Shown here: positions 1-35,488 of the stretch, piece after piece | Layout of the letters: each line of letters begins with the position of its first letter | Position numbering within the stretch: the stretch's first letter is position 1 | Source of the DNA: a virus | Strand: one strand, 5' to 3' | DNA length: 35,488 nucleotides | IMG/VR virus record: IMGVR_UViG_3300036719_001048 | Coordinates: 1-35,488 of that record | Made by a program: the position numbers and the translations under genes | Notes under the pieces: generated by a model | Told to the model about the DNA's origin: nothing | The model's input: the letters and a program-made list of their open reading frames with translations, nothing else | Database searches by the model: none

Positions 1-185
1 CAGTTTGTGCGTTGATACCGCCCCTGTAAAGTTCCTCAATAGATTTCGGTTCTGCAGCATCGCAGTACACGGGCTTGCGGTCGCTGATATGATCCTTCAC
101 TTCCCTGCTAATTTCAGATGGCGTTAAACCCGATTTGTAAATCAGTTGCTTTACATAATTTGCCCCCTGGTAATGGCATACCTTG
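1..185. repeat. Terminal direct repeat, left copy (circular-assembly overlap)
   Basis: Bases 1-185 match 35304-35488 with a single difference (A at 128, T at 35431). The large terminase frame continues exactly across the join, so this looks like the overlap left when a circular or circularly permuted genome was written as a line, not a true inverted or mobile repeat. The difference falls in the third base of Gly270 of the terminase (GGT versus GGA) and is silent, which suggests real strain variation in the sampled population. Confidence 0.93.
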
Positions 186-937
186 ACAAGTGCAAGCGGG
201 TGAACGTATCCAAAGTCTAATCCATAGAACACATCCCCCCCTTCGGGTAACTCATCTGTTATTTGCCATTGGGTATAAATAATCTCCTTTGCTGCGCCAC
301 GCTCACCGAGTCCGTAAACCTTCCACATGAAATCATCGGGTAATAGCTTGTAACTTTCTATGGTATCAATCTGAATCTGCGAAAGGTTGCCGAGGTTATT
401 TAGGTAGGTAGAATGTATGCGTTTGTTAATCGGGTTGTCCGATACTTCGTACACCCATGATACGAAGTCCGCAGGATTCCAGTCGAGAAATATCTTACCC
501 GTTGTACGCATCGCCAGTTGGTCAAATAACGCCTTACGGATTAGGTTGGCTTCATTAACAAATAGTATATCTCTGCCCGGCCCCCTTGCTTTGCCCTCAT
601 CTTCAAGTCCAAATAGTTCGATATAGCTGCCATTATCGAATCGGTATATGAAATCGGTGTAGCTAAATTTTTTATCATCCCATAGATGCCATTCTTCCAT
701 GATAGTCTTAAAGTCCCTGTATGCACCACGTTTAATGTGAGGTAGTGAGTGGGATACAATAGAGATGCGGATGTTTTTGGCATTCTTATCGGCTGCAATG
801 GAGATAAGCAGTTGCACTATGCTATAGGACTTGCTACTACGTGAGCCGCCCTCATTACAGATTATAGGGGCATCGCTTTGGTATGCTTCTACATTCTTAA
901 AGAATACATCCGTTGCTCTAATCTGTTTTAATTCCAC
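1..937 (-). CDS. terL: Terminase large subunit, N-terminal and central part (runs off window edge)
   Basis: This is the DNA-packaging motor ATPase and nuclease. Translation from GTG at 937 gives 312 codons to the window edge and continues in frame at 35303 down to 35074, for a full protein of 388 residues. Walker A is GGSRSSKS (30-37), Walker B ILFVNEAN (124-131), and the RNase H-like nuclease has acidic residues in YGLDFGY (Asp241) and YCDAAEP (Asp293), with the third in the other segment. The length and motifs fit the PBSX/Terminase_3 type. An in-frame TAA lies just upstream and there is no ATG before Walker A, so GTG at 937 is the likely start; it overlaps the end of the preceding methyltransferase gene by 20 bases, suggesting translational coupling. 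The small terminase is far upstream, separated by a glycan-modification cassette. Confidence 0.93.
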   Translation of the reverse strand, partial: MELKQIRATDVFFKNVEAYQSDAPIICNEGGSRSSKSYSIVQLLISIAADKNAKNIRISIVSHSLPHIKRGAYRDFKTIMEEWHLWDDKKFSYTDFIYRFDNGSYIELFGLEDEGKARGPGRDILFVNEANLIRKALFDQLAMRTTGKIFLDWNPADFVSWVYEVSDNPINKRIHSTYLNNLGNLSQIQIDTIESYKLLPDDFMWKVYGLGERGAAKEIIYTQWQITDELPEGGDVFYGLDFGYVHPLALVKVCHYQGANYVKQLIYKSGLTPSEISREVKDHISDRKPVYCDAAEPKSIEELYRGGINAQT

Positions 938-1496
938 AGGTCTTAAATTCAGTTAACGTACAAAACTCTTCTTTAGTCTTTTGTAAAACCGCGTAAACAT
1001 TCCACCCATCAGTAGTATTGCCCATAGCAGCAACGCTACCAACATTGATAAGGTTATAACCGCAGATTGCAGCCAAATTACGATAGAACGCTTCGGTGTA
1101 GTAGTTGAATCCATGTCCGGGCCAGTTGCCTGATTTGGGGTTTTCGGAGATGATATAACCTCCGAGTTTAACGAGGTTGTGTTTATTTTTCCAACAGTTG
1201 TATATGGCTTTGATGTCGTGCTTGCCATTGGTACCAACGTGTTCGGAGGTTCCTGCATCGACAAGTAAATCGTACTGCTTGTGGAATTTGTGGATTTTAG
1301 ATAAGTCCAGCGGGGATGAGCCGTTCTCACCCGAAATATCAATGGATTCGTATTCTTTTCCGGCATAGTAACTGTATTTAGTGTAAGGTGCGGGTAATGG
1401 CACCCGGTAATCGTTTTGCGCTCCGAGGTCTACCACCGATTGTATGTGTGGCAGGTAGGGGTCTATTAGTTTTGTTGTTTCGTGAGTGTAGCCCAT
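918..1496 (-). CDS. Class I SAM-dependent methyltransferase-like protein
   Basis: A 192-residue protein with a Rossmann-type methyltransferase layout: motif I-like VVDLGAQN (21-28), an acidic strand end YESIDIS (49-55) and a post-motif strand YDLLVDAGTSEHV (75-87), followed by KLGGYIISENP. Motif I is shortened compared with the usual DxGxGxG, so the substrate and even activity are uncertain. It is the last gene of the cassette between the small and large terminase genes, 1 base after the neighbouring methyltransferase. A role in methylating a sugar or a sugar precursor is inferred from the neighbouring glycosyltransferases. Its end overlaps the terminase start. Confidence 0.75.
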   Translation of the reverse strand: MGYTHETTKLIDPYLPHIQSVVDLGAQNDYRVPLPAPYTKYSYYAGKEYESIDISGENGSSPLDLSKIHKFHKQYDLLVDAGTSEHVGTNGKHDIKAIYNCWKNKHNLVKLGGYIISENPKSGNWPGHGFNYYTEAFYRNLAAICGYNLINVGSVAAMGNTTDGWNVYAVLQKTKEEFCTLTEFKTCGIKTD

Positions 1497-1497
1497 A

Positions 1498-2112
1498 TTA
1501 TTTCTTTAGATGTACCACTATATCCCTGTGGTCGGGTGTTAGGTTACGGCTAACAATTTTGAATTTATGCTTCATTATATCAACCGTTCTATCATCTTGG
1601 TAAAAATGCCCTATTAACATTCTATCCCCTAACTTGTACTTGCTCCAGTCATCGAAGTCGGGAAATTGTGCTTTCAGTTTATCAAAGTTACTAATCATTA
1701 TCACACAATCACCGCCCTTCTTCATCACTCTGTAAATAGATTGTAAATACTCTTTGATGGCATCATTTGAGAAATGGCAAAATACTCCGTAACTGAAAAC
1801 GAAGTCGATTGAGTTGTCATCTATTCCGGTGCAGTAGTAGTCTTGATTATCTAATTCCTTGTACTTCACATTATGATACCTTACTCCATCATGTATTGGT
1901 ATTACATCTATTCCGATTACATTATCGAACTGCTCTGATAGTACTTTAGTGAATACACCTCCCCCGCATCCTATCTCTAAACAGGTTTCAACACCACCAA
2001 ACGGATAGATAATTCGGTTAATTACTTCCTGTATGCCTATCCCATAGGTAAACGCTTCATAGTATCCATTGCTGCCCCAAAAGTTAATGAATTGCTCTTT
2101 GGTGAAGTCCAT
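1498..2112 (-). CDS. Class I SAM-dependent methyltransferase
   Basis: A 204-residue methyltransferase of the Methyltransf_11/25 type. Motif I is textbook: LEIGCGGG (45-52). It is followed by an acidic residue at the end of strand 2 (VIGIDV), the motif IV-like strand IDFVFSYGVFCHF (102-114) and the post-strand RVMKKGGDCVIM. These show a small-molecule or glycan methyltransferase fold, but the substrate cannot be read from the sequence. Start and upstream stop overlap as TAATG (2110-2114), so it is probably translationally coupled to the 58-residue protein before it. Confidence 0.88.
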   Translation of the reverse strand: MDFTKEQFINFWGSNGYYEAFTYGIGIQEVINRIIYPFGGVETCLEIGCGGGVFTKVLSEQFDNVIGIDVIPIHDGVRYHNVKYKELDNQDYYCTGIDDNSIDFVFSYGVFCHFSNDAIKEYLQSIYRVMKKGGDCVIMISNFDKLKAQFPDFDDWSKYKLGDRMLIGHFYQDDRTVDIMKHKFKIVSRNLTPDHRDIVVHLKK

Positions 2113-2288
2113 TACTCGTTGGGTTGTTTAGGTTCACTAAATGTTGTATCAAATGCTGCTATTGCATTATTTGCCTCGAACCATGCGGATTCCCATCCGG
2201 CGTTAGGCTTTTTCATGCATTCCAAATACACCTCCAACCATAACTGCTTCCTTTGTCGCTTGTGTATTACTTTTTCTCTGTCATTCAT
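2112..2288 (-). CDS. Small hypothetical protein, 58 aa
   Basis: ATG at 2288 opens a 58-residue frame ending in TAA at 2112-2114, filling the gap between a glycosyltransferase-like gene (stop 2 bases upstream) and a methyltransferase whose ATG overlaps this stop. The N-terminal half is basic (MNDREKVIHKRQRKQLWLEV), the rest amphipathic and acidic, without membrane segment or known motif. The tight packing on both sides is the main evidence that it is translated. Function unknown. Confidence 0.7.
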   Translation of the reverse strand: MNDREKVIHKRQRKQLWLEVYLECMKKPNAGWESAWFEANNAIAAFDTTFSEPKQPNE

Positions 2289-2290
2289 AA

Positions 2291-3028
2291 CTAATCCTTT
2301 ACCCCCCAGTTAATAAAATAAGGTTCAACAGGTAGATAGTGCCTATAAGCTAACCCTCCGTACGGCTGAACAGGAATCCCTGCTAAATTCATCAATCCGG
2401 ATAGCAAAGCCTGGTCATGTCGGCTGCTGATAAATTGCGGATTAACCGATTCGTTGTGATGAAAGCAGTTCTCCTTCGCTCCCTTTATCCACTTTTCAAA
2501 GATAGGCATAGTCTTGGGGTGGTCGAAGTCAAACACAATGCAACACGCCATAATTTGGTACATGGTAATAACATCCCTATAGCTATTTAGCCCTAAGAAC
2601 TTGATTTGATGGTCGGGTATGTACTTGTGTAGCGGATGGCCTTCGTTATTCCATGCTACTATCCCATGTTGGCCGGCTAATTCCCACAACGGATCGGGAT
2701 TCTGATGTACCCTAATTGTTGAATCACACCAAATAATTTTCCGGTATCCCATCTCCAATGCCTCCGCTACCATAAACGGCTTGAATTGATACGGCATATT
2801 CTGGTGATTCCATGACTTACCCCATTTCTCTGTATTAGGCCAATCACCGAGGTGAATCTTACGCTCAAGGTATTCATCCACATACCCATCCACACTACGA
2901 AAGTGAGTATCGTAGTCGGGTGCTTTGCGGTCTATACTTCTGATTAGTCCTAATTGCGCCTCGTTGTAGTTTTCCCTGCCTGTAGAAGCAAGGGATACGA
3001 TTACTTTACCGGATGTTATCTGGCCCAT
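2291..3028 (-). CDS. Glycosyltransferase-like protein (GT-A type, glycogenin-like)
   Basis: A 245-residue protein. KPFMVAEALEMGYRKIIWCDSTI (83-105, quoted in two parts: KPFMVAEALEMGYRK and IIWCDSTI) resembles the core of GT8/DUF-type sugar transferases, where a hydrophobic strand ends in a D-x-[DST] nucleotide-sugar/metal site. A later segment RHDQALLSGL with a following hydrophobic stretch also fits such enzymes. It overlaps the FkbM-like methyltransferase gene by 13 bases and sits in the cassette between the terminase genes. The acceptor and sugar are unknown; modification of a virion or host-surface glycan is inferred from context. Confidence 0.75.
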   Translation of the reverse strand: MGQITSGKVIVSLASTGRENYNEAQLGLIRSIDRKAPDYDTHFRSVDGYVDEYLERKIHLGDWPNTEKWGKSWNHQNMPYQFKPFMVAEALEMGYRKIIWCDSTIRVHQNPDPLWELAGQHGIVAWNNEGHPLHKYIPDHQIKFLGLNSYRDVITMYQIMACCIVFDFDHPKTMPIFEKWIKGAKENCFHHNESVNPQFISSRHDQALLSGLMNLAGIPVQPYGGLAYRHYLPVEPYFINWGVKD

Positions 3029-3615
3029 ATTACATTTTCTAAGTTAGTTAATAAACATTTCGTTAACCCTGCCTTATTGCAGTAATCTTTGATAAGATGA
3101 AATAAGTCAATATTGCCGTTATGCTCAATGCATACCATTTGCGTATGCTTTAGGTTAATTTGTTCTAATATCTCGAAATCTACACCCTCAGCATCAATAG
3201 AGATGAAATCAAAGAACTTGAATGGGGAGTTCTTAATTAGGGTGTTGTAAGTCCATACCTCGGTCATGCGCTCCTTAAATTCCGTACCCGGCCATCGTTT
3301 AGTTTCAGTACGTTTGATTGTACTAAGTAGGGATACATCCCCCTTGCCCAAATGGTTGCCCATCTCATGGAACGTACAATGCCCATCTGTTTCACCTATT
3401 GCTACATTGAACTTGTGTACCATAGGATTGGCTAATATCCGGTTAAACGCTTCCTCGCTTGGTTCTACAAGCACACCGCTCCACCCCTGTAGCTGCAATG
3501 CGTAGGTATTGGATAGGGTAACGCCATCGTTGGCACCAATGTCAAGGAAGAATCCTTTGCGGGATTGGAAGTAGGCGAGTATTATATCCTGCTCGTTGTT
3601 TTGGGAGTATCTCAT
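3016..3615 (-). CDS. FkbM-family methyltransferase
   Basis: A 199-residue protein with the FkbM hallmarks: FLDIGANDG (23-31) as SAM-binding motif I, GVLVEPS as the strand-2 acidic site, and ISIDAEGVD (138-146), the characteristic I-D-x-E-G-x-[DE] motif. FkbM enzymes methylate hydroxyl groups, often on sugars of lipopolysaccharide or secondary metabolites. It lies between two glycosyltransferase-like genes, which supports O-methylation of a glycan. Its ATG overlaps the stop of a 24-codon ORF (ATGA), implying coupling. Confidence 0.9.
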   Translation of the reverse strand: MRYSQNNEQDIILAYFQSRKGFFLDIGANDGVTLSNTYALQLQGWSGVLVEPSEEAFNRILANPMVHKFNVAIGETDGHCTFHEMGNHLGKGDVSLLSTIKRTETKRWPGTEFKERMTEVWTYNTLIKNSPFKFFDFISIDAEGVDFEILEQINLKHTQMVCIEHNGNIDLFHLIKDYCNKAGLTKCLLTNLENVIWAR

Positions 3616-3686
3616 TGTACTTTCAGTTGAATGGTATTTTCAAGCATCTTAAATTGTTTCATACCCGGCATTGTAAAGTAATTCAT
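3612..3686 (-). CDS. Tiny ORF, 24 aa, coupled to the FkbM gene
   Basis: ATG at 3686 encodes 24 residues beginning MNYFTMPGMKQFKMLE and stops in a TGA that overlaps the ATG of the FkbM methyltransferase. It begins 2 bases after the stop of another tiny ORF. No motif is visible. It may be a real micropeptide or simply a leader that delivers ribosomes to the FkbM start; only the packing supports it. Confidence 0.4.
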   Translation of the reverse strand: MNYFTMPGMKQFKMLENTIQLKVQ

Positions 3687-3688
3687 AG

Positions 3689-3766
3689 TTAATACTTATC
3701 TTTTTGAGGTATTTGGCAAATAAAAATGTAGGCAATAATAATGAGGATGATAAATAGTAGTTTCAT
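3689..3766 (-). CDS. Tiny membrane peptide, 25 aa
   Basis: ATG at 3766 encodes 25 residues: a Lys then an uninterrupted hydrophobic run (LLFIILIIIAYIFIC) and a polar, Lys-rich tail. This is a single transmembrane helix with a short C-terminal tail. It starts 3 bases after the stop of the 96-residue gene and ends 2 bases before the next ATG. The region is clearly more AT-rich than its neighbours. Function unknown. Confidence 0.5.
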   Translation of the reverse strand: MKLLFIILIIIAYIFICQIPQKDKY

Positions 3767-3769
3767 TTT

Positions 3770-4060
3770 TTAATCAATTTGATGTAATTCATATTTTTTT
3801 GTAATTTCAGCAAAGTTTTCTTTTAGAAATTGTTTTGCATCAGCGATTGAATTGCTTTCTCTTTTTAGAATAATCCATTTCCACTTGCAATTAGGGTTGC
3901 CATCTTCGTTTATGTCTTTTTTATTAACCATAAACCTAATTTTATGAGGAAATTCATCATCAATATTTCCTACTTTTTTCTTATTTAATTTAATGTGGTG
4001 GTAGTCCGGATAAAAAGAACGATATCTACCAGCAGAATTTTCTGTTTTGAAAGTAAACAT
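3770..4060 (-). CDS. Hypothetical protein, 96 aa
   Basis: A 96-residue, Lys/Asn-rich soluble protein (MFTFKTENSAGRYRS start). It looks like an alpha/beta domain, with CKWKWIILKRES strands followed by a helix DAKQFLKENFAEITKKYE. Base composition is markedly AT-rich compared with the adjoining glycosyltransferase genes, as expected of a recently gained accessory gene. No family is recognised. Confidence 0.7.
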   Translation of the reverse strand: MFTFKTENSAGRYRSFYPDYHHIKLNKKKVGNIDDEFPHKIRFMVNKKDINEDGNPNCKWKWIILKRESNSIADAKQFLKENFAEITKKYELHQID

Positions 4061-4072
4061 AATTAATTCATT

Positions 4073-4150
4073 TTAGTAAGTAAAAAATATGCCCCTGCTA
4101 CCCTTTTGAATAGTTTTTTCTAATTGCTCTACCGCCGTCTGTTGTGCCAT
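4073..4150 (-). CDS. Tiny ORF, 25 aa, starting MAQQTAVEQLE
   Basis: ATG at 4150 gives 25 codons to TAA at 4073-4075. The opening MAQQTAVEQLE resembles the TAVEWL start of small proteins that are common in Bacteroidota phages (from memory, not checked). Here it is cut short, so it may be a remnant of a longer gene. It fills the gap between the GT2 gene and the 96-residue gene. Confidence 0.4.
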   Translation of the reverse strand: MAQQTAVEQLEKTIQKGSRGIFFTY

Positions 4151-4154
4151 GTTA

Positions 4155-4697
4155 TTATTTATTAGTTCTAAACTGATAGTGATACAATTCCTTCTCAATC
4201 TTCACCTCTGTCTTAATCAGCCCGGCATTATGTATAGCAGTAGCCCACGCATAATCCTCACCAATACGTATATCCATAAACGGGAATGCCAGCGCAATCT
4301 CCCTGCGTATTGGTACAATGTGATTCGGGTAGCGGTAATACGCCCCGCCCTTCGCCTCATAGCCGTAATCCTTTGATATGTACCACTTACGTTCATCCCT
4401 GCCATCTGTGGTCATTGTGCCGTTAAATACGATAGCATCTGGATTACTCTCGGCGGCCGTTAGTATGTCTTTAACATAGGTACTTGCTACCATATCATCA
4501 TCATCAATGAATACCACGTACTTTCCTGTGCTGCGTTGTAGGAGTATATTTCTCTTTTTTCCGGTACTCATAGTACCATTATCAGATTCAGTTAGAACTT
4601 CAACCTCCGGTGTGCGTTGCGGTGTAATTACCTGTAGCAACTGCGATAGGTAGCCTATGCGTTGGGGGAGGGTGCAAATTAGGATGGATAGGGTCAT
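4155..4697 (-). CDS. Family 2 glycosyltransferase
   Basis: A 180-residue GT-A enzyme. It opens with the typical strand MTLSILICTLPQR, has GKKRN (46-50) before the metal/nucleotide site FIDDDD (63-68; the D-x-D motif), and GEDYAWA (146-152) as the putative base-containing ED motif. It transfers a sugar from a nucleotide-sugar donor; the acceptor is unknown. The start overlaps the stop of the preceding glycosyltransferase gene (ATGA), so the two are probably co-translated. It is short for GT2 but keeps the catalytic core. Confidence 0.88.
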   Translation of the reverse strand: MTLSILICTLPQRIGYLSQLLQVITPQRTPEVEVLTESDNGTMSTGKKRNILLQRSTGKYVVFIDDDDMVASTYVKDILTAAESNPDAIVFNGTMTTDGRDERKWYISKDYGYEAKGGAYYRYPNHIVPIRREIALAFPFMDIRIGEDYAWATAIHNAGLIKTEVKIEKELYHYQFRTNK

Positions 4698-5353
4698 ACA
4701 TTCTGTTTTGGAAATCCGGCTTTTGACCGCCGGATATAGGTTATCTCATCCGCACGGTAAAACGATTGAGTATGATTAAGCAGCGCATCTACAGGCTCAC
4801 CAGTCCATGCCGGGTGGTAATGGTCAAATATCCGCTTATCTACGTATTTATACGCATTGCACATCTTCGCCACATCCATAGCCTCGTTATCGCACCAAAG
4901 GGATTCGTATTGTGGGTGGTAGATGTACCCGAACCTATCATAGTACGTTCTACCCATGATTGACATCGTTGGTAGCAGGTGATTAACCCGGCCATCGGGA
5001 AAGTGGATGAATAGGTCTAAGTTACCCTCGAAGGCATTGATAATGTCAATGTCATAGCCCTGCTTTAGAAATCGCATATCATCGGACATATTCACAACTA
5101 TATCCCCCTGCCATCCTTCCATCCCCCTATTGATTGCATGCACCTTGCTTTTGGACTTACCCATTGTGATAAACACATTAGGGAACTTCAGCAGGTCGGC
5201 AAGTTCATTTGAGTTTAGCGTAACCGTATCATCATCATCTACGGTTAACCCTACGGTGTACTTCTTAGAATGAGAATATGCCTGAATGGTAGCGAATGCA
5301 GCAGCCATCTTTTCGGGTCTGCTACGTGTTGCAAAGTTGTAATGTATGTGCAT
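4694..5353 (-). CDS. Glycosyltransferase-like protein (GT-A fold)
   Basis: From ATG at 5353 this is 219 residues. It starts MHIHYNFATRSRPEKM, then TVGLTVDDDDT (33-43) with a DDDD metal-binding-like run, a second acidic strand NMSDDM (88-93) and LWCDNEAMD (152-160). These fit a divergent GT2-like nucleotide-sugar transferase. The frame stays open upstream to 5524, but that extension overlaps the small terminase gene and contains an inverted repeat with a TAnnTTTG box just before 5353, so the internal ATG is preferred. First sugar-modification gene after the small terminase. Confidence 0.75.
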   Translation of the reverse strand: MHIHYNFATRSRPEKMAAAFATIQAYSHSKKYTVGLTVDDDDTVTLNSNELADLLKFPNVFITMGKSKSKVHAINRGMEGWQGDIVVNMSDDMRFLKQGYDIDIINAFEGNLDLFIHFPDGRVNHLLPTMSIMGRTYYDRFGYIYHPQYESLWCDNEAMDVAKMCNAYKYVDKRIFDHYHPAWTGEPVDALLNHTQSFYRADEITYIRRSKAGFPKQNV

Positions 5354-5372
5354 GGTTTCCGAGCGTGTTTCA

Positions 5373-5393
5373 CAAAGATAGCAAATATCTTTG
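5373..5393 (-). promoter_or_regulatory. Palindromic TATCTTTG element before glycosyltransferase start
   Basis: CAAAGATA-GCAAA-TATCTTTG is a perfect 8-base inverted repeat with a 5-base spacer, about 20 bases upstream of the ATG at 5353. Each arm is a TAnnTTTG -7 box, one per strand. No clear TTTG lies 19-21 bases upstream on the minus strand, so it may be a weak internal promoter, an operator, or an mRNA hairpin controlling the glycan cassette. Confidence 0.4.
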
Positions 5394-5444
5394 GTGTGGT
5401 TCATCTGAAGACGGCACTTTTGTTTTCCACAATAAACACACAAT

Positions 5445-5714
5445 TTATACAATCGGGTGGGATTTGGTGTCGGGGATAATTTGAATAATAGTGGTCGGCA
5501 TTGGGTTATCGGGATCGTTGGCAACCTGTAGCGGGATGAGTTTACTTGCCAAGCGGTAAAATTCGGTGGGGTTTTGCTCTCCCCACTCTAACATATTAAC
5601 CCCTGGCTTAAGTTGCATTTCGTGGAACGCATCAGTAATAACCTCACGTACCGAGCGGGTGAAGTGATTAACCGCCCCCTTTGTTCTGCCTCCTGTCTTT
5701 TTTCCAATAGCCAT
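5445..5714 (-). CDS. terS: Probable terminase small subunit
   Basis: An 89-residue protein starting MAIGKKTGGRTKGAVNHFT, a G-R-x-K-G-x-x-N lead-in seen at the start of many phage small terminases, then a helical region (SVREVITDAFHEM) and LEWGEQNPTEFYRLASKLIPLQ, again typical of small-terminase-like proteins. It would recognise phage DNA and load it onto the large subunit. It is the first gene of the late operon, 20-odd bases after a good promoter. It is separated from the large terminase by about 4.5 kb of accessory genes, which is unusual. Confidence 0.72.
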   Translation of the reverse strand: MAIGKKTGGRTKGAVNHFTRSVREVITDAFHEMQLKPGVNMLEWGEQNPTEFYRLASKLIPLQVANDPDNPMPTTIIQIIPDTKSHPIV

Positions 5715-5738
5715 AATCTAAAAACCTCTATTTAATTA

Positions 5739-5771
5739 CAAAGGTACTCACATACCGCCCAAACCACCAAA
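5739..5771 (-). promoter_or_regulatory. Late promoter, Bacteroidota type
   Basis: On the minus strand TTTG (5771-5768), a 21-base spacer, then TACCTTTG (5746-5739) match the -33 TTTG / -7 TAnnTTTG pattern. Transcription would start near 5733 and reach the small terminase ATG at 5714. The -33 end overlaps the first AATTCTCA repeat of the array at 5770-6004, so a protein bound there could block or assist RNA polymerase. The 12-mer TACCTTTGTAAT is repeated before two other late genes. Confidence 0.75.
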
Positions 5772-6004
5772 TTCTCAGATATTCCATGTCAAATTCTCAC
5801 GTAACACATTGATAATGAGTGAATTCTTCAATATTCTCAAATTCTCACTCACCCTTTAGTATAGTATGGTATTAGATATATAAATATATAGAATTATTAT
5901 TTTCTTTAAATTCTCGAGCAAGTGAGAATATGGGCAGTTAGCCTATGATTATCAATAAGTTATAAATTCTCACTTGGTGAGAATATTGAGAATATGGTGA
6001 GAAT
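5770..6004. repeat. Iteron array, ten AATTCTCAC-type sites
   Basis: Ten copies of AATTCTCAC or its complement GTGAGAATT lie here. Forward sites are near 5770, 5792, 5832, 5840, 5909 and 5965; reverse sites at 5922, 5977, 5986 and 5997. Sites 5966-5973 and 5977-5984 form a perfect inverted repeat ATTCTCAC-TTG-GTGAGAAT, and the last three reverse copies sit 9-11 bases apart, about one helical turn. The array is in an AT-rich 500-base gene-free stretch between the replication operon and the late promoter. It could be a replication origin, an operator/enhancer of the late promoter, or both. Confidence 0.75.
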
Positions 6005-6014
6005 ATGGTCAATT

Positions 6015-6031
6015 ATCGGAACTTGTCCGAT
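6015..6031. repeat. Inverted repeat ATCGGA-ACTTG-TCCGAT
   Basis: Six-base perfect arms with a 5-base centre, 11 bases beyond the last iteron. Its unit differs from the iterons, so it would be a site for another protein or a short hairpin. The remaining bases up to the terminator at 6103 show nothing else recognisable. Confidence 0.5.
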
Positions 6032-6102
6032 ATATCAATCATTATAATACACATTTAGGTATAATGTTGGGTATTACCCCCAATTTGGGCGTAAATGGGC
6101 AT

Positions 6103-6132
6103 AAAAAACCCCCGATGTAGAAACACCAGGGG
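6103..6132 (-). terminator. Rho-independent terminator of the replication operon
   Basis: Read on the minus strand, CCCCTGGTGT-TTCT-ACATCGGGG(G) forms a 10-base-pair stem (two wobble pairs) with a 4-base loop, followed by six T. It lies about 90 bases after the primase-helicase stop. Its arms closely resemble the terminator at 13569-13597 in the opposite operon. Confidence 0.88.
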
Positions 6133-6161
6133 AAACCAAAACACCACATGAATACTATTTT

Positions 6162-6186
6162 AGTTGGTTATGTATTGTAACCAACT
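6162..6186. repeat. Inverted repeat in the primase 3' untranslated region
   Basis: AGTTGGTTA (6162-6170) and TAACCAACT (6178-6186) are perfect 9-base inverted arms around a 7-base loop. The element sits between the primase-helicase stop and the terminator. No T-run follows on either strand, so it is more likely an mRNA-stabilising hairpin or protein site than a terminator. Confidence 0.6.
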
Positions 6187-6220
6187 CATAATTTGTCCAG
6201 TAAATTTGTCGTTTTACTTA

Positions 6221-8422
6221 CTACATTTTCTCATACTGCCCATGCGCCACCCTCTTTACCACCCTTGCAAAGTCAGCCCTCCGAATCGCATTAAAAAACC
6301 TCTTAGGTTTAATATTGAATCTTAGGCAGAGCAAATCTACCTCCTTTGTTGTGAACTTTGGCGGTAGGTTATCAACTAACAGGCGAAGGTCTGCAGGAAG
6401 GCCGGATTCCGTTTCCGCACACAACTCACTAATTATCGATATAGTACTCTCCGCATAGTACCTGTATAAATTATATGCTTTGTTGACTATTTCCACCGTT
6501 ATAACGGGTTTTAGTGCATTTTGGCATATACTCACAACATGGCACATACGGGGGAAGTATGCGCTCATTTTAGCTTCAGCACCCATAATGTACTCCTCGG
6601 CCTTACCTGCCATACGCCTATTTGCATCCGCTAAATTCTGCCTGTGATACTTAGTGTATAGTGTTTTGGCTTCTGGTGTAATCTCAATCCGTATGGGCGC
6701 ACAATCTCCGGCTGCAAATTCTTTGTTAATGCGGTAAAGGTGTGTTATTAGTTCTTTCCACTCCTTACACATTTGCCGGCCACCGCTAAACGGGTCGGCA
6801 TCTTCATTCAGTTTTAAGTAATCGGATTTAATCATTAGGAAACGTGAAGCAAATCCCGACTTAATCTTATCGGCCCCGAATATGTGCGCCAACCGAGATG
6901 GCTGCGTACCCATCAAAAGGGATATGTTAAGTGATTTAACAACCCTTTCTTTCTCACGATCCGCTCTGATTTGTGTGTACCTGCCCCCGGTAAATGCTTG
7001 GGTGAAAAATGAAATGGCATCGTTATTCGCTTTGTGCGCCCCTGCATTGAGGATTGTTTCCGCTTCATCATGATATACACCCATGCCTGCCTCCTGGTCT
7101 TGCATTAGGGCTATGTAACCCTCGGTTGTGCCATCAACTGCAAATGGATGGAATCGTTTTGGTTTTGGTTTACCGAATGATTCCTTATTTACGTTGGCGG
7201 CTGCTTTCTCAAGTAGCCAGTTATCCATTGCTAATTTGTAGGCCGCATCTTCTGATTTTAGTAGGTCGGCCAACGGTTCCTCACACATAGCTTTAAATGC
7301 CGGAGTTTTACCCACCGATACCGGGGCAATCATAATTGCAAATACGATGTTTTTTACATTGTGAAAGTCGGATGAGTAGCAGTTACCTGCAAGCGATGAG
7401 ATAGTCCATATTCCGGCCGTTGCGAGAAACTCTGGGCATAGGCTCATTTCAGTAGCTACTTCGTGCAACGAATTGTTAATAAGTTGTGGAAAAATACTAT
7501 ACGGGTAACCCTGTTCTACGGGTTCGATTTCGAGCGCTTTAAGTACGGCATCCCAATCCCTACCGAGGTGATAGAACAGAATAAACGATGGAGGAAGGCA
7601 CCAGACAGGATACTGCTCTTTGTTATGCCAGTTGGGAAAGTTGCTCATGGATGCGCTGAATATCATCACCCTGCGAGCGTTGTAATATACCTTAGCGGAT
7701 ATGCCGGCCGAATCACTACCCTTGCGCCTGTAGGCTTGGAATTTGTCATTCTTGCCGTACTTGTAGCCCTGTATGGGTAGTAGGCCTATATCGGATAGTA
7801 TGGCATCGAATGAGTTGTCATCTATTGACTTGTCATATTCTGCCAACTGCGATTCATACCCTGCCGGGTAGCTGATTGCTTTCTTACTCGGATCGTACTT
7901 TGGCTTATACTCGTTAAAGTATTGTGAAACTTCTATAAGATAGTTGTATTCCGATTCGGTCAACTCCTGCACATCCTCCATACTTTGGTGAAATTCTGTA
8001 TAACCGGGTGTTGGAAATGTGTAAACTACAGGCCCATTTGAATACAGGGCAATTACCTCGTTACCCTCCGGCGATTCGGCAAGCGGTGTTTTGCTCGGTA
8101 GCGCTGCGTAGTTTAGCCATACGTGGTATCCGGCGTTGCGGGTTTGCTCTATGAATACCTTGCTAAAGATTTCGGGAGCCTCGTTAGTTATAATTGCCAT
8201 CCACTTACTGAATAGTTCTTTATCCTTAGTATTCTTAAGGTCAAAGTCTAAGCAGCCGTAGTTGTTGCCTGTGAGAATCATTAACCCATTATCAGTAGGG
8301 CGCAGGTGCAGGTCATCCGGATTAGACCAATTGCGATGCGATACGGGTTGCTTTGTTGCGCTATCCCATTGTATGGGGATGACCTTGAGGCCGAGTGATT
8401 GGTAATCGGTGTATTGGTGCAT
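6221..8422 (-). CDS. Primase-polymerase / DUF3987-type helicase fusion
   Basis: A 733-residue replication protein. The N-terminal part (about 1-210) is a prim-pol domain: YGCLDFDLK (55-63) with the catalytic D-x-D, and TRNAGYHVWL (94-103) with the conserved His. The C-terminal part (about 310-640) is a DUF3987-like P-loop ATPase: APVSVGKTP (366-374) as Walker A and VYHDEAE (449-455) as Walker B, then MGTQPSRLAHIFG as a sensor-like region. It should prime and unwind phage DNA. It is the last gene of the replication operon, followed by a hairpin and a strong terminator, and lies beside the iteron array. Confidence 0.9.
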   Translation of the reverse strand: MHQYTDYQSLGLKVIPIQWDSATKQPVSHRNWSNPDDLHLRPTDNGLMILTGNNYGCLDFDLKNTKDKELFSKWMAIITNEAPEIFSKVFIEQTRNAGYHVWLNYAALPSKTPLAESPEGNEVIALYSNGPVVYTFPTPGYTEFHQSMEDVQELTESEYNYLIEVSQYFNEYKPKYDPSKKAISYPAGYESQLAEYDKSIDDNSFDAILSDIGLLPIQGYKYGKNDKFQAYRRKGSDSAGISAKVYYNARRVMIFSASMSNFPNWHNKEQYPVWCLPPSFILFYHLGRDWDAVLKALEIEPVEQGYPYSIFPQLINNSLHEVATEMSLCPEFLATAGIWTISSLAGNCYSSDFHNVKNIVFAIMIAPVSVGKTPAFKAMCEEPLADLLKSEDAAYKLAMDNWLLEKAAANVNKESFGKPKPKRFHPFAVDGTTEGYIALMQDQEAGMGVYHDEAETILNAGAHKANNDAISFFTQAFTGGRYTQIRADREKERVVKSLNISLLMGTQPSRLAHIFGADKIKSGFASRFLMIKSDYLKLNEDADPFSGGRQMCKEWKELITHLYRINKEFAAGDCAPIRIEITPEAKTLYTKYHRQNLADANRRMAGKAEEYIMGAEAKMSAYFPRMCHVVSICQNALKPVITVEIVNKAYNLYRYYAESTISIISELCAETESGLPADLRLLVDNLPPKFTTKEVDLLCLRFNIKPKRFFNAIRRADFARVVKRVAHGQYEKM

Positions 8423-8434
8423 GGGTGGTGGTGG

Positions 8435-8860
8435 TTATAGGGTGTCAAATATAAGGAAGAATTCCTCTGGCGTATGCACAAACTCATAAATCCCCCCCGC
8501 TTGCCGTTCCCGTTGCTGCTCGGCAAGTTGTTCGGGGCGGGGTTTGTCTTTGCCTACTTTAATTTCTATCATAACTGATTTGCCTTTCACGGTAGCCGAA
8601 ATATCAGCCGTTCCCTTCCGTGTTGCGGATGGGATAAACTTCCCGTTAATCTGCCTACCCATAGTGTTAATACGTGTAGCCCTGTATCCCGACCAGTTAA
8701 GGAAGTTGATTATAAAGGTTGTCAGTCCATTGGATTTCGTAACTACAGGTGTAGGCGGCCCGGTGTAGAATCCATCCTTAACAAATGTTGGACTACGTTG
8801 ATTAACGTAATTGTAATGGGCGGTGTTATAGCGTATCTTCCAGAGGGGGGGTTGTTTCAT
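8435..8860 (-). CDS. VRR-NUC family nuclease
   Basis: From ATG at 8860 this is 141 residues. KGTADISAT (82-90) and VMIEIKVGKDKPRPEQ (96-111) are the core of the VRR-NUC/Holliday-junction resolvase-like fold: G-T-x-D, then E-x-K, then a Gln on the next helix (EQLAEQQR). Such proteins cut branched DNA in phage replication and recombination. A TTG upstream at 8893 would extend it, but the ATG is preferred. The start overlaps the methyltransferase end by 35 bases, and the primase follows 12 bases after the stop. Confidence 0.87.
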   Translation of the reverse strand: MKQPPLWKIRYNTAHYNYVNQRSPTFVKDGFYTGPPTPVVTKSNGLTTFIINFLNWSGYRATRINTMGRQINGKFIPSATRKGTADISATVKGKSVMIEIKVGKDKPRPEQLAEQQRERQAGGIYEFVHTPEEFFLIFDTL

Positions 8861-9857
8861 ATTGCTGAATTGCTTTAAATATTTGTAATACAACTTGGGG
8901 TACTATTGCGTTTCCAGCGGCTTTGATTGATTCGTTTCGCCACTTAGAAAAGGTAATGTTGTCCAATTGGGAGGAAAGCCCATCATTTCGAGAACAAATA
9001 GGGGATTGAGTTGGGAAGTTTTGCCAATATCTTGGGTTTTCATTAGTTCTCCTATCAACGATGAACGATTTAATTGACTTTCCGGAAATGTTGCATTTTT
9101 GCCCTCGTTTACTGTCGGTGTCGGCAACATCCCCATACTCATTGCCCGTGTCAGCGTTACCGAGTGCATTGAACCCTCCTTCACCTGGCTGCTCTTCATC
9201 GTTGCCGTTGCGTTGGTTGAGTCCATTGCCGTTGGGGTGGGGAGTAAGCCGTTCATTTTTACTGATGTTGTCAAGTCCGTTTGTTTTTTCTTTCCGTTTT
9301 GGTCTCTCCAGTAATTCCCCTCCCAAGTCCATCCCTCTTTCGGTTCGTAATCCATTTGCATACAGCTTGGAGTAGGCAACAAACCAAACCCTATCTCTTC
9401 GGTGGGGGCAAGAGCCGACACCTGCAGCTGGCAGTACATACGGCCATACTTCGTACCCCGCAGCTTCCAAGTCAGCTTGCACCTCGTGGAATACCAATCC
9501 CCCTGACCAATTAACAAGGCCGAGAACGTTCTCGCCCACAACCCAACGTGGTTGAATTTCTCTAATTGCTCGCAGCATACTCGGCCAGAGATGTCGCTCA
9601 TCTTCTTTTCCTTTTCGTTTTCCGGCACTTGAGTACGGTTGGCACGGAAAACCACCCGTGAGTATGGCAATTTTTCCTCGGTGAATAGTGAAGTCTGTTT
9701 TAGTGATGTCATGATATGAAATTGATTGTGGCCAATAATGATGTAATACTTTTTTACCAAACTCATTCCATTCGCAATGGAATACGTTTTCCCAACCCAT
9801 CCATTCAGCAGCTAAGTCAAAGCCGCCTATGCCGGAGAATAATGATCCGTGGGTCAT
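8826..9857 (-). CDS. DNA (cytosine-5) methyltransferase
   Basis: A 343-residue C5 methyltransferase with all key motifs in order: I LFSGIGGFDLA (6-16), IV GGFPCQPYS (68-76, catalytic Cys72), VI VGENVLG (108-114), VIII HRRDRVW (152-158) and X GNAIVPQ (about 315-321). The target-recognition region (about 165-305) is poor in hydrophobic residues and has ADTD-type repeats (GNADTGNEYGD, DVADTDSKRG). It would methylate phage DNA against host restriction; no matching endonuclease is seen. Most of the gene is also open in the +1 frame, encoding another protein-like sequence. Start overlaps the previous stop (ATGA). Confidence 0.95.
   Translation of the reverse strand: MTHGSLFSGIGGFDLAAEWMGWENVFHCEWNEFGKKVLHHYWPQSISYHDITKTDFTIHRGKIAILTGGFPCQPYSSAGKRKGKEDERHLWPSMLRAIREIQPRWVVGENVLGLVNWSGGLVFHEVQADLEAAGYEVWPYVLPAAGVGSCPHRRDRVWFVAYSKLYANGLRTERGMDLGGELLERPKRKEKTNGLDNISKNERLTPHPNGNGLNQRNGNDEEQPGEGGFNALGNADTGNEYGDVADTDSKRGQKCNISGKSIKSFIVDRRTNENPRYWQNFPTQSPICSRNDGLSSQLDNITFSKWRNESIKAAGNAIVPQVVLQIFKAIQQYETTPPLEDTL
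8903..9712 (-). CDS. Overlapping-frame protein inside the methyltransferase gene (LLPTP-repeat protein)
   Basis: In the +1 frame relative to the cytosine methyltransferase, ATG at 9712 opens 269 codons starting MTSLKQTSLFTEEK (the frame is open to an earlier ATG at 9766). The product looks like a real protein: SGRVCCEQLEKFNHVGLW, then GWYS-like DWYSTRCKLTWKLRGTKY, three repeats LLPTPSCM, LLPTPTAMD and MLPTPTVNE, and an end with SQLNPLFVLEMMGFPPNW and SKPLETQ. I recall this pattern from phage and Bacteroidota proteins linked to cytosine methylases. Each LPTP repeat lies opposite a repeated short motif of the methylase frame (VAYS, LTPHPNG, VADTDS). Function unknown; it could assist or modify the methylase, or be an antirestriction factor. 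Confidence 0.62.
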   Translation of the reverse strand: MTSLKQTSLFTEEKLPYSRVVFRANRTQVPENEKEKKMSDISGRVCCEQLEKFNHVGLWARTFSALLIGQGDWYSTRCKLTWKLRGTKYGRMYCQLQVSALAPTEEIGFGLLPTPSCMQMDYEPKEGWTWEGNYWRDQNGKKKQTDLTTSVKMNGLLPTPTAMDSTNATATMKSSQVKEGSMHSVTLTRAMSMGMLPTPTVNEGKNATFPESQLNRSSLIGELMKTQDIGKTSQLNPLFVLEMMGFPPNWTTLPFLSGETNQSKPLETQ

Positions 9858-10048
9858 AGTAATGAATTTTTATTCTTATCAAGATTAGTTAACTGCTTCC
9901 CCACCTTATTCGGCAAAGGATAAATCCGTTCAAATTCCTTATTCGGCATCCATCGGTTATTAACCCAATGGTAGAGTACCCCGTTGCGGATTGTGGCGGT
10001 GGTGTTTAGCCGGAAGTATTTTCTTTCAATGTATTGGTGGATGGTCAT
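9854..10048 (-). CDS. Hypothetical protein, 64 aa
   Basis: A 64-residue basic protein starting MTIHQYIERKYFRLNTTATI, with a Trp-containing strand (LYHWVNNRWMPNKEF) and Lys/Asn-rich tail. Its stop overlaps the methyltransferase start (ATGA), so both are probably translated together. No motif is recognised; small size and charge would allow nucleic-acid or protein binding, but this is only a guess. Confidence 0.7.
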   Translation of the reverse strand: MTIHQYIERKYFRLNTTATIRNGVLYHWVNNRWMPNKEFERIYPLPNKVGKQLTNLDKNKNSLL

Positions 10049-10093
10049 GGTTTGTGGTTAAGGGAGGGGTTGATTTGTCCCCTCCCTGGTGAG

Positions 10094-10384
10094 TTAAAAG
10101 GGTAATCCTGAATCTTCAGTAGCAGCCTGCGCAGGTGCTGCATCTTTCTTCGGTGCAAGTGTAACCTTGTTATCAGTCCATACTACCGCACCATTTCCAA
10201 AGTAGGTTTTACTTTCTTTAGCTTCCCTTTGCTCCTTTGTCTGCGAAAGGTAAAGAGATACATTCTGATTGTAGGCATTCGCTTCATCGTTTACTGCGAT
10301 GGTGAAGGCTACTCCTTTGTCTGCGTATGCAAGCAGTTGTTCAAGTTTCGCCTTTGTGATGTAGGCGTTGATAAGTGTTGCCAT
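10094..10384 (-). CDS. Single-stranded DNA-binding-like protein
   Basis: A 96-residue protein with a compact N-terminal domain (MATLINAYITKAKLEQLL, then strands AFTIAVND and NVSLYLSQ), a Lys/Ala/Pro-rich linker and the tail EDSGLPF. An acidic tail ending in PF is the classic partner-binding tip of single-stranded DNA-binding proteins. The fold itself cannot be proved from sequence. Its place in an operon with a Sak4-like ATPase, nuclease and primase fits, since Sak4-type recombinases work with an SSB. Confidence 0.65.
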   Translation of the reverse strand: MATLINAYITKAKLEQLLAYADKGVAFTIAVNDEANAYNQNVSLYLSQTKEQREAKESKTYFGNGAVVWTDNKVTLAPKKDAAPAQAATEDSGLPF

Positions 10385-10422
10385 TGATTCGCTGGGTATT
10401 CAGAGCCAGTGTGATTAAGAGT

Positions 10423-11160
10423 TTAGTAGCGGAGATTAACTTTCTCTCTTCTACGATAATTATAAATTTCCTCAATCAGTGAGATGTATTGAGTTATGTC
10501 ATTGCAATTTACAAGTGCAGTTGGTTGGCATTTTAACTTTTGCAAGAATTCTGTAAATTCAAAGTTTGGATTTTTAAATAATGAAATCATTGTATTTATA
10601 AATGACCTTCTTTTGAATCCATCATAATAAGGCTCAACTAAAAATATCTTTTCAATAGTCTTACAAGCATCATCATAGCTTTGAATAGTAAAAAGACCAG
10701 AGTAAAATATTTTAGTCATATTTGAACTAAATAACCCTCCAGATAGTAAATTCATACATTCATTATGACCAATGTTATAAGTTTCTTTAAACTCCTTATA
10801 CTTTAGGTAGTCTTTGTATCCCAATTTACAATATCCTTCCAAATAATCATCAGCATTCCACGTTTTTGTGGTAGCGTTAAAAATATGAACCTCAGCTAAT
10901 CCATATCCTTTACATACAATGTAATTTAAAGGTAGGTTAAGTTCCTCAATAACATGAAATCTGTGCTGCCCGTCAATAATCTCGTATTTTTCATTTACGA
11001 TAATAACAGTGAACAAATAATTTTGAGCCATTGATTTTTTTAACCTGTTAATGTGCAATAGGTTTTTGTTCCTGTTGCCATCAATAGGCTTAAACATGAA
11101 GTAATCTTGTGTAGTGTGAACTTGGTAATCTTTTACCATTGGTTCTTTCAGATATGTCAT
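10423..11160 (-). CDS. ParB/Srx-type N-terminal domain protein
   Basis: A 245-residue protein. IIDGQHRFHV (61-70) is the hallmark of ParB/sulfiredoxin-like domains (D-G-x-H-R), after a strand LFTVIIVNEKYE. The C-terminal two thirds is helical, rich in Tyr, Phe and Asn, without a clear ParB DNA-binding HTH. The gene is noticeably more AT-rich than its neighbours, suggesting recent acquisition. ParB-like phage proteins can be nucleases, transcription regulators or CTP-binding factors; which applies here is open. A tRNA-like sequence lies immediately upstream. Confidence 0.75.
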   Translation of the reverse strand: MTYLKEPMVKDYQVHTTQDYFMFKPIDGNRNKNLLHINRLKKSMAQNYLFTVIIVNEKYEIIDGQHRFHVIEELNLPLNYIVCKGYGLAEVHIFNATTKTWNADDYLEGYCKLGYKDYLKYKEFKETYNIGHNECMNLLSGGLFSSNMTKIFYSGLFTIQSYDDACKTIEKIFLVEPYYDGFKRRSFINTMISLFKNPNFEFTEFLQKLKCQPTALVNCNDITQYISLIEEIYNYRRREKVNLRY

Positions 11161-11196
11161 AAAATTACTGGGTATCGGTTGCCAGTGCCGTTTAGA

Positions 11197-11287
11197 GCCA
11201 TGTACGGGACTCGAACCCGTATCTCTCCGCTACAATGCGAAGGCGTTATCCCAAGTCGGTATTCATTCCCGATTACGCTAACATGGC
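11197..11287 (-). tRNA. tRNA-like gene, atypical (possibly Thr-UGU)
   Basis: On the minus strand GCCATGT (11287-11281) pairs perfectly with ACATGGC (11203-11197), and ACGGG-TTCGAGT-CCCGT is a perfect T arm. The anticodon arm reads CTTCGC-ATTGTA-GCGGAG, with only 6 unpaired bases if all pairs form; TGT would be the anticodon. The D region is far too long: GCGT and ACGC enclose about 28 bases. The total is 91 nt and the 3' end is TCTA, not CCA. It is therefore a degenerate tRNA, one with an insertion, or a tRNA mimic. Confidence 0.6.
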
Positions 11288-11295
11288 TGCCGTGC

Positions 11296-11760
11296 TTATT
11301 TAAGGGTTACCGCTACCGATGTGGTAGAAGTTTTCGCAGGTGGATAATGTGTTTCTACATTGCCTGATTCGGTGTCAACCATTGACAAACCTGCTGCCGG
11401 CAGTCCTTTGTGGTAGGTTTCGTATGCTTTTATTTGGGCTTCGATTGCCTTTTGCTGATCGTATAACGCTGCCAGTTCACTATTCCCACACCCCGTATAA
11501 TCATACTTCACCCCAACCTCCCGAATATCAACCTTCGCATTGTGATACTGAAAGGACTTGCCATGCTTTTCAGCATCATCCAGTACGATAGCCTTGTACG
11601 CAGGCATTGAGGTCAGTTGCTTTACTACTTCTTCGATGCACTTCATTCGGATGTGCAACTCCATAGGGTTAATTCTGCCCTCTAATACTTCTTGGAAGAT
11701 TTCACGTACAACGGCAGTACGCTCTTCTTTTGTAGTGTGGTTAAATTTAATCAGTTCCAT
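11296..11760 (-). CDS. Hypothetical recombination-operon protein, 154 aa
   Basis: A 154-residue, largely helical protein starting MELIKFNHTTKEERTAVVRE, with charged amphipathic helices (EIFQEVLEGRINPMELHIRMKC and a later QQKAIEAQIKAYETY, quoted in part) that suggest a coiled coil, and a low-complexity tail TSTTSVAV. It follows the Sak4-like ATPase with a 14-base overlap. This kind of companion is frequent in Bacteroidota phage recombination operons, but no function can be assigned from the sequence. Confidence 0.8.
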   Translation of the reverse strand: MELIKFNHTTKEERTAVVREIFQEVLEGRINPMELHIRMKCIEEVVKQLTSMPAYKAIVLDDAEKHGKSFQYHNAKVDIREVGVKYDYTGCGNSELAALYDQQKAIEAQIKAYETYHKGLPAAGLSMVDTESGNVETHYPPAKTSTTSVAVTLK

Positions 11761-12712
11761 TGTCGGTAGTGTTTAAAAGGTTAAAGGTATTTTGTTGTGC
11801 TTCGGTTAATTGGCATTCAGTTTTAATCCAATCGTAAACGGTTACGGTTGATCCTTTGATACATTCGCCATCTTGAATTTTAACGATAGCGGATTGGAAT
11901 TGCTCATCTGTTAGGATGCGTTTGGTTTTCCAAGTATTGGCAGCAATATCGTATATGCTGCCATTGAGATTATCAATAACATGATGATGCGCTACTGATT
12001 CCATTGGTTTTGGTGCGGCATCTATTACACCTGTTTCACACCAATCCTTTATCATCTTACCTGTTTTCTCGGTAATAATAAAAGCATCCTTACCCTCAAA
12101 CAGATTCGTTCTATCCTTACTTGCAACCGCTAAATGAGTATCTCTATCAATGGTTAGCGATACGGTTAACTCATACTCCCATCCATCACGTTGTATATCC
12201 TTCATCCCTACTTTGTGTACCTTCTTACCTTCCCCCATTACGGTTTCCATCTTTGAGCGTGTGCAGGTAATAACGTGTAAAGGTGCATGAAGTACCTTAG
12301 AAACAAAGGCATCATGTCGGGGAGTAGTTTCGCTCCACGCTGCCCATGTGTTGCCCTTATATTTCAGTTGTGCTAACTTATCATTGATTTCTAAGCATCC
12401 ACCCGAACCGCTCCATTCGTGAGTAGATGAATCAATGATTATACATTTAATACCTGCCTGTATTACTACATCAATAGCCTGGATGTAGCGTTCAGGTGTA
12501 AATGGCGGTTCAAGTTGGATTGTGTTGAACTCACCTAAATGTGAATACAGCGATGCGCTGCCATTCTCCGTATCAAGTACGGCAATATCTTCCCAGTTAC
12601 CTACAAGACCTTTAGCCAGTAGTAATGCGGAATACGTTTTCCCTGCACCGCTTGGGGCTGACAGGTTTAGTCGGAGCATTGTTTGCTTCCGTTGTGCTTT
12701 TTGTAAATTCAT
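11747..12712 (-). CDS. RecA-like P-loop ATPase (Sak4/AAA_24 type)
   Basis: A 321-residue NTPase. Walker A is APSGAGKTYS (19-28), followed by VLDTENGSA (45-53), a strand-2 acidic site, and Walker B CIIIDSSTHEW (90-100). The order fits Sak4-like phage recombinases, which promote single-strand annealing with an SSB; an SSB-like gene lies downstream. The C-terminal 90 residues are a separate region containing YDIAANTW, whose DNA is identical over 24 bases to part of the Kelch-like gene. It is the first gene of the leftward operon and begins about 13 bases after the predicted transcription start. Confidence 0.85.
   Translation of the reverse strand: MNLQKAQRKQTMLRLNLSAPSGAGKTYSALLLAKGLVGNWEDIAVLDTENGSASLYSHLGEFNTIQLEPPFTPERYIQAIDVVIQAGIKCIIIDSSTHEWSGSGGCLEINDKLAQLKYKGNTWAAWSETTPRHDAFVSKVLHAPLHVITCTRSKMETVMGEGKKVHKVGMKDIQRDGWEYELTVSLTIDRDTHLAVASKDRTNLFEGKDAFIITEKTGKMIKDWCETGVIDAAPKPMESVAHHHVIDNLNGSIYDIAANTWKTKRILTDEQFQSAIVKIQDGECIKGSTVTVYDWIKTECQLTEAQQNTFNLLNTTDNGTD
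11930..11953. repeat. 24-base segment shared with the Kelch-like gene (copy 1)
   Basis: These 24 bases are identical, in the same orientation and reading frame, to 17020-17043. In both places the minus strand encodes YDIAANTW. The surrounding genes are unrelated in function (ATPase versus beta-propeller). Confidence 0.85.
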
Positions 12713-12731
12713 GTGTTTTTGATTTAGGACT

Positions 12732-12763
12732 CAAAGATTGCAAATAGTTTTGATACTACCAAA
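12732..12763 (-). promoter_or_regulatory. Leftward early promoter
   Basis: Minus strand TTTG (12763-12760), 20-base spacer, AATCTTTG (12739-12732): one mismatch to TAnnTTTG. Predicted start near 12725, just before the Sak4-like ATG at 12712. Its upstream half overlaps the rightward promoter, so both cannot be occupied at once. Confidence 0.55.
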
Positions 12764-12780
12764 ATTATTTTGTAGGTTTG
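12749..12780 (+). promoter_or_regulatory. Rightward early promoter
   Basis: TTTG (12749-12752), 20-base spacer, TAGGTTTG (12773-12780): a full match to the Bacteroidota -33/-7 pattern. Predicted start near 12786, about 13 bases before the ATG of the small HTH gene at 12799. It overlaps the leftward promoter by 15 bases. Confidence 0.78.
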
Positions 12781-12798
12781 TAAAAATATATTTTAATT

Positions 12799-12975
12799 AT
12801 GAATCTACACACAATCCTACAAGACAAGATGCTAAACCTTACAGAAATTGAGCGTAAAGCGGGCATCCGTAAACTGAAATTACATGAATTTCGCAATGGT
12901 AAGTCGCAAATTACAGAAGATGAATCATTGAAAATCAAAGAGATACTAAAAGAATTGAAAAAAAGTATAAAATAA
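12799..12975 (+). CDS. Small helix-turn-helix-like protein, 58 aa
   Basis: A 58-residue basic, all-helical protein (MNLHTILQDKMLNLTEIERK start). Helices LNLTEIERKAG-IRKLKLHEFRNGK and ITEDESLKIKEILKELK resemble a Cro/XRE-like domain: short first helix, helix-turn-helix with an R-N-G-K turn, then a C-terminal helix. It follows a perfect promoter in the divergent control region and is the natural candidate for the factor that sets the balance between the two overlapping promoters (inference). Confidence 0.75.
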   Translation: MNLHTILQDKMLNLTEIERKAGIRKLKLHEFRNGKSQITEDESLKIKEILKELKKSIK

Positions 12976-12976
12976 A

Positions 12977-13009
12977 TTTGGGTGGTATTGGAATAGAATT
13001 CTATCTTTG
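12977..13009 (+). promoter_or_regulatory. Second rightward promoter, probably giving a nearly leaderless mRNA
   Basis: TTTG (12977-12980), 21-base spacer, TATCTTTG (13002-13009) match the Bacteroidota pattern fully. The transcription start would fall about 13014-13016, practically on the ATG at 13015. The -33 box begins 2 bases after the HTH gene's stop. Confidence 0.72.
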
Positions 13010-13014
13010 ATCTC

Positions 13015-13158
13015 ATGAACACCTACCTCATCTACTTCAACAACATCCTGCGAGATATTATACTTGCACAAAGTTTGCACGATGCAAAGAAGCAATGCGT
13101 AAGGATTAGGAGGGATAACAAATACACCGGAGTTTTAACTATTCATTCATTATATTAA
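13015..13158 (+). CDS. Small hypothetical protein, 47 aa
   Basis: ATG at 13015 gives 47 residues to TAA at 13156-13158. The sequence starts MNTYLIYFNNILRDIILAQ and continues with Lys/Arg-rich stretches (KKQCVRIRRDNK) and a short strand YTGVLTIHSLY. It looks like a small basic alpha/beta protein. It starts directly at the predicted transcript end of the promoter at 12977-13009 and ends 11 bases before the next gene. Function unknown. Confidence 0.6.
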   Translation: MNTYLIYFNNILRDIILAQSLHDAKKQCVRIRRDNKYTGVLTIHSLY

Positions 13159-13169
13159 ACCAACCAACC

Positions 13170-13559
13170 ATGACAACAGTAGTACTTTCAACCCCGCAAT
13201 TGGCCCAACAATACGCAGAGCGTACGGGCTTACAGTATGACAGAAAAGGCAACTCCTTCGTATGTTACGATGATTCGGGCGAGCCTATCTACACGATTAA
13301 ATTTTACATGCAGCGCACGGAGTTAGTAGATATTCGCACGGTGTATGAAATCTTTAGCCCGAACGCTAATCGGTATGAGGAATACCCTACAAAGGAGCGT
13401 ATGCTCGAAGATTTGGATTTTAACGAAATGCACATCCCTTACAAGTCTATCCGGTCAACTTACAACAATGGGTCTATTTTGGTAAGTCGGGAATTAATGC
13501 AGGAGTTATTTGCCTTGCCATTTAGCGCAGAATTGCTTAACTTACAAGGGCATGGTTAG
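13170..13559 (+). CDS. Hypothetical early protein, 129 aa
   Basis: A 129-residue acidic protein starting MTTVVLSTPQLAQQYAERTG. The first 60 residues resemble a small alpha/beta fold (helix QLAQQYAER, strands SFVCYDD and PIYTIKFYM). No motif or membrane segment is seen, and no family is recognised. It follows a promoter-bearing small gene and is followed within 10 bases by a strong terminator, so it may be the main product of this transcript. Small acidic early phage proteins are often inhibitors of host factors, but nothing here proves that. Confidence 0.82.
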   Translation: MTTVVLSTPQLAQQYAERTGLQYDRKGNSFVCYDDSGEPIYTIKFYMQRTELVDIRTVYEIFSPNANRYEEYPTKERMLEDLDFNEMHIPYKSIRSTYNNGSILVSRELMQELFALPFSAELLNLQGHG

Positions 13560-13568
13560 TTTTGGTTT

Positions 13569-13597
13569 CCCCCTGGCAGAAGTGTCGGGGGGTTTTT
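13569..13597 (+). terminator. Rho-independent terminator inside the rightward operon
   Basis: CCCCCTGGCA-GAAG-TGTCGGGGG(G) forms a 10-base-pair stem (two wobble pairs) with a 4-base loop, followed by TTTTTATC. It lies between the 129-residue gene and the DnaA-like gene. No TAnnTTTG promoter is seen after it, so the three following genes would depend on read-through or antitermination. Confidence 0.88.
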
Positions 13598-13623
13598 ATC
13601 ACTTCAATTTCAAACAATGCACA

Positions 13624-14055
13624 ATGCTAACCAAAAAACTCAAAACAGAACGCTTAAACGCATCCCCCTTTATTACTCTTTACTTGCCATCCACGCCAAA
13701 ACAAAGGATAAGCTACTTTGCTCTCCCCGGTATGAAAGGGAAAAAGAAAGCACCGATAGTAAAAAGCAACCGAGATTTAATTGAACACATAATAGATACG
13801 GTATGCAATTACTTTGAAGTAGATAAGAAGATTGTTATGGGCGTATCAAGGAAACGGGAATTTGTAATGCCAAGACAAATAATTCATTGGTATTTGATTA
13901 ATAAATTAGGGATGAAGTTGAAAAATATAGGGGCTATTTTTAACCAAGACCATAGTACAATATTTAGGAGCCGCAATGTTGTTAACGATAATCTTAGTTT
14001 TAAATTTGACAACGAGTACAAAACTCACATTGAAAACCTTAATGTAATTTTATGA
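13624..14055 (+). CDS. Stand-alone DnaA domain IV-like DNA-binding protein
   Basis: From ATG at 13624 this is 143 residues. The C-terminal half matches DnaA domain IV: a helix DLIEHIIDTVCNYFEVDKK with VMGVSRKREF (the R-K-R basic loop), then MPRQIIHWYLINKLGM and IGAIFNQDHSTIFRSR, the counterpart of the DnaA signature with D-H-[ST]-T that reads the DnaA box. No AAA+ domain is present. In phages such proteins could mark or hijack an origin or act as a regulator. The frame is open back to 13510, but that would cross the terminator and overlap the previous gene. Confidence 0.85.
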   Translation: MLTKKLKTERLNASPFITLYLPSTPKQRISYFALPGMKGKKKAPIVKSNRDLIEHIIDTVCNYFEVDKKIVMGVSRKREFVMPRQIIHWYLINKLGMKLKNIGAIFNQDHSTIFRSRNVVNDNLSFKFDNEYKTHIENLNVIL

Positions 14056-14330
14056 AACGTAATGCAATGTCACTTGCTGCAATAGCAGCATTAGTATTTG
14101 GTGGGGCTGCACAGGCAATACCAACTCAAATCGAATCCAATCAAAAAACGATTGAGATTCAATCAAAGCAAACTTTACCAAAACACCAACGCAGTAACAG
14201 GCGTGAAATACTGCCAGATGGCACAGGCGGTGTTGTAATTCCGTGGATTGACCACGGTCGCTCACCAAAAGAGTACGGTCAAATGTTGCAATTTAATCGC
14301 CGCCAGAAATGGACAAAATCAAAATTATGA
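14052..14330 (+). CDS. Small exported protein, 92 aa
   Basis: A 92-residue protein with a clear Sec signal peptide: basic start (MKRNAM), hydrophobic core LAAIAALVFGGAAQA and a cleavage site after AQA (about residue 22). The mature part is basic and Gln-rich (QTLPKHQRSNRREILP). Start overlaps the DnaA-like stop (ATGA), and its own stop overlaps the next start (ATGA). An envelope role during infection, such as superinfection exclusion, is possible but unproven. Confidence 0.78.
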   Translation: MKRNAMSLAAIAALVFGGAAQAIPTQIESNQKTIEIQSKQTLPKHQRSNRREILPDGTGGVVIPWIDHGRSPKEYGQMLQFNRRQKWTKSKL

Positions 14331-14422
14331 TATACATCATTGCAGCAATGTTCTTCGGTACCCTTATCATGGCATACAGAATCGGTGAATATGAGAATAA
14401 ACACCGGAGTAAGGATAAGTAA
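14327..14422 (+). CDS. Tiny membrane protein, 31 aa
   Basis: ATG at 14327 overlaps the stop of the exported protein gene. The 31 residues are a single transmembrane helix (IYIIAAMFFGTLIMAY) with a charged C-terminal tail (EYENKHRSKDK). It is the last gene of the rightward operon. The tail-in arrangement could suit a small membrane regulator; no family is recognised. Confidence 0.6.
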   Translation: MIYIIAAMFFGTLIMAYRIGEYENKHRSKDK

Positions 14423-14478
14423 GAAACGTGGGTTGTAAAGCATAAACGGACACCCAGTAACAAAAGTCAGCATTGCCG

Positions 14479-14507
14479 GATAGGTGGAAGGCCTATCATT
14501 TCTCCAC
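14479..14507. terminator. Possible bidirectional hairpin between converging operons
   Basis: GATAGG (14479-14484) and CCTATC (14492-14497) can pair around a 7-base loop; alternatively GGTGGA (14483-14488) pairs with TCCACC (14502-14507). The two hairpins exclude each other. They lie where the rightward and leftward operons meet and touch the leftward stop codon. No T-run follows on either strand, so termination here is only a possibility. Confidence 0.35.
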
Positions 14508-14729
14508 CTTCCTATACCCCTCTTGCCATAACACGGCACATAACCGCTTAGATTTGCGAACTATGGCAGTTTCCGAATCAGTAGGATACAGGATATGCAA
14601 CGCTTCGTGAATGGTTATCTCCAGTTTATGCTTTGGTTTCAGTCGGCTATCTATCTCAATAGTGTTGGAATCAATGTGGGCTAATCCATACGCTTTTTCC
14701 TTTCCTAATTTGCGATGGATTACTTTCAT
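14496..14729 (-). CDS. Small HExxH metallopeptidase-like protein
   Basis: From ATG at 14729, one base after the phosphoesterase stop, this is 77 residues. It contains ITIHEALHILYP (39-50) with the zinc-binding HEALH motif of zincins such as SprT-like or ImmA/IrrE-like proteins, and a helix with Glu (SETAIVRKSKRL) that could give the third ligand. It is very short for a peptidase, so it may be a minimal domain. It is the last gene of the late operon. Confidence 0.7.
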   Translation of the reverse strand: MKVIHRKLGKEKAYGLAHIDSNTIEIDSRLKPKHKLEITIHEALHILYPTDSETAIVRKSKRLCAVLWQEGYRKVEK

Positions 14730-14730
14730 G

Positions 14731-15711
14731 TTACAGGACTTTACCTTTATAAATTCTCTTATTCCGGAACTCAAACTCATCCCCATCCGTATCAATGATG
14801 GCGAACCCATGATTCCATTTATTGAGCGGCATGTATGCTGGATGGAGTTCCGATAGGCACCCGATACTAAAAGTAGTTACCATCTTCCCGGCTAATGTCG
14901 GTTCGGTGTGTTCTGAAGTAGCATGACAATGCCCCTGAAAACAAGATACCTTAGATCGCAGGAATAGACCTCTGGCAGCATTGACCGGGGCTGATATTCC
15001 CCCTACGTACTCATGCCCGTGTATGCCCCACAAATGCCCAATTTGCATAGGGCGTTTATTGTCTATGATTTCAATTCCTTCTGCCCTTGCTTTGAGTATG
15101 TTGGTAAACTCAAACTCTTCTACCCCTACCAACTCCCCCGCTTTCTCTTGCAGGAAGTGTTCGTAACGCTCCTCATGGTTGCCAACCTTAAAGTATATTT
15201 TGCAGTTGAAGGTGCTTTTGATAATGTTAAATAGTTCCTTAAACGTGTCAAGTTCCTGCTTAAAGTTCCGCTTCTTTGGGTCTTTAATAAACCTGCTTAA
15301 TCGGTGGCAATCTATTGTATCTCCGTTCAGTAGTATGGCATCCGGTTTCTCCTTAACTGCGAAATCAAATGCAGCCGTTAACGCTTCGATGGAATGATAT
15401 GGTACGTGGATGTCGGATAATATCAAAATGCGTTTGTGTCCTTTAATCTTGTAGGGTGTGAAGTCTGCCTCATCGGAAGCAGGTAACTTATACGGGTTCT
15501 TCGGTCTGTCATTCGGCATATAATATTTGGTGTTGATTGCTTTTTCCGGACTTTGATTCTTTCCCTCAATCCTACGCAGGATACTACGTGCTGCTTCTAC
15601 GTGCTTGAATGATAGCTTATTTTCGGCATACATTATACGTGCAAGTTTTAGCGATGGCATTTGCATACCGTACTTATCCCTGTATGAACGTGCTATATCT
15701 GATAATGTCAT
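14731..15711 (-). CDS. Calcineurin-like metallophosphoesterase
   Basis: From ATG at 15711 (ATGA overlap with the preceding stop) this is 326 residues. All blocks of the calcineurin-like family are present: SDIHVPYH (99-106), LLNGDTID (127-134), VGNHEERYE (176-184), IHGHEY (230-235) and GHCHAT (260-265), binding two metal ions. Residues 1-60 form a helical HTH-like lead domain (SDIARSYRDKYG, LKLARIMYAENK). The enzyme could hydrolyse nucleic acid ends, cyclic nucleotides or phosphoproteins; its place at the end of the late operon does not tell which. Confidence 0.92.
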   Translation of the reverse strand: MTLSDIARSYRDKYGMQMPSLKLARIMYAENKLSFKHVEAARSILRRIEGKNQSPEKAINTKYYMPNDRPKNPYKLPASDEADFTPYKIKGHKRILILSDIHVPYHSIEALTAAFDFAVKEKPDAILLNGDTIDCHRLSRFIKDPKKRNFKQELDTFKELFNIIKSTFNCKIYFKVGNHEERYEHFLQEKAGELVGVEEFEFTNILKARAEGIEIIDNKRPMQIGHLWGIHGHEYVGGISAPVNAARGLFLRSKVSCFQGHCHATSEHTEPTLAGKMVTTFSIGCLSELHPAYMPLNKWNHGFAIIDTDGDEFEFRNKRIYKGKVL

Positions 15712-15980
15712 AAACTTGCTTCGACAATCATTTGAGCAATTGAAGTTTTGTAAGTTACCCCAGCCTTTACAACAAATCCCTGCAATATCCAAACGCCAGG
15801 AACATCTATATCGCCTACCGTTGTGGTGTAGGTTATCTCATGGTTAGCTATAATCGTTGCACCCCATGAACCTGTTTCACCGTTTGGCTTCTTATAATAG
15901 ATGTCAGCAGAAGTAGGGTTGTGTAGATTAACCCCTTGCTCTGTTAGCTTTATCGTTACGTTGGTGCCGTTGTATATCAT
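15708..15980 (-). CDS. Small beta-sandwich structural protein (BppU N-terminal-like)
   Basis: A 90-residue all-beta protein. IYYKKPNGETGSWGA, ITYTTTVGDIDVPGVW and ILQGFVV follow the pattern of the N-terminal domain of lactococcal baseplate upper proteins (BppU_N: K-P-[DN]-G-x-x-x-x-W, then GD-[IL]-D-x-x-G-x-W-x-L-Q). It probably joins a receptor-binding module to the virion. Both gene ends overlap neighbours by 4 bases (ATGA), as part of a tightly coupled structural string. Confidence 0.65.
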   Translation of the reverse strand: MIYNGTNVTIKLTEQGVNLHNPTSADIYYKKPNGETGSWGATIIANHEITYTTTVGDIDVPGVWILQGFVVKAGVTYKTSIAQMIVEASL

Positions 15981-16591
15981 GATTCAAATATTGATGTGAT
16001 AGTTACGTTATACTCATTTGATTCCTGTATTGTTACCGTTGTGCTTTGTTCGTTATCAATAGTAACGGTACTATTCTGCTGACTAACAATATTAACCTGT
16101 GTAGTTTGCGCTGATTGTATTGTTACGTTGGCGTTAAACTGATACAAAGGTATAAACAAATTCGCATCTGATCCGGTCAGCACAAACGTACCCCGTGCAG
16201 CCGTGAGGGTTGGTGTAGTGGAACTCTTTACTAGGTCGGCATCCCTTCCAGTTAATACGAATGTACCACGCTCGGCAGCAATAGCCCTAACACGTTGTAG
16301 GGTTGCATCATTAGCCGTTAGTACGAATGTGCCTTTATCAGATGCGATTCTACGTGATGCCGTTGTGCCTGCATCGTTTCCGGTAAGTGTGTACGTTCCC
16401 TTATCAGCTACAAGGGTTTTGCCGATTGTGAAGTTAGCGGCATTGCCTGTGAGCGTAAACGCAGCTACAACGGCTGCTATGCGGTATGCCTGTCTTAAAT
16501 CTACTACGTTACCCGTTAGGGTGTATTCACCCCTATCCGCAACAATGGTATTGCCTGCCGCCCCGGTATTACGTAATAGCGTTAAAAGCAT
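15977..16591 (-). CDS. Repeat protein with six GTFxLTGxDA units
   Basis: A 204-residue structural protein. About residues 17-145 hold six imperfect repeats of roughly 22 residues, each with A-[DE]-[RK]-G-T-[FY]-x-L-T-G-x-[DA]-A (for example DKGTYTLTGNDA, ERGTFVLTGRDA, ARGTFVLTGSDA). The C-terminal 55 residues are Thr/Val/Gln-rich beta structure (VTIQSAQTTQVNIVSQQ). Such repeats suggest a beta-solenoid or fiber shaft and are known in several marine and freshwater phage structural proteins (recalled). Copy number may vary between relatives. Confidence 0.7.
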   Translation of the reverse strand: MLLTLLRNTGAAGNTIVADRGEYTLTGNVVDLRQAYRIAAVVAAFTLTGNAANFTIGKTLVADKGTYTLTGNDAGTTASRRIASDKGTFVLTANDATLQRVRAIAAERGTFVLTGRDADLVKSSTTPTLTAARGTFVLTGSDANLFIPLYQFNANVTIQSAQTTQVNIVSQQNSTVTIDNEQSTTVTIQESNEYNVTITSIFES

Positions 16592-16724
16592 CCTTTGCCT
16601 CGATTAATTCAGTTGTTAATTGTATGGCTGCCATTAAATCCCCTCTCTGCTTGGCGGCAGAAATCAGCATCTCAAGTTGATTGATTTGCCTTCCTAATAT
16701 TTCTTTTATTTCTGCCTGTGTCAT
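16569..16724 (-). CDS. Small helical protein, 51 aa
   Basis: ATG at 16724, 1 base after the stop of the Kelch-like gene, opens 51 codons to TAA at 16569-16571; the end overlaps the next gene by 23 bases. The product (MTQAEIKEILGRQINQLEML start) is two amphipathic helices, likely a coiled-coil or helical hairpin. It may be a chaperone or linker for the adjacent structural proteins, which is inferred from position only. Confidence 0.65.
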   Translation of the reverse strand: MTQAEIKEILGRQINQLEMLISAAKQRGDLMAAIQLTTELIEAKDAFNAIT

Positions 16725-16725
16725 A

Positions 16726-18159
16726 TTATTGAATTACCATTTGTCTGAACATTAGAGTTGATGTGTTCATCAACATATAAACGTACAAGATTATAGTTGC
16801 CCCATCCTGATATTCAACATCGAACGCAGTATCGCCAACGATGGCAGCACCTTGTACTACAGGCATAGTGTTCCATCCATCCATTGCTTGGCCGGCTATA
16901 TTGTATTTAAACCACCTGTTTGTGGCATCCTTTTGAATGTAGATGTTATCCCCATAATATGAATACTTTGTACCCGTTGTGAATGTTTCCGTTGCAGGTG
17001 AATACGTGACACCCGATACCCAAGTATTGGCAGCAATATCGTAGTAATCAAGTACGGCACCTGCATTACCTCTGAACGAATACAATCTACGCCCGTTAAT
17101 GATAGCGGATTCTGAAGTCCATGCAGTATTTGTTACGCCCCATATCCAATGCCCGCTCATCCCTGCTCCGGGTGCTGCCGCTCTTGCTGCTGTCGGAGAT
17201 AAGGTACTCCATGTGTTCGCACCTATATCGTAGCGGTACAAGGTAACTGCGTTATTCCCCATGTAATAGAGGAAGTTATCATTCCCGGTAATCTGATAAA
17301 CCGAAGTTGCATCTGGGGTAGTTGTCCATGTTGCAACGGTGAGCGTGTCGGCCGTGTTTGCCGTAATCGTACGAAGTTGCCCTGCCCCTGTACCCGATAC
17401 AATGCGTACCTGTGAGTTAATCCATTGTGAGGCAGTCCATGTCTTTGTGTTATTTACAAGCGTTGTAGCGGTTGCTGATGTTGCCGTACCGGATGCAAGT
17501 GCCACATAGTCTTGGTCATACCATGAAGGCGTTGCTATTAGTTTGCCATCCGTTGCAATAGTTGCAGCTAATCCGGTTTGAGATAGGGTAGTCCATGTGT
17601 TGGTGGCATAGTCATACTTACGGAATGAACCTGATGCCAAAGTACCAGACCCCAGTACATACCATACCGGGGTACATAAACGATACACGGTAGAAGCAGA
17701 AAATGCCGATGCCTGTGTTGCTACGGTAATAATTGCGTTAGTTCCAATAGTGTTAGAAACAATTTGCAACGTAACCCCTGCATTAGGCCCGGATAAGATG
17801 TGTATTGAATACCCCGCAAGTGAACGGGCTATAGTTTGGTTCGTTGTAATTGTAGAGGTAGTACCTGCCGTTGCGGTCAGCGATGCGGCAATCGTTGTAC
17901 CTGTTGACCATGCCCCGGCGGTACCTGCCGCCCCTGCTGCCAAAGTACCTGCAAGCGCAGGCGAAGGAAGTTGTACCCATCCATCATCATTCGGGTTGTA
18001 TAGGTATGCAGTTGCAGTACCCTGCACGTACAACTGATTTTGCTTAAAATGCCGGGAAGATGCAATCATTGCACCTGCTGCTGATGCTACAGGTGCCGGG
18101 GTTACTTGCTCCCATCTTTTTAAATCAAGTATCTGTCTATTACCGTTGGTAGTTGCCAT
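16726..18159 (-). CDS. Kelch-like beta-propeller structural or receptor-binding protein
   Basis: A 477-residue, Ala/Thr/Ser-rich protein. Kelch-type blades are visible as Y-D-x-x-x-N-T-W units: KYDYATNTWTTL, RYDIGANTWSTL, DYYDIAANTWVSG, with KYNIAGQAMDGW at the end. Between blades lie two related inserts with SGPNAGVTLQIVSN and SGTGAGQLRTITAN, a domain found in other phage adhesins. This predicts a beta-propeller that binds a surface glycan or receptor. It sits among other virion genes of the distal tail; no signal peptide is present. Confidence 0.75.
   Translation of the reverse strand: MATTNGNRQILDLKRWEQVTPAPVASAAGAMIASSRHFKQNQLYVQGTATAYLYNPNDDGWVQLPSPALAGTLAAGAAGTAGAWSTGTTIAASLTATAGTTSTITTNQTIARSLAGYSIHILSGPNAGVTLQIVSNTIGTNAIITVATQASAFSASTVYRLCTPVWYVLGSGTLASGSFRKYDYATNTWTTLSQTGLAATIATDGKLIATPSWYDQDYVALASGTATSATATTLVNNTKTWTASQWINSQVRIVSGTGAGQLRTITANTADTLTVATWTTTPDATSVYQITGNDNFLYYMGNNAVTLYRYDIGANTWSTLSPTAARAAAPGAGMSGHWIWGVTNTAWTSESAIINGRRLYSFRGNAGAVLDYYDIAANTWVSGVTYSPATETFTTGTKYSYYGDNIYIQKDATNRWFKYNIAGQAMDGWNTMPVVQGAAIVGDTAFDVEYQDGATIILYVYMLMNTSTLMFRQMVIQ
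17020..17043. repeat. 24-base segment shared with the Sak4-like ATPase gene (copy 2)
   Basis: Identical to 11930-11953, again encoding YDIAANTW on the minus strand, here as one of the Kelch blades. The Kelch gene has several related blades, so this is the more likely source copy. Confidence 0.85.
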
Positions 18160-18590
18160 TATGTTACGTTTATATTTCTTCTTAAATTATCGGCAGTCAT
18201 TCTCTCAAATGATTGTACCTGTGAGTTAGCAGCCACACCGCCAATTGTGGCAAGGTTGGTAATGTTCCAGGTACCTGATTGGTTGGCAGATACCGTACCG
18301 GATACAGGCGAAGTAACCCCCGATGGGTCAACAAGCATACGCCCTGTGAGCGGGTTAACCTGTGCAAGTCCGATAGTACGTGTTAGTGTGTGTATAGCCA
18401 TCCGCATCGCTTCAATAGCTTCCATTAATTCTTGTGCGCCAGTTACAGGTAGAGGGGTAGTTACGTTTACATCGTTAGCAACTCCATCTGAACCCCATGT
18501 AGGCTTCACCCTTTGAAACAGGATACCCCCTATATCATCTGCTGCGATTGTTGCACCGCTCCCCGGTGTATATCCTACGTTATCTGCCAT
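18159..18590 (-). CDS. Phage structural protein, 143 aa
   Basis: A 143-residue protein with the opening GYTPGSGATIAADDIGG and later RVKPTWGSDGVA, a pattern I recall from virion proteins of many tailed phages. The middle is a short helix (LMEAIEAMRMAIHTLTR) and the C-terminal part has SGTVSANQSGTWNI, an N-Q-S-G-T-W unit typical of beta-rich phage fibers. Probably a small tail or capsid decoration protein. Start and upstream stop overlap by one base. Confidence 0.7.
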   Translation of the reverse strand: MADNVGYTPGSGATIAADDIGGILFQRVKPTWGSDGVANDVNVTTPLPVTGAQELMEAIEAMRMAIHTLTRTIGLAQVNPLTGRMLVDPSGVTSPVSGTVSANQSGTWNITNLATIGGVAANSQVQSFERMTADNLRRNINVT

Positions 18591-19000
18591 TATTGAATAG
18601 TTAAGAGTCCATTAACTTGGTCAAAATCAACCGTTAAAGATTCACCGGAAAGCAGGGTAATGCTACTACCATAATCAAAAAACCCAATAAGCGGCCCACC
18701 TGCTGCCGTAGAGTTGTACACTACCACGTACCTGAATGGGCCTGTGCTACCGCCTGTAGATGTAAGGGTAGTGTCCGATACTACCAATTTATAAAGCCCT
18801 GCGGTCTGCGAAGATGCGGTAGTGGTAAGGTTACGTGTCGAAAGGTTGGTATAGGTAATCTCCGTAATATTTGCAAGTAGGCTATTACCTGCCACCGGGG
18901 CAGTATTGGTGAGTGCTATGGTTAGTTGGTCAGAGCCGAGGTTATGCACCTTCTCCGCTACCGCTTCCACAAACGAATCGAATTTGTTAAATACTGCCAT
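18590..19000 (-). CDS. Phage structural protein, 136 aa
   Basis: A 136-residue protein whose start AVFNKFDSFVEAVAEKVHNLGSD (residues 2-24; key part FNKFDSFVEAVAEKVHNLG) followed by QLTIALTNTAPVAGNS is a known pattern among tailed-phage virion proteins. The rest is beta-rich (YRYVVVYNS-like strand FRYVVVYNS, LLSGESLTVDFD). It could be a decoration or tail protein of the neighbouring 143-residue protein's complex; the exact location in the virion is unknown. Confidence 0.7.
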   Translation of the reverse strand: MAVFNKFDSFVEAVAEKVHNLGSDQLTIALTNTAPVAGNSLLANITEITYTNLSTRNLTTTASSQTAGLYKLVVSDTTLTSTGGSTGPFRYVVVYNSTAAGGPLIGFFDYGSSITLLSGESLTVDFDQVNGLLTIQ

Positions 19001-19022
19001 GATTTATAATTGTAGTGTAAAA

Positions 19023-19592
19023 TTACATCAATTCCTTAAGCAAAATTGCCGCCCCGACTTGCTTACTCACGGCTTCGGGATTGTATTTTCCATCCGCTAC
19101 GAACTTGCCTTTGTCGTAATGGTCAGAGTAACTCCATAGGTAAGGAGTAGCAACCGACCGCTTGCGATACCCAAATCCGTTATTAGCCTCGAATCGGTAA
19201 AGCATATCCTGCACCCCCCAATCTTGCCATTTGTGCCAATTCTTTAAGCGGAACCAATCTTCTGCTGATTCCTCCCAAGTGTAGGACTTACCGAATTGTG
19301 GCGGTAGTAATGGCCGGCCTGCAGGTACTTGCCAGGTGCGAGCGGTTAACGGATCGCCATTGTGAATATGCTTTGAGAAATTGCAACTGCCTTCGAGGTA
19401 GTGAACTATGCCCAGAGCATACCACGGGCATTTGAGATTCAGTTTTGCAGTAACGGATAAGTAACGCTGCTTGCCTTTATTGATTAGTGCAACGGCTTTT
19501 GCTATTTCGGCTGCTTTATCTTCATCGACTTGCATCGAATCAAACATCGCCTTATACTCAATTAAAGAAACGATAGGTTTTACGGATGCCAT
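19023..19592 (-). CDS. Endolysin, lysozyme-like (COG5526 type)
   Basis: A 189-residue muralytic enzyme. CPWYALGIVHYLEGSCNF (55-72) carries the likely catalytic Glu67, and HIHNGDPLTARTWQVPAGRP (75-94) is the signature of the COG5526 lysozyme-like family (N-G-D-P-L-x-x-R-T, V-P-x-G-R-P). No signal peptide is seen, so it needs a holin to reach the peptidoglycan; two holin-like genes and a spanin candidate precede it. Its start lies inside the end of the spanin gene. Confidence 0.88.
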   Translation of the reverse strand: MASVKPIVSLIEYKAMFDSMQVDEDKAAEIAKAVALINKGKQRYLSVTAKLNLKCPWYALGIVHYLEGSCNFSKHIHNGDPLTARTWQVPAGRPLLPPQFGKSYTWEESAEDWFRLKNWHKWQDWGVQDMLYRFEANNGFGYRKRSVATPYLWSYSDHYDKGKFVADGKYNPEAVSKQVGAAILLKELM

Positions 19593-20046
19593 AGATTATA
19601 ATTATTACAATACCTCCGATTATAATTCCGATAAATGGTATTCTGTTTGATTTCTTAGTGCTTGTTGATTCTACCTTGCTAAGTGCCTGCGTATTACTCA
19701 CGCTGCCCGATACGCTATCCTTTGTGATACCTGCCTGTGATTCGGTGCGTTGCTGCTTTACGTTCTCGTATATTATCCGTTGGCGAAGTACAGGCACATC
19801 TTTATACACGGTATCGTATAACTCAATAGTCTTTGTATTAAATTCCTGTAATTCGGTTACGATGCGAGATGTGTCTATCACTTTAACGTGTACCGTATCA
19901 CGTACATAGATAGTGAGCGTTTGTTCCTGCGTAGTGGTTTGCGATTTCTTTACACTATTGCATGATGTCATAATCAGCACGAATAGCAAAGCCATCGCAA
20001 GTAACCACCACTTTACCCAACTGTCCGAATTATTCGGACTTTTCAT
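19558..20046 (-). CDS. Candidate unimolecular spanin (u-spanin)
   Basis: From ATG at 20046 (two earlier ATGs at 20058 and 20076 are possible) this is 162 residues. The N-terminus has a hydrophobic segment WWLLAMALLFVLIMTSC, ending in a lipobox-like M-T-S-C (Cys29), and the C-terminus has a second transmembrane segment (FIGIIIGGIVIIIIYGI, about 139-155). The middle is a charged, helix-prone periplasmic span. An outer-membrane lipoprotein anchor plus a C-terminal inner-membrane helix is the plan of u-spanins such as phage T1 gp11, which fuse the membranes in the last lysis step. Its end overlaps the endolysin start by 35 bases. Confidence 0.72.
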   Translation of the reverse strand: MKSPNNSDSWVKWWLLAMALLFVLIMTSCNSVKKSQTTTQEQTLTIYVRDTVHVKVIDTSRIVTELQEFNTKTIELYDTVYKDVPVLRQRIIYENVKQQRTESQAGITKDSVSGSVSNTQALSKVESTSTKKSNRIPFIGIIIGGIVIIIIYGIRKTYRFFN

Positions 20047-20281
20047 CGATAGCTGCATATTGTTCACCGTTTGCAAGTATTGCGGAAAATACCTCTAATA
20101 ATGTAGGAAGGAAAGCTATTACCGTTGCCACGCTTGCCATTTGGTGGTCAGTTAGTTTGAATATCTGAAATACCGCCAACACGGTAGGGCCGGATAACAA
20201 CCCAATAATTCTCTTTGATTTGCGATACCATTTCGGAGCGGGTGAGTTTACGTTAGTCAGTCCTATGCTTGTCTTTGCCAT
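20030..20281 (-). CDS. Holin-like membrane protein, 83 aa
   Basis: An 83-residue protein with a basic N-terminus (PKWYRKSKR) and two hydrophobic segments (IIGLLSGPTVLAVFQIF and MASVATVIAFLPTLLEVFSA). The size, topology and place directly before the spanin and endolysin fit a class II holin or its partner. Its end overlaps the spanin gene by 17 bases. With the 60-residue protein upstream it may form a holin/antiholin pair, but which is which is unclear. Confidence 0.65.
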   Translation of the reverse strand: MAKTSIGLTNVNSPAPKWYRKSKRIIGLLSGPTVLAVFQIFKLTDHQMASVATVIAFLPTLLEVFSAILANGEQYAAIDEKSE

Positions 20282-20435
20282 TTTTAAACTTTTGTATGTT
20301 TACGATTATAGTAACGATTGCCGATAGTATTGTGCAGTAGGTAGCCACCTGCGAGGCGGTAACGTGTGCTAACATCCATAAACCCATTGTGAATAGTAAC
20401 CCCTTTACCGATGTGCTATCTACGTGCTGCTCCAT
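20253..20435 (-). CDS. Holin-like membrane protein, 60 aa
   Basis: A 60-residue protein with two hydrophobic segments (GLLFTMGLWMLAHVTAS and YCTILSAIVTIIVNI) joined by a short loop and a charged C-terminal tail (KFKNGKDKHRTD). This is the typical plan of a small class II holin. Its ATG overlaps the preceding stop by one base (TAATG) and its end overlaps the next gene by 29 bases. Confidence 0.7.
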   Translation of the reverse strand: MEQHVDSTSVKGLLFTMGLWMLAHVTASQVATYCTILSAIVTIIVNIQKFKNGKDKHRTD

Positions 20436-20776
20436 TATTTCTTTTTTTGAACTTTATACAATGAGATGATATAATTATCTATAAGTTTTGCATAGTTACC
20501 CCATTGTTCTAAAATAGAAGGCGGAATTGGTATGTTTGCATCCATTACTTTACGGCCTTTTTTGTCATAGGCTACTACGTATGCCGTACATCCGGCACCA
20601 CTATCTCCTGTGAGTCCGAATATACTCCAGGTTATTTGCGAAGTGGTATCTTTTGTAAACTTGTTTGACTCAACATCTTTGATTTGTATTGAGTGTGGAA
20701 TAGTATCCGTTTGCGTTTGCACTTGCACGGGTGCGGTTGTAGTTAGTGCGATTGAAAGGGCGATTGCTGTTATCAT
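20435..20776 (-). CDS. Exported hypothetical protein, 113 aa, first gene of the lysis block
   Basis: A 113-residue protein with a short Sec-type signal (MITAIALSIALTTTAPVQVQ; cleavage about residue 18-20). The mature part has strands TSQITWSIFGLTGDSG and TAYVVAYDKKGRKVM and a C-terminal helix, so a small beta-rich periplasmic domain. It stands just before the holin genes, after a TACCTTTGTAAT element. It may regulate lysis or be anchored in the envelope; no family is recognised. Confidence 0.7.
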   Translation of the reverse strand: MITAIALSIALTTTAPVQVQTQTDTIPHSIQIKDVESNKFTKDTTSQITWSIFGLTGDSGAGCTAYVVAYDKKGRKVMDANIPIPPSILEQWGNYAKLIDNYIISLYKVQKKK

Positions 20777-20788
20777 ATTACAAAGGTA
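20777..20788 (-). promoter_or_regulatory. TACCTTTGTAAT promoter-like element before the lysis genes
   Basis: The minus strand reads TACCTTTGTAAT immediately before the ATG at 20776, between that gene and the fiber-like gene's stop. The -7 box matches TAnnTTTG and the whole 12-mer is identical to the small terminase promoter at 5735-5746, but no TTTG is found 19-21 bases upstream. The transcript would be almost leaderless. Confidence 0.4.
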
Positions 20789-22486
20789 TTAGAATTTAGA
20801 GATAATTTTCCAGTTGGTACCATCCGAGATAATTTGTACTGTGGCGTATTGTACTGCAAGTGAATAGGTAGCAGCACCATCAATGGTTTCGGATGCGTTA
20901 CCATCAACGGTTATGGTACCCGCTCCACTATTCTTTATGATTAGTATTCTACCTGTGCGACCCGATGATGCAGGGAGCGTTACGGTGAATGTACCAGATG
21001 TGCAATCAATAACATAGTCATCATTAGTGGCGGTGTATGCTCCGGTTTTGGTAACGTAGGCTTGTTTGAATCCGATGCCGGATATAGAACCTTGTACCTG
21101 TAATTCATCAACTCCGTTATCGGTAGTGGTATTAACCATTGTGTTACCACGTAGGAAAGTCTTTGTGATAGATGAATTACCGAGTGTTACGGTGTTGCTG
21201 CCTTGCCCTATTGCGGTATGACCGAATACCATTTCATTTGTATTCCCGTTGGCAGATGAGCGGGTATCTTGGCCGATGTAAATAGATTGTAATGATGTTT
21301 GGTTAGCACTACCTCCGCTTATTCTTCTACCTGCATCTGTTCCGATAGCTACGTTATTTGCCCCTGTTGTTATTTCTCGCAAAGCATCTGAACCTATTGC
21401 ACAATTATCTCCTGCTGTTGTAGAAAGCAATAATGCAGCCGTACCAATAGCCATATTATTAGAACCTGTACTATTTGTTCCTAAAGCATTAGCACCTATA
21501 CCAACATTTCGTGTTCCGGATGTTGTAGAATACAATGCTTCAAATCCAATAGCCATATTTCTATCTCCGGAAGTATGTAATTGCAAGGCACTCGCACCAA
21601 TAGCAGTATTAAAAAAACCAGATGTTGTTGACAACAAAGCATTATCACCTATACCTAAATTCCCCGAAGCAGATGAATTACTACTTGTTCCCCCGCCACC
21701 AATCCAAATATTTCTACCTGTCCCTCCGTTATAATAATTATTTATTTCAGTAGTCTGTCCACTTGTATTTACCTTATATCTTGTGGATATTGTGTTACCA
21801 CTCACCTGTAATTTATCAACTCCATTATCGGTGTTGGTGTTGATTAGGGTTGTGCCGGATACGGCTAATTTAGAAGCGGGGGCGGTGTAACCTATACCTA
21901 CATTTCCTGCTGATGTTATCCGCATCCATTCACTTGCTACTCCTATATTTCCAAAAACCAAAGGTGCAGAACTACCTGATGTTAAATCCGTTCCTGAAAG
22001 TATATAATTTATACCGCCTTGCGCTACAAAACGTTGTAAAGTTCCTGCATCTTGTATAATTTGATTAGTTCCTGATGCAGAATAAAGTTGCAGGTTTCCA
22101 TTAGTAGGTGCAGTAGTTCCAATCCCCACATTACCCGATGGATTAATAGTCATAGCCACCGCAGAAGCCGAATCCACAATGGATGAATTACCAATAGTAG
22201 TACCTGCCGTGAACTTGGGCACTCTGTTAATAGTACCACTCCCCCCAATGGTTCCACCTCCCCCTGCACCAACCTTCACCCAAGTCCGCTTGTACTTAAT
22301 ATACAGAGATGAATCAGCCGGCCTTATCAGTATTTGCGAACTATCAGCACTCACCCCGGCGGCGGTATCCTTAGTAGGAATACCCAACCCATTAACGTAA
22401 CGCACCTTACTACCCGTTTGTTGCCATTGTGCGGATGCAGATAGCGAACATAAAGTAAGGGTAATTAATAATAATCTTTGTAACAT
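20789..22486 (-). CDS. Fiber-like protein with signal peptide and YadA-type head repeats
   Basis: A 565-residue protein. Residues 1-19 are a clear Sec signal peptide (LLLITLTLCSLSASA, cleavage before Gln20). About 70-140 is a Gly-rich linker and a strand-turn unit NPSGNVGIGTTAP, repeated later as SAGNVGIGYTAP. About 265-405 holds tandem repeats of the YadA head/left-handed roll type, N-x-A-I-G-x-x-A-L-x-x-x-T-S-G (NMAIGFEALYSTTSG, NVGIGANAL, NMAIGTAALLLST). The C-terminal 90 residues have a YVIDCTSGTFTVTLP domain common in phage tail fibers. A signal peptide is unexpected in a virion protein assembled in the cytoplasm. Confidence 0.82.
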   Translation of the reverse strand: MLQRLLLITLTLCSLSASAQWQQTGSKVRYVNGLGIPTKDTAAGVSADSSQILIRPADSSLYIKYKRTWVKVGAGGGGTIGGSGTINRVPKFTAGTTIGNSSIVDSASAVAMTINPSGNVGIGTTAPTNGNLQLYSASGTNQIIQDAGTLQRFVAQGGINYILSGTDLTSGSSAPLVFGNIGVASEWMRITSAGNVGIGYTAPASKLAVSGTTLINTNTDNGVDKLQVSGNTISTRYKVNTSGQTTEINNYYNGGTGRNIWIGGGGTSSNSSASGNLGIGDNALLSTTSGFFNTAIGASALQLHTSGDRNMAIGFEALYSTTSGTRNVGIGANALGTNSTGSNNMAIGTAALLLSTTAGDNCAIGSDALREITTGANNVAIGTDAGRRISGGSANQTSLQSIYIGQDTRSSANGNTNEMVFGHTAIGQGSNTVTLGNSSITKTFLRGNTMVNTTTDNGVDELQVQGSISGIGFKQAYVTKTGAYTATNDDYVIDCTSGTFTVTLPASSGRTGRILIIKNSGAGTITVDGNASETIDGAATYSLAVQYATVQIISDGTNWKIISKF

Positions 22487-22495
22487 AGTATAGGT

Positions 22496-23185
22496 TTATT
22501 GAACTAAAATAATAATTTTCTCACCTGTAAAGAATGGCACTCCGGCATCTACTTCGAGCGTACCACTTCCAATAGTCCACTTTGCCCCTGTACCCGGTGT
22601 ACCCGAATAAACAATAGTTTCAAACGATGTACCGCCACGGCTACCATAGAGCATAGTCTTTCCCGCCCCACCCGGTATAACGATAGAAGTTTCCCCGCCC
22701 CCGGCAGTGTATTGTAATACCTGTGTAGTAGTTCCGCTAATAACAACCCCTGTAGGCGTTATGGTTGTGCCTGCTAAGCTATACGCCCCTGTACCTTGAT
22801 AACTTACCTGATAGGTGCTAATGTCTTTATTATTGCCCTGTAATGAGATTGATTGCAGCCATACTAACCCCGATACAATAACCAACCCTCCGGCGGTACC
22901 GTTATCAATCACGAACTTGAAAGATACTATCTCCCTGGCAAGTTGGCTATTCAGCATAAACAGGTACGAATAGTCATCTAACACAACCAACCCATCGCAG
23001 GATATACTCCACGATGCTACATCCGGGCGTGATTCTTTGAACCATGCGGAGGCAATACCTGTGGTTTCCATCTCATTTACGTTCACGCTGAAAGTGCAAT
23101 TCCTTGCACACGCAATTAACGTGTCAGTCATTGCGATTGAGTTGTATCGATATATGTTTAGCTTTTGGCCGGTTACGGGTGTCAT
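22496..23185 (-). CDS. Tail tube-like / distal tail protein, 229 aa
   Basis: A 229-residue protein. The first 130 residues resemble a phage major tail protein fold: CTFSVNVNEMETTGI, WFKESRPDVASWSISCDGLV and VSFKFVIDNG. This resembles the tail tube protein at 27701, which has SVSMDVKRDAID and MQTISVSGNAID at similar places. The C-terminal 90 residues are a separate beta domain rich in Gly/Thr (TAGGGETSIVIPGGAGK). It follows the baseplate gene (ATGA overlap), so it is likelier to form part of the distal tail or a tail-tip ring than the tube itself. Confidence 0.65.
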   Translation of the reverse strand: MTPVTGQKLNIYRYNSIAMTDTLIACARNCTFSVNVNEMETTGIASAWFKESRPDVASWSISCDGLVVLDDYSYLFMLNSQLAREIVSFKFVIDNGTAGGLVIVSGLVWLQSISLQGNNKDISTYQVSYQGTGAYSLAGTTITPTGVVISGTTTQVLQYTAGGGETSIVIPGGAGKTMLYGSRGGTSFETIVYSGTPGTGAKWTIGSGTLEVDAGVPFFTGEKIIILVQ

Positions 23186-25401
23186 CTGTTAGGTGTTAAA
23201 GTTTGCTTTATACTAAAAGTTAAATTTGTGTTAGCAATTTGTAACGCAGTACCACTTATTGTATTGTTAACGTAATCAATGGTACATGCACCCAAAATAT
23301 ACTTAAATGCGTTTATTGATATTGTTCCCGATGGGTCTGTAATTGCAAAGTTATTAACTAACCCGATAAAATAATCCCCCGCCTGATTGTAAACATTGTA
23401 CTGCGTAAAAGACATATTAACACGGGGCTTACTGAATATGTTGTAATACTGCGATAACAAAAGAATTGCAAGTGTGCTATAAGTAACACTACTATCCCCG
23501 TAACGAGTCCAGTTAAGTAACCCGTTATTAGATGTGGTTAGTAACGATTGAGATTGAGTACGTGAAACAATACTTGATATTACGGTATAATTTCCTAACT
23601 TAACATTTACCTCTTTTTTATAAGGTGAACTTGTGTTAACATTTTGGAAAGTGTATTTAGAATACTGCGATGTATAAGTTAACCGTGCATTACCAAAGAA
23701 TCCTTCTGTATGCGCCCCGCCTATTTGTGTACCTACTCTAAACGTAATCTCTAATGTTCCCGATGCAGGCGCACCGCTTGAATCAATAGTTATTCTTTGA
23801 GGGTTAACAATATCTCCCACTTCATACCTATAAGCCCCGGCTGATGTAGATGGATTGTACAACCATTCAGGGTCTGCCCCTGCTGCTTTCGTGTACTTGT
23901 AAAAGTTGCCACCCCCTACATCAATCTTTATTTCTATGTGCAAAAATGTAGCACCTCCCGTTCCACCGTACCCATCAAATGACAAACTAACTTTATCGTA
24001 TTCGTCTATCAGTACAGGAGTAGATACAAGCACCGTATTAGTAGTACCTCCATCTAAAAACAATCCGCTAACTCCATTAGTTGTTTGAATGTTTACCGAA
24101 CCACTTGTACCGATTGTTGTAGTCCAGTTATCCGGTGTACCATTCGGGGCGTTACCTGCAATGTTACTTAGCTTACTAAAATCTCCGTTAATAAGTTTGT
24201 TATAATTGTAATCAATATCCCCGCTAACCTCTACTATCGGAAATCCCTTTGATAGTATTTTCGTTTGTGAATTGTTTACAAAATAGAACGGAGTCAGCGT
24301 ATCACTTTGGTATGGCTGAATTGTGTAGTTCAATGTTTTTGTATAGGCAACATCGGCCGAAGTATCTTGATCCGTTTGGAATACCCGTATCGTATTACTT
24401 GCCCTTTCGTTTACTGAGGTTATCCACCACTCACCGCCCGACTGATATATTTGCGCTCCAAATGCCGTACAAATAATTTCTATAATCTCATAACAGGTTA
24501 GATAAGCCTCCGAGCCTGTTTGCCAGTTACATTGAGTAACGTATATCTGCCGAAGAGCGCTTGTTGCATCTGATAGCTGCGATGTGTAGTAATTAACGGC
24601 AAAGTTTACTTTGTAGCCGCCCGGATATAATAAATAGGCAAGGCAATTGTTTATTGTTTTAACAATACTTTCTGTACTTGTCAGAAGCGGTACACCGGGT
24701 AGGTAGGTAACCGATTTTAATTGCCCGATTGCATCTACACAAATAATATCAATGATTGTACTCCCTGTTGTAAATGGCAGCGAAATAGTATCCATTAATA
24801 TAAAGCCATTCCACAACAAATAGGTTGTACCACTTGCATAAAATTTAACAAAGTATTTTCTATCATCTGTAGATAGGAAGTCAGGGAAAGGGCCTGTAAA
24901 GTTTGTGAAGTCTGCCCGTATTGTAAATGTAGTTGGTAATATTGGCTGGAATGGGTCATCGTTAGAGGCAAGGCAATCAAGCACAAACGGATTGAGTGAA
25001 GTGTTAATGGGGTATGTTGCCCCTGTGTATAGTTTCTCCCATATTTCAGCCGTGAAAGTATGCCCAGATTTGCCTACTGCTGATAGGGTGTATTTCTTTC
25101 CGTATGCAGGTGGTACTACTGCCGGGGGTATTTCTACCGGATTGGATTCGGTACAGGTATCGCCCTCCGTAACCCGGCTATTGTAAGGCGGTGCAGTAGG
25201 TATGCCACCTACGTATATTTCAGCCGTGTAATCACGGTCTATATCCATGCAATACCCAGTATCAAAATCTAATTTTGCGGTGTTGTAGCCCACCACAACA
25301 TCGTTACCGGAGCAATCAACGAAACTAATATAAACGAATCCATCATCCGAGGCGGTAAGGTCACCTGCAATTACATCAATTACTACTTTTTTACAAGGCA
25401 T
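23182..25401 (-). CDS. Tail-associated baseplate protein with carbohydrate-binding insert
   Basis: A 739-residue protein following the tape measure, the usual place of the Tal/baseplate hub. Residues 155-235 (TTFTIRADFTNFTG, RKYFVKFYASG, DIICVDAIGQLKSV) fit the hub-like beta domain of Bacteroidota phages. A segment starting about residue 403 (LINGDFSKL, then GTPDNWTT and VSLSFDGYGG) has the N-G-D-F / P-D-x-W pattern of CBM4/9-type carbohydrate-binding modules and runs to about 580. The end returns to the hub type (YNVYNQAGDYFIG). It likely binds host glycans at the tail tip. Confidence 0.75.
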   Translation of the reverse strand: MPCKKVVIDVIAGDLTASDDGFVYISFVDCSGNDVVVGYNTAKLDFDTGYCMDIDRDYTAEIYVGGIPTAPPYNSRVTEGDTCTESNPVEIPPAVVPPAYGKKYTLSAVGKSGHTFTAEIWEKLYTGATYPINTSLNPFVLDCLASNDDPFQPILPTTFTIRADFTNFTGPFPDFLSTDDRKYFVKFYASGTTYLLWNGFILMDTISLPFTTGSTIIDIICVDAIGQLKSVTYLPGVPLLTSTESIVKTINNCLAYLLYPGGYKVNFAVNYYTSQLSDATSALRQIYVTQCNWQTGSEAYLTCYEIIEIICTAFGAQIYQSGGEWWITSVNERASNTIRVFQTDQDTSADVAYTKTLNYTIQPYQSDTLTPFYFVNNSQTKILSKGFPIVEVSGDIDYNYNKLINGDFSKLSNIAGNAPNGTPDNWTTTIGTSGSVNIQTTNGVSGLFLDGGTTNTVLVSTPVLIDEYDKVSLSFDGYGGTGGATFLHIEIKIDVGGGNFYKYTKAAGADPEWLYNPSTSAGAYRYEVGDIVNPQRITIDSSGAPASGTLEITFRVGTQIGGAHTEGFFGNARLTYTSQYSKYTFQNVNTSSPYKKEVNVKLGNYTVISSIVSRTQSQSLLTTSNNGLLNWTRYGDSSVTYSTLAILLLSQYYNIFSKPRVNMSFTQYNVYNQAGDYFIGLVNNFAITDPSGTISINAFKYILGACTIDYVNNTISGTALQIANTNLTFSIKQTLTPNR

Positions 25402-25405
25402 GTTA

Positions 25406-27046
25406 TTACGTTGTAAGTGAGCGGAATGTACCCGTTCTTTGTTGTGAAAGGAATATATCGTTACCCCTAATTATACCCTCTACCATTACCCTGCTGCTAT
25501 TACTCCCCCCCATCTGCGATGCCGATGCAATGATTTGTTTCATTTGGTCGGGGCGTACAATATGCTCTGTACCGTGTAACATTACAGGGTAACCGGATTG
25601 GGGGCCGGATACGGTACCGCCTTCGGAGAAGCCGAGGAGTTTCTTGAATACGCCTGTAAAGCCTTGCCCGAACGACAAACCGCCCCCGCCACCTGGCAAT
25701 GCCATAAGTATCGCTTGGAATATAGCCGCTTGAACTGCTGCCTTTGCAATGTCAATAGCAATTTGCTTAAACATATTACCAAATGCTTCGCCTAAACTTG
25801 CCCCGTTTTGCATAGCAGTAAATAACCCGGTTACGCTATTCATTAAATTATTTGTAAGTGCAGCCGCTTGCGATTCTCTTAATTGCTCTTCGTACTTCAT
25901 CTGTTCCGAATTCCTTACGGCAAGTGCATTGTTAAGCGTATTGTTAGCAGTTACTTGTAATTGTAAATTCTGTAAATCCTGTGTGCCTGTGTTACGTTGT
26001 GGGGCAAGCATTTCAGTTTGTTGCCCGCCTTTCTGCCCGAAGTTTAGCCTATCATTTTGAGCGTTAAATCTTTCTAACAATGGAAGAATCGCATTGAGAT
26101 TATTCATGTAGTTTTCTAATGCACCGTTGATTTTTTCAACTGCTCCGGTTGCCCCTGTCTTATCTTCTTTAAATGGTGCAATAGTATTTTCTTGTACTTT
26201 TTTATTTAAATCATCAATTTCTTTTTGGATTGCAGTTCTTTTTGCTACGCTTTCAGTTATTGTTTTTAATAATTGCTCATTTACATTTTCTCTTGCTGCT
26301 GCTTTACCTATTTTATTAGGTATATAAAATTGCCCTTTAACTTGTTTGCCTTCGCTAATTGCATTTAAATCTAAATTTGACTGCGTTACTGCATCTGCTT
26401 CTTCCTTTTCTAACTTAAATAATTCAGTCTGCTTTTCAGTCATTAAATTTTGAGCAGCCTTTGCTTTTGCAACCATTATAATGGCAGCAGACAATTTCTT
26501 ATACGCATCGCCTGCTTGACCAAGCATTATTGATTCTTTAGAATATCCTGCAAAATATTCTCCAAAATTATCCATCAACTCTTTTACGGCTGCGTTTCTT
26601 GCCGATAATGGCAAATTTGCATTTGTTGCAGTAGTATATAATACACTTAATGATACCTGTTCCTTTGCTAAACTTGCTGCATATTCATCATTTGCTTTTT
26701 TTGCTGCTTCGGTCGCTTCTTTTGTACCACTTAATCCTCTTGTCCACGCCCCGAACCCTAATTGAGCAAACTGCAACCCTGCAACAAGTGCTGAAATACC
26801 TAATCCCAACGCCCCGGCAGCGGGGAGGATGTTTGTTAAGTTATTTGCAATGGCATTAAATCCATACGGTAAATCCTGAATAACCCGTGATAGTCCGGTG
26901 AAATCTCTGCCCATCCTCCCAGTTGCACCACCTGCCCTACCTGCTGCTGCCGATACCCCGTTTAATGATGTAACGGTTTGTTGTAAAGCAGCAAGTGCCT
27001 GTTGGTTGTTAGCGGTTAGTGTAATCTGTAAGGTCTGAACTGCCAT
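25406..27046 (-). CDS. Tail tape measure protein
   Basis: A 546-residue protein following the tail chaperones. It has long helical stretches, an N-terminal region (LQITLTANNQQALAALQQTV) rich in Ala/Gln, a hydrophobic segment about 70-95 (ILPAAGALGLGISALVAGLQ), a central coiled-coil-prone part and a Gly-rich C-terminal section (LPGGGGGLSFGQG). This is the profile of a siphovirus tape measure. At about 0.15 nm per residue the tail would be near 80 nm. Starts 1 base after the stop of the frameshifted chaperone frame. Confidence 0.9.
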   Translation of the reverse strand: MAVQTLQITLTANNQQALAALQQTVTSLNGVSAAAGRAGGATGRMGRDFTGLSRVIQDLPYGFNAIANNLTNILPAAGALGLGISALVAGLQFAQLGFGAWTRGLSGTKEATEAAKKANDEYAASLAKEQVSLSVLYTTATNANLPLSARNAAVKELMDNFGEYFAGYSKESIMLGQAGDAYKKLSAAIIMVAKAKAAQNLMTEKQTELFKLEKEEADAVTQSNLDLNAISEGKQVKGQFYIPNKIGKAAARENVNEQLLKTITESVAKRTAIQKEIDDLNKKVQENTIAPFKEDKTGATGAVEKINGALENYMNNLNAILPLLERFNAQNDRLNFGQKGGQQTEMLAPQRNTGTQDLQNLQLQVTANNTLNNALAVRNSEQMKYEEQLRESQAAALTNNLMNSVTGLFTAMQNGASLGEAFGNMFKQIAIDIAKAAVQAAIFQAILMALPGGGGGLSFGQGFTGVFKKLLGFSEGGTVSGPQSGYPVMLHGTEHIVRPDQMKQIIASASQMGGSNSSRVMVEGIIRGNDIFLSQQRTGTFRSLTT

Positions 27047-27047
27047 C

Positions 27048-27697
27048 TTATATTGCTTGTGAAAGTTTCTTCATGTTTTCGATAAACTGCTCTGTTGTTA
27101 ATCTTTCGCCCCGATCCGGTATTTCATCTGTTGACAAAGGTAAGAACTCTTGTATATCCTTTCGCTTGCCGCTTTCGGTGTTCGTGCAATAAATGATATA
27201 CGCTATCATTCGTGTACGCTGCCATTCGGCTAACTGCTTCGCTTCGTATCCTTTCCTGTATAAAAGAAATTCCCGCCATGTAAGCCGCCAAAATACTTCT
27301 ATACTTAGGCCTGCTTCAATGGCGAGAACTATAATCTCATCCCAAGTCTTTTCCCTTAACTTTTTTTTTCTTCTACAGGCTTTTCATCCGTTGGTACATC
27401 TGGAGTCATGCACTTTATAGTGTAGTGGATAAACTCATTCACCGCCTTACCATTCGCCCCGCCCGCTTCATCTATGTACCTTGCAGCAGTCCTATCATCT
27501 ATCACTTGCCCTGCGCTCTCACTTGCTGCCTGTACCATTGTTATAATATGCTTGAAGGAAAACACCTCACCGTTGTATAGGCTTAACAACTTGCTGATAG
27601 GAATATCTCCATTCAGTTCGCAGTAGCGGTGCATCGCCCATGTACCCCATTCCAATTTAATAACACCCCCCGAAATCTGTAGTTCGTATGGTGTCAT
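27048..27697 (-). CDS. Tail assembly chaperone, frameshifted G-T fusion product
   Basis: The frame -1 to the 113-residue chaperone gene is open from before the slip site to TAA at 27050-27048, 1 base before the tape measure ATG. It has no suitable start near its beginning. It encodes about 104 residues with TWDEIIVLAIEAGL, VFWRLTWREFLLYRKGYEA and RTRMIAYIIYC, the pattern of the second tail chaperone (T part) in Bacteroidota phages. A -1 slip at the A-run (27369-27361) would make a fusion of about 216 residues, as with lambda gpG/gpGT. Such pairs hold the tape measure during tail assembly. Confidence 0.85.
27356..27697 (-). CDS. Tail assembly chaperone (G-type, unshifted product)
   Basis: A 113-residue protein between the tail tube gene and the tape measure. 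It begins MTPYELQISGGVIKLEWGTW and includes MHRYCELNGDIPISKLLSLY, matching the tail chaperone family of Bacteroidota phages. It ends KPVEEKKS just past a run of nine A residues. The stop comes right after the slip site, so most ribosomes make this short form and a minority the fusion. Starts 4 bases after the tail tube stop. Confidence 0.85.
   Translation of the reverse strand: MTPYELQISGGVIKLEWGTWAMHRYCELNGDIPISKLLSLYNGEVFSFKHIITMVQAASESAGQVIDDRTAARYIDEAGGANGKAVNEFIHYTIKCMTPDVPTDEKPVEEKKS
27360..27369 (-). other. Slippery sequence for -1 ribosomal frameshift
   Basis: On the minus strand the run is G-AAAAAAAAA-G, read in frame as GAA AAA AAA AGT TAA. It contains the A_AAA_AAA heptamer in the correct phase (X_XXY_YYZ), and the stop follows one codon later. 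The -1 frame continues for 104 codons to the tape measure start. No strong downstream hairpin was obvious. Confidence 0.8.
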
Positions 27698-27700
27698 AAA

Positions 27701-28141
27701 TTAGTACGTTTTAGTTTGGGTCATTGGCGCACTTTGTACACCAAATTCTGCATCGAACTTCATCAAGTCTTTATCCTTTGCATCAAGTTTGATAGAGGTA
27801 ACGAAGATATTACCCGTATAAACGATGTCTCCGGATACAGGTGATGCAGGGCCGAACTTTGCAGCTACAACCGCTTTGCTTCCTACCAAAGAATACAACC
27901 GCTCGTAGCTTTCTTTATCGATTGTGCCTGTTTGGTCGATTGCATTACCGCTAACCGAAATGGTCTGCATCACGCTATCACCAGGCAATTGTTGGTCGCC
28001 ACATTTAGAATCAGCATCAATGGCATCTCTTTTTACATCCATTGATACAGAAGTTAAACACGCAACAGGGAGAAAGGTAGCGTTATTGTCCCAGTCAATT
28101 TGCAGAATTATATCTCTGCCGTTTACGAAAGTGTATGCCAT
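27701..28141 (-). CDS. Major tail tube protein
   Basis: A 146-residue protein before the tail chaperones, the standard place for the tail tube. AYTFVNGRDIILQIDWD, VACLTSVSMDVKRDAIDADSK and QTISVSGNAIDQTG (each quoted in part) fit the TP901-1/phage_tail_2-like major tail protein: two beta-sandwich halves with a long beta loop. It forms the hexameric rings of the tail. A TACCTTTGTAAT element lies 18 bases before its ATG, which suits a highly expressed gene. Confidence 0.88.
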   Translation of the reverse strand: MAYTFVNGRDIILQIDWDNNATFLPVACLTSVSMDVKRDAIDADSKCGDQQLPGDSVMQTISVSGNAIDQTGTIDKESYERLYSLVGSKAVVAAKFGPASPVSGDIVYTGNIFVTSIKLDAKDKDLMKFDAEFGVQSAPMTQTKTY

Positions 28142-28142
28142 T

Positions 28143-28559
28143 TTATATTGTTTGAGTGATTACAAAGGTATAACGAATTATTACACGAAAAGTATTCTCA
28201 AAGGGGTCTAAGTCCTCTAAGTTGTTGATTGATTCACATACCACGTTTTTACAATCCCACCCTACAGGTAAGGTTACCACCGTGTCTGAATTGATACCGC
28301 CTACAACCAACTCTGCTATTTGCTCTGCCCTTTTGAATCCGAAATTGCTGCCCTTAGTTACTATATCCACGTTAGCCGATACCTCAAACTGAAAGCAGTC
28401 TTTCCCTTCGCCCTGGTTCGCAGTTCGAGAACTGATAACAATATACTCCCCATCCGCATCCGTTGGGGTCATGCCATCGTAAACATCTATGTAGGCGTAT
28501 GCCTGTAGCCTGGCAACTAACCATTGTTTTATCGGTATGGCGGGGTTTTTCATTATCAT
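28143..28559 (-). CDS. Tail terminator/completion protein
   Basis: A 138-residue protein located between the gp10-like and tail tube genes, as in HK97 and related phages. It starts with helices (PIKQWLVARLQAYAYI) and continues with strands EYIVISSRTANQG and FQFEVSANVDIVT, the pattern of DUF3168-like tail terminators, which cap the tail tube before it joins the head. ATG at 28559 overlaps the preceding stop (ATGA); a second ATG two codons later is possible. Confidence 0.75.
   Translation of the reverse strand: MIMKNPAIPIKQWLVARLQAYAYIDVYDGMTPTDADGEYIVISSRTANQGEGKDCFQFEVSANVDIVTKGSNFGFKRAEQIAELVVGGINSDTVVTLPVGWDCKNVVCESINNLEDLDPFENTFRVIIRYTFVITQTI
28159..28170 (-). promoter_or_regulatory. TACCTTTGTAAT promoter-like element before the tail tube gene
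   Basis: The minus strand TACCTTTGTAAT lies 18 bases upstream of the tail tube ATG, inside the last codons of the tail terminator gene. The 12-mer is identical to those at 5735-5746 and 20777-20788. The expected -33 TTTG is not exact (TTTTCG at about the right distance). Confidence 0.45.
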
Positions 28560-29137
28560 GTGAATAATCTTCTTAATCTTCTCAGTAACTTAGGTTTCTC
28601 TTTCTCATACGCAGGCAGCATAAATGGTTGTGCGTTTACACCGTTTTTAATGATGTGCCATGCTATTGCTTCGGCAGTTTTTATCAAATCTGATTTTCTT
28701 GTACTTCTTCTGCCTGTTGCTGCATTTGTTCTTTGCGCTAACTTTTTTCTCTTAACCCATAAAAGTATAGCCTGTAAGAAATCGTAATAATCCCCAGTGC
28801 CTTTCCCTTTATATTGTGCTGCAAAGGCGTGATATTCAGATGCTACCTGCCCCCCTCCTTTAATCTTAAATACTTTCTTTTTAGTACCAAATTCAACATA
28901 TGGTGCATAGCCTACCGTACTAAATACTGACTTAAATAAATCGTTACTTATATCGATATTAATTGATTGTTTTAATTTGCCAAAATTACCGGGTGCATTT
29001 CGTTTTGCGTTCTTTTGTATAGCCAATGCACTTGCTGCTAATTCATTACTTAATCCGGTTGTTGCATTTGTATTAATTCGGTTAATTGCATTCTGCAACT
29101 CTGGTATTCCTGATATGTTTAATGCAAACCCTGCCAT
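28556..29137 (-). CDS. HK97 gp10-like tail/neck protein
   Basis: A 193-residue basic protein. ELAASALAIQKNAKRNAPGNFGKLKQSI (key part KRNAPGNFGKLKQSI, about 45-59) and GYAPYVEFGTKKK (about 76-88) are the hallmarks of the HK97 gp10-like family: A-P-x-x-x-G-x-L-x-x-S-I and Y-A-x-x-V-E-F-G-T. A Lys/Arg-rich C-terminus follows. These proteins sit at the head-tail joint. Confidence 0.88.
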   Translation of the reverse strand: MAGFALNISGIPELQNAINRINTNATTGLSNELAASALAIQKNAKRNAPGNFGKLKQSINIDISNDLFKSVFSTVGYAPYVEFGTKKKVFKIKGGGQVASEYHAFAAQYKGKGTGDYYDFLQAILLWVKRKKLAQRTNAATGRRSTRKSDLIKTAEAIAWHIIKNGVNAQPFMLPAYEKEKPKLLRRLRRLFT

Positions 29138-29478
29138 TATCTAAATATTGTGATTTCGTAATACTCCTTTCTATTCTCAATATCTGTAATCGAATGGATT
29201 GTATAATCCAACCCATTAATCTGTATCTTATACGTATTGTCGAAAGTGAGGGGGTAGCGGATATACACCCTTGCCGAATCGGTGAAAGTTACCTCCGCTG
29301 ATAATAGTTGTCGGTCTTGCCCGAGCGGTACATACATACCCCAAATCGTACTGCCTGCCGCATAGGTAACCGTAAAACCCCCCTCACTATCGGTTGTGGT
29401 TGTAGGCTCCATTAATACCATCGGCTCAATGAGTAATTCAGCCGATAGGAACTTTGGGCTATTTCCTTTTATTCTCAT
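29137..29478 (-). CDS. Head-tail adaptor/head closure protein
   Basis: A 113-residue beta-rich protein between the gp6-like connector and the gp10-like gene. TTTDSEGGFTVTYAAGSTIWGMY, quoted in part as EGGFTVTYAAGSTIWG, and LDYTIHSITDIENRKEYYEI are typical of SPP1 gp16/Phage_H_T_join family adaptors (W-x-x-x, then Y-x-I-x-x-I-x-[DN]-x-x-x-x-x-x-x-[IL]). It would close the head after packaging. Start overlaps the previous stop by one codon. Confidence 0.82.
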   Translation of the reverse strand: MRIKGNSPKFLSAELLIEPMVLMEPTTTTDSEGGFTVTYAAGSTIWGMYVPLGQDRQLLSAEVTFTDSARVYIRYPLTFDNTYKIQINGLDYTIHSITDIENRKEYYEITIFR

Positions 29479-30005
29479 AATACAGGTGAGGTTTTAGTGT
29501 ACATCTGACAAGTGCGCCATGCTTTCTGGCATACGCCCATCGTTTCATCGAACGCCCCTCTATTCTCGTACAAGTGATTCACCTGGTCAAGTATTGCCGT
29601 TTTCAATGGGTTGGGTAGTGCGGTGAATCCAACATTATACACCGCCCGCATTTTGTCAATAGCAGGAAAGGTAATTACCGGATGCTTACCGCCCATGATA
29701 GTTTTATCGGTTAATTCGGTACCGGAGGTTACATCGTACAGAGTAATAGATGAAGTAATCGGCCCGTGTGGAAACTGAAACCATCCCCCTTTATTGCAGA
29801 ACCATACTTCGGCCTGCTTAGTGATAAGGGATAGCCCGGTAGCTTTCTCAATTATCATTCGTGCGCTTCGTATCATTTCGGATATTTGCGCATCTTCAGA
29901 GGTGTGAGAAACACGAATGTATAATTTCGCCTCTGCAAGCGTTACCGGTTCGGCATAGCTTACCTCCGTGATGTTAGAATCAATTATGTAAGAGTAGTTA
30001 CCCAT
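29475..30005 (-). CDS. Head-tail connector (HK97 gp6-like)
   Basis: A 176-residue protein. EPVTLAEAKLYIRVSHTSED (19-38) with the following helix ISEMIRSARMIIEKATG is the classic start of gp6-like connectors (P-V-[ST]-L-x-E-A-K-x-x-L-R-x-x-x-x-x-x-D). The middle strands (WFQFPHGPITSSITLY) and C-terminal helices complete it. It binds the portal ring. Its start overlaps the glycosyltransferase end by 22 bases. Confidence 0.9.
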   Translation of the reverse strand: MGNYSYIIDSNITEVSYAEPVTLAEAKLYIRVSHTSEDAQISEMIRSARMIIEKATGLSLITKQAEVWFCNKGGWFQFPHGPITSSITLYDVTSGTELTDKTIMGGKHPVITFPAIDKMRAVYNVGFTALPNPLKTAILDQVNHLYENRGAFDETMGVCQKAWRTCQMYTKTSPVL

Positions 30006-30931
30006 TGCTCGAATTTTATTAGATTGTTTTCCGGCTGCAATTCATTTGCCCTATCAAATGCCTTATTACTGCAAATTTCGTAGTTTTCCTCCACATTTCG
30101 TATGGCCTGCACCCACTCATCTAATCTATCCTGTTTGCAGTAGGTTGCAGCATCTCCACAATTCTCACGCAGCCCCGGTAGATTAGTACAAATAACCGGA
30201 ATACCCGATGCCATTGCTTCGGTAGCCGTTCGCCCCCATGATTCGTAGTGGGATGGCATGAGTAGTATTTTCGTTTTGCGATATGCGATACGTATATCTG
30301 ACTGATTAGCCATGTATTCAACATTCGGTAACTCTTTGTATATCTGTTGTCCGTACCCGCCCTGTATGGCTAAGAACTGCTTATCCGGCATCGCCTCTGC
30401 AATCCGGTAGAACATTTCAGCACCTTTGTTGTGATTGAGATTAATTAGGGTTATCTTATTGCCTTTCTCACCCCTGTAATGGTTGATGTCAACAGGTGGT
30501 TGCAATACGAATCCGTTGTTAGCATACTTACATTCCTCACTATTCCAGTACGAATTATACACTACATTCAACTCCCTGTGCGTACGTACGGATGAGTACA
30601 TGAAAGTATTATGTGCAAACCAAACGGCAGGTTTCTTTGTGCTTTTGCAGTCAATAGCAACATCGCCTGCAAAATCTAATTGTGTGAAGATTATATCAGC
30701 CCATTCATGATGGAAGTACCAATCGTTGCTTCTATTGAATACATGGATTCCATCGTATTCGTAGTTCTCATTGTTCATCTTTGAGGTCATCACCTTTACC
30801 CGGTGGCCTCTGCTCATCAACCACTTGTTGATGTCGTGGGCGTTCCATTCTGATCCAGATTTTGCCATTGGCAAGTAACTCTGTACGTGCCACAATATGC
30901 GTAGTCTTTTTGGTTGGGTGTATTCGCTCAC
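29984..30931 (-). CDS. GT4-family glycosyltransferase inside the head module
   Basis: A 315-residue GT-B enzyme with GTG start at 30931. The N-terminal Rossmann domain has LRILWHVQSYLPMAKSG (10-26), with a G-[ST]-E acceptor-side loop, and WADIIFTQLD. The C-terminal half has KILLMPSHYESWGRTATEAM (221-240) with the catalytic E-x7-E pair (Glu230 and Glu238), typical of GT4. It is placed between the capsid gene and the head-tail connector, behind a terminator. Substrate unknown; capsid or host-glycan modification is possible. Confidence 0.9.
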   Translation of the reverse strand: MSEYTQPKRLRILWHVQSYLPMAKSGSEWNAHDINKWLMSRGHRVKVMTSKMNNENYEYDGIHVFNRSNDWYFHHEWADIIFTQLDFAGDVAIDCKSTKKPAVWFAHNTFMYSSVRTHRELNVVYNSYWNSEECKYANNGFVLQPPVDINHYRGEKGNKITLINLNHNKGAEMFYRIAEAMPDKQFLAIQGGYGQQIYKELPNVEYMANQSDIRIAYRKTKILLMPSHYESWGRTATEAMASGIPVICTNLPGLRENCGDAATYCKQDRLDEWVQAIRNVEENYEICSNKAFDRANELQPENNLIKFEQWVTTLT

Positions 30932-30954
30932 GCTTAGAAATATGTTTCATGGGG

Positions 30955-30989
30955 AAAAAATAATGGGGAAGGATTTTAACCCCTCCCCA
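30955..30989 (-). terminator. Terminator after the capsid gene
   Basis: Read on the minus strand, TGGGGAGGG and its partner CCTTCCCCA (30989-30981 and 30972-30964) form a 9-base-pair stem with one wobble pair and an 8-base loop, followed by TTATTTTTT. It lies 7 bases after the capsid stop and 24 bases before the glycosyltransferase start. It should uncouple strong capsid expression from the downstream genes. Confidence 0.78.
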
Positions 30990-30995
30990 CTAAAT

Positions 30996-32144
30996 TTAGA
31001 TAGTAGCGTAAATAGAAGAGTTAGGAAGCATCAAGTTGATAGCCTCATAACATTCGATTCTTGCAGTAACCATGTTAGTTACGAAGTTGTTTTGATCTTC
31101 GTAAGATAACTCAATGTTCAAACCGTTAACCTCTACACGCTCAATAAATGAGTTGTCAAGTACCAACGCACGGCTTGCAGGAATCCAGTTAACGCCAACG
31201 ATAGGCACGCCAACAAGATTCAAAGCACCGTTAGCACCGATACCTAAAGAACCTGCACCTAAGTAATAACCGTTGGTGAAAGATTCAATCAGCAAAGTGC
31301 TATAAGTAGCATTGCTCACGAAGATTACAGAAGGACTGAAATCAGCAGCACGCTGATTACCAATCAACTGAATCAAATCTCCGAGGTTGGTAGAAGCAGA
31401 AGTGGTAGTAACACCAGTAGAGGCAGCCGATACGGTAGAGAAGAAAGAACTATTCTCTGCCTTAAAGAAATCACGAGTCAACAAACGTGGAAGCGTCTGG
31501 CTCATGAAAGGCAAAGATGCAAGCATCTGGCGGCTAAACTTGCTGAATCCGGCGATGAACTGATTAACAGTCTTTACTTCAGTTAAAGAATAGTTATTCT
31601 CTTGCTTGAGTGAACCTTCAAGTTGTGCAGCGATGTTGTTCGCATTACCAGTAGCCTCACGATAGGTTACATACAAACCTGTAGGGCTTTGAACGGTAGG
31701 CACGAAATCACGCATATTTACCAACTGCGCAGGTTGGGTAGCTTGGCGGCTATTGTAAGTAGCAACTGAATCACCGGAAAGGTTAGTAGCCAAAGTGATA
31801 GTCTTTACCTCGGGCATTTCAATCAGAACACGGCCATTCTTTTTGATTTCGGCTTCGATGTTACGGCCTTCTAACTTCTCGGATAATACTTCGTTGAAAC
31901 TCTTTGCAGACTCAGGATTGCCGGCTTTTACCTTAATGGTAAGGGCATCAAATTGATTTTGCATAACTCCTTTGAACTCGGCAAGGTCAGCAGGTGTAAC
32001 TACTGAATCTAATTTGCTTTTAAGTTCGGTAACTACTAATTTGGCATCAGCCGCATCAGTTTTTGCGTTGGCAGAATTTGCCAATACTTGCGTAAGATTA
32101 TCTCCAATGGATTTTACCTCCGCAGCGATTTGTTCGTTTGTCAT
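30996..32144 (-). CDS. Major capsid protein, HK97 fold
   Basis: A 382-residue protein right after the prohead protease. Residues 1-100 form a coiled-coil delta/scaffold domain (helices with KTDAADAKLVVTELKSKL), to be cut off on maturation. The rest shows the HK97 pattern: VNMRDFVPTVQSPTGLYVTY (about 145-165), a spine helix region with FSKFSRQMLASLPFMSQTLP, NATYSTLLIES, and GVPIVGVNWIPASRALVLD near the P domain. A terminator follows immediately. Confidence 0.92.
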   Translation of the reverse strand: MTNEQIAAEVKSIGDNLTQVLANSANAKTDAADAKLVVTELKSKLDSVVTPADLAEFKGVMQNQFDALTIKVKAGNPESAKSFNEVLSEKLEGRNIEAEIKKNGRVLIEMPEVKTITLATNLSGDSVATYNSRQATQPAQLVNMRDFVPTVQSPTGLYVTYREATGNANNIAAQLEGSLKQENNYSLTEVKTVNQFIAGFSKFSRQMLASLPFMSQTLPRLLTRDFFKAENSSFFSTVSAASTGVTTTSASTNLGDLIQLIGNQRAADFSPSVIFVSNATYSTLLIESFTNGYYLGAGSLGIGANGALNLVGVPIVGVNWIPASRALVLDNSFIERVEVNGLNIELSYEDQNNFVTNMVTARIECYEAINLMLPNSSIYATI

Positions 32145-32866
32145 TTGAATGATTTTAACGAGTGATTAAATTGTTTGAGTGCTTCAAATACTATTGCATT
32201 CGTATCCGGCTCGACTGCGTTCGCTGCGGGTTGAGTGGTAATGTCTGAAATTGCTTTTTGTATTTGCTTTATTTCTATCTCCAATAAGGAGAAAGTTTCA
32301 TCTGTAAATGTGCCATGCTTGAACGCCTTTAGTAGTTTTTCTAATCTGCCGTTCAGCGTTTCCTGTACCTCTGCTTGTTCCATTCCTTTGTACATTGCTA
32401 ACGTAGGCGTTTCGGGGTTGGCTGCCCATAATACCGCACTACCTTCATAGAGCATCAATTCTTTGATTGTGCGGATGCCTGTAGAATTATCCATTTCGGA
32501 TTTGATTGTGCTAAAACCGATTGAGTGCTGATTGATTAGATTAGCCTCATATAATTTCAGCATATCTTCACCCATTTCCGTTTCTATAATTTCAGTAACG
32601 GCAATAAGTGCATTACCTTCTACGTATAATTCTTTCGGCTTACCAAGTGCGTACTTCATGCTACTCTTATGATCAACTAATGACCATATCAGATTCTTAC
32701 CAATCGGCCCACGTTCCTGTATAGTCTTTGTAAATGCTTCGGGTACTATCACATCGTTATCCAAATCCACATTGCCACACATAGCCCAAACGGTTTTCAC
32801 GTTACGTGAACGAATATCCATATCCTCTATGCCGTTGCTAATATCTTTAACTTGGTAATGCTTCAT
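32141..32866 (-). CDS. Prohead maturation protease (HK97 family)
   Basis: A 241-residue serine protease of the HK97/U35 type. NVDLDNDVIVPEAFTKT (32-48) is the conserved strand-loop, INQHSIGFS (111-119) holds the catalytic His114, and LYEGSAVLWAANPETP (139-154) holds the catalytic Ser143, the nearby Glu and the N-P-x-[AT]-x motif. The C-terminal 70 residues form helices, possibly scaffold. Overlaps the capsid start by 4 bases and the preceding gene by 20. Confidence 0.92.
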   Translation of the reverse strand: MKHYQVKDISNGIEDMDIRSRNVKTVWAMCGNVDLDNDVIVPEAFTKTIQERGPIGKNLIWSLVDHKSSMKYALGKPKELYVEGNALIAVTEIIETEMGEDMLKLYEANLINQHSIGFSTIKSEMDNSTGIRTIKELMLYEGSAVLWAANPETPTLAMYKGMEQAEVQETLNGRLEKLLKAFKHGTFTDETFSLLEIEIKQIQKAISDITTQPAANAVEPDTNAIVFEALKQFNHSLKSFK

Positions 32867-33683
32867 TTATCAAAGTTTGTAATTGCAAAAATAAGGTGTT
32901 ATTCCATAGGTTCAACATGTCGCCTGCTGGCCCACGTAACCCACCTTGTATATCTACAGGTTTTCCATTGCTATCTCTAACTACTTCAAATCCTACGGTA
33001 CACCTACAATTACACACATTGCCTGCGCTGCCATTCGGGTCTCCGGGGAACTCCATAATATCTATGCTGCGTAAACCGGGTACGGTAAACGGTTCATCAA
33101 TTCGTGTTGTCTTTCCATCCATGTGCAAATGGTCATAATCATTGCGGGGTATTCTACGTGTTCTATCATCCGTTATTGCTATCCATTCTTTAACGGTTAG
33201 TAACCCAGTTGATACCGCCCCGAGCATTGCACCCTGATTGGCAGCCCGTGTTGTTTCGGTACGTGCAATCAGTTCAGCGCGGTAAACATTGATACCTAAT
33301 TTCTCAATCTCCTTCATCATTTGGATAATACTCCATCCTTCCTGCATACCCTGTATCAATACTTTGCGGATAGTTTCCTTGGTAGTAGATGTAATGCCGT
33401 TAACTAAATTAGTTAACCCTTGTTCTAAAAATAGTTTTATAACCGCCGCCCATCTTTGTTCAGGTGTCATGGAATCCTTGATACCTGCCGACTTGCGTAT
33501 CTTATCATAGTTATACTTCGCCATCGTTATCCCGGCATCGTTGTGCAGTTTGCGGATATGCTGCTTTAGCTTTTCCTCATCCGGTTGCTCGCCTTTGAGT
33601 AGTGCCATACATTGGCGGTCAAGTTCACGCTTGATAAGCACCCTGTATCTCTTGCGATATGCGTTATAAAGTTGGCGGTACAT
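32847..33683 (-). CDS. Phage Mu F-like minor head protein
   Basis: A 278-residue protein. AELIARTETTRAANQGAM (about 136-153) and WIAITDDRTRR with HLHMDGK, then GNVCNCRCTVGF (about 219-230) are the marks of the Mu F-like head morphogenesis family (R-T-E, D-x-R-T-R, H-x-x-x-[DG]-G and C-x-C-R-C). It is packaged or attached near the portal. It overlaps the portal end by 20 bases. Confidence 0.92.
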   Translation of the reverse strand: MYRQLYNAYRKRYRVLIKRELDRQCMALLKGEQPDEEKLKQHIRKLHNDAGITMAKYNYDKIRKSAGIKDSMTPEQRWAAVIKLFLEQGLTNLVNGITSTTKETIRKVLIQGMQEGWSIIQMMKEIEKLGINVYRAELIARTETTRAANQGAMLGAVSTGLLTVKEWIAITDDRTRRIPRNDYDHLHMDGKTTRIDEPFTVPGLRSIDIMEFPGDPNGSAGNVCNCRCTVGFEVVRDSNGKPVDIQGGLRGPAGDMLNLWNNTLFLQLQTLINEALPS

Positions 33684-35037
33684 TCAAAGGCAGGTTAGTG
33701 AAATCATCAACGGGTGTCAAACCTTGCGGAATATACAACTTTTGATAATCTTCAATCGGTACATTCGGATCGGGGGCAAGTCCTTGTATCTTTAGTTTCT
33801 GTTCCGGTGTTAACCACCACGCAGTATTCAGCCAGGTACTTTGCTCTGCTCTGTTGGCTTCAAGTTCGGAGTAAATACTCATGTCAAAGTCAACGAATAT
33901 ATCGCTACCCTTATACCCCCAATCGGTCTGCATCTTGCGGTTGATGTTATCACGAATAGCAGTTAGTTCGGGTAACACCGCCCGAACGGTTAGTGATTTC
34001 TCCGCTTCCTTCATGTTATTGTACGTTGCAGCATCGGTATTACCCAGTAACACCGGAGGTACTCCATAGATTGAGCATAGTGCCTCTTTATCCCATTTCT
34101 CTGCTTCGATTAATTGCAAGTCCTTTGCAGGAAGTCCTATCTGCGCCCATCCTACTTTGTAACCCGATACGGCTGCGCTGCCGTGCTTATTCGCTCCGGT
34201 GTTGGCTGATATTTGCATCTTGAGTGCCTGTGCTTGGCTTTCTCCGGCTATCGGGTCAAACCTCTGGTCATCCATGTATAAAACGCCTAACGGCCCCATA
34301 TTATCGAACATCGCTACAGATGCCTCTTTACTTGCATTAGAACGTGTCAGCACCTTAGATGCTGCCCTAAGCGGTGATAATCCGTACAACTGCCCGCCGG
34401 TCGCATTCCATTCGGGGTTGAAGTATTTGTCATGCAGTATCTCTATTGTATTGAACGGGATATACTGCCCATAGTACAACTGATAGGCTACCTTCTTAGG
34501 TGGGAATTGTTCAATATCCACTTTGATTGCCATGTATTGGGATGGCAGCATGTAAAGTTCTAACGGCTTGCCCCTGTTTACTGATTCCTCCCCGACCTGC
34601 TTTGCATACATGAAAGCGTTGCCTGTTATCTTCTTAAACCCTACCCATTGCTCTATGATATCGCTCCATGTATCTTCGCTATTCGGGTATTTCAGTAATT
34701 CATTTAGCCTGCTATCGCCTTCGTATATTTCGAATGCTTCCTCTTTGAGTTCTTTCAGTTTGGCATAGTCAGTAATCGCATCCGGTTGCTGCATCTTTGC
34801 CATGTAGCGCTTCTGTGCTGCTTTGTTCTTAACCCTATACACAAACCACGGCGCAACCTTTGCTTTTTGGGTAATCAGCGTAATGATGGCATATACTAAA
34901 TCATTGCCTATGTAACTATCCCTAACTAATTCTGATTGGTTTTGCCCATCCCATGTAAGGAGTCCACGTTCAACAGATACCTGCACAGGCATCTTGACAG
35001 GTGCTGCCTTGCGATTGAGGAAATCGAATAAACCCAT
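33664..35037 (-). CDS. Portal protein (HK97 type)
   Basis: A 457-residue portal. Typical elements: GLFDFLNRK start, WVGFKKITGNAFMYAKQ (about 125-141), YFNPEWNATGGQLYGLSPLRAA (quoted in part, GLSPLRAASKVL), a G-x-L region NMGPLGVLYMD, and LCSIYGVPPVLLGNTDAATYNN (quoted as YGVPPVLLGNTDAATYNN) followed by a long helix. These define the Phage_portal/HK97 family. It forms the dodecameric DNA channel. The gene follows the large terminase as usual. Confidence 0.93.
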   Translation of the reverse strand: MGLFDFLNRKAAPVKMPVQVSVERGLLTWDGQNQSELVRDSYIGNDLVYAIITLITQKAKVAPWFVYRVKNKAAQKRYMAKMQQPDAITDYAKLKELKEEAFEIYEGDSRLNELLKYPNSEDTWSDIIEQWVGFKKITGNAFMYAKQVGEESVNRGKPLELYMLPSQYMAIKVDIEQFPPKKVAYQLYYGQYIPFNTIEILHDKYFNPEWNATGGQLYGLSPLRAASKVLTRSNASKEASVAMFDNMGPLGVLYMDDQRFDPIAGESQAQALKMQISANTGANKHGSAAVSGYKVGWAQIGLPAKDLQLIEAEKWDKEALCSIYGVPPVLLGNTDAATYNNMKEAEKSLTVRAVLPELTAIRDNINRKMQTDWGYKGSDIFVDFDMSIYSELEANRAEQSTWLNTAWWLTPEQKLKIQGLAPDPNVPIEDYQKLYIPQGLTPVDDFTNLPLNVPPTL

Positions 35038-35073
35038 ATTAAAATGATTTATACAAAATTACACCGAAAACCC

Positions 35074-35488
35074 TTACCATACGGCTACCTTAAAGGCCGG
35101 CTTATGTAGGTGGGTGAATATGGCATAGCGCATTGCATCAAGCGCATCATCTGATTCTTTCACAGGCTCATCAATTACATTATCATTTTTATCCTTTCGC
35201 CATTTGTAGGATTGCAGTTCACGAATGATGTCTTTGCTATCCTTATGTACAAATAGAGGGTATGATTTCACTTTCAATATTCCTGCCCATACTTCTTTGT
35301 TCGCAGTTTGTGCGTTGATACCGCCCCTGTAAAGTTCCTCAATAGATTTCGGTTCTGCAGCATCGCAGTACACGGGCTTGCGGTCGCTGATATGATCCTT
35401 CACTTCCCTGCTAATTTCAGATGGCGTTAATCCCGATTTGTAAATCAGTTGCTTTACATAATTTGCCCCCTGGTAATGGCATACCTTG
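35074..35488 (-). CDS. terL: Terminase large subunit, C-terminal nuclease part (continues from window start)
   Basis: In the frame continuing from 937-1 (35304 equals 1), this piece gives residues from about 252 to 388. It includes PVYCDAAEPKSIEELYRGG and the end KESDDALDAMRYAIF with the third nuclease acidic residue (Asp364/365). Positions 35304-35488 repeat 1-185; only 35074-35303 is new sequence. It ends 36 bases before the portal start. Confidence 0.93.
   Translation of the reverse strand, partial: KVCHYQGANYVKQLIYKSGLTPSEISREVKDHISDRKPVYCDAAEPKSIEELYRGGINAQTANKEVWAGILKVKSYPLFVHKDSKDIIRELQSYKWRKDKNDNVIDEPVKESDDALDAMRYAIFTHLHKPAFKVAVW
35304..35488. repeat. Terminal direct repeat, right copy
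   Basis: Second copy of 1-185 with the silent difference T35431 (A at 128). It marks where the circular contig was opened. Confidence 0.93.

What the first reader, a model, noticed from the sequence alone, without database searches (positions are those of the whole stretch)
918..5353. Glycan-building and methylating cassette inserted between the two terminase genes
Terminase small and large subunits normally adjoin. Here about 4.4 kb separates them, holding three glycosyltransferase-like genes (4694-5353, 4155-4697, 2291-3028), an FkbM methyltransferase (3016-3615), two class I methyltransferases (918-1496, 1498-2112) and small ORFs, all overlapping or within a few bases. The set could build and O-methylate a sugar on capsid/tail proteins, or alter host surface glycans to block rivals. 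Being in the late operon favours virion decoration.
Basis: partly seen in the sequence, partly recalled or inferred. Interest (0 to 1): 0.75.

Follow-up and report, generated by a model that had tools for sequence, protein, structure and literature searches.

The report
Phage genes for sugar-coating virus particles
A common, uncultivated freshwater phage (its host is probably a Bacteroidota bacterium) carries a conserved set of sugar-attaching and methyl-adding enzymes between its DNA-packaging genes, plus one more sugar enzyme beside its capsid gene, and most likely uses them to coat its own virus particles with a methylated glycan, as some mycobacterium phages do with theirs.

Summary
Between a terS-like gene (5445-5714) and terL (start 937) lie 4.5 kb of co-directional genes: two glycosyltransferases (GTs), a GT-like protein of unproven fold, an FkbM methyltransferase, two class I methyltransferases and small ORFs. 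Across IMG/VR, 32 of 32 relatives that reach across the interval keep the same five core genes in the same order, under purifying selection. A sister lineage (TerL ~71% identical) has terS touching terL and no cassette. (2) GT 4155-4697 is homologous to the N-terminal half of Che8 gp108; Che8 is reported to glycosylate its capsid. (3) One methyltransferase slot is exchanged between relatives: Methyltransf_11, TylF or nothing; Che8 gp108 fuses a TylF-like domain to this GT. Best explanation: a cytosolic pathway building an O-methylated glycan on virion proteins, probably the capsid. Host-surface and DNA modification are less likely (no membrane segments; no TET or thymidylate-synthase-like enzyme found). 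No glycan has been shown. New variant of a known kind.

The parts
5445..5714 (-). TerS-like small protein (89 aa), first gene of the interval
   Evidence: Position; phrog_11043 3.4e-9 (unknown function); GGRxKGxxN start and PDxxxxPI end resemble TerS adjacent to TerL in sister phages by eye, profile comparison weak
4694..5353 (-). Core gene 1: GT-A/GT2-like glycosyltransferase (219 aa)
   Evidence: phrog_14945 8.4e-14; PF00535 0.0099; conserved DDD and DNE motifs in A3; dN/dS 0.05-0.10
4155..4697 (-). Core gene 2: GT2 glycosyltransferase (180 aa), homologue of the Che8 gp108 N-terminal domain
   Evidence: PF00535 4.1e-8; phrog_14775 8e-39; Che8 gp108 34% over 181 aa, E 4e-28
4075..4150 (-). 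Very short ORF MAQQTAVEQLEK..., start shared with small accessory ORFs of relatives
3770..4060 (-). Accessory ORF (96 aa), not conserved
   Evidence: phrog_14973 1.2e-4 unknown function; tblastn hit only in the near-identical contig (L002, L085)
3016..3615 (-). Core gene 3: FkbM-family methyltransferase (199 aa)
   Evidence: PF05050 2.8e-16, TIGR01444 4e-13 over cut-off; dN/dS 0.04-0.07
2291..3028 (-). Core gene 4: GT-like protein of unproven fold (245 aa), motif KIIWCDSTIRV..NPDPLW
   Evidence: No profile or fold hit of its own; highly conserved, dN/dS 0.04-0.08
2112..2288 (-). Accessory small ORF (58 aa), variable
   Evidence: phrog_9711 2e-4 unknown function; patchy in relatives
1498..2112 (-). 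Exchangeable methyltransferase slot: Methyltransf_11 (204 aa); replaced by TylF or absent in relatives
   Evidence: PF08241 4e-15; 20/4/18 of 42 intervals; pS 0.3-0.5 where flanks are 0.7-0.8
918..1496 (-). Core gene 5: class I methyltransferase (192 aa), overlaps terL start
   Evidence: No sequence-family hit; AF2 pLDDT 75, VIA Z 13.7 to NodS, many class I MTases
2..937 (-). TerL (N-terminal 312 aa; remainder at 35488-35074)
   Evidence: PF04466 1.4e-9, phrog_2 2.5e-29; contig-end overlap 184/185
29984..30931 (-). Linked GT4 glycosyltransferase (315 aa) between major capsid and head-tail adaptor genes
   Evidence: PF00534 7.4e-17; present in all 11 cassette-lineage loci covering it, absent in 6 sisters
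30996..32144 (-). Major capsid protein (HK97 type), proposed substrate
   Evidence: PF05065 3.6e-10, phrog_10 2.2e-9

Best explanation
The interval plus the GT4 gene beside the capsid gene encode a soluble, phage-owned glycan pathway expressed with the head genes. Proposed steps: a GT (GT4 is the best candidate, as it abuts the capsid gene) puts a first sugar from a host nucleotide-sugar onto virion proteins in the cytoplasm, most likely the major capsid protein; GT4694, GT4155 and perhaps the GT-like 2291 protein extend it; the FkbM enzyme and MT918 O-methylate the chain; and an exchangeable last methyltransferase (Methyltransf_11, TylF or none) sets the terminal methylation, so that relatives display different surface glycans. 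Likely benefit: shielding particles, or varying their surface, against surface-binding molecules, grazers or adsorption traps. Shown here: enzyme families for most genes, strict conservation, gene exchange in one slot, linkage to the capsid gene, homology to one gene of the Che8 GT cassette. Inferred: co-expression, substrate, order of steps, sugars, benefit.
For: Families. Conserved core order 32/32 and purifying selection. GT4 directly after the capsid gene in all 11 cassette-lineage loci covering it (10 of them extending to the adaptor), capsid and adaptor adjoining (94-148 bp) in 6 cassette-less sisters. Diverged phages with capsid-FkbM-GT4 followed, where the contig reaches it, by the adaptor (L189-L193; L197 with FkbM directly after the capsid) or capsid-GT4-adaptor (L194, L195). 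A GT4 homologue lies between capsid and major tail genes in Streptomyces phage TurkishDelight. GT4155 homologous to Che8 gp108 (E 4e-28), which is fused to a TylF-like domain, the family that replaces MT1498 in relatives. Che8 and Corndog virion glycosylation by phage GTs as reported in PMC12363180 and PMC11256854. No enzyme has a membrane segment.
Against: No glycan, virion or host is in hand. The matching presence of cassette and GT4 rests on one lineage split, so it may be a single event; GT4 also occurs without the terS-terL cassette (L194). No homologue of Che8 gp110, the GT reported essential, was found by BLASTP. Capsid and tail-tube proteins show no Ser/Thr-rich extension relative to the sisters. 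The fold of 2291-3028 is unknown.
Confidence: 0.62

Rival explanations
1. The enzymes act on the host envelope (LPS, S-layer or capsule glycans) during infection and block adsorption of competing phages or re-adsorption of progeny.
For: Phage GTs of Gtr type do this in other systems (general knowledge); PHROGs file these GTs under 'moron, auxiliary metabolic gene and host takeover'.
Against: No enzyme has a membrane segment; no flippase or lipid-linked GT family was seen among the genes profiled; the genes sit in the head/packaging gene block with one GT abutting the capsid gene.
Confidence: 0.15
2. The cassette hypermodifies phage DNA with (methylated) sugars to resist restriction.
For: The phage has a C5 cytosine methylase (8826-9857); a sister lineage (L062, L063) has a TET/JBP oxygenase next to an unclassified 234-aa ORF, which could be a GT, just upstream of terS.
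Against: No TET/JBP or thymidylate-synthase-like enzyme found in this record (the TET search found its target in the L062 record); GT4155 is related to a GT from a capsid-glycosylating phage, and GT4 tracks with the capsid gene.
Confidence: 0.1
3. The target is a virion part other than the capsid (tail tube, tail fibre or spike), so that the glycan changes host range or receptor binding.
Against: GT4 lies beside the capsid gene, not the tail genes, in the window lineage and in diverged phages.
Confidence: 0.1
4. The interval is a passive hotspot collecting unrelated moron genes.
For: Small ORFs, an HNH endonuclease and DNA methylases come and go within it.
Against: Five core genes keep order in 32/32 loci under strong purifying selection.
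Confidence: 0.03

Closest known systems
Mycobacteriophage Che8 glycosyltransferase cassette (gp108-gp110)
   Same: Adjacent soluble GT genes; gp108 N-terminal GT homologous to window 4155-4697 (34%, E 4e-28) and fused to a TylF-like methyltransferase, the same family that fills the variable slot in relatives
   Different: Che8's cassette is at the genome's right end, not between terminase genes; no FkbM among its three genes and no adjacent GT4; no gp110 homologue found here; host Mycobacterium versus probable Bacteroidota host
Chlorovirus PBCV-1 A064R / A061L capsid glycan enzymes
   Same: Virus-owned, mostly soluble GTs with O-methyltransferases that cap the capsid glycan; loss of the methylating domain makes a distinct antigenic class (PMC9614988)
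   Different: Algal virus, N-glycan; no sequence homology tested or claimed
Streptomyces phage TurkishDelight gp20 and Gordonia phage Forza gp93-94
   Same: Homologues of GT4 (TurkishDelight gp20) and GT4155 (Forza gp93) placed among virion structural genes
   Different: Different gene sets; no experiment known to me
Gtr-type O-antigen conversion modules
   Same: Phage-encoded GTs
   Different: Need membrane GtrA/GtrB; no membrane segments here

Membership tests
Phage virion-glycosylation system (Che8 type) | Phage-encoded soluble glycosyltransferases | tested here: met
   GT2 and GT4 profiles over cut-off, one further GT by PHROG; no membrane segments
Phage virion-glycosylation system (Che8 type) | GT homologous to a member of the Che8 GT cassette | tested here: met
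   Che8 gp108 N-terminal domain vs 4155-4697, E 4e-28
Phage virion-glycosylation system (Che8 type) | Homologue of the GT reported essential (Che8 gp110) | tested here: inconclusive
   No BLASTP hit among the window proteins compared; remote homology not excluded
Phage virion-glycosylation system (Che8 type) | Glycan covalently attached to virion proteins | not testable with these tools
   Needs virions
FkbM methyltransferase (PF05050) | Profile score over curated cut-off | tested here: met
   3016-3615: 60.5 bits vs 22.7; TIGR01444 50 vs 37.7
GT2 glycosyltransferase (PF00535) | Profile score over cut-off | tested here: met
   4155-4697: 33.8 vs 23.3 bits; 4694-5353 stays below at 16.3
GT4 glycosyltransferase (PF00534) | Profile score over cut-off | tested here: met
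   29984-30931: 61.8 vs 26.4 bits
Class I SAM methyltransferase (918-1496) | Rossmann-type SAM-MTase fold | tested here: met
   AF2 model; VIA Z 13.7, rmsd 3.1, 155 aligned to NodS, many class I MTases
Glycosyltransferase (2291-3028) | Any GT profile or GT-A fold | tested here: inconclusive
   No profile hit of its own; one homologue GT8 E 0.05; AF2 pLDDT 54
Gtr O-antigen conversion | Membrane-embedded GtrA/GtrB-like proteins | tested here: not met
   Highest 19-residue hydropathy in the cassette enzymes and GT4 is 1.38, no transmembrane segment
Sugar-hypermodified phage DNA | Base-hydroxylating or hydroxymethylating enzyme (TET/JBP, thymidylate-synthase-like) | tested here: not met
   positive control

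The most novel reading that the evidence does not exclude
An abundant uncultivated freshwater lineage of probable Bacteroidota phages builds an O-methylated capsid glycan whose terminal methylation is switched by exchanging a single methyltransferase gene between relatives, a phage 'serotype' system outside the Actinobacteria phages in which virion glycosylation has been reported.
Probability: 0.35. Interest if true: 0.75.

Novelty: new variant of a known kind. Interest (0 to 1): 0.55.

Why it matters
Phage virion glycosylation by phage-encoded enzymes is documented, in the sources I could read, for a few mycobacteriophages. A conserved, capsid-linked GT/methyltransferase set in a common freshwater lineage would mean that particle glycosylation is far broader, with an exchangeable methyl cap that could alter how phages are recognised outside the animal immune system. 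It makes the question testable: which surface-binding agent in lake water selects for it?

Tried and rejected
Fold search for 2291-3028: AF2 model poor (pLDDT 54.5), Foldseek matches meaningless; PDB profile searches for 2291-3028 and 4694-5353 gave nothing usable; scans for distant relatives of 2291-3028 in viral contigs returned the same lineage only, and in genome contigs nothing. Profile comparison of the TerS-like protein with the sister TerS was weak (26% probability, 17 columns). Search for a Ser/Thr-rich acceptor tail on capsid or tail-tube proteins: none. Corndog records not held under the accessions tried; Freeman et al. 2023 not held, so it is cited only through other papers. One PHROG search failed because I gave wrong coordinates for one protein. 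Chance ORFs and a passive moron hotspot rejected on conservation and dN/dS.
Full report
What is there. The window is a 35,488-base virus record whose two ends overlap by 185 bp at 184/185 identity, so the genome is close to complete and circularly permuted; TerL runs over the ends. Nearly all larger ORFs read on the minus strand. In that direction the order is DUF3987 protein (6221-8422), a TerS-like protein (5445-5714), the interval in question, TerL (from 937), portal, head morphogenesis protein, protease, major capsid protein, a GT4 glycosyltransferase, head-tail adaptor, neck and tail genes. The gap between the terS-like and terL genes is 4,507 bp.

What the genes are. 3016-3615 is an FkbM methyltransferase (PF05050 2.8e-16; TIGR01444 above cut-off). 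1498-2112 is a Methyltransf_11-type class I methyltransferase (4e-15). 4155-4697 is a GT2 enzyme (PF00535 4e-8, phrog_14775 8e-39). 4694-5353 matches a PHROG glycosyltransferase (8e-14) but only weakly PF00535. 918-1496 has no sequence-family hit; its AlphaFold model (pLDDT 75) has the class I methyltransferase fold, best VIA Z 13.7 to the Nod-factor methyltransferase NodS, with many other class I enzymes close behind, so only the fold can be claimed. 2291-3028 could not be classified. None of these proteins has a transmembrane segment.

Conservation. TerL was used to collect relatives from IMG/VR. In the loci with TerL at least 80% identical that reach from GT4694 to TerL, 32 of 32 have the five core genes (GT4694, GT4155, FkbM, 2291, MT918) in the same order; the terS-terL gap is 3,624-5,558 bp in the 26 that show both genes. 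One locus (L046) carries a D12 DNA methylase directly upstream of TerL in the stretch held, where MT918 is expected. Median dN/dS is 0.04-0.18 for the core genes, close to TerL and portal. In a sister lineage with TerL about 71% identical (L062-L081) no cassette gene is detected, and in the 11 loci examined a TerS of 115 aa (131 aa with an upstream start in L062 and L063) overlaps the start of TerL. The insertion is therefore real and lineage-specific.

The exchangeable slot. Between 2291 and MT918, relatives carry either the Methyltransf_11 enzyme (20 of the 42 intervals, some from the same contigs), or a TylF-type methyltransferase (4; PF05711 1e-31 to 2e-27 for the three tested), or neither (18); none carries both, which with these numbers is not significant by itself. 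Where flanking genes have synonymous difference 0.7-0.8 from the window, the Methyltransf_11 gene has 0.3-0.5, so it moves between lineages by recombination. Small ORFs (many starting MAQQT), an HNH endonuclease (L009; same-length ORF at the same place in L014 and L091) and DNA methylases also come and go.

Link to the capsid. A GT4 glycosyltransferase (29984-30931) directly follows the major capsid gene. All 11 cassette-lineage loci that cover this place have it (10 of them reach the adaptor); in 6 sister loci without the cassette, capsid and adaptor genes are 94-148 bp apart with no GT. This contrast is one split of the tree and counts as one event. Independently, much more distant phages (L189-L193) have capsid-FkbM-GT4, followed by the adaptor where the contig reaches it, L197 has FkbM directly after the capsid, and L194 and L195 have capsid-GT4-adaptor with a small ORF overlapping TerL in the TerS position. 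A GT4 homologue lies between the capsid and major tail genes of Streptomyces phage TurkishDelight.

Link to a phage with reported virion glycosylation. GT4155 is 34% identical over 181 residues (E 4e-28) to the N-terminal domain of Che8 gp108, whose C-terminal domain is TylF-like. Che8 gp108-gp110 are adjacent. Other papers report that Che8 and Corndog glycosylate virion proteins and that Che8 gp110 is essential for it (PMC12363180; PMC11256854); the primary paper was not held. No gp110 homologue was found among the window proteins compared. In chlorovirus PBCV-1, virus-owned and mostly soluble GTs with O-methyltransferases build a capsid glycan, and loss of the methylating domain gives a separate antigenic class (PMC9614988); this is an analogy only.

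Most likely mechanism. Cytosolic enzymes expressed with the head genes add a first sugar to a virion protein (most likely capsid, most likely by GT4), extend it with two or three GTs, and O-methylate it with FkbM, MT918 and an exchangeable last methyltransferase. Shown: families, conservation, exchange, linkage, one homology. Inferred: co-expression, substrate, order, sugars, benefit. Rivals: host-envelope modification (no membrane component), DNA hypermodification (no TET or thymidylate-synthase-like enzyme; the TET search found its target in L062), tail or fibre decoration, and a passive hotspot (contradicted by the conservation).

Host. The nearest cultured matches are Bacteroidota phages: Flavobacterium phage 11b and Cellulophaga phage phi10:1 for the capsid, Parabacteroides and Bacteroides phages for TerL, and TerL 47% identical in a Paraflavitalea genome (Chitinophagaceae). 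Host assignment remains an inference, as does the freshwater habitat, which I take from general knowledge of the IMG study numbers rather than from a tool result.

Verdict. New variant of a known kind.

Noticed in passing
5760-6015: AT-rich intergenic stretch upstream of the terS-like gene with many copies of GTGAGAATAT / ATTCTCAC in both orientations; could be a packaging-recognition or regulatory site.
   Followed up: partly
L062:8071-9671 (also L063): Sister phages carry a TET/JBP oxygenase (PF12851 4.8e-12) next to an unclassified 234-aa ORF just upstream of TerS: a possible DNA hypermodification pair.
   Followed up: partly
L218:5101-8474: Probable prophage in Paraflavitalea pollutisoli has a weak GT9-like ORF (E 0.016), a methyltransferase and a Stealth_CR2-like ORF upstream of its terS/terL, a possible parallel glycan set in a cultured Bacteroidota host.
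   Followed up: partly
L046:48-752: A D12-class adenine DNA methylase lies directly upstream of TerL, where MT918 is expected.
   Followed up: partly
8826-9857: C5 cytosine DNA methylase (PF00145 2.4e-42) upstream of the DUF3987 gene.
   Followed up: no
13510-14055: Plus-strand ORF with a DnaA C-terminal DNA-binding domain (PF08299 1.4e-16), one of the few plus-strand genes.
   Followed up: no
27701-28141 and 22496-23185: Two genes both match the major tail protein PHROG 1407.
   Followed up: no
11195-11287: Single tRNA-Lys (CTT) gene.
   Followed up: no
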